Positions 1-43,772 of a DNA stretch of 43,772 nt are shown in pieces (within the stretch, counting starts at the first letter, position 1; each line of letters begins with the position of its first letter). Location of the stretch: contig JAUVXE010000015.1 in NCBI GenBank assembly GCA_030603745.1, forward strand, positions 1-43,772, written 5' to 3'. Under the pieces are notes generated by a model, which worked only from the letters and a program-made list of their open reading frames with translations, had not been told where the DNA came from and searched no databases. Both the position numbers and the translations under genes were made by a program. Source of the DNA: Coriobacteriia bacterium. Its GTDB lineage: Bacteria; Actinomycetota; Coriobacteriia; Anaerosomatales; SLCP01.

Positions 1-219
1 CGTCGGCGCGGGTGCTGCGGGGCGCGGGGCGCTCCTCGGCCGGATCGCCTCGGTGTCGCACGCCTTGGCGCACGCGAGGCATCCCCCGCACGAGCGCCAG
101 TCGACGTAGATGTAGCTCACGCCCACCTTGAGCGCGCCGCTCTCGCACGCCCGCATGCAGCGGCCGCACCGGTCGCACCGGGAGGGATCGAGGGCGAGGG
201 GTATGCGTGCGGGTCCCAC
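1..219 (-). CDS. 4Fe-4S ferredoxin-type protein, partial (N-terminus only)
   Basis: Reading leftwards from a GTG at 219, the frame stays open to the window edge, so only the first 73 residues are visible. After about 14 residues comes a cysteine run CDRCGRCMRAC and then CGGCLACAKAC, the two quartets expected for a 2x[4Fe-4S] ferredoxin fold, although the second is slightly irregular. The usual proline after the last cysteine of each quartet is missing. The start lies 4 nt after the ligA stop, so it is probably co-transcribed with ligA and translated from a site inside the ligA tail. It likely carries electrons for an enzyme encoded further left, or is the N-terminal domain of a larger iron-sulfur protein; the partner is outside the window. 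The domain is certain, but the gene's full identity is unknown. Confidence 0.7.
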   Translation of the reverse strand, partial: MGPARIPLALDPSRCDRCGRCMRACESGALKVGVSYIYVDWRSCGGCLACAKACDTEAIRPRSAPRPAAPAPT

Positions 220-223
220 GGGA

Positions 224-2718
<2,495 letters not shown>

Positions 2719-2719
2719 C

Positions 2720-3469
2720 TCACGCCTCTCGTTCAGCGGTCTCGTCTGCCAGTGACACCAGCCGCACGTTGCCCCACGCGCCCACGTGCCCCTCCACCGT
2801 GGCGAGCACGCCGAGGACCCCGTGCACGTGACGCGCGGCCTCGACCGCCCGCTCGACGTCGGCGGCCTCGCGCACCCGGTTCGCGAGCGCGGTGGCGACC
2901 GCGTCGGCGAGCGCGCCGTTGCGTGCGAGCACGGTGACGGCGTCCGCCGCTCGGGCCTCGCGCTCCGCACCGACCGCGCCCGACGAGGTGCAGACGGCCA
3001 CGGGCTGCAGCCCGCCGCGGACCTTCAGGCCCACGCCGTGCAGCCCGGCGTCGCCGGACCACAGCGCCACCGTTCGCTCGGCCTTGCCCATCAGGTAGAT
3101 GTCGCCGCCGTTCTCGACGACCACCTCGGGCGAGAGCTCGGCCAGCCCGCGCGCCACATACTCGGCGATCGCGCCCGCGACCGCCGCCATCGGGCCCACG
3201 CGCGCCACCCGGCTCGCCTCCGACATGCGGGCGACGATCCCCGGCGCGTCTGCGGGCACATCGAGGGGCACGAGCGTCTCGCGGAAGTACGGGTGCGTAC
3301 GGATGAAGTTCTCGAGCTCCCACCGCGCCCGCACGACCAGGTCCTCGGCGAGGTCCGTGAGGTCGCGCGACGCGCACACCTGCAGCTCGGTCTCCTTGAT
3401 GGCGACCTCGAAGCAGGTGAGCCCCTCGGGGGCGACGGTGCGGCGGTGGGTGTGCGACTCGGTGCTCAT
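2720..3469 (-). CDS. UPF0280 family protein
   Basis: A 249-residue protein of the UPF0280 family, which is distantly related to ApbE-type FAD:protein FMN transferases but has no proven reaction. Diagnostic segments are GPMAAVAGAIAEYVARG (about residues 140-156) followed by VVENGGDIYLMG, then a CTSSGAVG stretch and a late AAWGNVRLV-like strand (here VGAWGNVRLVSL). No transmembrane or signal sequence is seen, so it should be cytosolic. The ATG at 3469 has TAGGCGG closely upstream and is the first good start after the divergent intergenic region shared with the ferritin-like/GGDEF gene. It leads the operon UPF0280 - DUF2469-like - ligA - ferredoxin. In methanogens and anaerobes this family often neighbours redox genes, but nothing in this sequence fixes its substrate. 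Confidence 0.9.
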   Translation of the reverse strand: MSTESHTHRRTVAPEGLTCFEVAIKETELQVCASRDLTDLAEDLVVRARWELENFIRTHPYFRETLVPLDVPADAPGIVARMSEASRVARVGPMAAVAGAIAEYVARGLAELSPEVVVENGGDIYLMGKAERTVALWSGDAGLHGVGLKVRGGLQPVAVCTSSGAVGAEREARAADAVTVLARNGALADAVATALANRVREAADVERAVEAARHVHGVLGVLATVEGHVGAWGNVRLVSLADETAEREA

Positions 3470-3525
3470 CCGCCTATCTTCGCCCTGCCAGGGCCGGTTC
3501 GCAAGCGCGAAGGCGCGGTTGGGAG

Positions 3526-3531
3526 TAGTAT
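3526..3531 (+). promoter_or_regulatory. candidate -10 element for the GGDEF gene
   Basis: TAGTAT lies 34 nt before the ATG at 3565 in the divergent region, which would place transcription start near 3538, just before the hairpin at 3544-3560. No convincing -35 hexamer sits 16-18 nt upstream. A near-palindrome GCCCTG-C-CAGGGC at 3482-3494 lies between the two divergent genes and could be an operator. This is weak evidence based only on motif and position. Confidence 0.35.
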
Positions 3532-3543
3532 CGAACCACCTGC

Positions 3544-3560
3544 ACCTCCCGATTGGAGGT
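3544..3560 (+). promoter_or_regulatory. hairpin that sequesters the GGDEF gene ribosome binding site
   Basis: ACCTCC (3544-3549), a 5-nt loop CGATT, and GGAGGT (3555-3560) form a perfect 6-bp inverted repeat. The right arm is exactly the Shine-Dalgarno sequence of the ferritin-like/GGDEF gene, 4 nt before its ATG at 3565. In the mRNA the left arm would mimic the 16S anti-Shine-Dalgarno sequence and close the site. The left arm is not needed for anything else, which makes chance less likely. Translation may be switched by temperature, by a protein or by coupling to ribosome load; the trigger is unknown. Confidence 0.6.
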
Positions 3561-3564
3561 CCCC

Positions 3565-4623
3565 ATGCGCGACGTGCTCGATCTGTGCGTGGAACTCGAC
3601 ACGATGGCGGCCGAGGCGTACCGCGCGCTCTCCTCGGCGTGCGAGGACCCTGACCTCGCCCGGCTCTTCGGCCAGATGGCCCGTGAGGAGGAGGCGCACG
3701 TCGGCTGGTGGTCGGAGCTGCTCCGCTCGTGGGAGCACGGCCTGATCCCCGACATCGTGACCGACCCCGAGGCGATCCTCGGCGACCTGCACCAGATCAG
3801 GGCCGACGTCGCCGACGCGCTCGCCGGCGACGTCGCCGCGCTCAGCCCCGCCGGCATGCTCGAGCTCGCCGCGCGCCTCGAGTACTTCATGCTCGACCCG
3901 CTCTTCGCCGAGCTCATCGATCTCACGGAACCCGCGCGCACCGGCCATCACCGCGACGCCTACCAACGCCACATCGAGCGGCTCGTCGGCGCCATCGAAG
4001 GGTACGCGGGCGCCGACGGGCTCTCCCGGTTCCTCGCCCGCGTGCTCAGGCGGGCGCTCCGCGACAACGTGGCGCTCGCGACCTACGCCACGCGCGACCC
4101 ACTCACCGGCCTGTACAACCGCCGGGGGATGCTCGGCCACCTCACGCAGTGGATCTCGTGGGCCTACCGCTACGAACGCCCGGTCATGGTGCTCCTCATC
4201 GACCTCGACGAGTTCAAGGCGGTCAACGACACGCACGGCCATGCGATCGGCGACCTCGCGCTCAAGGCGGTCGCCTCGGTGCTCGAGGGCGCCACGCGCG
4301 AGAGCGACCTCGTGGCGCGCTACGGCGGCGACGAGTTCGCGGTGGTCGCGCCGGAGACCCACGCCGAAGAGTACCCCGCGCTCGTCGAGCGCATCCTCGT
4401 CGCCGTCGGCGACGCCTTCTGCCCCGACGACGACGGCGGCTGCGTGAAGCTCTCGGTGAGCGTCGGCGGCGCCGCGCTCGCGCCCGGGATCGAGGTCACG
4501 CACAAGGTGGTGGACCTCGTGCTGGCCGCCGCCGACGCGAGCATGTACGAGGCGAAGGCCGCCGGCCGCAACCGCGCAGGCACCCCGGTGCTCGTGGACT
4601 CGGCGCTCGTCGAGCGCACCTAG
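3565..4623 (+). CDS. ferritin-like (rubrerythrin-type) domain fused to diguanylate cyclase (GGDEF)
   Basis: A 352-residue fusion. Residues 1-165 are helical and look like a rubrerythrin/ferritin-like four-helix bundle: E17, the EEEAH segment (E42/H45, an ExxH iron-ligand pattern) and a later pair of helices with EYF and DAYQRHIERL. Residues about 175-345 are a GGDEF domain with an intact active site GGDEF (254-258) and an RESD sequence at 245-248, five residues before it, which is the RxxD product-inhibition site. It should therefore make cyclic di-GMP and be feedback inhibited. A di-iron or haem-free oxygen, peroxide or iron sensor controlling cyclic di-GMP is my inference. The ATG at 3565 follows GGAGG; an upstream in-frame TTG at 3553 would lie inside that site and is rejected. 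No membrane segment is seen. Its stop codon overlaps the convergent lipA stop. Confidence 0.9.
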   Translation: MRDVLDLCVELDTMAAEAYRALSSACEDPDLARLFGQMAREEEAHVGWWSELLRSWEHGLIPDIVTDPEAILGDLHQIRADVADALAGDVAALSPAGMLELAARLEYFMLDPLFAELIDLTEPARTGHHRDAYQRHIERLVGAIEGYAGADGLSRFLARVLRRALRDNVALATYATRDPLTGLYNRRGMLGHLTQWISWAYRYERPVMVLLIDLDEFKAVNDTHGHAIGDLALKAVASVLEGATRESDLVARYGGDEFAVVAPETHAEEYPALVERILVAVGDAFCPDDDGGCVKLSVSVGGAALAPGIEVTHKVVDLVLAAADASMYEAKAAGRNRAGTPVLVDSALVERT

Positions 4624-5525
4624 CCGTCCGAGCCGCCGTCCGCGCCGCCGCCCGCGAGCTCGGCCGCGTGGTAGCTCGAGCGCACGAACGGCTCGGCGGC
4701 CACGGCGCTGAACCCGAGCGCCCTCGCCTCCCGCGCGAGCGTGCGGAAGACGTCCGGCTCCACGAACTCCGCCACCGGCAGGTGGTCCTTCGAGGGCCGC
4801 AGGTACTGGCCGAGGGTGAGCATCGACACGCCGGCCGCGCGCAGGTCGCGCACGACCGGGACGACCTCATCGGGCGTCTCGCCGAGGCCGAGCATCAACC
4901 CCGACTTGGTCGGCATCCCGTCGCCTCGCTCGCCCGCGCGCGCGAGCACGCGGAGCGACCGCTCGTAGTCCGCGCCCGGACGGACCTCGGCGTAGAGCCG
5001 AGGCACCGTCTCGAGGTTGTGGTTGAAGACGTCCGGTCGCGCGTCGGTCACGAGGTCGACCGATGCCTCCCTGCCGCCGAAGTCGCTCACGAGCACCTCG
5101 ACCGCCGCTTCGGGCAGCGCCGCCCGGACCGCCTCGACCACGGCGACCATGTGCGCGGCCGCGCCGTCTGCGAGGTCGTCGCGGGTCACCATCGTCACGA
5201 CCACGTGCGAGAGCCCCATCCGCGCGACCGCCTCGGCCACGCGCGCGGGCTCGGAGGGGTCGAGCGGCGCAGGCGTGCGCGCCTCCACCGCGCAGAAGCG
5301 GCACCCGCGCGTGCAGACGTCGCCGGCCACGAGGAAGGTCGCCGTACCGCTCGCGTAGCACTCGCCGCGGTTCGGGCACTTCGCACTCTGGCAGACCGTG
5401 TTCAGCCGCAGTTCGCCGAGGAGACCCTCGACCGCCACCGCCTTGCCGGGCGTGGCGATGGGACGCCGCAGCCACGACGGCATCCGCGCGGTCCCCTGGG
5501 CGCCGTCCCCGTGTTCGTAGGCCAT
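4620..5525 (-). CDS. lipA: lipoyl synthase LipA
   Basis: Radical SAM enzyme that inserts two sulfur atoms into protein-bound octanoyl groups to make lipoyl cofactors. Both clusters are visible: the auxiliary cluster motif CQSAKCPNRGEC (C45, C50, C56) and the radical SAM motif CTRGCRFC (C71, C75, C78). The C-terminal RSSYHA element, which supplies the serine ligand of the auxiliary cluster, is present. At 301 residues the length is normal. The ATG at 5525 is 13 nt after the lpdA stop, so lpdA-lipA form an operon; pairing a dihydrolipoyl dehydrogenase with the lipoyl maker points to use of a lipoylated complex, possibly the glycine cleavage system, whose other genes are not here. Its TAG stop overlaps the TAG of the convergent GGDEF gene by three bases. 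Confidence 0.97.
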   Translation of the reverse strand: MAYEHGDGAQGTARMPSWLRRPIATPGKAVAVEGLLGELRLNTVCQSAKCPNRGECYASGTATFLVAGDVCTRGCRFCAVEARTPAPLDPSEPARVAEAVARMGLSHVVVTMVTRDDLADGAAAHMVAVVEAVRAALPEAAVEVLVSDFGGREASVDLVTDARPDVFNHNLETVPRLYAEVRPGADYERSLRVLARAGERGDGMPTKSGLMLGLGETPDEVVPVVRDLRAAGVSMLTLGQYLRPSKDHLPVAEFVEPDVFRTLAREARALGFSAVAAEPFVRSSYHAAELAGGGADGGSDG

Positions 5526-5538
5526 CCGGCCGCCCGCC

Positions 5539-6936
5539 TCAGCAGCCGCACTTGCCGGCGGCGTCGGCCGCGGCGAAGCGCACGACCTCGCTCACCGTGG
5601 GGTGCGCGTGGACGGTCTCGGCCAGCTCGCGCACGCCGATGCCGTGACGCATCGCGAGGGCGACCTCGTGGACGATCTCGACGGCGTGCGGGCCCACGAT
5701 CTGGGCGCCCACGATCCGGCCGGTGCCCTTCTCGGCGGCGAGCTGGACGAACCCCTCGCCCTCCCCCTCGCCGAGCGCCTTGCCGTTGGCCGCGAACTTC
5801 GCGACCGCCTGGACCGCGTCGATCCCCCGCGCCTTGGCGCTGTCGCGCGACGAGCCGACCACCGCGACCTCGGGGAAGGTGTAGACGCACGCGGGGATGC
5901 ACTCGTAGGCCACCGTCTCGAGGTGCGGCGCCGCTCCCACCGAGCGCAGCTCGGCGACGGCGTTGCGGGCGGCGACCACGCCCTCCTCCTCGGCGACGTG
6001 CGCGAGCATCATCCCGCCGATGAGGTCGCCGATCGCGTACACGCCCTCGACGTTGGTGCGGAAGTGCTCATCGGCCACCACGGCCGCGCGGTCCATCTCG
6101 ATGCCGACCTCGGGGTAGCCGAGCCCCGCCGAGTTGGGCATGCGGCCCGGAGCGGAGAGCACCACGTCGCCCTCGAGGACCTCGCCGCTGCGCAGGGTCG
6201 CGCGCACGCGGTCGCCCTCCTGTTCCACGCGCTCGACCGCGTCGCCGAGACGGAACGACACGCCCATCTCCTCGAGCGAGGACTGCGTGGCCTTGACCAC
6301 CCGGCGGTCGTTGCCGGGCAGGATCTGCTCCATGAGCTCGACCACGGTCACCCGCGCGCCGAACGCCGCCCACGCGCAGGCGAACTCGAGGCCGATCACG
6401 CCGCCGCCGATCACGATCGCCTCGTGCGGGATGCGGGAGAGCGAGACGGCGTCGTCGCTCGTCCACACGCCGGGCAGGTCGTGGTCGATCATCGGCAGGC
6501 GGAAAGGCACCGAGCCCGTCGCGAGGATGACGGCGTCGCCGGCGATGCGCTCAGTGCCGGAGCCGTCGGCGAGCTCGACCTCGACCTCTCGGGGAGCGAC
6601 GAGCCGGCCCGCGCCGTGGACGACGCGCACCTTGAGCCGTTTCGCGGTGGCCTCGACCTGGCCCACGAGCTCGTCGACGACGCCCTCCTTGCGGGCGCGG
6701 AGCCGGTCGATGTCGACGGTGGCGACCTGCGCATCGAGGCCGAACTCGGCGGCGCGCGCGGTGTCCGCCACGATGTGCGCCGAGCGCAGGATGGTCTTGG
6801 TGGGGATGCATCCCCAGTTCAGGCACGTCCCGCCGAGCCGCTCCTTCTCGACGAGCACGACCTCGGCTCCGAGCCTCGCGGCCTCGAACGCCGCCGCGTG
6901 GCCTCCCGGCCCGCCTCCCAGGATCACGATGCGCAT
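5539..6936 (-). CDS. lpdA: dihydrolipoyl dehydrogenase
   Basis: FAD-containing pyridine nucleotide-disulfide oxidoreductase that reoxidises dihydrolipoyl groups with NAD. The 465-residue protein starts with the FAD-binding ILGGGPGGHAAA, then has the redox-active disulfide GGTCLNWGCIPTK (two cysteines separated by four residues), a central NAD fold IGGGVIGLEFA, the ATG-type motif YAIGDLIGG, and the C-terminal HAHPTVSEV with the catalytic His. The last residues KCGC add two extra cysteines not typical of the family. The ATG at 6936 is chosen over longer in-frame starts because GGGAG lies 8 nt before it and the Rossmann fold begins at once. It is the first gene of lpdA-lipA. Confidence 0.96.
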   Translation of the reverse strand: MRIVILGGGPGGHAAAFEAARLGAEVVLVEKERLGGTCLNWGCIPTKTILRSAHIVADTARAAEFGLDAQVATVDIDRLRARKEGVVDELVGQVEATAKRLKVRVVHGAGRLVAPREVEVELADGSGTERIAGDAVILATGSVPFRLPMIDHDLPGVWTSDDAVSLSRIPHEAIVIGGGVIGLEFACAWAAFGARVTVVELMEQILPGNDRRVVKATQSSLEEMGVSFRLGDAVERVEQEGDRVRATLRSGEVLEGDVVLSAPGRMPNSAGLGYPEVGIEMDRAAVVADEHFRTNVEGVYAIGDLIGGMMLAHVAEEEGVVAARNAVAELRSVGAAPHLETVAYECIPACVYTFPEVAVVGSSRDSAKARGIDAVQAVAKFAANGKALGEGEGEGFVQLAAEKGTGRIVGAQIVGPHAVEIVHEVALAMRHGIGVRELAETVHAHPTVSEVVRFAAADAAGKCGC

Positions 6937-6980
6937 CGCCACAGCTCCCATCTCCGTCGGCCCGTCTAGAGCGTGTGCGC

Positions 6981-7037
6981 ATTCTAGCACCGGATGCGAC
7001 TGGCGCACCGCGTCGCGGGGTAGATTGCACGTGTGCA
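6981..7037. promoter_or_regulatory. divergent promoters between lpdA and the ferredoxin/AOR genes
   Basis: On the minus strand TAGAAT (6986-6981), preceded by TGC, forms an extended -10 (TGnTAGAAT) for lpdA, about 45 nt before its start. On the plus strand TAGATT (7021-7026) is a -10 candidate for the gene at 7067. Immediately after it lies TGCAC-GT-GTGCA (7026-7037), a perfect inverted repeat placed over the expected transcription start, as a repressor site would be. Neither promoter has a clear -35. Confidence 0.45.
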
Positions 7038-7066
7038 CGGAGCGCGACCTGCGAAGGGAGACCCGC

Positions 7067-7903
7067 ATGTGCCGGTTCTGCGTGGAGCACGGTGACGGCA
7101 AGCGCTGGTACCTGCAGGCGGAGAACTACGCGGCAGACCTGGAGAGCGACCTGGCCCGCCGCGGCTACGTCGTCTCGTTCATCAGCGACTTCGACAGCAA
7201 CAAGCGCAAGATCCGCGCCGGGCTCTCCGCGCTGCGCGCCCTCCCCACCCCGCTCGCCGCCCCGCTGCGCGAGCGCGCGTCCAAGGCGATGCAACGCAAC
7301 CACTTCGGCCAGCCGGTTCCGATCGAGGAGTGCGAGAAGATCCTCGGCATGGCCACGAGCGTCGTGCGCATCCCCTGCCTGTGCCGCGGGCAGCGCCGCT
7401 CCGACGAGGGCGTGTGCCTCGTGACCACCGTGCGCCCCGTCGACGACGTGCTCGCCGAGGGATGGGCGTCCTACGCCGACGGACCGGATGTCGCCACCCT
7501 CGAGCGCCTCACACCAACGACCGCGCTCGCGCTGCTGCGCGACTGCGAGCGGCGGGGGCTGTGCCACACGGTCTGGACGTTCATCACGCCGTTCATCGCG
7601 GCGATCTGCAACTGCGATCTGAGCAGCGGCTGCATGGCGATGAACCTGCAACTCAATCACGATATCAAGGTGATGTGGAAGGGCGAGTGGGTCGCGCGCC
7701 TCGCCGAGGAACGCTGCACCGCCTGCGGGGCGTGCGTCGAGACATGCCCCTTCGGCGCGATCGCGCCGCCCGCCGACGGCGGCCCGGTCGCCTACGACGA
7801 GACGGCGTGCTGGGGGTGCGGGATCTGCCGCGCCGTCTGCCCCACGGACGCGCTCACCCTGGCCGACCGCGCCATGGTGCCGGCGGTCGCGGCGAGCTGG
7901 TGA
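7067..7903 (+). CDS. 4Fe-4S ferredoxin-domain protein next to AOR
   Basis: A 278-residue cytosolic protein. The C-terminus carries two classic [4Fe-4S] motifs, CTACGACVETCP and CWGCGICRAVCP, so a bacterial 2x[4Fe-4S] ferredoxin module sits at about residues 215-268. The N-terminal part starts MCRFCVEHG and contains KRWYLQAENY, then IPCLCRGQ and a Cys-rich CNCDLSSGC, suggesting further metal or thiol sites. I recall this architecture (GKKWYLQAKNY-type proteins) from many anaerobes, annotated only as ferredoxin, with no defined reaction. The ATG at 7067 follows AAGGGAG at a good distance; longer upstream reading is rejected because it would run through the divergent promoters. It is followed 160 nt later by the aldehyde oxidoreductase, so it may be the electron partner of that enzyme; this is inference from position. 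Confidence 0.88.
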   Translation: MCRFCVEHGDGKRWYLQAENYAADLESDLARRGYVVSFISDFDSNKRKIRAGLSALRALPTPLAAPLRERASKAMQRNHFGQPVPIEECEKILGMATSVVRIPCLCRGQRRSDEGVCLVTTVRPVDDVLAEGWASYADGPDVATLERLTPTTALALLRDCERRGLCHTVWTFITPFIAAICNCDLSSGCMAMNLQLNHDIKVMWKGEWVARLAEERCTACGACVETCPFGAIAPPADGGPVAYDETACWGCGICRAVCPTDALTLADRAMVPAVAASW

Positions 7904-8063
7904 CGCACCGCGGGCGCACCCGCAGGCGGCGGGCGACTCGGCGACCTCCACGCGAAGCACACAGGGTTCACGCCCCCACTGGGGTATACCAAACGATGGG
8001 GATGGATCACACGGCACCCCTGGCCGCCTGTGCGCGGTCATCGTTCGATCGTGGAGGTGGCTT

Positions 8064-9842
8064 ATGGCTCGGGAGATCCTGCGTGTCGACATGTCCGACC
8101 TCTCCGTGAAGCGGGAACCGCTGCCCGCCGCATGGGGCCGCTACGGTGGCCGCGCGCTGACCGACGCGATCGTCTTCGCCGAGGTCCCGCCCGACGCCGA
8201 CCCCCTCGGCCCGGACAACGTGCTCGTGTTCGCGCCGGGTATCCTCGGCGGGACGAGCGCTCCGAACGGCGGACGCATCTCGGTGGGCGCGAAGAGCCCG
8301 CTGACCGGCGGCATCAAGGAGTCGAACTCCGGCGGGCAGGCAGGACACGCGCTCGCCCGCAACGGGATCGCCGCCCTCGTGGTGACGGGCGTCCCGGCCG
8401 ATGCCGACGCTCGCTACTGCCTCGTGATCGAGAACGACGGCTCGGCCTCGCTGTCGCGGGTCGACGAGTGGGCAGGCCTCGGCAACTACGAGCTCGCCGA
8501 CAAGATCGCCGAGACGCGGCCCGAGGGCGACCGCTACGCGACGATCCAGACCGGCCCGGCCGGCGAGGCGGGCGCCAAGGCGTCCGGCATCGCGTTCTCC
8601 GACCCCAAGGGCTACCCGAACCGGTTCGCCGGCCGCGGCGGCCTCGGGGCGGTCATGGGCGCCAAGGGCCTCAAGGCGATCGTGGTCTCCGACAAGGGGC
8701 ACGGCTTCCTCGAGCACGCCGACAAGGACGCGTTCCAGGCTGCCCTCAAGCGGTTCGCCTCGGCGCTCAAGGAGCATGCCGTCACCGGCCAGGCGCTGCC
8801 TGCCTACGGCACCAACGTGCTCACCAACATCCTCTCGGAGGCGGGCGGGCTGCCCACGCGCAACTTCAGCGAGGGCTCGTTCGAGAAGGCCGACGACATC
8901 GGCGGAGAGCGCCAGGCCGAGACGATCAAGGCGCGCGGCGGCCACTCGCACCACGGCTGTCACACGGGCTGCACGATCCAGTGCTCGCGCTACTGGGTGG
9001 ACAAGGACGGCCACTACAAGACCAAGGGGCCGGAGTACGAGACCGCCTGGTCGTTCGGCGCGGACTGCGGGATCGGCGACCTCGACGAGATCGCCGAGCT
9101 CGACCGGGCCTGCGGCGACCTGGGTTTGGACACCATCGAGATGGGCGCCACCATGGCGGTCTACATGGAGTCCGGCAAGATCGCGTTCGGCGACGCGGAC
9201 GGCGCCCTCAAGGCGCTCATGAGCGGCGCGAACGGCGGAGAGCCGGGCCGGGTGCTGTGGGACGGCGCGGCCGCGACGGGCGCGGCGTTCGGCGTGGCAC
9301 GGGTGCCGGTCGTCAAGAACCAGGCGCTGCCCGCCTACGACCCGCGTCCGGTCATGGGCATCGGCGTGACCTACGCGACCTCGACGCAGGGCGCCGACCA
9401 CACCGCCGGCTACACCATCACCGCCAACATCCTCAACGTTGGCGGCAGCGTCGATCCGCTCAAGCCCGACGGACAGGCCGAGCTCTCCAAGAACCTGCAG
9501 ATCGCCACGGCGATGCTCGACTCGCTCGGCTTCTGCATCTTCGTGGCGTTCGCGGTGCTCGACATCCCCGAGGCCTTCGCCGCGCTCCATGAGCTCGCCG
9601 AGGCCCACACGGGCGAGACCTGGGACCCGGACGCGCTCATGCAGCTCGGCCGCGAGACGCTCACCTTCGAGCGCGTCTTCAACGAGAAGGCCGGCTTCAC
9701 CGCCGCCGACGACCGGCTGCCGGAGTTCTTCTACACCGAGAAGCTCCCGCCGCACGACGCGGTCTTCGAGGTCAGCGACGCCGACCTCGACAGCGTGTTC
9801 GACTTCGTGCCGGAGACCGCCAAGCAGATGGGTCTGGCATAG
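8064..9842 (+). CDS. aldehyde:ferredoxin oxidoreductase family enzyme
   Basis: A 592-residue member of the AOR family, tungsten- or molybdenum-bis-pterin enzymes that oxidise aldehydes to acids with ferredoxin. It opens with EILRVDMSD and YGGRALTDAI, followed by the family pattern NVLVFAPGIL-GGT and GRISVGAKSPLTGG. Cluster ligands are C299, C303 and C307 in GCHTGCTIQCSRYW, with C491 in the C-terminal domain; the CxxxCxxxC spacing is like the YdhV-type AORs rather than the CxxCxxxC archaeal type. The middle AYDPR-x-VMGIGVTYATSTQGADHT segment is the family's pterin/substrate region. The ATG at 8064 has GGAGGT upstream. It precedes a MoaD-like and a ThiF-like gene. The physiological aldehyde is unknown. 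Confidence 0.93.
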   Translation: MAREILRVDMSDLSVKREPLPAAWGRYGGRALTDAIVFAEVPPDADPLGPDNVLVFAPGILGGTSAPNGGRISVGAKSPLTGGIKESNSGGQAGHALARNGIAALVVTGVPADADARYCLVIENDGSASLSRVDEWAGLGNYELADKIAETRPEGDRYATIQTGPAGEAGAKASGIAFSDPKGYPNRFAGRGGLGAVMGAKGLKAIVVSDKGHGFLEHADKDAFQAALKRFASALKEHAVTGQALPAYGTNVLTNILSEAGGLPTRNFSEGSFEKADDIGGERQAETIKARGGHSHHGCHTGCTIQCSRYWVDKDGHYKTKGPEYETAWSFGADCGIGDLDEIAELDRACGDLGLDTIEMGATMAVYMESGKIAFGDADGALKALMSGANGGEPGRVLWDGAAATGAAFGVARVPVVKNQALPAYDPRPVMGIGVTYATSTQGADHTAGYTITANILNVGGSVDPLKPDGQAELSKNLQIATAMLDSLGFCIFVAFAVLDIPEAFAALHELAEAHTGETWDPDALMQLGRETLTFERVFNEKAGFTAADDRLPEFFYTEKLPPHDAVFEVSDADLDSVFDFVPETAKQMGLA

Positions 9843-9856
9843 CGCTTGCGACGACA

Positions 9857-9888
9857 CGGGTGCGGCGCCCATCGCGGTGCCGCACCCG
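9857..9888 (+). terminator. 10-bp hairpin between AOR and the MoaD-like gene
   Basis: CGGGTGCGGC (9857-9866) and GCCGCACCCG (9879-9888) are perfect complements around a 12-nt loop, starting 15 nt after the AOR stop. There is no U-run, so it may be a partial terminator or an mRNA 3'-end stabiliser that lowers expression of the sulfur-carrier gene relative to AOR. Confidence 0.5.
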
Positions 9889-9964
9889 CTCGTCCACGCG
9901 GCACGCCCGCGTGCTCCACGGTCGCGCGGAGCGAACCGCACGTCACACGGAAGGAACCAGCGTC

Positions 9965-10204
9965 ATGCGAGTGGACCTCGCCCTCTTCGCACACCTCTCA
10001 GGCTTCCAGCCCGACGGCCGGGGCGGCCGCTCCTCGCGGCCGCTCGAGCTCGAGGAGGGCGCCACGGTGGGCGACGTCGCGAGCCTCCTCGGCCTGCCCG
10101 ACGAGCCGCGCATCGTGCTGCTGAACGGGCGGCACGCCGAAGACTCGACCGCGCTCTCCGAAGGCGACCGGCTCGCGATCTTCCCGCCGGTCGCGGGAGG
10201 CTGA
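9965..10204 (+). CDS. MoaD/ThiS-family sulfur carrier
   Basis: A 79-residue beta-grasp protein ending in Gly-Gly (VAGG), the hallmark of ubiquitin-like sulfur carriers whose C-terminal glycine is adenylated and turned into a thiocarboxylate. ELEEGATVGDVASLLGL, PRIVLLNGRHAE and LSEGDRLAIFPPVAGG match the MoaD order. The ATG at 9965 has GGAAGGAACC upstream. It lies between AOR and a ThiF-type activating enzyme, which suggests it delivers sulfur for the dithiolene of the AOR tungstopterin/molybdopterin rather than for thiamin; that assignment is context-based. No MoaE is present in the window. Confidence 0.88.
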   Translation: MRVDLALFAHLSGFQPDGRGGRSSRPLELEEGATVGDVASLLGLPDEPRIVLLNGRHAEDSTALSEGDRLAIFPPVAGG

Positions 10205-10211
10205 GCGCGCG

Positions 10212-10862
10212 ATGGCCGCCCCGGGCGGACCGCGCGAACGGCTGACGTGCGAGCGCATGCCCGACCCGCTCGACGACGTGGCGCTCCGAGCCCGGCTCGC
10301 CGCCGCGCACGTGGCGCTCATCGGCTGCGGCGGCCTCGGCAGCAACGCCGCGGCGATGCTCGTGCGCTCGGGGGTGGGTGCGCTCACGCTCATCGACTTC
10401 GACGTCATCGAGGAGAGCAACCTCAACCGGCAGCTCTTCTTCCGCGACCAGCTCGGGCGCCCCAAGGTCGAGGCGCTCGCCGAGACGCTCCTGCGAATCG
10501 ACCCCGGGGTCGACCTCACGCTCGTGCGCGAGTGCATGACCGGGGAGAACCTGCTCGCGACCGTGGTCCACGCCGACGTGGTGATCGAGGCGGTCGACCG
10601 CGCCGAGGTCAAAGCGATGATCGCCGACGTGATGGCGCGTGATGCCGGCCATGTGCCGTTCGTGACCGCCTCGGGACTCGCCGGGTTCGACTCGGCCAAC
10701 CACGTGGTCACCGAGCGGCTCGGCGAGAACTTCTACCTCGTGGGCGACTGCGTGAGCGATGTCCGGCACGGGCTGCCGCTGTTCGCCTCGCGCGTGATGG
10801 TGGCCTCCGCGCACCAGGCGCACGTCGCGATCCGCATCCTGCTCGGGCACGACGAGCCGTAA
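10212..10862 (+). CDS. ThiF/MoeB-type sulfur-carrier adenylyltransferase
   Basis: A 216-residue E1-like enzyme that should adenylate the C-terminal glycine of the neighbouring sulfur carrier. The ATP-binding glycine loop VALIGCGGLGSN (about residues 37-48), the acid IDFD and the conserved ESNLNRQLFF are all present, followed by KVEALAE. It is shorter than MoeB (about 250) and lacks the CxxC zinc pairs, matching the small ThiF 'type 2' group seen in anaerobes. The ATG at 10212 starts 7 nt after the carrier stop, with GGGAGG overlapping the end of that gene, so the two are coupled. Together with AOR and the carrier it forms a self-contained cofactor-sulfuration set. Confidence 0.9.
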   Translation: MAAPGGPRERLTCERMPDPLDDVALRARLAAAHVALIGCGGLGSNAAAMLVRSGVGALTLIDFDVIEESNLNRQLFFRDQLGRPKVEALAETLLRIDPGVDLTLVRECMTGENLLATVVHADVVIEAVDRAEVKAMIADVMARDAGHVPFVTASGLAGFDSANHVVTERLGENFYLVGDCVSDVRHGLPLFASRVMVASAHQAHVAIRILLGHDEP

Positions 10863-10872
10863 GGCGGGCAGC

Positions 10873-10892
10873 GGCCCGGTCGGGAACGGGCC
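10873..10892 (+). terminator. possible convergent terminator after the ThiF-like gene
   Basis: GGCCCG (10873-10878) and CGGGCC (10887-10892) pair around an 8-nt loop, 10 nt after the ThiF-like stop and about 50 nt before the end of the opposing universal stress gene. There is no U-run. Confidence 0.35.
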
Positions 10893-10944
10893 CCGGCGCG
10901 GCGCGGTGAGGTCCGAGAGCCCCGCGGCGCGCGCCGTACGGCCC

Positions 10945-11781
10945 TCAGCCCCTCGGCTCGCCGCCGACCGGCACGAACAGCACCGGCACCGGGCTCTCCT
11001 GCGCCACACGCCGCGCCGTCGAGCCCCACAGCGCCCGGTGGATCACCCCGCGCCCGGCCGGCGACACCGCGATGACGCTCGCGTCCCACTCGACCGCCTC
11101 GGCGAGCAAGCCGTCCGCGGCACTCGCGTCGGCGCGCACCTCGAGGGCATGAGGGGGCGGCGCCGAGACCTCGGCTGCGCGCTGCGCCAGCTGCTCGCGG
11201 ACGTACTCCGGGTCCATCCCGGGGTCGGCGACGTGCACGACCCGCACCTCGCCCACTCCCGGCAGCCGCGAAACGAACGAGAGCTGGTCGGCGAGCGACC
11301 CGGACAGGTCAGTGCCCACGAGCACGCGCGCGAACGGCCCGCCCTCGCCGAGGCGGCACCACGCGCCCTCGCGCTCGGTGACGCGCTCGATGAGCACGGG
11401 CACGCGGCCACGCGCGGCGAGGCGTTCGGCGGTCGAGCCGAGCAGGCGGCCGGCCACCGCGCCGCGGCCGAGGCTGGTCATGACGACAAGCCCGGCGTCC
11501 TCCTCGGCGGCGATGGTCTCGATGGTCTCGACGGCGGGGCCGACCTCCACGCGAACGCCGACGTCGGCAAAGCCCGCGGAGCGCAGGTCGTCGGCGATCT
11601 CGCCGAGGCGTTCGACCGCGAGCTCGACGACGGCGGGCACGGTGCCACCCGCGGTGTAGAGGTCGAGGTCGACCGCGTGGACGAGCACGACGCGCTCGAA
11701 CGCGGCGGCGGCGCACGCGGTCATGGTGTCGACAGCGGCCAGGCTCGCCTCGGACAGGTCGGTGGCGACGACGACGCGCAT
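10945..11781 (-). CDS. tandem universal stress protein (two UspA domains)
   Basis: A 278-residue cytosolic protein with two UspA folds. Domain 1 starts MRVVVATDLSEAS and ends with the ATP-site pattern SLGRGAVAGRLLGST; domain 2 starts VLVGTDLSGS near residue 150 and ends SPAGRGVIHRALWGST. Both keep the G-x2-G-x9-G-S nucleotide-binding pattern, so both are probably ATP-binding. The gene follows acr3 by 3 nt, with AGGG before the ATG at 11781, so it is the last gene of arsR-acr3-usp. A universal stress protein co-expressed with an arsenite exporter suggests a role in metalloid stress, though no direct activity can be stated. Confidence 0.93.
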   Translation of the reverse strand: MRVVVATDLSEASLAAVDTMTACAAAAFERVVLVHAVDLDLYTAGGTVPAVVELAVERLGEIADDLRSAGFADVGVRVEVGPAVETIETIAAEEDAGLVVMTSLGRGAVAGRLLGSTAERLAARGRVPVLIERVTEREGAWCRLGEGGPFARVLVGTDLSGSLADQLSFVSRLPGVGEVRVVHVADPGMDPEYVREQLAQRAAEVSAPPPHALEVRADASAADGLLAEAVEWDASVIAVSPAGRGVIHRALWGSTARRVAQESPVPVLFVPVGGEPRG

Positions 11782-11784
11782 GGC

Positions 11785-12885
11785 TCACGCCCTCCCTTCG
11801 GCCGGAGCGAGCTCCCCGCTCCGACGCATCACGGACGTCCGGGTGCGCTTCGCGATCCACACGAGCGAGAGCATCAGCGGCACCTCGACGAGTACTCCGA
11901 CCACCGTGGCGAGCGCGGCACCGGAGGTCAGGCCGAAGAGCGCGATGGCGACCGCGACGGCGAGCTCGAAGAAGTTCGACGCGCCGATGAAGCCGCCGGG
12001 CGCGGCCACCGCGAACTCGATGCGCCACAGGTAGGCCCAGCCGTAGGCGATCGCGAAGATGAAGAGCGTCTGGATGACCAGCGGCACGGCGATGAGCCCG
12101 ATGTGGAGCGGGTTGTTGACGATGATCTCGCCCTGGAAGATGAAGATCGCCACGAGCGTCGCGAGCAGCGCGACGATCGTGACGGGACCGAACTTGGGCA
12201 GCAGCTCCGTCTCGAACCAGGGCAGGCCCTTCGCGGCGATGGTCCGGGTTCGCACGAAGTAGCCCGCGACCAGCGGCACCACCACGAAGAGCACCACCGA
12301 GAGCGCCATGGTCGCCCACGGCACGGGGATCCCGCCGATGCCGAGGAGCAGCGACACGATGGGCACGAACGCCACCAGCATGATGAGGTCGTTCACGGCG
12401 ACCTGCACGAGGGTGTAGGCGGGATCGCCGTCCGCCAGGTAGGACCACACGAACACCATCGCGGTACACGGGGCCGCGCCGAGCAGGACCGCACCGGCGA
12501 GGTACTGCTGTGCGAGCTCGGGCGTGATGAGGTCGACGAAGATGACGTTGAAGAACAGCCACGCGAAGCCGAACATCGAGAACGGCTTGATGACCCAGTT
12601 GACGACCGTGGTGACGATGAGGCCGTTGCGCCGCTCGCCCACCCGCTTGATGGCAGCGAAGTCGATCTGAAGCATCATCGGGAAGATCATCAGCCAGATC
12701 AGCACGGCGATGGGAAGCGAGATCGACGCGACCGTGAACTGGTCGAGCCACGCGGGAAGTCCCGGCCACGCATTGCCGATCACCGTCCCGGCCACGATGC
12801 AGAGCGCGACCCACACGCTCAGGTAGCGTTCGAAGAAGCCCATCCGCTTCTTCTCGGCACGTGTCTCGGGTGTCTGCGTCGTCAT
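11785..12885 (-). CDS. acr3: ACR3-family arsenite efflux permease
   Basis: A 366-residue membrane protein with about ten hydrophobic helices beginning at SVWVALCIVAGTVIGNAWPG. The ACR3 signature GAAPCTAMVFVWSYL, with the essential cysteine, and NDLIMLVAFVPI are present, and AAPGGFIGASNFFELAVA marks the second half. It exports arsenite using the membrane potential. The frame is open 34 residues further, but the ATG at 12885 has AAAGGA upstream and leaves a short cytosolic N-terminus, so it is preferred. It lies 13 nt after arsR, which should control it, and is followed by usp. No arsC or arsM lies nearby. Confidence 0.95.
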   Translation of the reverse strand: MTTQTPETRAEKKRMGFFERYLSVWVALCIVAGTVIGNAWPGLPAWLDQFTVASISLPIAVLIWLMIFPMMLQIDFAAIKRVGERRNGLIVTTVVNWVIKPFSMFGFAWLFFNVIFVDLITPELAQQYLAGAVLLGAAPCTAMVFVWSYLADGDPAYTLVQVAVNDLIMLVAFVPIVSLLLGIGGIPVPWATMALSVVLFVVVPLVAGYFVRTRTIAAKGLPWFETELLPKFGPVTIVALLATLVAIFIFQGEIIVNNPLHIGLIAVPLVIQTLFIFAIAYGWAYLWRIEFAVAAPGGFIGASNFFELAVAVAIALFGLTSGAALATVVGVLVEVPLMLSLVWIAKRTRTSVMRRSGELAPAEGRA

Positions 12886-12898
12886 GCCGGTGGTCCTT

Positions 12899-13222
12899 TC
12901 AGTCGCTGTCGCAGTGGTGGGCGTCGGTGCAGGTGACCTCGGTCGCGTGCTCGCCGAGGAGACCGTCGAGGCCGGCGAGGAGCTCATCGAGGGGCCCTCT
13001 CGACAGGCAGTAGGTCATCGCCGTGCCGAAGGGACGCGAGCTGAGAAGCCCTGCCTCCTTGAGCACCCGCAGGTGCTCGGAGATCGTGGACTGCGCGAGC
13101 GGGATCTCCGAGAAGAGCTCCGCGCCGCGGCACTCGGTCTGGGAGGCCAGCAGCTCGAGGATGCGGACGCGCGCGGGGTGCGCGAGCGCGCGGGCGGTGG
13201 CGGCGGTGCGCTCGGCGTCCAC
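12899..13222 (-). CDS. arsR: ArsR/SmtB-family repressor
   Basis: A 107-residue winged-helix repressor: HPARVRILELLA, then ECRGAELF, the recognition helix LAQSTISEHLRVLKEAGLL, and the wing FGTAMTYCLS. Arsenite-binding cysteines could be C31 in TECRG with the C-terminal pair in CTDAHHC, which differs from the E. coli ArsR ELCVCDL site and resembles actinobacterial variants that place cysteines in the C-terminal tail. The start is a GTG at 13222 with GAGGGGAG closely before it. It heads arsR-acr3-usp, and the inverted repeats 120-145 nt upstream are probable operator sequences. Confidence 0.93.
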   Translation of the reverse strand: MDAERTAATARALAHPARVRILELLASQTECRGAELFSEIPLAQSTISEHLRVLKEAGLLSSRPFGTAMTYCLSRGPLDELLAGLDGLLGEHATEVTCTDAHHCDSD

Positions 13223-13237
13223 GAAGCTCCCCTCTGG

Positions 13238-13298
13238 CGGGTGGCGGCGGGCGGTGGCTGGGGGTGGCGGGGGGTGGCGGGGTGTGGGGAGGCGGGGG
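13238..13298 (+). repeat. G-rich GGTGG/GGCGGGG tract upstream of arsR
   Basis: About 60 nt with repeated GGGTGGCGG-type units and at least six runs of three or more G on the plus strand, located in the arsR leader. It could fold as a DNA G-quadruplex, while the arsR transcript would carry the C-rich strand. It is low-complexity and noncoding. Confidence 0.5.
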
Positions 13299-13342
13299 CC
13301 ATGTCGGACGTGGCCCTCGGCCGCCCCCGGGCCATACCCTCT

Positions 13343-13367
13343 TATCGTATATCGACGATGAACGATA
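13343..13367. promoter_or_regulatory. candidate ArsR operator
   Basis: TATCGT (13343-13348) and ACGATA (13362-13367) form an inverted repeat across an AT-rich island in otherwise GC-rich DNA; a nested repeat ATCGT-N6-ACGAT spans 13344-13359. It lies between arsR (minus) and the thioredoxin-like gene (plus) and resembles the ATCG-rich dyads bound by ArsR/SmtB proteins. A further pair, ATACCCT at about 13334 and AGGGTAT at about 13414, flanks it. Confidence 0.45.
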
Positions 13368-13480
13368 GTACGGCGCGGCCGAGGATGTCAAGCTGCGCCA
13401 CGGTCCGGCCCTGTAGGGTATATCTGCCTCAGACGCCGGCACGCGCCGACCCGTCCACCCGCGAAGAGGAGTGACCAGTT

Positions 13481-14044
13481 GTGACCGCACCCGACCACGA
13501 GCGCGACCTCACCACACCCCCGCCTCCGCCTCCGCCCGCCGCGGAGCACCAGACACCCGTGCCCGCGGGCACGCTCAGTCCGCGCGCGAAGATCGCGGTC
13601 CTCGGCGTGGTGGTCATCGCCCTGGTGGCGGCGCTCGCCCTGCGGGGCACCGGCACCCCCGCCACCACGCCGCAGCCCGCCGTCCCCGGCGGCGCCGGCC
13701 TGCCCGCTCCCGGTTCAGGCCCCGACCCGGTCGCCGCCTACGAGGACGCGCTCGAGGCGGGCCTGCCGATCTACGTGCTCTTCCACTCCGCGACCTGCCC
13801 GAGTTGTGTCGAGATCACCGCCGCGAGCGTGGATGCCCGCCCCGACTACGAGGGCTCGGTGACCTTCGTCGACGTCGTCACCGACGACCCGCGCTCCCGT
13901 CCGCTGTTCTCCCGTTTCAACTTCCAGTTCATCCCCACGCTCTTCTTCCTCGCGCCCGACGGCAGCGTGGTCGACCAGCACACCGGCCCGCTCCCCGCCG
14001 AGGAGCTCCGCGCCCGCCTCGACGCGCTCGCCGCGGGCTCCTGA
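13481..14044 (+). CDS. membrane-anchored thioredoxin-like protein
   Basis: A 187-residue protein with a proline-rich cytosolic N-terminus (seven consecutive prolines near residue 13), one transmembrane helix at about 36-54 (KIAVLGVVVIALVAALAL), a Pro/Gly linker, and an extracytoplasmic thioredoxin fold whose active site is CPSC in HSATCPSCVEI. FIPTLFFLAPDG contains the cis-proline. The start is the GTG at 13481 preceded by GAGGAG. It ends 1 nt before a CcdA-like gene, so the pair probably forms a thiol relay: CcdA passes electrons across the membrane to this protein, which may keep CxxCH apocytochromes or other exported thiols reduced. The large cytochrome operon further right is the likely beneficiary; that link is inference. 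Confidence 0.9.
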   Translation: MTAPDHERDLTTPPPPPPPAAEHQTPVPAGTLSPRAKIAVLGVVVIALVAALALRGTGTPATTPQPAVPGGAGLPAPGSGPDPVAAYEDALEAGLPIYVLFHSATCPSCVEITAASVDARPDYEGSVTFVDVVTDDPRSRPLFSRFNFQFIPTLFFLAPDGSVVDQHTGPLPAEELRARLDALAAGS

Positions 14045-14045
14045 G

Positions 14046-14810
14046 ATGCTCGAGTCCCTCGCCGCGCAGCTCGGCGCCGAGGCCGGCGCGATCACCGTCG
14101 CCTCCTTCGGCGTGGCGCTCGTGGGCGGCGTGATCGCGGGGTTCGGCCCGTGCCTGCTGCCGCTCATCCCGGCCATCTTCGGCTACATCACGGGAGCGGC
14201 GGTCGTCCGCGAACCGACTGACGCCTCCCGGCGCTCAGGCGCGGCCGACGCGGGCGTCACGAGCTCGGCGCCCGACGCGACCACGGTGCGCCTGCGCTCG
14301 CTCACCCTCACCCTCGCGTTCATCCTCGGGCTCGCGACCACGTCGGCGGGGATCGGCGCGGTGGCCGCCGCGCTCGGACAGGCGGTCCTCATCGGCAGAT
14401 GGGCCTACTGGGCCGTCGCGGCGATCGCGCTCGTGATGGGGTTGCAGCTCCTCGGCGTGATCGAGCTCAAGATGCCGCAGTCCAGCCGCCTCATGGCGCG
14501 GCGCCCCAAGCGGCGGGGGCACCTCGGGGCGCTGCTCTTCGGCGGGGTGTTCGGACTGATCGTGACACCGTGCGCCACGCCGGTGCTCGCCGTCATCGCG
14601 ACGTTCGCGGCGGCTACGGGCGACATCCCGACCGGGGCGGCGCTGCTCTTCGTCTACGGGCTCGGCCGAGGAGTGCCGCTGCTGCTCGTCGCGCTCTTCT
14701 CCGGCGCGGTCGCGGGGATGACGACGGCCTCGAACGCCTCGGTGTGGCTCTCGCGCGCGGGCGGCGCGGCGCTCGTGGGCGTGGCGGTCTACCTCGTCTG
14801 GATCGCCTGA
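14046..14810 (+). CDS. ccdA: CcdA/DsbD-family membrane thiol transporter
   Basis: A 254-residue protein with about six transmembrane helices. The two reactive cysteines of CcdA-type proteins are visible in symmetrical settings: GFGPCLLPLIP near residue 37 and VTPCATPVLAV near residue 176. An unusually long polar loop (about residues 58-77, RSGAADAGVTSSAP) separates helices 1 and 2. CcdA moves reducing equivalents from cytosolic thioredoxin to extracytoplasmic proteins and is needed for system II cytochrome c maturation. It starts 1 nt after the thioredoxin-like gene. It is close to ars genes on the other strand but not part of them. Confidence 0.92.
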   Translation: MLESLAAQLGAEAGAITVASFGVALVGGVIAGFGPCLLPLIPAIFGYITGAAVVREPTDASRRSGAADAGVTSSAPDATTVRLRSLTLTLAFILGLATTSAGIGAVAAALGQAVLIGRWAYWAVAAIALVMGLQLLGVIELKMPQSSRLMARRPKRRGHLGALLFGGVFGLIVTPCATPVLAVIATFAAATGDIPTGAALLFVYGLGRGVPLLLVALFSGAVAGMTTASNASVWLSRAGGAALVGVAVYLVWIA

Positions 14811-14858
14811 CGCCCTGCCTGCGGGGTGACACGCGGGAGCCGCGGTGAGTGCAGGGCG
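14811..14858. terminator. hairpin between convergent ccdA and metF
   Basis: CGCCCTGC (14811-14818), immediately after the ccdA stop, is exactly complementary to GCAGGGCG (14851-14858). The 32-nt loop has internal CGCGG/CCGCG pairing. It sits in the short convergent gap and could end transcription from either side. No U-run is present. Confidence 0.4.
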
Positions 14859-14879
14859 GGCGCCCTACAGCCCGGCTCC

Positions 14880-15749
14880 CTACAGCCCGGCGCCCTCGAG
14901 GATCCGCGGCACGGCCTCGTCGACGCCGAGCGGCATGATGTGGACGCCGTGGGCCAGGTCGCGCAGTTCGCGCACCTGCTCGGTGGCGAGCGCGATCGAC
15001 TCGGCGAGCGGGTCTTCGGCGGCCTCGATGCGGGCGGAGATGTGCTCGGGCACCATGAGCCCCGCGAGGCGCTCGTTGATGAACTTGATCACGCGCGGAC
15101 TCTTGAGCAGCAGGATCCCGGCGATCAGCTTGACGCCGCTCGGCCGGAGGTCCTCGGCGGCGCGGGCGAACTTGTCCATGTCGAACACCGCCTGCGTCTG
15201 GAAGAACTCCGCGCCGGACTCGACCTTTCGCAGCGCGCGGTCGAGCTGGACGTCCCACGGCTCGGCCTCCGGGAAGACCGCCGCGCCGAGGTAGAAGTCG
15301 GTCGCGCCGGTGAGCTCACGGCCGTGCATGTCGCGGCCCTCGTTCATGCCGCGCGCGATCTCAAGCAGCTGGGTCGAGTCGAGGTCGAACACGCCCTTGG
15401 CCTCGGGGTGGTCGCCGCCGCGCGGGTCGTCGCCGGTCACGGCGAGGAAGTTGCGCAGGCCGAGGGTGTGGGCGGCGAGCAGGTCGGACTGGAGCGCGAG
15501 CCGGTTACGGTCGCGGCAGGTCTGCTGGAAGATCGGCTCCACACCCATGTCGAGCACCACGCGCGACGCCGCGAGGCTCGACAGGTGCAGCGTGGCTCCC
15601 TGGTTGTCGGTGACGTTGAGCGCGTGGCAGTGCGGGCCGAGCGTCTCGACCGCCCCGCGCATGCCGCTCATGTCCGTGCCACGCGGCGGGGCGACCTCAC
15701 CGGTCACCACGAACTCACCGCGCGCGAGCGCCTCGCGAAGCCGGCTCAT
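14880..15749 (-). CDS. metF: methylenetetrahydrofolate reductase MetF
   Basis: TIM-barrel flavoprotein that reduces 5,10-methylene-THF to 5-methyl-THF. The 289-residue sequence has the family's GEVAPPRGTD start (Glu of the catalytic region), NVTDNQGATLHLSS, QTCRDRNRLALQSDLLAA and FLAVTGDDPRGGDHPEAKGVFDLDS, all diagnostic. AEFFQTQAVFDMD and GILLLKSP are in the second half. The ATG at 15749 overlaps the metV stop as ATGA, so it is translationally coupled. The MetF-MetV pair is the form found in acetogens and other Wood-Ljungdahl or one-carbon anaerobes, in which MetV is a required zinc-containing partner. The 3' end carries a short duplication CCCTACAGCCCGGC in the final codons and just after the stop. 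Confidence 0.96.
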   Translation of the reverse strand: MSRLREALARGEFVVTGEVAPPRGTDMSGMRGAVETLGPHCHALNVTDNQGATLHLSSLAASRVVLDMGVEPIFQQTCRDRNRLALQSDLLAAHTLGLRNFLAVTGDDPRGGDHPEAKGVFDLDSTQLLEIARGMNEGRDMHGRELTGATDFYLGAAVFPEAEPWDVQLDRALRKVESGAEFFQTQAVFDMDKFARAAEDLRPSGVKLIAGILLLKSPRVIKFINERLAGLMVPEHISARIEAAEDPLAESIALATEQVRELRDLAHGVHIMPLGVDEAVPRILEGAGL

Positions 15750-16474
15750 CGGCCATCCTCCCCGCCGGTGGTCCCGGACCCGCCGTCCCGACCGCCCCGT
15801 GCGCGGCCCTCGCGCGCGCGGCCCTCGCGCAGGTTCACCGCGCCCGGCTTGAGCTTCTTGCTGAAGTCCTTGGGAGCGAGCGAGCCGCGGCCGCCGCCCC
15901 GCCCCTGCGCCTCGAGGCGCCTGCGGATGAGGACGTGGGTGCACTCGCGGTCGGTCACGACCTCGCACCGGCCCTCCCACATCCCGCCGCACGGGCCGTT
16001 GAGCAGCCCCTTGGGACAGGTCGTCACGGGGCAGACCCCGGCGGTCAGGTCGAGTACGCACTCGCCGCACATCTGGCACCGCTCCTCGAACACGCCGTGC
16101 CGGACCACGTTGCCGAGGAACGCGCTCTCAAGCCCGGGAAAGACCGGCGTGCCGGGACGGGCGTCGGCGACCGTCTGCACGCCCGCACCGCACGAGAGCA
16201 CGAGGATCGCCTCGGCGGTCTCGAGCGAGCCGGCGTTCTTGCGGGTGGTCAGGCGCGTGCCGCCCTCGTGGCAGGCGACCTCGCCCACCGCCCAGCCGGT
16301 GACCTCGCGCCCGGCGGCCTCGAGTCTGGCCGCGGCCTCGCGCACCTCGTCCTCGCCGCCGGTCTTGGCGACGGTGGCGCACTGGCCGCACCCCATGATG
16401 AACACGCGCGTGGCGCCGACCTCGTCGAGGTTGGCGATGATGCGCTCCCAGTCGCGTGGGCGGGTGATGATCAC
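15746..16474 (-). CDS. metV: MetV, zinc-containing MTHFR partner subunit
   Basis: A 242-residue protein of the MetV type (methylenetetrahydrofolate reductase C-terminal family). It starts MIITRPRDWERIIANL, has the Cys-containing MGCGQCATVAKTGG, VGEVACHEGG and LSCGAGVQTVAD, then the Cys-rich zinc/iron region CQMCGECVLDLTAGVCPVTTCPKGLLNGPCGG and CTHVLIRRRL. The tail is low-complexity Arg/Gly. The start is the GTG at 16474, which overlaps the metH stop as GTGA and has GGGGAG 9 nt upstream; longer in-frame readings run into metH and are rejected. It works with MetF to make methyl-THF, which the adjacent MetH-like protein then consumes. Confidence 0.93.
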   Translation of the reverse strand: MIITRPRDWERIIANLDEVGATRVFIMGCGQCATVAKTGGEDEVREAAARLEAAGREVTGWAVGEVACHEGGTRLTTRKNAGSLETAEAILVLSCGAGVQTVADARPGTPVFPGLESAFLGNVVRHGVFEERCQMCGECVLDLTAGVCPVTTCPKGLLNGPCGGMWEGRCEVVTDRECTHVLIRRRLEAQGRGGGRGSLAPKDFSKKLKPGAVNLREGRAREGRARGGRDGGSGTTGGEDGR

Positions 16475-19014
16475 GTCGTCGCACTCCCCTTCTTCGCGAT
16501 CGCCGAGGAGACCTCGCGCACGCATCCCGGCGCGTCGTCGGAGTATCCCGCGCCCACGCTGCGCGCCCACTCCTCGGTCACGACCGCCCCGCCCACGAGC
16601 ACCGGCGTGCCGGGCGTGCGCTCGCCCACCGCCTCGATGGTCGCCTGCATCGCGGGGAGCGTGGTGGTCATGAGCGCCGAGAGGCAGACGGCGTCGGCCT
16701 GAGCGGCGGCGGCCGCCGAGGCGACCTCCTCGGCGGGAACGTCCACCCCGAGGTCGCGCACGGAGAAGCCCTGGCTCTCGAGGAGCGAGACGCAGATGTC
16801 CTTGCCGATGGAGTGGATGTCACCCTTGACGGTGGCGAAGACCACGGTGCCGGCGTTCGCCTCGGCCTCGGCGGGGGGCAGGTGGCTCTTGGCGCGGTCG
16901 ACCGCCACGCGCATCGCCTGCGCGGCGACCATGAGCTGCGGCAGGAACGCCTCGCCCCGGCCGAACGCGTCGCCGAGACGCTGGATCGCGGGCGTGAGGA
17001 CGTCGGCGATGACCGCGCCGGGCGCCAGGCCGCGGTCGATGAGCGCGTCGACGAGCGCGGGCGCGCCGTCGGCGTCGCCGGACTCGACGGCGGCTGCGAG
17101 GGTCTGTGCGAGGGGCGGGGGGCAGGGGGGGTCCGTACTCAGACAGTCCTCGGCGGGGGCTCTCGACCCCGTGGGACGCGCTGCGTCCGGCGGGGTCTCC
17201 CCCGCCTGCGGAACTCCGTGCGGAGCCCCCCTGCCCCCCGAACGCGACAGGTCCTCGGCTTTGGTCCGGGCGATCCAGCGGGCGGCCTGGTCGTCGCGGC
17301 CGAGGAGCGCGTCGGCGGCGGCGATGGCGCGCATCACCTCGGTGTCGGAGGGGTTCACGATCGCGGCGTCGAGCCCGGCGGCGGCTGCCATCGAGAGGAA
17401 CGTCGCATTGAGCGCCGGGCGGCCAGGCAGGCCGTGGCTCACGTTGCTCACGCCGAGCATGGTCGCAAGGCCGAGGTCGCGCGAGACGGCGCGAAGCGCC
17501 TCGAGGGTGGTCGCGGCCGCCGCGGGGTCGGTCGCCGCGGTGAGGGTGAGCACGTCGACGAGGAGCGCGCTCGCGGGGATGCCGTGCGCGAGCGCGCGGT
17601 CGCGCACGCGGCGCACGATCGCGACGCGGCCCTCGGGGGTCTCGGGGATGCCGTCGTCGTCGAGCGCGAGCACCACGACCGCGGCGCCGTAGCGGGCCAC
17701 GAGCGGCAGGACCGCCTCCATCGAGGCCGTCTCGCCGCTCACGGAGTTCACGAGCGCGCGGCCAGGGTAGATGCGCAGCGCCGCCTCGAGGGCCGCGGCG
17801 TCGGTGGTGTCGAGCACGAGCGGCAGGTCGCTCATCGCCATGAGCGCGCGGACGGCCGCGGGCAGCGCTTCTGCCGCCTCGACCCCCGGGGCGCCCACGT
17901 TCACGTCGAGCAGCGCCGCGCCGGCGTGCTGCTGCTGGACGGCGAAGGAGCGGACGACCTCCATCGAGCCGGCACGCAGCGAGTCGGCGAGTGCGGGCTT
18001 GCCGGTGGGGTTGATGCGCTCGCCGATCACCGCGAGCGGCGCGCCTCCGCCGATGCGGGCGGTGCCGCGCGGGCCCGCGACCGTGAAGCCGCCGACGGCG
18101 CCCGTCGCGCCCGCGGTGCCCGCGACCTCGCGCTCGCGCCCGGCGACGGGCAGCTCCTTGGCGAAGTCGACGATCGCGCCGGTGAAGGCCGGCGAGGAGC
18201 CGCAGCACGACCCCACGAGCGAGGCGCCCGCACCCACGAAGCGGGCCGCGAAGCCGCCCATCTCGTCGGCGGTGCCCGGGAAGACGGTCGCGCCGTCCTC
18301 GAGGCGCGGGAGGCCGGCGTTGGGCTGGACCACGAGCGGCAGCGTGGTGGCCGCGGCCATCGCCTCGGCGAGCGGGAGCATCTGCTCGGGCCCGAGGCCG
18401 CAGTTCATGCCGACCGCGCTCGCGCCGGCGGCCTCGAGCACCACCGCGGCGGTCGCGGGGTCGGTCCCGGAAAGGTCCATGCGACCGGCGAGCCCGAAGG
18501 TCACGCTCGCGATGACCGGCAGGCCGCAGACGCTGCGCGCGGCGAGCACCGCGCAGCGGGCCTCGGCGATGTCGGTCATCGTCTCGATGATGATGGCGTC
18601 GGGGTCCTCGGCGGCGAGCGCTGCGATCTGCTCGGCGAACAGCGCGAACACCTCGTCGAACGTCGCCTCGCCGAGAGGCTCCATCACGAGCCCGGTGGGA
18701 CCCACGTCGGCGAGCACGTGCTGGGCGCCCACGGAGCGCGCCACGCGCACGGCGGCGCGGTTGAGCTCGACGACCTGCTCGGCCAGGCCGAACTCGGCGA
18801 GCTTGGCGCGCGTGCCGCCAAAGGAGTTGGTGGTGACGCAGTCGGCGCCTGCGAGCACGTAGTCGCGGTGGATGCCGGCGACGATCTCGGGCGCGGTCAC
18901 GTTGAGCTGCTCGGGACACTGCTCGGGCGGGACGTTCGCACGCTGCAGCATGGTGCCGAACGCGCCGTCGACCACCAGTACCTCGCTGCCGAGCCTCTTC
19001 GCGATATCGGGCAT
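16471..19014 (-). CDS. metH: cobalamin-dependent methionine synthase MetH, lacking the reactivation domain
   Basis: An 847-residue B12 methyltransferase moving the methyl group of methyl-THF to homocysteine. Domains in order: homocysteine-binding barrel (1-290) with zinc cysteines about C204 (GMNCG) and C272-273 (GSCCG); pterin-binding barrel (about 325-580) starting GGAPLAVIGERINPTGKP; a linker (592-633); a helical cap; and a B12 Rossmann domain with the lower-ligand motif DIHSIG near 733. The C-terminal AdoMet reactivation domain of E. coli MetH is absent, as in many anaerobes. The ATG at 19014 follows AAGGGA by 9 nt; an upstream in-frame GTG is less well placed. The linker is encoded by a nested palindrome, which looks like an insertion that kept the frame. 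It overlaps metV by 4 nt. Confidence 0.95.
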   Translation of the reverse strand: MPDIAKRLGSEVLVVDGAFGTMLQRANVPPEQCPEQLNVTAPEIVAGIHRDYVLAGADCVTTNSFGGTRAKLAEFGLAEQVVELNRAAVRVARSVGAQHVLADVGPTGLVMEPLGEATFDEVFALFAEQIAALAAEDPDAIIIETMTDIAEARCAVLAARSVCGLPVIASVTFGLAGRMDLSGTDPATAAVVLEAAGASAVGMNCGLGPEQMLPLAEAMAAATTLPLVVQPNAGLPRLEDGATVFPGTADEMGGFAARFVGAGASLVGSCCGSSPAFTGAIVDFAKELPVAGREREVAGTAGATGAVGGFTVAGPRGTARIGGGAPLAVIGERINPTGKPALADSLRAGSMEVVRSFAVQQQHAGAALLDVNVGAPGVEAAEALPAAVRALMAMSDLPLVLDTTDAAALEAALRIYPGRALVNSVSGETASMEAVLPLVARYGAAVVVLALDDDGIPETPEGRVAIVRRVRDRALAHGIPASALLVDVLTLTAATDPAAAATTLEALRAVSRDLGLATMLGVSNVSHGLPGRPALNATFLSMAAAAGLDAAIVNPSDTEVMRAIAAADALLGRDDQAARWIARTKAEDLSRSGGRGAPHGVPQAGETPPDAARPTGSRAPAEDCLSTDPPCPPPLAQTLAAAVESGDADGAPALVDALIDRGLAPGAVIADVLTPAIQRLGDAFGRGEAFLPQLMVAAQAMRVAVDRAKSHLPPAEAEANAGTVVFATVKGDIHSIGKDICVSLLESQGFSVRDLGVDVPAEEVASAAAAAQADAVCLSALMTTTLPAMQATIEAVGERTPGTPVLVGGAVVTEEWARSVGAGYSDDAPGCVREVSSAIAKKGSATT
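17116..17240. repeat. nested palindromic element inside metH
   Basis: Outer arms of 20 nt (17116-17135 and 17221-17240) pair with one mismatch; their core is GGGGGGCAGGGGGG against CCCCCCTGCCCCCC. Inside, GGCGGGGG (17152-17159) pairs with CCCCCGCC (17199-17206), GACCCC (17065+100, i.e. 17165-17170) with GGGGTC (17192-17197), and GGACGC (17174-17179) with GCGTCC (17183-17188). Nearly the whole 125 bp can form one hairpin. It encodes the Pro/Gly/Ala-rich linker between the pterin and B12-cap domains without breaking the frame. Confidence 0.75.
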
Positions 19015-19015
19015 G

Positions 19016-19378
19016 CTAGCCGGTCCCTTCCTCACTCGCCTCGGCGGCCGCCTCGGCCCGGGCCCTTCTCAGGATGTCGGCGAGGTAGCGCGACCCCATG
19101 AAGTAGATGATGAACATGAACAGGCCGAAGAACCCGACCACCTGCACGAGCTCGCCGATGCCGAGCTCCGCCGAGAAGCGGGCCCACTCACCGGTCGCGA
19201 CCGCCCACCCGAGCGCCGCCGCCGAAACAGCGATGAAGCCCCAGAGCCCGAGCTGCAGCGCCCGGTAGGCGGCCACGAGGCCGACCCTGGCCGCGAGCGG
19301 GAACACGAGGCACATCACCGCGATCGCCACGAGCGCGGCCACGACGATGACGCGTATGAAGAGGTATGTCTCGATCAT
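19016..19378 (-). CDS. small membrane protein leading the met operon
   Basis: A 120-residue protein with three or four hydrophobic helices: about 2-24 (IETYLFIRVIVVAALVAIAV), 33-57, and 73-93 (LVQVVGFFGLFMFIIYF), followed by a charged Arg/Ala/Glu tail. The ATG at 19378 has GGAGG 6 nt upstream. It ends 1 nt before the metH start, so it is the first gene of the metH-metV-metF transcript. I do not recognise the family. Its position suggests an association with one-carbon or B12 metabolism, possibly as a membrane anchor or transporter subunit, but no motif supports a specific role. Confidence 0.8.
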   Translation of the reverse strand: MIETYLFIRVIVVAALVAIAVMCLVFPLAARVGLVAAYRALQLGLWGFIAVSAAALGWAVATGEWARFSAELGIGELVQVVGFFGLFMFIIYFMGSRYLADILRRARAEAAAEASEEGTG

Positions 19379-19501
19379 CGGCGGCCTCCGGCACGGTCGC
19401 ACGCTCCACAATACACGCACCTGCGCATCTCGAACACGCCGAGGGGCGTTGGCGAAGGAGGCTACGCGCTCGGGGTGATGAGGTCAAACGGGGCGCGGGT
19501 G

Positions 19502-20989
19502 TCAGACGGGCGGCGCCTGCCGCTCGGAGTGGTCCAGGGCCTGCAGGTAGTTGGCGAGCAGCTCGATCTGCACGAGGTCGATCTCAAGACCGTCGCCGTC
19601 GATGCGCCCTGACGCATCGGCCCACACGTGCTTGCGATCGGTGCTCACGACCATGTACCGGGCGGCGGGATTGCCTTCATCGAGCAGCTCGCCGATCTTG
19701 GCATCAGCGCCGCCCTCAGTGGCGTTGTTCTGGAAGTGGATGTCGACCCCGTGGCCGGCACCGCGGGAGTTCGAACCGTGCTGGGTGTCGAACACCAGGT
19801 GGAACCTGAGATCACGACCCTGGGCCTCAAGACGCTCCGCGACCCGGACGATCATCCGCTCCAGCCACGGCCGCGTCCGGGCCTCATCCTCGGGCCGGTA
19901 GACGCGGTGCACGAGGTTGTGACCGTCGATGATGACGTGGTCGGGGTCGCCGCCGAACAGCTCGGCCTCGAGCTCTGAGATGCGGTCTCGCTCCTGCTGC
20001 TCCCACGCCTGATGGGCCTCCTCGCTCGCGCGGCGGGCAGCCTCGGCGCGCTGCTGCTCGAGCTCGGCCTCGCGCTCCGCCAGCTCGCGGGCGACCTCGC
20101 GCTCCCGCTGGCGCGTCGCGTACGCGGAGACGCTGTCGCGGAACCGCACCAGCGCGTCCACCGCCTGGCCGAACGAGTGCGCATCGCCGAGGAGATCGTC
20201 CATCCCGAACGCCGAGAACGCCTCCTCGAGCTCAGCGCGCTGCTGCCGCTCGTCGGCCAGCTTGCCCTCCAGGGAGTCGACCCTGGTCGAGAGCGCCCGC
20301 TCGAGCTCGGCGGCCACGGCGAGGCGCTCCTGCAGGCCGTCGATGGTCTTGCGCTGCTCCTGGTTCTCGCGGGAGCGCTTGTCCTCGATCGTCTGGATGC
20401 CGTTCTTGTCGGAGCGCGCACGGCGCTCGAGTTTCTTCGCCTGGCGCGCGTACTCGTCCCGCTCGGCTCGGACCTGACCCAGGGCGCGCTCCCGCTCCTC
20501 GAGGGCTGCCGTGAGCTCGGCGATCTGCGTCGCATCGGTCTGAGCCTTGCGGTCCTTGCGGGCGACCTCCTGCGTGCGCACACGCAGGTCGCGCCGCAGC
20601 TGCTTGAGTTCGCGGACGCGCTCCTCGGACTCGCGACGGCTTGCGGCGAGCTCGGCGCGCAGAGCCTCGACCAGCGCCTGAGCGCTCGCCAGCTCCTCAC
20701 GAAGCGCAGCCGGGACCTCGACGTCAGCGTCCCCCTCCTGCTCCGGCGCCGACTCCTCATGCGCGACACGGAGCTGCTCGATCTCGTCGCAGGCGGCCTC
20801 GACCACGCAGGCGCAGACACCGTCCACGCACCGCAGCTTCCACGCGGCCAGGACCGCAGCGAACGCCCCGAACCGCTCGATGAGCTCCTCGGCGGCAGGC
20901 TCCTCGAGCTCTGCCCACTGGGCGGCCTGCGGATGGGTGGCCGCGAACGACCGGAACGCCTCCGGGGCGCTCTGCAGTTCACGGACCAC
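19502..20989 (-). CDS. coiled-coil protein with C-terminal NYN (PIN-like) nuclease domain
   Basis: A 495-residue reading frame. Residues about 75-355 are almost pure heptad coiled coil rich in Glu, Arg, Leu and Gln. Residues about 375-490 form a NYN/YacP-type PIN-like domain: HVIIDGHNLVHRVY with the first catalytic Asp, an FHLVFDTQ strand, GADAKIGELLDEG (second acid), and MVVSTDRKHVWADA (third). These proteins are predicted metal-dependent RNases. The GTG at 20989 is only the first start in this frame; open sequence continues upstream (LLRERVVRELQ), and the preceding frame holds a convincing N-terminus, so the gene appears frameshifted near 21030. It lies downstream of a vWA gene on the same strand; with the XRE regulator this forms a small module. 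Confidence 0.85.
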   Translation of the reverse strand: MVRELQSAPEAFRSFAATHPQAAQWAELEEPAAEELIERFGAFAAVLAAWKLRCVDGVCACVVEAACDEIEQLRVAHEESAPEQEGDADVEVPAALREELASAQALVEALRAELAASRRESEERVRELKQLRRDLRVRTQEVARKDRKAQTDATQIAELTAALEERERALGQVRAERDEYARQAKKLERRARSDKNGIQTIEDKRSRENQEQRKTIDGLQERLAVAAELERALSTRVDSLEGKLADERQQRAELEEAFSAFGMDDLLGDAHSFGQAVDALVRFRDSVSAYATRQREREVARELAEREAELEQQRAEAARRASEEAHQAWEQQERDRISELEAELFGGDPDHVIIDGHNLVHRVYRPEDEARTRPWLERMIVRVAERLEAQGRDLRFHLVFDTQHGSNSRGAGHGVDIHFQNNATEGGADAKIGELLDEGNPAARYMVVSTDRKHVWADASGRIDGDGLEIDLVQIELLANYLQALDHSERQAPPV

Positions 20990-21025
20990 CCGCTCCCGCA
21001 GCAGGCTCGGACTCCAGACGCCCGC

Positions 21026-21237
21026 CGGCTGGCTCCGCCTTTGAGCAGGTGTCCGAGCGTGGCCTTGGGACGCAGCTCCCCCTCTACCGCCGCGCGCCAG
21101 GCCGCGTCCGCCCGGGCCAGGTCGAGCAGGTGCGGGATGAGCCCCATGGCCTCGGCCCGCAGGACCGCCGCGTTGTACGCGCCGAGATCCCCCTCGGCCT
21201 GCATCGCACCGTTGCTGGTTGCGGACCGATCACCCAT
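21026..21237 (-). pseudogene. N-terminal part of the NYN gene, in a shifted frame
   Basis: From an ATG at 21237 with GGGAGG 4 nt before it, this frame gives a plausible helical N-terminus (AYNAAVLRAEAMGLIPHLLDLARADAAW ... RPKATLGHLLKGG), then degenerates into Arg/Cys-rich nonsense. Shifting by one base near 21026-21035 (in the run reading GGCGGAGCC on the minus strand) joins it to SQPAGVWSPSLLRERVVRELQ and the long coiled-coil frame. One missing nucleotide, an assembly error, or a recoding event would explain this. I see no canonical -1 slippery heptamer. The full protein would be about 577 residues. Confidence 0.65.
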
Positions 21238-21302
21238 GGCGCCTCCCCCTTCGACTCTCTGGCCGAGATCACCTTACCCGAGCGCTCTGACAGCAACCGG
21301 GC

Positions 21303-21989
21303 TCACGCTCGCCGACGCCCCCCGTCCGGCTCCCCGAGGTCCTCGAACCAGGTCTCCTGCTGCGCCACGCCCGAGCCGCGGTAGTCGCTCATGCGGGCCG
21401 AGAGACGCTTCATCGTGTCTCGCACAGACGCCTCGCTCGCGAAGTAGTCGAGGTTGCGGCCGGGACGGATCCCCATCCGGGCGCTCTCGGCATACGAGTC
21501 CTGGTTCGCGCCGAGGTAGACGAACTCGTACCCGCGCGCCTGACGCTCCGCGATCATCTCGAACACCCGATGCCGGTCGAACTCATGGCTCGCGTTCTCA
21601 AGCCCGTCGGTCATGACCACGAACACCACCTGGTCGATGCAGCTCGTGCGCACGAGGTGCCGTTCGACCGCGAGGATCGTCGAGCCGACCGCGTCGTAGA
21701 GCGCGGTGCACGAGCCGGGCTGGTAGCTCGCTCGGGTCAGGTCGGGCACCTCGGCGATGGGGATGGCGGTGCAGACCCGGTGGACCTCGGTGTCGAAGAG
21801 CGTGAGCGTGAAGAGCGCGCGACCCGGGCAGCGCGCCTGCTCGTGCTTGAACTCGTTGAAGCCTGAGATCGTCGCCTCACGGATCGACTCCATCGAGCCG
21901 CTCTTGTCGAGGACGAAGCTGATGAGCGTGGTGCCGACCGGCGGCCACTCCCGCGGCCCGCGCCCGCGTCCGAACCTCTGCTTTGGCAT
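21303..21989 (-). CDS. von Willebrand factor A domain protein
   Basis: A 228-residue soluble protein that is essentially one vWA domain. The metal-ion adhesion site is complete: DKSGSM (DxSxS), the threonine in the PGSCTALYDAVG loop, and the aspartate in VVFVVMTDGLEN. The C-terminal part (RGYEFVYLGANQDSYAESARMGI) is typical of bacterial stand-alone vWA proteins. The ATG at 21989 has GGGGGAG upstream. A strong promoter (TTGACA, 17 nt, TAGTAT) is read into it from the region shared with the divergent XRE gene; the NYN gene follows after 65 nt. vWA proteins often act as scaffolds or AAA-ATPase partners, but no MoxR-like ATPase is seen here. Confidence 0.9.
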   Translation of the reverse strand: MPKQRFGRGRGPREWPPVGTTLISFVLDKSGSMESIREATISGFNEFKHEQARCPGRALFTLTLFDTEVHRVCTAIPIAEVPDLTRASYQPGSCTALYDAVGSTILAVERHLVRTSCIDQVVFVVMTDGLENASHEFDRHRVFEMIAERQARGYEFVYLGANQDSYAESARMGIRPGRNLDYFASEASVRDTMKRLSARMSDYRGSGVAQQETWFEDLGEPDGGRRRA

Positions 21990-22061
21990 GACTCCCCCTC
22001 TCGTCGCGAGGAGGCCCGCCCCCGCGGGCCGTTTGCCTCGTTCTTGCCTTGTGCCATACCG

Positions 22062-22126
22062 ATACTATGCGCATTTGCCCATACTGTCAAACCCTGTTTG
22101 CCCGAAGTTTGCCCTCGGAGTAGAAT
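22062..22126. promoter_or_regulatory. divergent promoters with TTTGCCC repeats between vWA and XRE genes
   Basis: Minus strand: TTGACA (22090-22085), 17-nt spacer, TAGTAT (22067-22062), leading to the vWA gene. Plus strand: TTGCCC (22098-22103), 17-nt spacer, TAGAAT (22121-22126), only 6 nt before the ATG at 22133, so the XRE mRNA should be leaderless. TTTGCCC occurs three times in direct orientation (22074, 22097, 22108), at spacings of 23 and 11 bp, i.e. on nearly the same DNA face, overlapping both promoters. This is a likely binding array for the XRE protein. Confidence 0.65.
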
Positions 22127-22132
22127 CGGGTC

Positions 22133-22681
22133 ATGCCTGACACCCTGGGAGACACCCTGCGCGGACTGCGGCACGCGAGAGGGCTCACGCTCGAAGAGGT
22201 CGCCGAGGCGACCGGCGTGAGCATCGCGATGCTCTCCCGCGCCGAACGAGACCAGCGGACCCCCTCGCCACAGGTGCTCGGCCAGCTCGCCGAGTACTAC
22301 GGGGTTGTCCCGCTCATGCTGGAGCGCCTCGCCGTCGCCGAGCGGTTCCGCCACCGCGCCAGCCAGCAGCCTCGACAGGAGGCGCGAGCGGTTCGGAGAG
22401 AGCGCACCGGGGCACTGCGAAGCAGCGAGCTACCGCAGTTCTCCGGGATGGATGAAATGGGTCTCGGCTTCGATGGCAGCAGGCTCAGGACGCCACCCGA
22501 TGCCTTTCTCACAAACGACAACGATCTCGAGACGCTCTCCGAGGCGGCCCACGTGGCCGAGGTCGCGCTCACGAGCGCGGTGCGTGCAGCGCAGCGGGCG
22601 CGCGCGAGCGGCGACCCCGCACAGGTGGCCGAGGCCGAGCGCGTGCTGAGGCGTCTGCGCGCGCTGGTGGAGGGGCGGTAA
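22133..22681 (+). CDS. XRE-family helix-turn-helix regulator
   Basis: A 182-residue protein. Residues 5-62 are a Cro/C1-type HTH (LRGLRHARGLTLEEVAEATGVS, MLSRAERDQRTPSPQVLGQLAEYYGV). The rest is charged, with an Ala/Arg/Glu helix near the end (VALTSAVRAAQRARASGDP) that may dimerise. No peptidase HExxH motif is present, so it is not an ImmA-like fusion. A promoter with TAGAAT 6 nt before the ATG predicts a leaderless transcript. It is divergent from the vWA-NYN genes, and the TTTGCCC repeats between them suggest that it represses itself and them. Confidence 0.9.
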   Translation: MPDTLGDTLRGLRHARGLTLEEVAEATGVSIAMLSRAERDQRTPSPQVLGQLAEYYGVVPLMLERLAVAERFRHRASQQPRQEARAVRRERTGALRSSELPQFSGMDEMGLGFDGSRLRTPPDAFLTNDNDLETLSEAAHVAEVALTSAVRAAQRARASGDPAQVAEAERVLRRLRALVEGR

Positions 22682-23114
22682 GGGGGGCGGTCACGCACCC
22701 GGCGAGCCTGGGTGACCTAATCCGCCGAGCCACTCATCCGCCCCCGGGCGGCAACGGCTCCTCGAGCCACTCGCGCATCTGCTCAACCATCCAGGCAGCA
22801 CGGGTGTCGCAGAACGCTCGAAGAGCGAATGCGCCCGTGCCTGCTCCTCCATCGCCCGATCGCCGAACGTTTCGGACCTCACTGAACCGGCCGAAGGACA
22901 CGTTTCCCGTCCGGTCGAACGCCCTCAATGTGCGAGGCCTGGCGCCACGGCAGCGCCTCGATCGGTCAGGGCAAGACCTACCGGCTCCTGCTCCTGAGAA
23001 ATGACTCGGGCTCATTCATGATCGTCGGCAATCCAATCCTGCTCGCGGAGTAGCGTCCGGTGACCCACTCGCTGGCGCCCCCACTCGAGTCGAGCAGAGT
23101 CGGGTCGTCGGCTG
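22682..23114. other. 433-bp gap without a confident gene
   Basis: No reading frame here has convincing start signals and family features. One plus-strand stretch, ATG at 22928 to TAG at 23053 (41 codons, TYRLLLLRNDSGSFMIVGNP), has protein-like composition but no ribosome binding site and may be a remnant. Minus-strand frames at 22734-23015 are Arg/Gly-rich, though the end reads somewhat like protein (FDRTGNVSFGRFSEVRN). The base composition is less GC-rich than the left flank. I read it as a decayed or noncoding junction between the XRE and NERD genes. Confidence 0.5.
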
Positions 23115-24419
23115 CTACGGAGTCGCCACCCCGATGATCCGTCCTGACGGATCCAGGGTCACTCGAATCGAACGAATCTCTATCTCTGAGGCCGCTGGCT
23201 GCACCACATACGTCCACTCGTAGGAGACGTTTGTACCGTCACTCGTGACCTTTGGAGTGTCGGCGTTCGTGATGCGGGCATAGATGTCCGGTTCTGCCTC
23301 GCGTATCCGATCCTTCGCGAGCTGCACGTTGGCCTGCTGCGCCGAGGCTCCCGGGGACGTGCCCGTGAAGACCGACTCGCTCATCGCCCGCGCCCCCGAA
23401 CCGAGGAACCAGAGTGCGACTCCGAGGAACACCAGCATCATGAAGCCGGCGGTGGCGAGACCCTTCAGCGCAGCAAGGGGATCCTGAGGCGGACTCGGCC
23501 CACGTTGCCTGCGTCCACCGCTTCTCCTGCGCCTGGTCTTCTTCTCCTCACCGCCGAGTGCAATCGCAAGAGCGAGGATGGCAAGAACGACCCAGAGCGG
23601 AGACGTGCCCTCGAGCATGCGCTTGAGTCCCCATCCCACAAAGACGATGAGTGCGAGTACCGCGCCGGCCGCAACGAGCCTGCGGTTGGACACCCCGGTC
23701 GAGCCGCTGGGCTGCTTCGCGGGACTGGCTGTCGCCCCCCGCGCAGGCCCCGTTCGAGGAGGTGTTGCGGCTCGTGCTGCTGCTGGCGCCGTCGCAGCAG
23801 AGCCCTGACCACTCCTGTGATCAGCATGCACCTTGGTCAGAGAGTCATTCGCAGACTGATCGAGTTCGAAGATCGCCTGCGTCAGCGCTGCGCGCTCATC
23901 CTCGGTGAGCGGTGCCTGGATCACGAAATCATGGCGCATCCGGAGCCTCTCCCGGATCTCGCCGATATCCGCGACCCTTGAAGCGGTGATCGAGTCCAGC
24001 TCGAGCTGACTGGTATCGCATCCCGCCATGACCACAAGACCGCGGATCCTGTCGAGCGAGTGATCGAAACCCTTCTGCTTCAGCAGCTTGTGGAGCAGGT
24101 GGATGTGCTGGTCGTTCTGGTGCAGAGGGTTCTGAAACGCGTAGTTCCGGCGCCCCGGGTAGCACGCGGTCCAGTTCTTCTCGGCGTATGTCCCTTTGAT
24201 GAGTGCACCATTTCGGGCCTTGGTCTCGACAAGCAGCACCCCGAACTGATCGATCAGGACGTGATCGATCTGCGCGGTGACCGACCCCCGCTGCCCGACT
24301 GAGCCGATCAGCACGTCATCAAGCATCACGAAGCCGAACTCCGCCTGAAGGCCGTTCAGGGTCTCAGATACGCGGCGCTCGGCTTCATCGCCGATGCTCT
24401 TCGCCTTGTCGAACTCCAT
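23115..24419 (-). CDS. NERD-domain membrane protein
   Basis: A 434-residue protein. Residues 8-125 form a nuclease-related (NERD) domain with the PD-(D/E)xK-like core: GDEAERRV at 10-17, QIDHVLID with D52, VLLVETKA with E65 and K67, and FQNPLHQNDQHI. This fold suggests a cytosolic nuclease-like or nucleic-acid-binding activity. After an Ala/Pro/Ser linker (about 200-240) come two hydrophobic helices (LVAAGAVLALIVFVGWGL; PLWVVLAILALAIALGG), an Arg-rich loop, a third helix (LATAGFMMLVFLGVALWFLG), and a 90-residue C-terminal domain predicted outside the cell. The ATG at 24419 has GGGAGG just upstream, preferred over an earlier GTG. It follows an unknown gene by 136 nt. Anchoring a NERD domain to the membrane with an exported tail is unusual. 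Confidence 0.88.
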   Translation of the reverse strand: MEFDKAKSIGDEAERRVSETLNGLQAEFGFVMLDDVLIGSVGQRGSVTAQIDHVLIDQFGVLLVETKARNGALIKGTYAEKNWTACYPGRRNYAFQNPLHQNDQHIHLLHKLLKQKGFDHSLDRIRGLVVMAGCDTSQLELDSITASRVADIGEIRERLRMRHDFVIQAPLTEDERAALTQAIFELDQSANDSLTKVHADHRSGQGSAATAPAAARAATPPRTGPARGATASPAKQPSGSTGVSNRRLVAAGAVLALIVFVGWGLKRMLEGTSPLWVVLAILALAIALGGEEKKTRRRRSGGRRQRGPSPPQDPLAALKGLATAGFMMLVFLGVALWFLGSGARAMSESVFTGTSPGASAQQANVQLAKDRIREAEPDIYARITNADTPKVTSDGTNVSYEWTYVVQPAASEIEIRSIRVTLDPSGRIIGVATP

Positions 24420-24543
24420 GCCCCTCCCCCGGTCCACTGGCTATGCATGAAGGTATCGGCGACCTGATGCGAGGGCCTTAGTGTGGCCGGACGGACGAGC
24501 TTGTCGGGGAATGACTAGAGGCGCCGTTGCGCTCAGATAACAG

Positions 24544-24573
24544 AGCCCGCAGCCTTCACCCAGAATGCGGGTT
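24544..24573 (-). terminator. hairpin at the end of the 461-residue gene
   Basis: AGCCCGCA and TGCGGGTT pair (one G-T wobble) around 14 nt, overlapping the stop at 24556; on the minus strand it is followed by CTCTGTTATCT, which is moderately U-rich. It would end transcription before the NERD gene, which then needs its own promoter. Confidence 0.4.
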
Positions 24574-25941
24574 CTCGTCCTCAGCCCTCGAGTCCTGATC
24601 CTCACTCACGCCAGCGGCACCCGGCTTTCGCCGGAGCAGCGAGCCAGCCGCACCCGCCGCCACACCCTTGACCGCGGAACCGGCACCTTCCACGGCTGAA
24701 GCAACCGGTGACTTGCCAGGGACGCCGTCGCCATCAGCATCGACCGCACGAAACGCGCCAGCTGCCTGCTCGAAGCTCTGCGAACCGAAGCGGCGGGCAG
24801 CATCGACGCCCCCGGCGGTTGCAGTGAACACCCTATCCCGCACCTCTGCCGCTGCCTCGCCCCATCGTCTGGCCTCTGATGACTGATGGTCACACTCGAT
24901 GCTGAGTCGCCTTCGGAACTCAAGAAGATCGGTCGCGACCTGGTTGCTTGAGCGCACGACCGCAGGCGACCGGAGCGGGTTGAAGAGCACCTTCGAGTTC
25001 GCCTTTCCAACGGCCTCGCCCATCTCGGCCAGGAGACTCGCTGTGCTCAGAGCGATGAGTTCGCGCCGCTTCAGGAGCGAACTGCTGAGCCCGATGCGGT
25101 GCTGATCGAGCTCTTCCGGTGAGACTTCAAGCACCCGGTCGATCTCGAGCACCCAGATCGCGTCCTGTAGCTGGAGACACCGCGCGAGGACCGCGAGCCA
25201 CTCGCGGACCTTGGCCTCGGCTTCCTTTGTCACCTTGGCGATCTCCCCGACATCCGCTTTCGCATGCAGCTTCTCCGCGATGGCGTCGAGCTGCCGGAGT
25301 GCATACGCCTGGGTGCGCGCGACCGTCATCGCGGTCCCCTGGACCTTCGACCACGTGACCTCTGAGACTCGCCCAACCTGGTCACGAACGGTCAGGGCCT
25401 CATCGACGATCAGGCCCACTCCGCTCATGTCGGCCAACACCGCGTCCTTCTGGGCGCGAAGGATGTCGTCTACCTTCTCGTTGATCTCTTGCAGGTACTC
25501 GGCGATCTCGTCCATGTGCTGTGCGATGGCGGCCTGCGCCATGATCCCCGCGACACCTCCGAGGACCGCAGGGTTTCCCAGTACCGAGCCTGGGCCCTGG
25601 GCGAACTGCACGATCCCCTTGATCTTGCCGTCACCACCGACATCCTGAATCACGCCCAGACTCAACCCATTGTCCCTGCGAGTCATGAGGGTGAAGCGAT
25701 CGATCAGCGCAGCCGACTCCTCGGTGATCTGCACCCAGCGACCGGAGCCGCTGGCGATCGTCGCAGCCGTCTCCGTCGTGACAGCCAGCGCGCTCAGGAT
25801 CTTGCCAAGCCTCGGCAGTCCGAGGTCTCTGGACGGTAGCTGGTCCAGGCCTTGAGATATCAGGAAGCGTTCTACAGCCTTCGGGTCACCGATGACCGCA
25901 AGACCGTCGCCGTCGCTGATGAGCTGAACCTCGTTGTTCAT
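24556..25941 (-). CDS. unrecognised 461-residue protein with amphipathic helices
   Basis: I do not recognise a characterised family. The N-terminus MNNEVQLISDGDGLAVIGDP followed by VERFLISQGL gives a small alpha/beta start. Residues about 120-150 are Gly/Ala-rich and hydrophobic (PAVLGGVAGIMAQAAIAQHMDEIAEYL), long enough to insert in a membrane. Residues 150-400 are mostly helical with heptad-like spacing (EIAEYLQEINEKVDDILRAQ). The tail has a DADGDG-like segment (DADGDGVPG), another Gly/Ala hydrophobic patch and an acidic end. The ATG at 25941 is preceded by GGTGGGAA. It sits between the peptidase-like lipoprotein (86 nt upstream) and the NERD gene. I recall similar MNNE(L/V)QLISDGDGLAVIG proteins in actinobacteria, with no known role. 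A pore-forming or membrane-remodelling effector is possible but unproven. Confidence 0.8.
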   Translation of the reverse strand: MNNEVQLISDGDGLAVIGDPKAVERFLISQGLDQLPSRDLGLPRLGKILSALAVTTETAATIASGSGRWVQITEESAALIDRFTLMTRRDNGLSLGVIQDVGGDGKIKGIVQFAQGPGSVLGNPAVLGGVAGIMAQAAIAQHMDEIAEYLQEINEKVDDILRAQKDAVLADMSGVGLIVDEALTVRDQVGRVSEVTWSKVQGTAMTVARTQAYALRQLDAIAEKLHAKADVGEIAKVTKEAEAKVREWLAVLARCLQLQDAIWVLEIDRVLEVSPEELDQHRIGLSSSLLKRRELIALSTASLLAEMGEAVGKANSKVLFNPLRSPAVVRSSNQVATDLLEFRRRLSIECDHQSSEARRWGEAAAEVRDRVFTATAGGVDAARRFGSQSFEQAAGAFRAVDADGDGVPGKSPVASAVEGAGSAVKGVAAGAAGSLLRRKPGAAGVSEDQDSRAEDENPHSG

Positions 25942-26027
25942 CGGTTCCCACCATCTCACATGTCTGTGTCATGGACTGTCGCGCTCGGGTAGGCGCCGCC
26001 GGAGGTGTTCCGGGGCCGTCCATGGCG

Positions 26028-28226
26028 TCACATCGACTCACGTTTACGTCGCGGCCACACGAGGATCGCGACGCCGGCTACCAGGAGAGCTGCGGCGGCG
26101 AGCAACAGTGCGGCTATTTCCGTGCCGCGCGTCGATCCGAAGCGCGGCGCGCCATCACCCCCCTGCCCGCCGCCCTCTTGCAGGACCACGATGTCGTCAA
26201 CCTCGCCGTCGGAGTCCCGATCGATCGCAAGAGTGACCCCTGACGCGGGCAGAGCGTCCCAATCTTCGACGATGATCGTGTGCGTCTCGCCATCTGCGAT
26301 CGTCTGTGCTGCAGCGACCAGGAGCGAGGTGTCATCGACCCCGAACACCGGCACATACGTCCGCTCGCCGGAGCTGACGCTCGAGACGACCATCCCTTCA
26401 TCCCCCTCGGAAGCTGCCACCGTGAACGTGTCTCCTGTGGCGAGCGCCGTGTCCTCCGTGCCCATGGTTCGCACCGTCTCGCCGACCGGCCTGTGGATGG
26501 TCAGGTCGACGTCCGCCCGCTCCGCACCAGCCGCGAACTCGAGCACGCCGCCATTGGCATCGGTGCCGAGGGTGTCGCTTCCCGCCTCTCCCGATACGTC
26601 CGCCCTGACGATTCCCGACTCGTCGGAGACCGCATACGTGTACTCGCCCTCCTCCCCGAGCGCGACCGTGCGAACGTATGACGCCTCCTCGAGATGGAGG
26701 AACAGCCGCGTGGTCGGTTCGGACCAGATGTCGGGGCAGAAGAGATCGATGCCCTCGATCTCGTCGTAGGCCTCCCCGTCAACGAAGCCGGAGCGCTCTC
26801 CGGACTCGTTCACGAACAGCGGCTCAGCCGTGATGGACACCGCCGTGAAGGGGGAAAGGAGCCGCTCGACCGCACTGGGGCGATCCGTGGGGATGATTCC
26901 GGCTCCTCCCGGCGTGCGGGCCATCACCTCGACCAGTCCCGAGGTCGACAGATACCCCATCCAGCCCTGTTCTGAGGACCACGTGAGGGCGGGCGCACCC
27001 TCCCGCTCCCCTTCCCGGCGCAGGTCGTACGACCACGACCAGCTTCCCGTGTCTATATAGACAGGCCGCGCCTGCCCGGGATGATTGTTGTCCCAGACCC
27101 ACACCACCGCCTGACCCTCCGCGAGCTCCGAGATGGCGAAGGGTGTCACCGCGTGGCCGCTCCCCCCGAAGGACTTCTCTCTGATGATGAGAAGGGGGAT
27201 ATCCCGGTCGCCACGCTCGAAGACTCGCTTCAGGTGCGCGTACGTGGCCTCGGTTCCTTTGGTGATCCCGCTGTTGACGCCGCCTATGAACTGCGACAGG
27301 TAGTAGCGCTGGATGAACTCGCGGGTCACCTTGGGCGTGGCATGACCGTACTCGACCGATCCGGAGGCCTGGTGCGTGTTGTTGACCGCCACGCCAAAGA
27401 CCGTGTCCGCCGATCCGGGGAAGTCGGCGACATCGTTCGAGCCTTCCCAGACGGTGTTTGCGGAGGCCGCGAAACCGAAGCACAGGCCACCACTGAAGAC
27501 ACCGCTGTTGGCAAGGTCGTGAAGCTGGAAGTCGAACCAGGCCAGGGGGCCACCCCCGCACACGAGCTTCCACACCTCCCAGTCGTCCCGACGGTGCGTG
27601 TCGACCCCGTTGCGAAAGTCGTAGCCGTCAACCCGGGGCCGGAAACCCGAGTCTGCGGTGTCTGCGGGAAGTCCCGCCTCAGAGCTGAGGTCCTCCACGG
27701 CGCGACCGCGCGGTACGTTGAGCGCTATGCGCGCGAGTCCGCTCGATCCGAGCCCGTCGATCTCCGTGCGCGCAGCGATGTACGTCGCGCCCCGGAACAG
27801 ACGGTCGCCTCCGAGCGCCAACTCCCACTCACCGGTCTCCTCGTCGACGATCGCGAGGCCCTCGGAGAATCGGTGCACGGCCTCCGCGGACGCCGTGCGA
27901 TACCCGTCGGGCATCACGTACACCCGTACACGGGCGACCGCACCCGGGTCGCCCGCCCTATCTGTGGCCCTGACCGACCAGCCCCTGACCACAAGCGTCT
28001 CCCCGTCGTGCGTGCCGCCCCCTACCGGCTCGACGATCAGCGGCATTCCCACCGTGTCGCCCGGAAGGGAGCCGATCGTGCGTAACCAGTTCTCATAGTC
28101 GGCCTTGGTGGTGTTGACCGACTCCTGGACCTGGCGGGTGTCGCCGCCGACACAAGCGAGCGAGAGCGACAGCAGTACGACAAGCGGCAGGATCGACCGC
28201 AGCACTCTGCTCGAACGGACGCTCAT
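26028..28226 (-). CDS. lipoprotein with papain-like cysteine peptidase signature and C-terminal membrane helix
   Basis: A 732-residue exported protein. The signal sequence SILPLVVLLSLSLAC ends at C25 and fits a relaxed lipobox. A beta-rich domain (about 60-175) precedes a region with SGGLCFGFAASA (C249), SGHAVTPFAI (H358) and VWVWDNNHPG (D379/N380/N381), the order and spacing of a papain-fold Cys-His-Asn/Asp triad. Further beta segments follow, and at the end a DRDSDGEVDD calcium-type loop, then a membrane helix (AALLLAAAALLVAGVAILVW) and an Arg/Lys tail. Activity on peptides or transpeptidation is inferred, not shown. The ATG at 28226 overlaps the upstream stop as ATGA and has AGAGGA upstream. 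It is the last member of the tightly packed zinc-ribbon gene run. Confidence 0.85.
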   Translation of the reverse strand: MSVRSSRVLRSILPLVVLLSLSLACVGGDTRQVQESVNTTKADYENWLRTIGSLPGDTVGMPLIVEPVGGGTHDGETLVVRGWSVRATDRAGDPGAVARVRVYVMPDGYRTASAEAVHRFSEGLAIVDEETGEWELALGGDRLFRGATYIAARTEIDGLGSSGLARIALNVPRGRAVEDLSSEAGLPADTADSGFRPRVDGYDFRNGVDTHRRDDWEVWKLVCGGGPLAWFDFQLHDLANSGVFSGGLCFGFAASANTVWEGSNDVADFPGSADTVFGVAVNNTHQASGSVEYGHATPKVTREFIQRYYLSQFIGGVNSGITKGTEATYAHLKRVFERGDRDIPLLIIREKSFGGSGHAVTPFAISELAEGQAVVWVWDNNHPGQARPVYIDTGSWSWSYDLRREGEREGAPALTWSSEQGWMGYLSTSGLVEVMARTPGGAGIIPTDRPSAVERLLSPFTAVSITAEPLFVNESGERSGFVDGEAYDEIEGIDLFCPDIWSEPTTRLFLHLEEASYVRTVALGEEGEYTYAVSDESGIVRADVSGEAGSDTLGTDANGGVLEFAAGAERADVDLTIHRPVGETVRTMGTEDTALATGDTFTVAASEGDEGMVVSSVSSGERTYVPVFGVDDTSLLVAAAQTIADGETHTIIVEDWDALPASGVTLAIDRDSDGEVDDIVVLQEGGGQGGDGAPRFGSTRGTEIAALLLAAAALLVAGVAILVWPRRKRESM

Positions 28227-29680
28227 CTCGATCCTCTCGCACGCCACGGATAGGAGCACAGCCCGAAGCTGAGCACGCCGAGGGCTGCTCCGAGCCCCCA
28301 GTCGAGGCCCGCGCGCCACACGTCGACGATCTCCGGGGCGAGCGTCTCGACCCGAGAACTCGATCGCACGACGGACTCGGCGAAGAGCCGATCGCTCTCC
28401 CCGAGTCCGACCAGCCACTCCCCGGCTCCTCCGCGCGCCCCGAGCAGAGCGCCGGGCAAGACTACCCGCGACGTGAGCGACACGTCCCGGGTGCGCGACT
28501 GCATGTCTTCGAACACCTGACCGTCTTCGTCGTACACACCCTGCCTCACGTGGAGGCCATCGGTTTCGAGGAGTCCTGCGTAGACGAAGTGGGTGCCGTC
28601 GCCCATCTCGATCGACTGAAGGTAGGACCAGCTCTCGCCCGGACGATGCGGCACCGAGTTGAACTCCGCGCAGGACTCGAACAGCCGCGTGATCCGCAGG
28701 GTTCCGTCCCCCCGAGCCACTGTCACGCCCTGTCCCTCAAGCTCGGCGATCCAGGAATCGACCGTCGCCCGGGAGTTCGGCAGGCCGAGGATCTCCTGCA
28801 TCTGCTCCTCTCCGATCCCGACCTCGGTGACGACACTGCCCGAACCGTCGTGACCCACCGTCGTCACGATGCCGACGTCGCACCCCACCAGTACGGTGCC
28901 GGTCACGAGCATCCCGACGAGAGCGGCGGCCAGAACGGCCTTCCTGCGGCGAGCGGAGTCGATGCCGCGGCGGACACGCGCGAGGAGAGCCGCGCCGAGG
29001 AACCCCGCTGCGACGAAGAGCGTGCGCCACGCGAGGCCGAGCAGATCGTCCGCGCGCTCCTGTGTCTCGGGCGAGAGCGCGAGGATCACCATCTCGGTGC
29101 CGGATGGCGAGACCAAACCGACTGCGCTGATCATCTGGCCCACGGCCAGGTCATCGCGGTGTGCGGGGTAGAGCCCGCTGATCGCCTCGTCGCCATGGAC
29201 GAGACTGAGTGCAAGGTCGCGGTCCTCCTCGCGGAGTCCCGACAGACGGCCCTCGACCCGCACGAGCCGGTCCTGGAACCGAGCGGGATGAGCGGCCACC
29301 TGCGCGACGGTACTCGAGACGACCCTCTCGTCGATCGGAGGGGGCGACCCCAGGCGCTCCCTCTGCCACTCCGAGACAACCGGCGCGACCTCGTCCAGAC
29401 TGCCAGCGTCGGGCGTAAGAAGCGACCTGGCTGTGGGTGATCCCAGCCCGACAGCGACCATCACCGCAAGCGCCAGCACGGCTGCGACCGCCTGCCGAAT
29501 GACCCGCCCACGAATTCCCGCTCGCGGTCGAGGGTCCGTCGAACCGACGGTCTTCGACGGCGCGGCGAGCGCTTCAGGTGGTCCGTCGTTCGTCTCCGGA
29601 ACTTCGATCGGCTCTCCGCAAGAACCGCAGAACCGGTTCATCTCAGGATTCGACGCTTCACAGTGCGGGCAGGATCTCAC
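28223..29680 (-). CDS. zinc-ribbon polytopic membrane protein (ZnR-D)
   Basis: A 485-residue protein. The N-terminus is a zinc ribbon with C4, C7, C18, C21 (C-x2-C-x10-C-x2-C), ending FCGSCGEPI. Hydrophobic helices follow at about 62-80, 217-233, 245-265 and near 455-475. Between helices 1 and 2 lies an OB-like domain (RFQDRLVRVEGRLSGL, MISAVGLVSPSGTEMVIL). After helix 3, VLVGCDVGIVTTVGHDGSGS begins an ectodomain that resembles the 'GC-x-V... DGSG' start of LppM/DUF3153-like lipoproteins. The start is a GTG at 29680 preceded by a GGGGGG run. It overlaps the following lipoprotein gene by 4 nt. The ribbon should be cytosolic and the C-terminal domain extracytoplasmic. No enzyme motif is seen. 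Confidence 0.85.
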   Translation of the reverse strand: MRSCPHCEASNPEMNRFCGSCGEPIEVPETNDGPPEALAAPSKTVGSTDPRPRAGIRGRVIRQAVAAVLALAVMVAVGLGSPTARSLLTPDAGSLDEVAPVVSEWQRERLGSPPPIDERVVSSTVAQVAAHPARFQDRLVRVEGRLSGLREEDRDLALSLVHGDEAISGLYPAHRDDLAVGQMISAVGLVSPSGTEMVILALSPETQERADDLLGLAWRTLFVAAGFLGAALLARVRRGIDSARRRKAVLAAALVGMLVTGTVLVGCDVGIVTTVGHDGSGSVVTEVGIGEEQMQEILGLPNSRATVDSWIAELEGQGVTVARGDGTLRITRLFESCAEFNSVPHRPGESWSYLQSIEMGDGTHFVYAGLLETDGLHVRQGVYDEDGQVFEDMQSRTRDVSLTSRVVLPGALLGARGGAGEWLVGLGESDRLFAESVVRSSSRVETLAPEIVDVWRAGLDWGLGAALGVLSFGLCSYPWRARGSR

Positions 29681-29717
29681 GCGCCCCCCTACGGGTCTGT
29701 ACGGTCGTCCGGACAGG

Positions 29718-31028
29718 TCACCGGCGGGCCCCGCACTCCGTACAGAACGAGGCGGTCTCCTTCAGCGGAGCTCCGCACGCTGTGCACGACTCCCCCACCA
29801 CGTCCGAGACCCCCGTTCGCCCACGCTGCCGGAAGCGACGGACCGACAACGTCACGCCGAGGAGGGCCAACACGAGCACTCCGCCGCCCGACCCCAGCGC
29901 GAGAGGCCAGTTGGGCACGCGCGATGCTGTCCGAACCTCGTCAGGCAAGAGAAGATCGCCGCCACTGAAGCGCCACGATGTCGTGGAGCCACCCTCAAGG
30001 ACGCCAGGCATATGGACAACGAGGCGCACGTCGGCCGCAGCGATGGCACCCTCATAGCGTGCGATGTCGGCTGCGGTGGGCGAGCCGAGCCCTCCACAGG
30101 GATCACACGTCGCCGCCCCCTGGCCGTCGCACTCTTCGCAGGGGACGGATCCGACGCTCGAGCACTCGTCACATTCGACCTCTCCCTCGCCGTCACACGC
30201 AGAACACTCGAGGTTTCCAGTGCCCCCGCACGTCCGGCAGTCGAGACGTCCAGCGCCGTCGCAAGAGCGGCACTCCGTGCGGCCGGCCCCGTCGCAAGAC
30301 CAGCAGGCATAGCCCCAGCTGTCGGTACCGCTGCCATCACAGCTGAAACACTCCCGCCAACCACGTGATTCGCACGAGCCACACGCCTGGCTTCCCGCAC
30401 CTTCACACTCCTGACAGGCAGAGGAGCCTCGTGCTTCGCACTCATCACACGGATAGACCCCCTCGCCGGAGCAGCTCGAGCAGACGAGCGACCCCGAGGT
30501 GTCACAACTGAGGCAGTCGTGGCGGCCGGCGCCCAGGCATTCGAGACAGTGCGGCGGGCGGAAGTCGATCTCCGGGAGTCGGTACGTCACCTCGATCGAC
30601 TTGAACAGCAGATACTCCTGCACCACGACATCGATCTTGGATCGATCGAGGATCACCGGCACGAAGCCGATCTCATCGGACACCTCCGCCAGCACCGCCG
30701 CAAGCAGTTCGGCCTCGGCATCCGGAAGCTTTGATGGATCCTCGAAGACGCGGGAGTACCCAGCTGTCGAGCTCGACTCCTGTGACCAGCCAGGCACGTC
30801 GCCTTCGAACTGTGTTCCCCGGACGGACACACGCTCCTCGACAGAACCGTCGGGCGCAAGGTCGAGCTCGATGTCGACGCCGACCCCGGTACCAGAACAG
30901 CCAGCGAGCAGTGCGACCGCAAAGGCCACGAAAGCGACCGCACAGCAGCGAAACCAGATGTGCAGGGTGCCCGCCCGGCCTCGAACCATCGTCAGGTGAC
31001 TCGGAGCCCCCCGGTCATCCGGGCCCAT
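29718..31028 (-). CDS. lipoprotein-like protein with 14 tandem CxxC units, a membrane helix and C-terminal zinc ribbon
   Basis: A 436-residue protein. A hydrophobic signal ends in the lipobox LLAGC (C44), followed by a domain whose start (VDIELDLAPDGSVEERVSV) again resembles LppM/DUF3153. From C161 to C311 there are 14 CxxC motifs at about 11-residue spacing, each followed by x-G-x-G-like residues, like the DnaJ cysteine-rich domain but more than three times as long. None is followed by His, so they are not haem sites. A helix at about 376-395 (LALGSGGGVLVLALLGVTL) leads to a cytosolic ribbon C415, C418, C429, C432. The ATG at 31028 lies 3 nt after the previous stop, with GGGGGG 9 nt upstream; M14 is an alternative. 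Metal storage, thiol redox or protein folding outside the cell are possible roles. Confidence 0.88.
   Translation of the reverse strand: MGPDDRGAPSHLTMVRGRAGTLHIWFRCCAVAFVAFAVALLAGCSGTGVGVDIELDLAPDGSVEERVSVRGTQFEGDVPGWSQESSSTAGYSRVFEDPSKLPDAEAELLAAVLAEVSDEIGFVPVILDRSKIDVVVQEYLLFKSIEVTYRLPEIDFRPPHCLECLGAGRHDCLSCDTSGSLVCSSCSGEGVYPCDECEARGSSACQECEGAGSQACGSCESRGWRECFSCDGSGTDSWGYACWSCDGAGRTECRSCDGAGRLDCRTCGGTGNLECSACDGEGEVECDECSSVGSVPCEECDGQGAATCDPCGGLGSPTAADIARYEGAIAAADVRLVVHMPGVLEGGSTTSWRFSGGDLLLPDEVRTASRVPNWPLALGSGGGVLVLALLGVTLSVRRFRQRGRTGVSDVVGESCTACGAPLKETASFCTECGARR
30096..30548 (-). repeat. tandem CxxCxGxG coding repeat
   Basis: Fourteen units of about 33 bp, each encoding CxxC plus a Gly-rich turn. 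The DNA units have diverged in sequence while cysteine codons and spacing are kept, which points to selection at protein level rather than recent slippage. One unit (between the seventh and eighth CxxC) is expanded by GTDSWGYA-type residues. Confidence 0.85.
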
Positions 31029-31031
31029 CGA

Positions 31032-31754
31032 TCAGTACCCCCCGTTGAAATCACTGCCCAGACCACTCGGGATGTACAGATCGTCGGCCGCCCTGTAGAG
31101 GCTCTCATACGCCCTGTCCGAGCCCCTCGATACTTGATCGAAGTATCTACCGATGCGGTCGTCGAGGCGAGAGCCCGTCATCCCTGGTTCCACATCGGCG
31201 ACAAGCTTGACAGCAGCTGGAGCCGCACCATCAAGGATGTATGTCGCGAACGCCTTCAGTCGTCGATCCGAGGCCTGGTGCTCGGCAGGCGCTCGCAGGG
31301 AGTGCAGCTTCTTCGCTGCACGTGTCGCGGTGTCCACACCAGCCTCGATGTCCGCCCGGTACACGCCGTACTCGTCCACACTCATCTTCTGATCAGATCC
31401 GTAGCTGTAGAGGCCACTGACGCCTTCGCTGATCAGGCTGAGTCCGTCCGCGATCTCTGCAAGATGGTCCTCGGCCGCCGACTCGTATGCCGAGGCGCTC
31501 ATCGGCCTGAAGAACGCGAACCACACGATGAGGATGAGCGCGAGCCCCGCCGTGGAGACGACGAGCACCGTACGCTGGCGACCGCCGGTGGCTATCGCCT
31601 TGGAAGTCTTCTTGACCGCGGCGGAGACATCGGCCACCGCCTGCTGCGCTACCGGCTGAACCGCACCCTCGGTCGCCGCGAACGCATGACCGCACGACTC
31701 GCAGAACTTCACCTCGTCAGGATTACCGTGCCCGCACTCCGTACAGTACTTCAT
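31032..31754 (-). CDS. zinc-ribbon single-pass membrane protein (ZnR-C)
   Basis: A 240-residue protein. The N-terminal ribbon has C4, C7, C18, C21 (MKYCTECGHGN ... KFCESCGHAF). A linker rich in Ala, Val and Lys leads to a membrane helix (about 72-92, VLVVSTAGLALILIVWFAFF), then an all-helical ectodomain beginning RPMSASAYESAAEDHLAEIADG. This ectodomain is clearly paralogous to that of the protein at 32464-33528: both share P-(M/L)-SAS-x-YE-x-A-x-ED after the helix and a later LR-x-P-x-E segment. The ATG at 31754 has AAAGGT 6 nt upstream and is preferred over M at 31769. The stop is 3 nt before the next start. No catalytic motif is seen. Confidence 0.87.
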   Translation of the reverse strand: MKYCTECGHGNPDEVKFCESCGHAFAATEGAVQPVAQQAVADVSAAVKKTSKAIATGGRQRTVLVVSTAGLALILIVWFAFFRPMSASAYESAAEDHLAEIADGLSLISEGVSGLYSYGSDQKMSVDEYGVYRADIEAGVDTATRAAKKLHSLRAPAEHQASDRRLKAFATYILDGAAPAAVKLVADVEPGMTGSRLDDRIGRYFDQVSRGSDRAYESLYRAADDLYIPSGLGSDFNGGY

Positions 31755-31776
31755 GCCATGACCTTTCATCGAAGCT

Positions 31777-32418
31777 TCAGGAAACCAGAGCGGAGCCGCA
31801 CGAGCCGCAGAACCGCTCACCAGGCTCCCCATGATGGCCACACGAGGTGCATGCGACTCCCCGGACCGGCTCCCCGGACGTCGCGCCGTCCGACACCGTC
31901 GCCGGTGCGGCATCGGTTTCACCTTGCGCGCTTCCGGCATCCTGATCAGTGTCGGGCTCGTGGAGTTCGACACCCCGGCCCACGTCCGTACCGCAACGCC
32001 CACAGAACGAGACATCGAGGCCGATCACGCCGCCGCATGCCGGACACGGTCGGGTCTCGACCCGTTCGACAGCCCTACCGCACCCGATGCAGAACTTCGC
32101 GTCACTCGCGCTGAGCGCGCCACACGAAGAGCACAGATGACCCTGTGACTGCTGTCTCAACGCTTCGACCTGGCCCTCTAGCCTGCCGAGGGCGACTTCC
32201 ATCTCGCGTATCTGCTCGATAGCGGAACCCAACTCGGGATGAGAGAGACGATTCTCTCTATGAGTGCGGTACACGGCTCTTCCGAGGCCCATGATGGCCT
32301 CATCGCGTTGGCGGCCCACAAGCTCGATCTGGGACTTCAGACGGGACAGCTCAAGCGCCCGCTCCGTCTGACTCAGCCCTTTGACGACACCCTGCTGCAG
32401 TCTGTCGAACAGCCCCAC
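31777..32418 (-). CDS. soluble coiled-coil protein with three zinc ribbons (ZnR-B)
   Basis: A 213-residue protein with no membrane segment. Residues 1-92 are helical coiled coil (LFDRLQQGVVKGLSQTE ... MEVALGRLEGQVEALRQQ). Three ribbons follow, each C-x2-C-x10-C-x2-C: C96/99/110/113, C125/128/139/142 and C190/193/204/207, the last two separated by an acidic linker. The start is the GTG at 32418, with GGAGG 4 nt before it; a TTG 18 nt earlier is possible. Being the only soluble member of the zinc-ribbon set, it is a good candidate for a cytosolic bridge that binds the ribbons of the four membrane proteins or nucleic acid. That role is inference. Confidence 0.85.
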   Translation of the reverse strand: MGLFDRLQQGVVKGLSQTERALELSRLKSQIELVGRQRDEAIMGLGRAVYRTHRENRLSHPELGSAIEQIREMEVALGRLEGQVEALRQQSQGHLCSSCGALSASDAKFCIGCGRAVERVETRPCPACGGVIGLDVSFCGRCGTDVGRGVELHEPDTDQDAGSAQGETDAAPATVSDGATSGEPVRGVACTSCGHHGEPGERFCGSCGSALVS

Positions 32419-32463
32419 ACTTCCTCCATTCCGCAAGACCCCGCACGACCCGTCCGGGCAGGC

Positions 32464-33528
32464 CTACTCGAGCCAGTCGAGATCGCCATACTGACCCGTC
32501 AAGGAGTCGACCTCGAAGACGTACCACTCGTCCGACCCGGTATCGAAGTCGACCAGTCTTTGGCGCTCGATGACCGCGCCCGTGGGCAGGGTCATCGTCA
32601 CCGTCACCTGGACCTCGTCCGAGTCGGTGCCAGCGCGACCCGCGTAGAAGGCGATGACCTGGTACGTCCCGCGGCTCAGGTCCTCGCCGTCGTGATCCCT
32701 GAACACGATGGTCTCGCTCTGCTGCCCGGCTCCTCCGGTCGCATCGCGGTCCTTGAGGTGACCGTAAGACTGCCCGCCGACAGCGTCCTTGACGATCAGA
32801 TCGACATCAACCGGCTGTTGCCAAGAGACGGTCACCGACACGGGCAGGAGAGCGAGGCCGGACATGGGATCATCGAGCGAGGTGAGATAGAGCTCCCCGA
32901 GCACCGAATCCAGGTACCCCCGGGCCGACTCACCCCGCTGCGACGAGCGTTCGGACGCACGCACAAGCCTGCGGCTGAGTTCCTCGGTATCGGTGACGGA
33001 TCCCGCTTCACGCATGAATGAGGCGTAGGGATCTAGGACGTCTCCCACCATGAAGCTCGTGTACCGCTCGAGATCGCGCTGGACGCGTGTGTATTCGTCA
33101 GGAGTTCTCAGGCTGTCGAGGTTCGCGCACGCTTCGCGTGCCCGCTTCTCGCCTGCGGCGAAATCGCTCTGATACCGCGAGATGTCTTGCGCGGAAAGTC
33201 CTGCCTGCGCATCCCCCACGAGACCACGCACCGCCTCGCCCATGAGGTCTGTGCCCTCGCTCAACTGCATCAGACCGTCCTCGACGGCGATCTCATATTC
33301 GGACGCCGAGAGCGGCTTGACAAAGAGCGTCCAGGCCCCGAAGGCGACGCCCATCGCTATGACAAGAAGGACAACGACGCCGATATACATGCCGCTGGAG
33401 CGGCGTTGGCGTTGAGGAGCCGGCTGAGAGGTCACCTCCTGCACATCCGGTTTCGGTAGTTCCGAGCCACAGGCACCACAGAAACGCTGATTCCCGTCCC
33501 GAGGCGCGCCACAGGATGTACAGTTCAA
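32464..33528 (-). CDS. zinc-ribbon membrane protein with beta-sandwich ectodomain (ZnR-A)
   Basis: A 354-residue protein and first gene of the zinc-ribbon operon. Ribbon C3, C6, C17, C20; membrane helix about 47-69 (MYIGVVVLLVIAMGVAFGAWTLF); helical ectodomain starting KPLSASEYEIAVEDGL, paralogous to ZnR-C; then, only in this member, a C-terminal beta-rich domain (about 225-350) with VSVTVSWQQPVDVDLIV, GTYQVIAFYAG and DEVQVTVTM, which looks like a PPC/Ig-type binding domain. The start appears to be a TTG at 33528 with GGGGG 4 nt upstream; no better start gives the intact ribbon. It is preceded by a good promoter with a palindrome over the -35. Confidence 0.86.
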   Translation of the reverse strand: MNCTSCGAPRDGNQRFCGACGSELPKPDVQEVTSQPAPQRQRRSSGMYIGVVVLLVIAMGVAFGAWTLFVKPLSASEYEIAVEDGLMQLSEGTDLMGEAVRGLVGDAQAGLSAQDISRYQSDFAAGEKRAREACANLDSLRTPDEYTRVQRDLERYTSFMVGDVLDPYASFMREAGSVTDTEELSRRLVRASERSSQRGESARGYLDSVLGELYLTSLDDPMSGLALLPVSVTVSWQQPVDVDLIVKDAVGGQSYGHLKDRDATGGAGQQSETIVFRDHDGEDLSRGTYQVIAFYAGRAGTDSDEVQVTVTMTLPTGAVIERQRLVDFDTGSDEWYVFEVDSLTGQYGDLDWLE

Positions 33529-33653
33529 TGCTCCCCCTCTTCAATTGACGGCGACTTGCGACGCCAGGACTCGACAGTCCAGCCATCCCCGCATGGCCAA
33601 GCGCATCTCTGCGACGTCGACTAACTGCACGTATCGACGGTGACACGGTCGCA

Positions 33654-33696
33654 CTTTAGGGGATTCTGGAACTTCATGACAATAGGCGGTCATGAA
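33654..33696 (-). promoter_or_regulatory. promoter and overlapping palindrome of the zinc-ribbon operon
   Basis: On the minus strand TTGTCA (33682-33677), a 17-nt spacer and TAAAGT (33659-33654) make a good housekeeping-type promoter. A perfect inverted repeat TTCATGAC-N8-GTCATGAA covers 33673-33696, including the whole -35, so a dimeric protein bound there should block RNA polymerase. The leader to the TTG at 33528 would be about 120 nt; a 22-codon open frame (ATG near 33595, ending at 33541) lies in it but has only weak start signals. Confidence 0.65.
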
Positions 33697-33710
33697 CCCC
33701 TTCGCCCCAC

Positions 33711-34124
33711 TCACTCCCCCGCGCGCACCTCGACCTCGCCCACCGGCAGCCGCACCAGGTACACGCTGAACCCGACCCCCACCGCGAGCAGCAGCGTGTA
33801 GGCGATCGCCATGAGTCGCACGCTCGAGATCTGGTACCACACCGCCACCGACGGGATCACCACGCCCACCCACAGCAGGGCGAGCGCGATCCGCTTCACG
33901 CGCGCCGGCATCGGCGTGCCGTAGAGGAACCCGCTGATATACGGGCCGAGGAACCCGTGCGAGAGCAGCCAGTCGTGCAGCTTGCGCGACGAGCGCGCGA
34001 AACAGAACGTCGCCACGAGCAGGAACGGCGTCGCCGGCAGGATCGGGAACACGAACCCGGTCAGCCCCACGCCGAGGGCGAGCAGCCCGGTCACGATGAG
34101 CAGCGTCTTTCGCAGCCAGCTCAT
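33711..34124 (-). CDS. YbaN/DUF454 family membrane protein
   Basis: A 137-residue inner-membrane protein of the DUF454 (YbaN) family: WLRKTLLIVTGLLALGVGLTGFVFPILPATPFLLVATFCFARSS in two helices with the family's P-x-LPATPFLL-x-A motif, then LHDWLLSHGFLGPYI and two more helices. The ATG at 34124 overlaps the upstream stop as ATGA. It is the last gene of the cytochrome/maturation operon. YbaN has been reported near haem-related genes in some bacteria, but the function is unknown. Confidence 0.92.
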   Translation of the reverse strand: MSWLRKTLLIVTGLLALGVGLTGFVFPILPATPFLLVATFCFARSSRKLHDWLLSHGFLGPYISGFLYGTPMPARVKRIALALLWVGVVIPSVAVWYQISSVRLMAIAYTLLLAVGVGFSVYLVRLPVGEVEVRAGE

Positions 34125-34540
34125 GCGCCCACGCCCCCGCCCGCCGCGCGCGCGTCGCCGCCCTCGCTTGCGTCGCTGCCCGCACCCGCCTCCACGAGCC
34201 GCTTCACGCGCCGCCACAGCACCGCGCCGGCCACCACCGCCCCCACCTCGACCACGTGCTTGACCGCGATGGGCACCGCGAGGTCGTCGCGCACCGCGCC
34301 GAGGTCGTGCGTGCCGAAGAACACCACGCGCGGGATCCCGCCGAGCACCACCCATGCGAGTGCGAAGAGCGCGAACCGCGTGAGCAGCGGGTAGGCGCGC
34401 GCGAGCAGGGCGAGCTCACCCGGTCCTCCTCGGCGGGCGAGGCGGTAGAGGGCCCAGAGCACCACGGCCGACGAGAGCAGCACGGCCGTCGCCACGTCGT
34501 GGAAGTAGTTGTTCATGATGATGAGGATGTCGAGCGCCAC
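34121..34540 (-). CDS. four-helix membrane protein of unknown function
   Basis: A 139-residue protein with about four helices (ATAVLLSSAVVLWALYRL; PLLTRFALFALAWVVLGGIPRVVFF; AVKHVVEVGAVVAGAVLW). FHDVATA at residues 13-19 and KH near residue 94 are conserved-looking histidines that could bind haem. The start is a GTG at 34540, with the ATG at residue 9 as alternative; neither has a strong ribosome site. It begins 18 nt after the radical SAM gene and overlaps the YbaN-type gene by 4 nt. I do not recognise the family; the operon context suggests a role in cytochrome or haem handling. Confidence 0.8.
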   Translation of the reverse strand: MALDILIIMNNYFHDVATAVLLSSAVVLWALYRLARRGGPGELALLARAYPLLTRFALFALAWVVLGGIPRVVFFGTHDLGAVRDDLAVPIAVKHVVEVGAVVAGAVLWRRVKRLVEAGAGSDASEGGDARAAGGGVGA

Positions 34541-34558
34541 GGGTGGGCCGCCTGCCGC

Positions 34559-36031
34559 TTAGAGGAACCGTTTGGCCATGGCCTCGATCTCGACCGGGAT
34601 CCGGCCGAGACCCGCCATATGCTGCGTGAGGTAGGAGTTGTGCATGATGAGCTTCATCGACGCGATGAAGTACTCGCGCTTGTGCTTGGTCATCTGCGGG
34701 ATCCGCTTGACCTTGCCCATATAGAACCGCTTGTAGCACTCGACGACCTCGGCCATGAGCTCGTCGATCGTCATGTCGGTCGGCTTGACCACCGGGTCGA
34801 CGAGGTTGTACTTCTCCCAGTCGCGCGTGACCACATGCGGCGCGAGGTCGGGGTAGATGTCACTGTACGGCCACGGCGCGATGGTGAGGAAGAACGCGAG
34901 GTCGGGGTCGTAGTGCATCGCGAGCTCGAGGGTCGCGCGGATCGACTCGGGCGTGTCGCCCGGCAGGCCGAGGACGAGCGAGGTCTCCGAGATCATGTCG
35001 TGCTCGTTGATGAGCTCGATCGCGCGCCGCCCCTGCTCGACCACGGTGTTCTTCTTGAACATGTCGAGCGAGGCCTGGTCGGTGCGCTCCACTCCCACGT
35101 ACACGTGGTGGATGCCGGCCTCGCGGTAGAGCGGCATGATCGCCTCGTCGCGCAGGATGTCGTCCACGCGCGTCTCCATCAGGATGTAGACGCCGGTCTG
35201 GCGCTCGATGAGCAGGTCGAGGAGGCGGCGCCACCGCACGGGGTCGAGCGTGGGGGTCTCGTCGGCGAACATGACCACGCCCACGCCGTGGGTGTCGCGC
35301 AGGTGCTCGATCTCGCGGACCACGTCCTCGGGCGAGCGGGCCCGCCAGCTTCGCTCCCAGAACGCCTGCTGCGAGCAGAACGTGCACGCCTGGTCGCACC
35401 CGCGCGAGGTCGAGATGAGCGCGAGGTTGGTCTCAGGGAACGGATAGAACGTGTAGAGGTCCCAGTCCATCAGGTCCCACGCGGCCGGACGGCCGTCGAG
35501 GTCGGTCAGGAACGGCCGGGCCGGCGTGGCGTGCGGCTCGCCGTCGCGCAGGAACGCGATGCCGGCGACCTCGGCGGGGTCGCCGGCATCGGCGAGGCAG
35601 CGCACGAACTCGGGCACCGTGACCTCGCCCTCCCCGCGCATCACCACGTCGACCACGTCGCCGAACTCGCCGAGGACCTCGGCCCACATGAAGTGCGCGT
35701 GCACGCCGCCGATGCCGGTCACGACCCCCGGCACCACCTCGCGCGCGGTCCGCAGCAGCTCGATCGCCTTGGGGTACGACGCCGTGTAGGCGCTGGTCAG
35801 CACCACGTCCGGGTCGATGCGCGCAAGCTCGGCGGCGATGTCGTCGATCTCGTGGTCCATGGTCATGGCGTCGTAGATGACCGGCTCGAAGCCCGCCTCG
35901 CGCAGCTCCCCGCCGAGGTAGGCGAAGGCGGCGTTGGGCCATTTGCCCGCCGACTCGACCACGCCGCTGTGGTAGTGGGGGGTCACGAGCGCGACGCGCG
36001 GCGTGCGGCCGTTCAGTTCACGAAGTCGCAT
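34559..36031 (-). CDS. B12-binding radical SAM protein (BchE-like class)
   Basis: A 490-residue enzyme. The N-terminal B12-binding Rossmann domain covers about 12-140 (RVALVTPHYHSGVVESAG, YLGGELREAGFEPVIYDAMT, GGVHAHFMWAEVL, VMRGEGEVTVPEFV). The radical SAM cluster motif is C212, C216, C219 in GCDQACTFC, followed by FADETPTLDP and YVGVERTDQ. The C-terminus has a helical domain with IPQMTKHKREYF. Members of this class methylate unactivated carbons or, as BchE, act on porphyrins. It lies between ccsA (19 nt upstream) and two membrane-protein genes in the cytochrome operon, so a porphyrin- or haem-related substrate, or a lipid/quinone one, can be proposed but not shown. The ATG at 36031 has AGGAG 11 nt upstream. 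Confidence 0.9.
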   Translation of the reverse strand: MRLRELNGRTPRVALVTPHYHSGVVESAGKWPNAAFAYLGGELREAGFEPVIYDAMTMDHEIDDIAAELARIDPDVVLTSAYTASYPKAIELLRTAREVVPGVVTGIGGVHAHFMWAEVLGEFGDVVDVVMRGEGEVTVPEFVRCLADAGDPAEVAGIAFLRDGEPHATPARPFLTDLDGRPAAWDLMDWDLYTFYPFPETNLALISTSRGCDQACTFCSQQAFWERSWRARSPEDVVREIEHLRDTHGVGVVMFADETPTLDPVRWRRLLDLLIERQTGVYILMETRVDDILRDEAIMPLYREAGIHHVYVGVERTDQASLDMFKKNTVVEQGRRAIELINEHDMISETSLVLGLPGDTPESIRATLELAMHYDPDLAFFLTIAPWPYSDIYPDLAPHVVTRDWEKYNLVDPVVKPTDMTIDELMAEVVECYKRFYMGKVKRIPQMTKHKREYFIASMKLIMHNSYLTQHMAGLGRIPVEIEAMAKRFL

Positions 36032-36050
36032 GAGGTGCGGGGCTCCTGTC

Positions 36051-36971
36051 TCAGGTGTAGAGATACGCGCCGTGGATGGAATCGTATACGAGTGGCACGC
36101 CGAGGAGCGAGAAGACGATCACCGGCAGCGCGATCACGGCGACCCACGCGGCCCTCGTGCCGCTCCAGCCGAGCGTCAGCCGCAGGTGGAGATAGAGCGC
36201 GTAGATGCCCCACGCGATGAGCGACCACGTCTCGATCGGGTCCCAGCCCCAGTAGCGTCCCCACGCCTGGTTCGCCCAGATCGCGCCTGAGGCGAGCATG
36301 ACGCCCTGGAAGACGAACCCGGCGCCGATGAACTTGAAGGTGAGCTCGTCGATGACCTCCTGGCCCGGCAGCCGCGCGAGCACGCCCGCGAGCCGGCCGC
36401 CGGCGACGGCCGCAGCCGCACCCACGTCGCCGGGCGCAGCCGCGTCGCCTGCGCGGCCCGCACCCGCGCCCGCATCCCCCGCGCGGCCCGCACCCCGCTC
36501 GCGCAGCAGGAACGCCGCCGCGAGCATGAACGCCGCCACGTACCCGCCGTAGGCGAGGTTCGCGAAGAGCACGTGGATGATGAGCCACACGCTCGCGAGC
36601 GCGCCCGAGATCGCCTCGGACTCGCGCGAGACGAGCATCGCGCCGCCCATGATCAGGAACGCGACGGGCAGCGCGACGATCCCCACCACGCGCAGTCCCC
36701 GGTGGCGCCACGCCAGCCAGAGCAGCAGCGCGACGGTGATCCACGCGAGCAGCGACGCGACCTCGTAGAATCCCAGGTAGGGGCCGTGGCCCGTGAGCAC
36801 CCACCGTACCGCGATGCCGGTCGTGTGCGCCGCGAAGCCCGCTCCCGCGAGCGTGAGCGCCGTGCGCTCGAGCACTCCTCGGCCAAAGACGACCCCGCCG
36901 ATGAACCCCGCCGAGGAGAGCGCGTACGCTCCCACCGCCGCCCACATCGCGACCAGCTCAGCCGTGATCAC
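36051..36971 (-). CDS. ccsA: cytochrome c assembly protein CcsA (system II)
   Basis: A 306-residue haem-handling membrane protein with about eight helices. The tryptophan-rich WWD region is present as NQAWGRYWGWDPIETWSL, with the flanking histidines of CcsA (TGHGPYLGFYE near residue 60; YDSIHGAYLY at the end). A low-complexity Gly/Ala/Arg cytosolic loop (about 155-205) is longer than usual. With ResB it forms the system II synthetase that exports haem and attaches it to CxxCH motifs. The start is the GTG at 36971, overlapping the resB stop as GTGA, with GGAGG 7 nt upstream; longer frames that run through resB are rejected. Confidence 0.94.
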   Translation of the reverse strand: MITAELVAMWAAVGAYALSSAGFIGGVVFGRGVLERTALTLAGAGFAAHTTGIAVRWVLTGHGPYLGFYEVASLLAWITVALLLWLAWRHRGLRVVGIVALPVAFLIMGGAMLVSRESEAISGALASVWLIIHVLFANLAYGGYVAAFMLAAAFLLRERGAGRAGDAGAGAGRAGDAAAPGDVGAAAAVAGGRLAGVLARLPGQEVIDELTFKFIGAGFVFQGVMLASGAIWANQAWGRYWGWDPIETWSLIAWGIYALYLHLRLTLGWSGTRAAWVAVIALPVIVFSLLGVPLVYDSIHGAYLYT

Positions 36972-38320
36972 CGTTCGTCCTCCCGCCGTGAGACCGACCG
37001 CTCGACCGCCGCTCGCGCGCGCCCGGGAAAGGCCGGGTCCACGCGTCGGCACCTCGTGACGAGCACGAGCCGTGCCGGGACGCCCGCTGAGGCGTCGGCG
37101 GTCTCGTGACGCACGAACGCCGCCCTCGGCGGGGCGAGGAGCGCGACCGCCGCGCCCACGCACGCGACCGTCAGGAAGGCGTAGATGAACGGGATCGTCC
37201 AGTCGTCGACCACGAAGAGCCACACCTGGTACCCGAGCTCCTCGACCACGAGCCAGCCCGATCCGCCCGGCAGCGCCACGCGCTCCCCGACACGCGCTTC
37301 GCGCGGCCGCTCGGTCGCCGGGTCGCCCGAGCCCGGGAACGACACCAGCACCCGCGGGTCCTCGGGCACGCGCCGGAAGTAGCGGCCGCCCTCCTCGTCG
37401 AGCGGGACCGCGACCACGACCGCGTACTCCTCGGCGGGGCGACCCTCGGCGGACGCCTCGACCACGAGCGTGCCGTCGGGGCGCAGGTCGTCGAAGTGCA
37501 GCGCCGCGGGCGCCGAGCCCCGGGCCTCGCCCTCGGGGCCGAGCACGGTGAGCACTGCGCCGATCCCGTACTCGAGCTGGTGGACCGAGAGCGACCCGTA
37601 GCGCAGCGGACGGTTGGGGTAGACCCGCTGCGCGCGGACCTCCTCGCCGTCCACGAGCAGCCGCACCTGCGGCGAAGGCCCCCGCTCGACGTCGCGGTGG
37701 ACGTGGTTGATGTCCAGGTCGTCCACGGCGATCACCCGGCCGGCCGCGTGCGACGCGAGCGGCCCGGCGGTGTAGGGGTCGTAGAGGGCGGGCGTGTCGC
37801 GTGCGACCCCGCCCTCGGGCACGCCGATGACGCCCTCCCACTTCATGAGCTGGCCGAGGCCGGCGAAGATGAAGAGCCCGGCGAGCGCGTAGTGGAAGAC
37901 CGGGCTGCCGAGGGCGCCCCAGGCGTTGCGGCGGGCCCACACGCCGTCGTCGCGGCGCGCCTGCCGCAGGCCGAGGCCGCCGAGCGCCGCCTCTGCCCGC
38001 GCGAGCGCCTCCTCGGCGGACACGCCCTCCGCGAGCTCGATCCCCGCTCCGGACGCCGAGGCGAGCCGGTCGACGGCGGGCGAGGCCGGGTCGCGCCACC
38101 CGCGCAGCAACGCGAGCGCGGCGCGGGCGCGCTCCTGGGCGCAGACGGCCGTCGATGCCGTGAAGACCGCGGCCGCGGCGAGAAAGACCGGGTTCCCGAA
38201 CGAGAGCGCCTTTGGGAGGAACGTCGCGGCGACCGCGTACGCGCCGATGCCGAGGAACAGCCCCACGGCCAGCCTCCGGGATCGCAGAAGGCGCGCGGGT
38301 CGCGGCCGCCGGACCGTCAT
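36968..38320 (-). CDS. resB: cytochrome c biogenesis protein ResB/Ccs1
   Basis: A 450-residue ResB-like protein. Helices at about 18-36 and 42-60, a third after the polar region (SPVFHYALAGLFIFAGLGQLM, near 140-160), a large extracytoplasmic domain (DINHVHRDVERGPSPQVRLLVDG, VYPNRPLRYGSLSVHQLEYG), and a last helix WTIPFIYAFLTVACVGAAVALLA preceded by YQVWLFVVDD. SVHQLEYG holds the expected haem-site His region. The ATG at 38320 is 10 nt after the lipoprotein gene stop. It is split from ccsA as a separate gene, as in Gram-positives. It is directly downstream of the multihaem cytochrome it presumably serves. Confidence 0.92.
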   Translation of the reverse strand: MTVRRPRPARLLRSRRLAVGLFLGIGAYAVAATFLPKALSFGNPVFLAAAAVFTASTAVCAQERARAALALLRGWRDPASPAVDRLASASGAGIELAEGVSAEEALARAEAALGGLGLRQARRDDGVWARRNAWGALGSPVFHYALAGLFIFAGLGQLMKWEGVIGVPEGGVARDTPALYDPYTAGPLASHAAGRVIAVDDLDINHVHRDVERGPSPQVRLLVDGEEVRAQRVYPNRPLRYGSLSVHQLEYGIGAVLTVLGPEGEARGSAPAALHFDDLRPDGTLVVEASAEGRPAEEYAVVVAVPLDEEGGRYFRRVPEDPRVLVSFPGSGDPATERPREARVGERVALPGGSGWLVVEELGYQVWLFVVDDWTIPFIYAFLTVACVGAAVALLAPPRAAFVRHETADASAGVPARLVLVTRCRRVDPAFPGRARAAVERSVSRREDER

Positions 38321-38330
38321 CGGCCCCGCC

Positions 38331-38885
38331 TCATTCGACCTCGCCCCTCGGCGTGGCCTCGACGCGGTCGACGACCCACCCCTTCCCCTCCTCGACCACC
38401 ACGGTGTAGGTCACGTCGTAGGAGGCCTCGAGCACGCCGCTCGTGTAGTCGCGCGTCCGCACGTCGAAGTAGCGGTAGACCCACGACTCGCTGCCCGCGA
38501 CCACCGCCGAGGTCTCCTCGAGTGAGACGAGCCGGTACGCCGCGTCGACCGGGACCTGATGGATGCCCCGGGCCTGCTCCTGGAGGTTGCGCTGGATGTA
38601 GGAGTCGACGCGCACCTCCTCGAAGACGCTCATGGCGTGTGCCGCCACCCCGGCGTCCATCCGCACGTAGGCGAAGGAGATCCACTCGAGGTAGGAGCGG
38701 ACCGCGGACTCCGGGTCGCCGAGGTCCGGCGGCGCGGGCTCGGTGACCGGGGCGCGCGTGTCGCCGGCGAGGTCGCCCGAACCCGAGCCTGAGCATCCGG
38801 TGAGCAGCGCGCCGGCGAACAACACGCCAAGGATGAGCGCGATGAGGAGCAGGGGCCCCGCGAGGGACGGGCGGCGCGCGTCCAT
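38331..38885 (-). CDS. lipoprotein of the cytochrome operon
   Basis: A 184-residue lipoprotein: signal LLLIALILGVLFAGALLTGC with lipobox LLTGC (C31). The mature part is a single small domain (about 60-184): ESAVRSYLEWISFAYVRMD, SYIQRNLQEQARGIHQVPVDA, then beta strands ending YDVTYTVVVEEGKGWVVDRVE, reminiscent of NTF2-like or IMS/ARC6-type domains. There is no haem motif. It starts 8 nt after the cytochrome stop and ends 10 nt before resB, so it is co-expressed with both. A role as an accessory factor for assembling or anchoring the cytochrome is a reasonable guess only. Confidence 0.87.
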   Translation of the reverse strand: MDARRPSLAGPLLLIALILGVLFAGALLTGCSGSGSGDLAGDTRAPVTEPAPPDLGDPESAVRSYLEWISFAYVRMDAGVAAHAMSVFEEVRVDSYIQRNLQEQARGIHQVPVDAAYRLVSLEETSAVVAGSESWVYRYFDVRTRDYTSGVLEASYDVTYTVVVEEGKGWVVDRVEATPRGEVE

Positions 38886-38893
38886 CGCCGCGG

Positions 38894-41800
38894 CTACGGC
38901 CAGTACGGGCCGGACGAGCTGTGCGCCGCACACCCGTTCTCGGCACAGTCGGCCTGCCCGAGCACGGAAGTCGACGTCCGGACTCGGATGGCGGTCACGC
39001 CGGGCCGCTCGGTTGCGGAGAACGCGTAAGGCGGGCCGTCCTCGGGCACGCCGCCGATCGTCCCGCCGGAGACCCGGCGCATCAGGCGCGGACGCTTCCA
39101 CGCGTGCGGGATGCGCACGTGGCAGCTCACGCAGGAGTAGCCGGGCAGGTTGTACTTCGAGTTCGCGGTCGTGTTGCCCGCTCCCGTGTGGTTGTTGTTG
39201 CTGCCGCTGTGGAAGCCCGAGTTGAAGTTGCCGTGACACTTGGCGCACAGTCCCACCGGCGCGGGACCGAGGCCACCGGTCGCGTTGAGGTCGTACGGGC
39301 CGGTCCCCTTGAACCAGTCGCCGGGAGCCGATGCGTACCCGGGGCCGGAGTCGATGCCGTACGGCACGCTCGCGCCGTGGGGGCCGTTCGCCGGCCCGAC
39401 CACGTGACAGTCGGAGCACAGCACGCGCGAGCCCTTGCCCCAGCTACCCTTGAAGAGGCTGTTGTACGGGAGCGCCGGGTTCGTGATCCCGTTGAACGTG
39501 CCGACCCAGGTCTCCTTGGGCCAGTTGGTTCCCATCGAGTTGTGCCCGCCGCCGCCGGGCCAGTCCTGGAACTCCGTGGTGGTGCCGAGCGGTGCCGGGC
39601 CCGTGTAGTTGCCAAAGGCCGCGGTGTTCAGCACCGCCCCGGAGGAGTGCGGGGCCGGCAGGCCGCGCTGCGGGTGGCCTACCGTGGTGATGCCGTTGTG
39701 GCACGCCTCGCAGCGCCGGTCACGCGAGGCGAGCGCCGCCTTGACCGCCGGCAGGTGCGCGGTGTCGCCCACGGCGCCGAGGTGCTCGGCCTGGTCGCGG
39801 TGGCACCGTCCGCAGTTCTCCCCCGTGCCGGAGAAGGTCCGGCCGAGGATCGAGGCGCTCCACTCGCTGTCGAAGTCCGCATCGAGGTGCTCGAAGAGCA
39901 GGTTCGCGGCATGGCAGCCAGCGAAACAGCCCACGTTCTTGCCGTCCGTATAGGTGGTCCCGCGCACCGTGCCGGTCACGTTCGCGACGTGCAGGTCGGT
40001 CAGGTCCGGCACCGAGCCGCCGTGCCCGGCGATCCCGTGCGCGTCCACGTGGCAGGTCGCGCAGTCGCGGACGTGGCCCCCCTCGGGCGGCACCGGCGTC
40101 CACGCCGAGCGCGCGCCCGGACGCAGCGAGATGTCGCCGTCGGCGGCGGTCCACGGCTTGCGGGCCGTGTCGCGCAGCCTGCCGCCGGGAAGCCCCGCCG
40201 CCGTGCCGAAGGTCGCGTTCTCGTGGCAGAGCTCGCACGCGGTGTACTGCACCGGCTTGGGCGGCTGGAAGCTCCGCTCGATCGTGAGACGGTTGTTGAG
40301 CGCGGTCCGCGTGCCGCCGCGCGCCAGCGTCAGGTAGATGTTCTGCGTCCCGGTCGGGCGCGGGAACATCGAGGCGAGGTCGACCACCACCGTGTCGGTC
40401 ACGTACGAGGTGCTCGTGGTGGTCCGGTCGACGAGCACGGTCCCGCCGCTGATCGTCTGGCTCGGGCTCGTGCCCACGACCGTCCCGCCGAGGACGACCC
40501 GCATGCGCGCGGCGTCGTTGGAGTTGCTCGTCCGCAGCGTGGTGGTGATGCGCAATGTCGCGACGTCGGTCACGTCGATGGTCAGCACGCCGCCCTGCTG
40601 GGCGGTCCCCCGGCGGACCAGGTAGTCGGTCGAGCTGTTGTTGCTCACCTCGTTGGCCTGGATGTCGACCCCGCTCGATGAGTACTGCAGCGCCGGCCAC
40701 GGCACCGCCTCGTTCACGAGCGCCACGTACGGCCGGTGCATCGACACGATGTCGGCGGTGTGGCAGAACTCCGTGCACGACTCCTCCACCGTCGCCGTGT
40801 GCGCGGTCGCGAAGCCGGTGGTCGTCTCGACGTGCTCCTCGCCCTCGAGCACCGTGTGACAGCTCGCGCACTCGGGCGTGAGCCCACTCGGCAGCGCCGC
40901 CAGGTCGACCGGCGTGGGGTGGCACTGCGCGCACGACGCGTGGATCTGCTCGATCCAGATCCCGCCCTCGTCGTTGTCGCGCGTGTCCTTGTGGCACGAC
41001 CCGCACTCGCCGAGGCTCGCCGCGCTCGTGGCGGTGTGCGACTCGCGCGACGCCTCCCCGCCGAGGCCAGGGTTGTGTACGTTGTTCGCCCCCGCCGAGG
41101 AGTAGTCGTCGCCGTGGCACCCGTAGCAGTCCTGCGTGTCCCCCGCCGCGTGTCCGCTGATCGGCGGAAGGCGCAGCACCGTGCCGGCCGGGTAGGAGCC
41201 GTCGCGCCGCAGGCCCTCGACCGAGTCGGCGCCCACCGGCACGTAGACGCCGGCGACGCTGTCCCACACCCTCGGCGTGGCGTCGGAGCTCGAGTGACAG
41301 GTGAAGCAGAACGCGCGCACCCCGGCCGGGGTCGCGGTGGAGAGCCCCTGGCCGCGCTCGTCGGAGATGAGCGAGGCGTTACCGCGGCTCGAGCCGTGCG
41401 GATTGTGGCAGTTGTAGCAGGGCATCGGCGCGCCGGCCGGCAGCGTGCCACCCGCCGTCTTGATGCGATGGCCGGCGCCGGGCGCGTCCGCGGTCACGAA
41501 CCGCTCGATGTCGGCCGCACCGTCGGGCGCCGAGAACGGGAACGCGTCGGTGCCCCTGCTGCCGTGGCACCCGAAGCAGAGCGCCGCGAACTCGCCGGTG
41601 GCCTGGTCGGCGGCGAGGGTGGCCGCAGTGGGCATCGTGTAGCGCGCCGAGAGCGCGTCGTGCTCACTCGCGCTCCGGTGCGCCTCGTGACAGTAGAGGC
41701 AGTCGCCCTCGGCCCGCCTCGGCATGGCGGCCGAGACCGGGATCGCCGCATGCGCGTTGCTCGCGGTGTCCGCGTACACGCTCGCGCCGGGGAACCGGCC

Positions 41801-42682
41801 GAGCACCGGGTAGCCGGAGCCGTCGCGCACCGGCGCGGCGAGTGCGGGATAACCCTCGCCGTACCAGTCGTTCGTGTCGTTATGGCACGCGAGGCACCAC
41901 GTCGTGTCCGCGCCCGTCACCGGCTGCCCGTTGATCTCGGAGCGCGGCAGCATGCGGTTCGTGAGGTAGTCGCGGTGCGCGCCGTGGCAGCTGCCGCACG
42001 CGACGGTGAGGTCGGCGCCGTCGCCGCCCGCTCCCTCGAGCTCGTGACCGCTCGCGAGCTCGAACGAGTTGCGCGACCCGCCGAGGATGTCCGTCGCCGC
42101 GACCGTCCCGTCGTGGCACTCGTAGCACACGCCCGCCGAGGGGTTCTCGGCGTGCTCGGAGGCGCGGGCGAGCTTGGGCCCGGCCGCGACGTGCAGCGCA
42201 TGGCACCCGCGGCACAGGTCCGTGGCCGACGAGTACGCGGCGTGCGGCGTCGCGGTGCCCCACTCGGCCACGACCGGGCCGGCGGGGTCGGAGAGCGCCG
42301 AGTGGTTGCCGGCCGCATCGAACGCGCTCACGCGGTACCAGTACGCCTCGCCCACGAGCCCGGTGGTGTCGGTGAAGACCGGTGCGGGTGACTCGGCGAT
42401 GGCGTGGTAGGGTCCCACCCCGGCGCTCGCCCGCCAGATCCGGTAGCCGGCCACGCCCACGTCGTCGATCGAAGGGGTCCAGCTGAGCGTGGCCACGACC
42501 GGCGCGCCGCTCCCGGGCAGCGCCGCGAGCGCGCCGGGCACGGTGGGCGGCTGCACGTCGCCCGAGCCCGAGAGCACGACCGGCCCGGAAGCGAGACGGA
42601 CATCGATGGCCGCCTGCGAGCTCGCGACACCGAACACGAGAAGGGCACAGACGCCGAGGAACACGGCGATGCCGCGCACCAT
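38894..42682 (-). CDS. giant multihaem cytochrome c with fibronectin type III domain
   Basis: A 1262-residue exported protein. The signal peptide is GIAVFLGVCALLVFGVASSQAA. Residues about 45-139 form a fibronectin type III domain. I count 19 CxxCH motifs plus two CxxxCH motifs (CTEFCH and CFAGCH), 21 potential c-haems, the first at C157. A beta-rich insert without haem sites (DIQANEVSNNSSTDYLV to LTIERSFQPP) lies between haems 13 and 14 and looks like a carbohydrate- or surface-binding module. There is no sorting signal or terminal membrane helix, so retention is unclear. Start: ATG at 42682 fits the signal peptide, though a longer frame is open and no clear ribosome site is seen. It is first in the operon with resB and ccsA. 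Extracellular electron transfer is the likely role. Confidence 0.93.
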   Translation of the reverse strand: MVRGIAVFLGVCALLVFGVASSQAAIDVRLASGPVVLSGSGDVQPPTVPGALAALPGSGAPVVATLSWTPSIDDVGVAGYRIWRASAGVGPYHAIAESPAPVFTDTTGLVGEAYWYRVSAFDAAGNHSALSDPAGPVVAEWGTATPHAAYSSATDLCRGCHALHVAAGPKLARASEHAENPSAGVCYECHDGTVAATDILGGSRNSFELASGHELEGAGGDGADLTVACGSCHGAHRDYLTNRMLPRSEINGQPVTGADTTWCLACHNDTNDWYGEGYPALAAPVRDGSGYPVLGRFPGASVYADTASNAHAAIPVSAAMPRRAEGDCLYCHEAHRSASEHDALSARYTMPTAATLAADQATGEFAALCFGCHGSRGTDAFPFSAPDGAADIERFVTADAPGAGHRIKTAGGTLPAGAPMPCYNCHNPHGSSRGNASLISDERGQGLSTATPAGVRAFCFTCHSSSDATPRVWDSVAGVYVPVGADSVEGLRRDGSYPAGTVLRLPPISGHAAGDTQDCYGCHGDDYSSAGANNVHNPGLGGEASRESHTATSAASLGECGSCHKDTRDNDEGGIWIEQIHASCAQCHPTPVDLAALPSGLTPECASCHTVLEGEEHVETTTGFATAHTATVEESCTEFCHTADIVSMHRPYVALVNEAVPWPALQYSSSGVDIQANEVSNNSSTDYLVRRGTAQQGGVLTIDVTDVATLRITTTLRTSNSNDAARMRVVLGGTVVGTSPSQTISGGTVLVDRTTTSTSYVTDTVVVDLASMFPRPTGTQNIYLTLARGGTRTALNNRLTIERSFQPPKPVQYTACELCHENATFGTAAGLPGGRLRDTARKPWTAADGDISLRPGARSAWTPVPPEGGHVRDCATCHVDAHGIAGHGGSVPDLTDLHVANVTGTVRGTTYTDGKNVGCFAGCHAANLLFEHLDADFDSEWSASILGRTFSGTGENCGRCHRDQAEHLGAVGDTAHLPAVKAALASRDRRCEACHNGITTVGHPQRGLPAPHSSGAVLNTAAFGNYTGPAPLGTTTEFQDWPGGGGHNSMGTNWPKETWVGTFNGITNPALPYNSLFKGSWGKGSRVLCSDCHVVGPANGPHGASVPYGIDSGPGYASAPGDWFKGTGPYDLNATGGLGPAPVGLCAKCHGNFNSGFHSGSNNNHTGAGNTTANSKYNLPGYSCVSCHVRIPHAWKRPRLMRRVSGGTIGGVPEDGPPYAFSATERPGVTAIRVRTSTSVLGQADCAENGCAAHSSSGPYWP

Positions 42683-42840
42683 CGTCGCCCGCGCGCCGGT
42701 GAATCGCCCGGCGAACCCTCTCTCGCAGTCCACACCGCCCCCGCCCGAACGAGCCACCGACCGTCGCGCACGCGCCACCCTCGCGCGCACGCGTCGCGCA
42801 CGCCACATCCATAGGTACATCGGCGAACGAGCGCGAAGCC

Positions 42841-43317
42841 TTAACGGCTTTCAGGATACTTCATCGCAGCCGACTCCGCCGCCGCACGCTCGCTCGCGAC
42901 CTCACGCGCGCTCGCGAGGATCTCGTCGTGGTCGAACGCGAGGGCGGGCAGCCGGTCGAGCGGGTGCCACGCCGCCTCGGCGGCATCGTCTCCTCCGCTC
43001 ACGGTCTCCTCGGTCTCGACCACGCCGAGGAACGCCACGCTCACGGTCCACCCGCGCGGGTCGCGGCCCGGGTCGCCGAAGGCGCCCACCTGCACGAGGG
43101 GGCCATCGAGCTCAAGGCCGGTCTCCTCGGTGAGCTCACGGCGCACGGCGGCCTCGAGCGGCTCGTTCTCGTCGACGAAGCCGCCGGGAAGGGCCCACCG
43201 TCCGGCGTAGGGCGCGGCGCCTCGGCGCACGAGCAGCACGGAGCGGTCGCGGGGCGGGCCGGCGAGCACCACGGCGTCCACGCTGAGAGCGGGGTGGGGG
43301 TGGTCGTAGGTGTGCAT
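42841..43317 (-). CDS. NUDIX hydrolase
   Basis: A 158-residue NUDIX pyrophosphatase. The box is complete: G in GGFVDENE, then EAAVRRELTEETGL matching G-x5-E-x7-RE-U-x-EE-x-G-U. RWALPGGFVDENE and the C-terminal WHPLDRLPALAFDHDEIL fit the ADP-ribose / NADH-type group, in which the final 'FDH-x-EI' is common (NrtR- and ADPRase-like). The ATG at 43317 has no ribosome site; TACACT at 43329-43324 would put the transcription start at the ATG, i.e. a leaderless mRNA, but no good -35 is present. A short AAGCC/GGCTT hairpin overlaps the stop. Confidence 0.93.
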   Translation of the reverse strand: MHTYDHPHPALSVDAVVLAGPPRDRSVLLVRRGAAPYAGRWALPGGFVDENEPLEAAVRRELTEETGLELDGPLVQVGAFGDPGRDPRGWTVSVAFLGVVETEETVSGGDDAAEAAWHPLDRLPALAFDHDEILASAREVASERAAAESAAMKYPESR

Positions 43318-43346
43318 GCCGGTAGTGTAGCGCGACCGGCGCGCGG

Positions 43347-43670
43347 TCACTCGCCGGCGTGCTCGCAGAAGCGGTCGAGGAGCGTGTCGTCGGACTCGAA
43401 CCCGAGTCCCTCCTCGATCTTGACGCGGCGGCGGAAGGAGCACTTCCGACACTCGTGGATCTTGATGTCGTAGGCGCCGGTGGGCCGCCCCGAGCACATG
43501 GTGTCATCGATGAGCCAGCACGCGCGGCCGGCGTTCACGCCGTTGTGCACGCCGTCGAGTTTCACGCTGACGGCTGCAGGGCACGGGGCGGGGTCCTCCG
43601 CCCGCCTGCCCCCCGGCTCACGGCCACACCCCTGGTACTCCCAGCAGTTGAGCTTCGAGTGCGAGGCCAC
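43347..43670 (-). CDS. two-CW domain protein
   Basis: A Cys-rich soluble protein of about 107 residues matching the two-CW pattern: KLNCWEYQGCGREPGG, later CPAA, then AGRACWLIDDTMC, and a final KIHECRKCSFRRRVKIEEG. The two Cys-Trp pairs and about eight cysteines suggest a metal or Fe-S site. Such proteins are seen in anaerobes and in some sensor proteins; the function is unknown. The start is uncertain: the GTG at 43670 is chosen because the domain begins soon after and GAGAGGA lies about 11 nt before; another GTG is at 43709, and the frame is open to the right edge, so the gene could be the end of a longer one. Confidence 0.75.
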   Translation of the reverse strand: MASHSKLNCWEYQGCGREPGGRRAEDPAPCPAAVSVKLDGVHNGVNAGRACWLIDDTMCSGRPTGAYDIKIHECRKCSFRRRVKIEEGLGFESDDTLLDRFCEHAGE

Positions 43671-43772
43671 GATAGGGGGGTTCCTCTCCGGTGAGCGACA
43701 AGGAGTCACCCCCGCGGGATGACCACACCTCGGAAAGCACGCCGCATGCCAGTTGGTGGGGATCCGCGCCGC
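43671..43772. other. right edge, unresolved upstream of the two-CW gene
   Basis: The two-CW frame stays open on the minus strand through this stretch (CFPRCGHPAG and NWHAAC are readable), so it may be coding for an N-terminal extension with further cysteines, or simply an untranslated leader. The window ends before this can be decided. Confidence 0.4.

Follow-up and report, generated by a model that had tools for sequence, protein, structure and literature searches.

The window analysed here is one whole contig of 43,772 bases (G000:C22) of a 2.14-Mb genome. Positions 26028–33528 hold six adjacent open reading frames on the minus strand, g1–g6 (Table 1), separated in that order by 45, 22, 3, 37 and −4 nt; these genes are therefore likely to form an operon, and the last value reproduces the 4-nt overlap with the final lipoprotein gene described in the initial annotation. 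All six are real genes under purifying selection: when they are compared with the corresponding locus of a relative (L057), differences are about twice as frequent at third codon positions as at the other two. Pfam recognises only the ribbons and the cysteine-rich repeats in g1–g5 and nothing meaningful in g6. Searching the six proteins against NCBIfam added nothing above cut-off, and no informative match came from the defence (PADLOC) or phage (PHROGs) library.

Table 1. Genes and features of the g1–g6 locus, with positions counted from the first base of the window.
Feature	Position	Strand	Description
g1	32464..33528	-	Ribbon (33466-33522), TM, helical ectodomain, C-terminal beta-sandwich (PPC-like)
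g2	31777..32418	-	Coiled coil and three zinc ribbons, no TM; DZR PF12773 4.1e-13
g3	31032..31754	-	N-terminal ribbon (31689-31745), TM, helical ectodomain; PF13240 6.8e-7
g4	29718..31028	-	Lipobox LAGC (C44), LppM-like domain, CxxCxGxG array, TM, predicted-cytosolic C-terminal ribbon (29730-29786)
CxxC array inside g4	30069..30548	-	DnaJ/BSD2-like cysteine-rich repeats, predicted outside the membrane
g5	28223..29680	-	Ribbon (29615-29671), TM, OB-fold, TM, internal lipobox, LppM-like domain, C-terminal TM
OB-fold domain of g5	29060..29332	-	Residues 117-207; resembles CcmE and the AsnRS OB domain
Internal lipobox of g5	28880..28891	-	LVGC (C267), closing TM3, which follows an Arg-rich loop
g6	26028..28226	-	Lipoprotein (C25), N-terminal Ig-like domain, papain-like domain, C-terminal TM, basic tail
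Papain-like domain of g6	26980..27659	-	C249 (27480-27482), H358 (27153-27155), D379 (27090-27092), N381 (27084-27086)

Seven ribbons of the form C-x2-C-x10-C-x2-C are distributed over five of the six genes, at the N-terminus of g1, g3 and g5, at the C-terminus of g4 and three times in the soluble g2, as expected from the earlier description of five adjacent, co-directional genes with ribbons of identical spacing. Because x2-x10-x2 is the usual spacing of this zinc-ribbon family, the identity of spacing is weak evidence by itself, and we rejected it as proof of a common docking code. Strong evidence comes from the clustering of the ribbons in the genome: PF13240 has eight ribbon matches in total, of which six, in five genes, fall inside one 3.9-kb stretch, and the two further matches elsewhere are both weak. 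Of the seven genes that these matches identify, five are consequently members of the g1–g6 operon, with a chance bound for the clustering of about 1e-9. From hydropathy and the positive-inside rule, every ribbon is predicted to be cytosolic, in agreement with the placement proposed initially.

The helical proteins g1 and g3 are paralogues (28%, E=1.7e-17). The PPC-like end of g1 is matched in its L057 orthologue at E=0.0017, below cut-off, and the TTG start of g1 is kept in that locus. In relatives g3 is amplified in tandem, with a copy number that varies between genomes and one g3-type copy decaying in L058. Ribbon-TM proteins with different ectodomains are scattered across Coriobacteriia.

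The soluble g2, which scores 49.7 bits against DZR (PF12773; cut-off 27.3), is kept in L057–L060, L101 and L104 and belongs to a wide family with full-coil relatives throughout Actinomycetota. In nine genomes of a family outside the class, a coil-ribbon gene stands together with a lipoprotein gene and a ribbon-TM gene; inside the class, in a further family, a coil-ribbon gene is followed by two ribbon-bearing membrane proteins. We propose that g2 may be a hub serving ribbon-tethered envelope proteins, an idea that gains indirect support because coil-ribbon and ribbon-TM genes adjoin in several lineages, including another class. In the stretches read, a ribbon neighbour is lacking for many g2-type genes. 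As proteins of this type are common and often encoded elsewhere, g2 may have other partners besides this operon.

Both g4 and g5 carry a domain resembling LppM. In g4, this LppM-like domain, which follows the lipobox at C44 and precedes a TM at 376-394, is split by an array of 10 CxxCxGxG motifs whose PDB matches are the Cys-rich domains of DnaJ and BSD2 (E about 0.001-0.003). Among the outer parts listed in the initial annotation, the LppM-like part and the CxxC repeats are thus both present, but they reside in one protein. With the array cut out, hhalign aligns g4 with distant LppM members at 74.5% (E=2.7e-5), and the C-terminal half of g5 aligns with them at 96% (E=4.9e-9); in the controls, unrelated domains stayed below 1% against LppM profiles, and the g3 ectodomain reached 17% against g5. 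Neither protein scores against LppM (PF21946) in Pfam. A standalone relative (L100) has the layout of g4 minus the CxxC array, namely a lipobox, an LppM-like domain, a TM and a C-terminal ribbon, and matches PF21946 at E=3.6e-4, below cut-off. In L058 and L060, g4 has 8 CxxC motifs instead of 16, in an otherwise intact system. Weak CxxC matches of g4 in other genomes, mostly low-specificity repeats, were excluded as orthologues.

The N-terminal half of g5 contains an OB-fold domain, modelled at a pLDDT of about 80, for which VIA returned CcmE 1sr3 (Z 10.3, rmsd 7.8), CcmE 8ce8_E (Z 9.4, rmsd 2.4) and AsnRS (Z 10.4 at rmsd 2.3). On reading the sequence, a CcmE-like HxxxY heme motif is absent after this domain. 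Foldseek matches of whole g5 to tRNA synthetases were set aside, as they cover the OB domain only (TM-scores about 0.15), and a PDB sequence search with g5 gave nothing usable. N-terminal g5 matches in other genomes comprise the ribbon only and were likewise excluded as orthologues. The GC of the internal lipobox is invariant in all seven aligned g5 proteins, which are 31-60% identical to that of the window, and the C-terminal TM passes the threshold in the orthologues L057, L060 and L061. Judged by its predicted segments, g5 joins a ribbon-TM-OB-TM module to an LppM-like domain, the junction being the invariant internal lipobox. If this lipobox is processed, one gene would yield both a ribbon-TM-OB anchor and a separate lipoprotein.

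The last gene, g6, encodes a surface protein whose catalytic centre appears to have been exchanged. Every g6 protein has a lipobox, the motif 'GGxTxxVQxxVxxTxxxYE' and an N-terminal beta domain, together with a C-terminal TM and WPRKR-like residues wherever the protein end lies on the contig. The centre is papain-like in the window, L057 and L062, all of the window's family, and a putative M6-like zincin, with a PDLY segment, in L058, L059 and L061, from two other families; the N-terminal part is homologous across both catalytic types (E=1.7e-25). The zincin motif reads HEIAHGLG, or HELAHGLG in L061, and the M6 model TIGR03296 gives E=2.9e-10 for L059 and 8e-4 for L058, neither of which reaches its curated cut-off, and does not match L061. 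In the papain-like version, residues occur in the papain-type catalytic order Cys-His-Asn/Asp, with either D379 or N381 in third place. The Cys/His/Asn triad noted earlier needs a correction: C249, H358, D379 and N381 are invariant in eight of eight aligned proteins, a set that includes five standalone relatives from other Actinomycetota, and N380, replaced by P or S in two of the eight, is not conserved. Homologous domains occur in other actinomycetotal proteins (L109–L113). The papain-like domain has no Pfam match, the papain-like profile and g6 have no usable PDB sequence match, a PDB sequence search with the M6-like relative gave nothing usable, and a model of g6 built from three orthologues had a pLDDT of 34, too low to be of use. 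The conserved residues and their order suggest that the centre may be a papain-like peptidase in both fold and activity. By sequence comparison g6 is a cassette in which anchors and N-terminal domain are kept and the catalytic class has changed between sister lineages, and this apparent swap is the strongest evidence for surface proteolysis as the output of the system. The protein itself has no ribbon, and its tie to the other genes consists of its operon position and co-occurrence.

To follow the system across relatives, g6, g5 and g4 were searched against 149 genomes of the class and a g5 profile against all 69 genomes of the order; genes at the relatives' loci were called by a codon-usage script. 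The genes g5 and g6 occur in exactly the same seven of the 149 class genomes (7/69 of the order), which represent three families of one order: the window's genome, G061 and G097 (same family), G013, G031 and G115 (one genus of a second family) and G067 (a third family). Contig ends cut g5 in G067 and g6 in G097 and G115. The named relatives are MAGs of uncultured Coriobacteriia/Actinobacteria. On contigs of sufficient length, the proposed hub, the ribbon-TM paralogues and the LppM/CxxC lipoprotein share a cluster with g5/g6. In G061 (L057), g1–g6 stand in identical order at 58-73% identity. The loci of G013, G031 and G115 (L058–L060) run g4, g2, three to five g3 paralogues, one more ribbon-TM gene, Amidase_3, g5, g6, with many overlaps of −1, −4 or −8 nt. 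Synteny thus holds down to about 30% protein identity, with order rearranged and paralogue number variable. Homologues scattered without synteny, the outcome that would have spoken against the initial proposal of one conserved envelope gene system, are not what this comparison found, and the proposal is supported by both the synteny and the co-occurrence of g5 and g6.

Four relatives (L058–L061) have an Amidase_3 gene (PF01520) within or beside the operon, scoring 44-55 bits against a cut-off of 27 (E 7.8e-12, 2.1e-11, 2.4e-11 and 1.5e-14). Loci that carry g2 and g3 but no g5/g6 also exist within the order, immediately behind V/A-type ATPase subunit D: in L101, g2 and g3 are accompanied by a lipoprotein form of the g3 ectodomain, and L104, on a contig of G067, has g3, g3 and g2. 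The module follows ATPase subunit D in L058–L060, L101 and L104; a general V/A-ATPase role was rejected, as the window and L057 do not have that neighbourhood. The system is accessory, because most genomes of the order, and six of the nine in its own family, lack it. This narrow distribution, and the variable number and order of the other genes, fit a modular assembly better than a machine of fixed stoichiometry.

Taking these observations together, we tentatively favour the interpretation that g1–g6 encode one membrane-spanning envelope-maintenance assembly with a proteolytic or wall-cleaving output, and regard it as a little short of an even prospect. Predicted-cytosolic ribbons are found on four membrane proteins of three unrelated architectures, and a soluble coil-ribbon protein is encoded alongside. 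In the assembly we envisage, the ribbons, on the cytosolic side of the membrane, would dock on g2 as their hub as well as on each other. Such docking would gather the helical proteins g1 and g3, as putative sensors, the LppM-like g4 and g5 and the double-anchored candidate peptidase g6. With their LppM-like domains, g4 and g5 would be lipoproteins that bind lipid or glycolipid, and the output would be the cleavage of a surface-protein or wall-linked substrate at the membrane-wall interface, to which the Amidase_3 protein of relatives would add peptidoglycan cleavage. The peptidase class would be exchangeable because what matters to the assembly is placement rather than chemistry. Topology, docking, peptidase activity and substrate are all inferred.

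The main rival explanation is an operon of independent envelope proteins, co-expressed under one condition, whose ribbons are generic caps that duplicate and recombine easily, as in the paralogues g1 and g3. Such an arrangement would fit the varying number of g3-type genes with their decaying copy, the ribbon-TM proteins with other ectodomains scattered in Coriobacteriia and the g2-type proteins that exist without ribbon neighbours. We consider it unlikely, however, since the ribbon sits at the predicted-cytosolic end in three unrelated architectures (N-terminal in g1/g3/g5, C-terminal in g4), the operon holds most of the genome's ribbon-match genes (5/7) and g5 and g6 co-occur strictly.

A membrane-stress response of the Psp type would explain the same parts differently: g2, as the cytosolic effector, would polymerise on the membrane, the ribbon-TM proteins would act as its receptors and the peptidase would cut the helical ectodomains to tune signalling. 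The architecture does parallel that of PspA-YdjGHI, where two ribbons and a TM are present in YdjG and a C-terminal ribbon in the SPFH/band-7 protein (PMC11237479, PMC8581546). Yet only about 90 residues precede the ribbons of g2, neither g2 nor any other of the six proteins has a PspA/IM30 Pfam match at E<=1, and SPFH and TPM domains are absent from all six, which makes this reading quite improbable. Lower still stands a thiol or metal system of the envelope, in which the CxxC array of g4 and the ribbons would act as sensors or buffers of zinc or of redox state, and the CcmE-like OB-fold of g5 would carry a cofactor; we hold it to be very improbable. The long, predicted extracytoplasmic array, the resemblance to CcmE and, 2.5 kb and more upstream in this genome, ResB/CcsA-type cytochrome assembly genes with a 19-heme cytochrome would be in keeping with such a role. 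It is at odds with the missing HxxxY motif, the halving of the g4 CxxC count (16 to 8) in two loci, L058 and L060, that keep an intact system, and the absence of cytochrome assembly genes beside the operon in other loci, as judged by gene starts only.

Among known systems, PspA-YdjGHI of B. subtilis appears to be the closest working analogue for the proposed ribbon-docked assembly. In that system, membrane localisation of PspA and of a soluble SPFH protein depends on YdjG and YdjH (PMC8581546), and ribbons are borne by soluble and membrane members of the operon (PMC11237479). The two operons are alike in pairing ribbon-bearing membrane proteins (here g1, g3, g4 and g5) with a ribbon-bearing soluble partner (here g2). 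They differ in that g1–g6 have no PspA, SPFH or TPM match, and in that LppM-like lipoproteins and a surface peptidase-like protein are present here, whereas YdjG has an NTF2-like, YpeB-related domain. The locus does not count as a Psp system because no PspA match was found.

LppM itself (PF21946, M. tuberculosis Rv2171) shares with the locus a lipobox, a beta domain ending 'PG...W' and a C-terminal TM, and the cores of g5 and g4 align with its distant members. The window's proteins differ from it in the CxxC array inside the domain and the C-terminal ribbon of g4 and in the position of the g5 domain behind an internal lipobox in a polytopic protein, with both g4 and g5 below Pfam detection. 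TcaA-type ribbon-TM proteins of Gram-positives (NF053815) also have an N-terminal ribbon, one TM and an extracytoplasmic domain, but the match is confined to the first 44 residues (11 bits; cut-off 550) and the ectodomain is unmatched. The standalone papain-like proteins L109–L113 have a homologous domain with the same C/H/D/N residues; they differ in being secreted or lipoprotein-like, with no adjoining ribbon genes in the stretches read and no Pfam family. A peptidase class swapped on a constant membrane anchor has a counterpart in the patescibacterial VanZ-2 operon, which has either of two unrelated peptidases with one membrane anchor (PMC12419801). Neither VanZ nor an ABC transporter is seen here, and the pair is papain-like and M6-like, in contrast to papain-like and Gly-Gly.

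In the open-access literature we found no description of this composition, consistent with the initial annotation, which knew of no described system of this kind, and no paper joining LppM and zinc ribbons. Every part is a known kind of domain; the exchangeable peptidase head is the surprising element. We therefore put forward, with some doubt, that g1–g6 may represent an undescribed ribbon-scaffolded surface protease machine, with a coil-ribbon hub and a plug-in catalytic head that is either papain-like or an M6-like zincin.

Membrane proteins with zinc ribbons are widespread in Gram-positive bacteria, and most of them have no explanation so far. The narrow, uncultured distribution of this system limits immediate experiments; orthologues could be expressed in laboratory hosts. 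Here a single operon shows the partners of the ribbons together with a likely enzymatic output and a natural replacement of the enzyme, and the role of cytosolic ribbons is therefore directly testable. The catalytic swap predicts that both versions of the peptidase would make the same cut.

A V/A-type ATPase operon (subunit D, PF01813) immediately precedes the module formed by g2, the soluble coiled-coil protein with three zinc ribbons, and g3, the ribbon membrane protein with a helical ectodomain, in five loci of the order (L058, L059, L060, L101 and L104), and this adjacency spans three genera. In the window and in L057, a locus of the same family, the module does not lie behind such an operon. 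L058 also retains a remnant of a g3-type paralogue, in which the C-terminal helix is fused straight onto the ribbon start; its intact counterpart is found in L059 (10068-10733).

Coordinates of features in the window and related loci
Feature	Location	Strand	Match
Membrane protein, NADase-translocation F5/8 type C domain	L061:2000-2719		PF25302, 6.6e-25
g3-type paralogue remnant, in frame, 51 aa	L058:9022-9174		
NERD-domain membrane protein, downstream of g6	window 23115-24419	minus	PF08378, 6.5e-20
461-aa protein, downstream of g6	window 24556-25941	minus	no family matched
ResB/CcsA-type cytochrome assembly genes, adjoining multiheme cytochrome	window 36051-38266		
Multiheme cytochrome with MtrC/MtrF-like as well as cytochrome c7 domains; CXXCH occurs 19 times	window 38894-42733		

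In L061, the PF25302 membrane protein gene is convergent with the lipoprotein gene g6, and a ribbon lies upstream of it, in frame, starting at about position 1667. An uncatalogued family of papain-like proteins from diverse Actinomycetota (L109-L113), to which Pfam gives no match, carries the signature 'DSGFRPxxDGFxF...GGHCxGFA...GGHAxTPYA...YDNNxPG'. The multiheme cytochrome and assembly genes of the window possibly serve extracellular electron transfer.

In one family outside the class, coil-ribbon, lipoprotein and ribbon-TM genes are consecutive in nine loci (L128, L131, L132, L135, L136, L137, L140, L141 and L143). This trio may represent a minimal form of the principle underlying the g1-g6 cluster.

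Follow-up and report, generated by a model that had tools for sequence, protein, structure and literature searches.

Seven genes lie on the minus strand between positions 42682 and 33711 of the window, the whole stretch of DNA that was analysed (43772 bases, contig C22 of a 2.14-Mb host genome that is 98.5% complete). They run in the order cytochrome, lipoprotein, ResB, CcsA, B12 radical SAM enzyme, small membrane protein (memA) and DUF454 protein (Table 1). Neighboring genes are either separated by 8-19 nt (cytochrome-lipoprotein, 8 nt; lipoprotein-ResB, 10 nt; CcsA-radical SAM, 19 nt; radical SAM-memA, 18 nt) or overlap by 4 nt (ResB/CcsA and memA/DUF454); coordinates, order and spacing all match the seven-gene layout of the preliminary description. 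The flanks measure 158 nt upstream, where a Nudix gene lies, and 182 nt downstream. The seven genes are predicted from sequence to form one transcript, and their start codons are likewise predictions. Promoter and terminator scans of the operon gave results at about chance level, and the RNA fold 3′ of it was unremarkable (z -0.62). A separate radical SAM protein, with no B12 domain match, is encoded at window positions 4620-5525.

Table 1. Genes of the operon, in order of position in the window
Feature	Coordinates	Strand	Remarks
DUF454 membrane protein, last operon gene	33711..34124	-	PF04304 94.1 bits (cut-off 35.1)
memA membrane protein, 139 aa, GTG start	34121..34540	-	30 homologues; distantly CopD-like
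B12-binding radical SAM enzyme, 490 aa, BchE sister family	34559..36031	-	TIGR02026 411.9 bits; YHSGVVESAGKW motif; CxxxCxxC cluster site
CcsA (NCBIfam name CcsB), haem ligase partner of ResB	36051..36971	-	TIGR03144 200.8 bits (cut-off 187.6)
ResB, System II cytochrome c biogenesis	36968..38320	-	PF05140 82.9 bits (cut-off 24.6)
Predicted lipoprotein, 184 aa	38331..38885	-	Hydrophobic helix, then LLTGC
Multihaem cytochrome, 1262 aa, predicted to be exported	38894..42682	-	19 CXXCH and 2 CXXXCH motifs; Cytochrome_C7 match

The giant cytochrome and its probable maturation genes

The 21 haem-binding motifs attributed earlier to the cytochrome were confirmed by counting. In 2000 shuffles of its own residues, CXXCH occurred 0.06 times on average and at most twice (observed, 19), and the Pfam Cytochrome_C7 match reached 84.7 bits (cut-off 24.8). 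A 180-residue interval separates the motifs at 636 and 816, and a PDB sequence search placed a fibronectin-III-like stretch at residues 46-133. The N-terminus is hydrophobic and ends in SQA/A, no further membrane helix is predicted and no LPxTG motif was found in the protein; export, also implied earlier, is predicted from this N-terminus together with the lack of any other predicted helix. Near the C-terminus stands CVSCHVRIPHAWKRPR, followed by two more cysteines (C...C..H). Cassette cytochromes share this arrangement, in which PHG or PHA, and then later cysteines, come after the last haem motif. Of the complete cytochrome ORFs, 28 of 49 near CcsA had the PHG/PHA signature vs. 12 of 67 others (p ~2e-5, not corrected for relatedness). 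The lipoprotein-like protein had no Pfam match at E 0.01, and its homologues occupy the same position in the cassettes of relatives. Electron transfer through the wall by the cytochrome is plausible, since isolates of the same order, Anaerosomatales, carry 17-18 multihaem cytochromes each and one of them grows on Fe(III) (PMC9686372, in the excerpts available).

CcsA, which has a GTG start, also matched Cytochrom_C_asm (132.9 bits; cut-off 29.9). The host genome bears a System I cluster elsewhere (C11:10549-25334, L094) with CcmA-, CcmB-, CcmC-, CcmE- and CcmF-type genes, among which the Pfam models CcmB, CcmE and CcmF_C were matched over cut-off and the NCBIfam Ccm models under cut-off; a CcsB-like gene on the same contig reached 100 bits vs. 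a cut-off of 187.6. Two ResB-CcsA pairs were found in the genome, both beside giant cytochromes: the pair in the operon and a second on contig C10 (L093), where the adjoining cytochrome ORFs contain 15 and 43 motifs. Because the genome has System I too, the operon's ResB/CcsA pair looks dedicated, in agreement with the preliminary description. We consider it very probable that the operon constitutes a maturation module dedicated to a single class of very large extracellular cytochromes. Two further observations concern these contigs. The C11 System I genes adjoin siroheme-route haem genes, in a genome that also bears System II cassettes, and the C10 cytochrome cluster has another B12 radical SAM gene (L093:16410-18254) on its downstream side.

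A radical SAM enzyme related to BchE

The fifth gene encodes a protein with Radical_SAM (85.1 bits; cut-off 29.5) and B12-binding (77.1 bits; cut-off 32.1) Pfam domains. It aligns over its full length with TIGR02026, the model of BchE (the ring-E cyclase of anaerobic bacteriochlorophyll synthesis), at a score under the equivalog cut-off of 481.35 bits. The next family was HpnR (145.9 bits), and models of RiPP-type B12 enzymes scored below 100 bits. Relatives in other phyla scored 392-404 bits against the BchE model, whose cut-off was passed in none of the 18 carrier genomes searched. Identity to plasmid-borne BchE of phototrophs was 37-40%, and the enzyme is shorter than four complete phototroph BchE (490 aa vs. 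548-562 aa). An N-terminal motif, Y[HR]xGxxExAGxW, is shared by the window enzyme, all six phototroph BchE and 17 of 21 members of the window's clade. Outside the order, 60 of 65 relatives have it, and the other five show up as late called starts. None of 22 other B12 radical SAM frames, one HpnR and three rSAM2 had the motif, nor did any of the 29 sequences of a second clade of the order (hereafter the 40%-identity clade). An annotated bchE on an Allocoleopsis plasmid (L182) has neither the motif nor the CxxxCxFC pattern and looks misnamed.

In a tree of 98 sequences, obtained by a quick search with a weakly supported root and sampling 50 of the 65 outside sequences and 12 of 21 and 24 of 29 of the inside ones, the six phototroph BchE formed their own clade (support 100). 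The window enzyme fell inside a Coriobacteriia clade (support 100) together with a paralogue on contig C20 of its own genome, to which it is 68% identical. Its AlphaFold model (m93195d272807) shows the fold of cobalamin radical SAM enzymes (TM 0.70 to AprD4, 0.61-0.68 to TsrM), and a PDB sequence search returned remote radical SAM matches only. The preliminary description had singled out the radical SAM gene as the surprising member of the operon. Its assignment as a B12 radical SAM enzyme stands; what that description lacked is the identity of the enzyme as a member of the BchE family, the link of which to cytochrome genes recurs across phyla.

Family resemblance and the BchE motif might mark the gene as a remnant of a bacteriochlorophyll pathway. 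BchM, the supplier of the BchE substrate, was over cut-off in none of 61 genomes, the host's included, and the true BchE form a separate clade; together with the failure of all 18 carrier genomes to pass the BchE cut-off, these results reduce the probability of a remnant to almost nothing, and we rejected it.

The enzyme might alternatively supply an oxygen-independent step of haem b synthesis, replacing HemN, ChdC or AhbD. Propionate side chains are the point of attack for BchE and for enzymes of the HemN type; ChdC was absent from all 61 genomes, and HemN was under its cut-off in the host. However, AhbC is over cut-off in the host (694.2 bits; cut-off 650), on the contig that also carries hemB and cobA-hemD (C11), and AhbD misses its cut-off of 500 by 0.3 bits (499.7 bits). 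Haem b thus has its own route in the host through AhbC and a near-threshold AhbD. In addition, relatives without the BchE-like enzyme (e.g., G018 and G022) have strong AhbD matches. A missing step in haem synthesis is therefore disfavored and, in our judgment, very improbable.

Linkage of BchE-like genes to cytochrome maturation

Linkage outside the order was counted in 70 loci, namely, the best 80 of 221 loci less L096-L104 and L126, which are 65-72% relatives belonging to the order. Within 10 kb of the BchE-like gene, CcsA was found in 49/70, ResB in 47/70, a cytochrome with at least five motifs in 41/70 and memA in 42/70, the last count being partly circular because cassette members were used to build the memA profile. 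At least one of these partners was present in 64 of these 70 loci among the best 80 of 221, spread over seven named phyla that include archaea (Thermodesulfobacteriota, 24/26; Nitrospirota, 16/17; Methanobacteriota, 9/10; Pseudomonadota, 5/5; Bacillota, 2/2; Actinomycetota, 1/2; Planctomycetota, 1/1; unassigned, 6/7). Gene orders vary among linked loci of different phyla. In 28 of the 70, memA lies on the same strand as the BchE-like gene and at most 500 nt from it. The 21 loci of this set without CcsA lack it in the fetched stretch, which in some cases was ended by the contig. Two loci (L140 and L141) share one contig, and the gene calls of relatives come from a simple caller that places some starts late.

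Linkage was far less frequent around other B12 radical SAM genes taken as controls: CcsA was near 1 of 32 (0/20 and 1/12), and memA near 0 of 32. A BchE-like gene is present on the same contig as the single CcsA-bearing control region (L267). Another eight regions, taken from carrier genomes, showed CcsA in 4/8, ResB in 6/8 and memA in 5/8, and one of them (L270) was scored as a different family. This region (G158:C122:2018-3379), from the genome of the Aromatoleum diolicum locus, holds a copy nearer true BchE (460.2 bits), and no cassette gene was found in its 8-kb contig.

Other genes also occur near the enzyme. A LuxE-like acyl-protein synthetase gene and a second B12 radical SAM gene accompany it at L113 (7283-8773 and 5662-7011) and at like loci, often in Nitrospirota and Geobacter relatives, and the Aromatoleum cassette includes a formylglycine-generating-enzyme-like (FGE-sulfatase) gene (L143:6753-7598).

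Within the order, the 40%-identity clade is the one most often linked to ccs genes, with CcsA in 14 of 33 loci; its typical layout is cytochrome-lipoprotein-ResB-CcsA(-memA) facing the enzyme gene. The other 19 loci showed no CcsA in the fetched stretch, some being ended by the contig. The window's own clade otherwise had CcsA near 0 of 23 loci and lay beside pilT in all 23; fragmentary copies of this clade (G085 and G049:C81) and fragments at G048:C92 are outside the linkage counts. Two BchE-like clades share the pilT-side site in opposite orientation and in different genomes (L072, L076-L078, L088 and L091 vs. L037-L059). Since the window's clade sits beside pilT and not beside ccs genes, the window operon may be a recent capture, in which a member of the pilT-side clade would have joined a cassette normally served by the enzyme of another clade. 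Such a replacement would suggest that the cassette needs an enzyme of this kind. PF22113, considered as a mark of cytochrome richness, had matches in enzyme-bearing genomes, yet it occurs in most genomes of the order and so separates little.

The same data bear on whether the enzyme is a passenger, that is, a general enzyme of lipid, quinone or hopanoid type in a convenient operon, with the linkage reflecting co-regulation in metal-respiring organisms. The related B12 enzymes HpnR and HpnJ act on hopanoids, and the pilT-side position of the window's clade, away from ccs genes, is what a passenger might show. Against this, the linkage spans bacteria and archaea of seven named phyla among the best 80 of 221 loci, with differing gene orders, and the matched controls had CcsA in a single case. 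We regard a passenger as unlikely, although not strongly so.

memA showed a parallel association. Its 30 homologues, most of them 14-22% identical to the window protein, have H14, D15, G68, R71, K94 and H95 invariant. The window protein had no Pfam match at E 0.01; weak matches to CopD (PF05425) were obtained for 27 of the 30 alignment members at E ≤ 1 (best, 3.8e-6), and CopD is missing from the table of the window protein itself. A suspected HemJ-like identity was set aside because Pfam points weakly to CopD instead. Foldseek gave no informative structural relative, and the top VIA-align Z of 10 is in a range common for helical bundles. CcsA lay inside 15 of 30 memA loci taken with 1.5-kb flanks; among 17 regions with wider flanks, several more showed ResB, CcsA or cytochromes, and six showed none. 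Within the order, 38 of 52 enzyme-bearing genomes had memA vs. 2 of 17 that lack the enzyme (Fisher p ~1e-5, not corrected for relatedness).

Proposed role and comparison with known systems

The haem attached during cytochrome c maturation is held to be plain haem b. The same partnership of genes in many unrelated cytochrome-rich microbes hints at an unknown step in cytochrome making. We propose a cytoplasmic role for the BchE-like enzyme, with a tetrapyrrole, either haem b or its porphyrin precursor, as its substrate; it would oxidize or cyclize a side chain, as BchE does on the 13-propionate of Mg-protoporphyrin methyl ester. memA may then handle haem between this enzyme and ResB/CcsA, which would carry it out and attach it to the apocytochrome of the operon. 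A tetrapyrrole substrate is suggested by the family, the BchE motif and the gene company; absence of the motif from the most ccs-linked Coriobacteriia clade, the many copies away from ccs genes, the score under the BchE cut-off, the shorter length of the enzyme and the ordinary haem c of solved Geobacter cytochromes argue against it. We favor the whole chain, a dedicated module plus a BchE-like enzyme acting on a tetrapyrrole, only tentatively. The stronger proposal, that BchE-like enzymes make a new modified haem (e.g., with an oxidized or ring-closed propionate) that dedicated modules of ResB, CcsA and memA attach covalently to giant cytochromes, is possible but rather doubtful.

Another candidate substrate is the apocytochrome polypeptide, which the enzyme might modify before export by C-methylation or a cross-link while the haem stays ordinary; a possible site would be the CxxCHxxxPHGW region, which is conserved at the C-terminus and has extra cysteines. 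Methylation is the presumed activity of most cobalamin radical SAM enzymes (PMC13142503, in the excerpts available), the C-terminal signature shared by cassette cytochromes could be a recognition tag, and the LuxE-like synthetase and second B12 radical SAM genes often found near the enzyme in Geobacter relatives and Nitrospirota are consistent with peptide modification. However, the nearest characterized family acts on a tetrapyrrole and its motif is kept, the RiPP-type models score low, and the C-terminal signature occurs also at C10, where no BchE-like gene was found in the fetched stretch. Such a modification is quite unlikely in our estimation. Peptide modification and hitch-hiking nevertheless remain live rivals of the tetrapyrrole proposal.

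If one of the modifying roles is true, either the haem of some giant cytochromes is tailored or their backbone is modified, and this is relevant to what sets the potentials and the conductivity of these proteins. Links between the enzyme and maturation genes occur in Anaerosomatales, Geobacter relatives, Nitrospirota, Methanoperedens/ANME archaea, Aromatoleum and Bacillota; a modified haem would represent a new, naturally occurring tetrapyrrole cofactor for extracellular electron transfer in bacteria and archaea. BchE-like genes may carry chlorophyll-synthesis labels in databases. Searches of the open-licence papers of PubMed Central yielded no account of a BchE-like enzyme joined with multihaem cytochromes or maturation genes; matches for BchE and multiheme were, judging from titles and abstracts, protein electrophoresis reviews in which the term presumably stands for butyrylcholinesterase.

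The window enzyme resembles BchE, which was reconstituted in vitro only recently (PMC13142503, in the excerpts available), in its B12-binding and radical SAM domains, full-length alignment and YHxGxxExAGxW motif. It differs in scoring under the equivalog cut-off, in being without the longer C-terminus, in belonging to a separate clade and in its link to cytochrome genes in a genome with no BchM. The operon is like other System II (Ccs) loci in its adjacent, overlapping ResB and CcsA genes, both over curated cut-offs, whereas it differs in combining them with just one giant cytochrome and with a gene for a radical SAM enzyme, in a System I-bearing genome. NrfE is likewise a haem lyase specialized for one cytochrome, at the CXXCK site of NrfA, but it serves a modified haem-binding motif, and the excerpts of PMC9012536 describe no linked radical SAM enzyme for it. 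CcmF2 by the ANME MHC-B belongs to System I (CcmF), and the terms "radical SAM," "ResB" and "BchE" do not occur in the excerpted text of PMC9012536. As in the window operon, however, a dedicated haem-ligase paralogue there adjoins one giant cytochrome, and this dedicated CcmF beside ANME MHC-B, as described in those excerpts, is a precedent.
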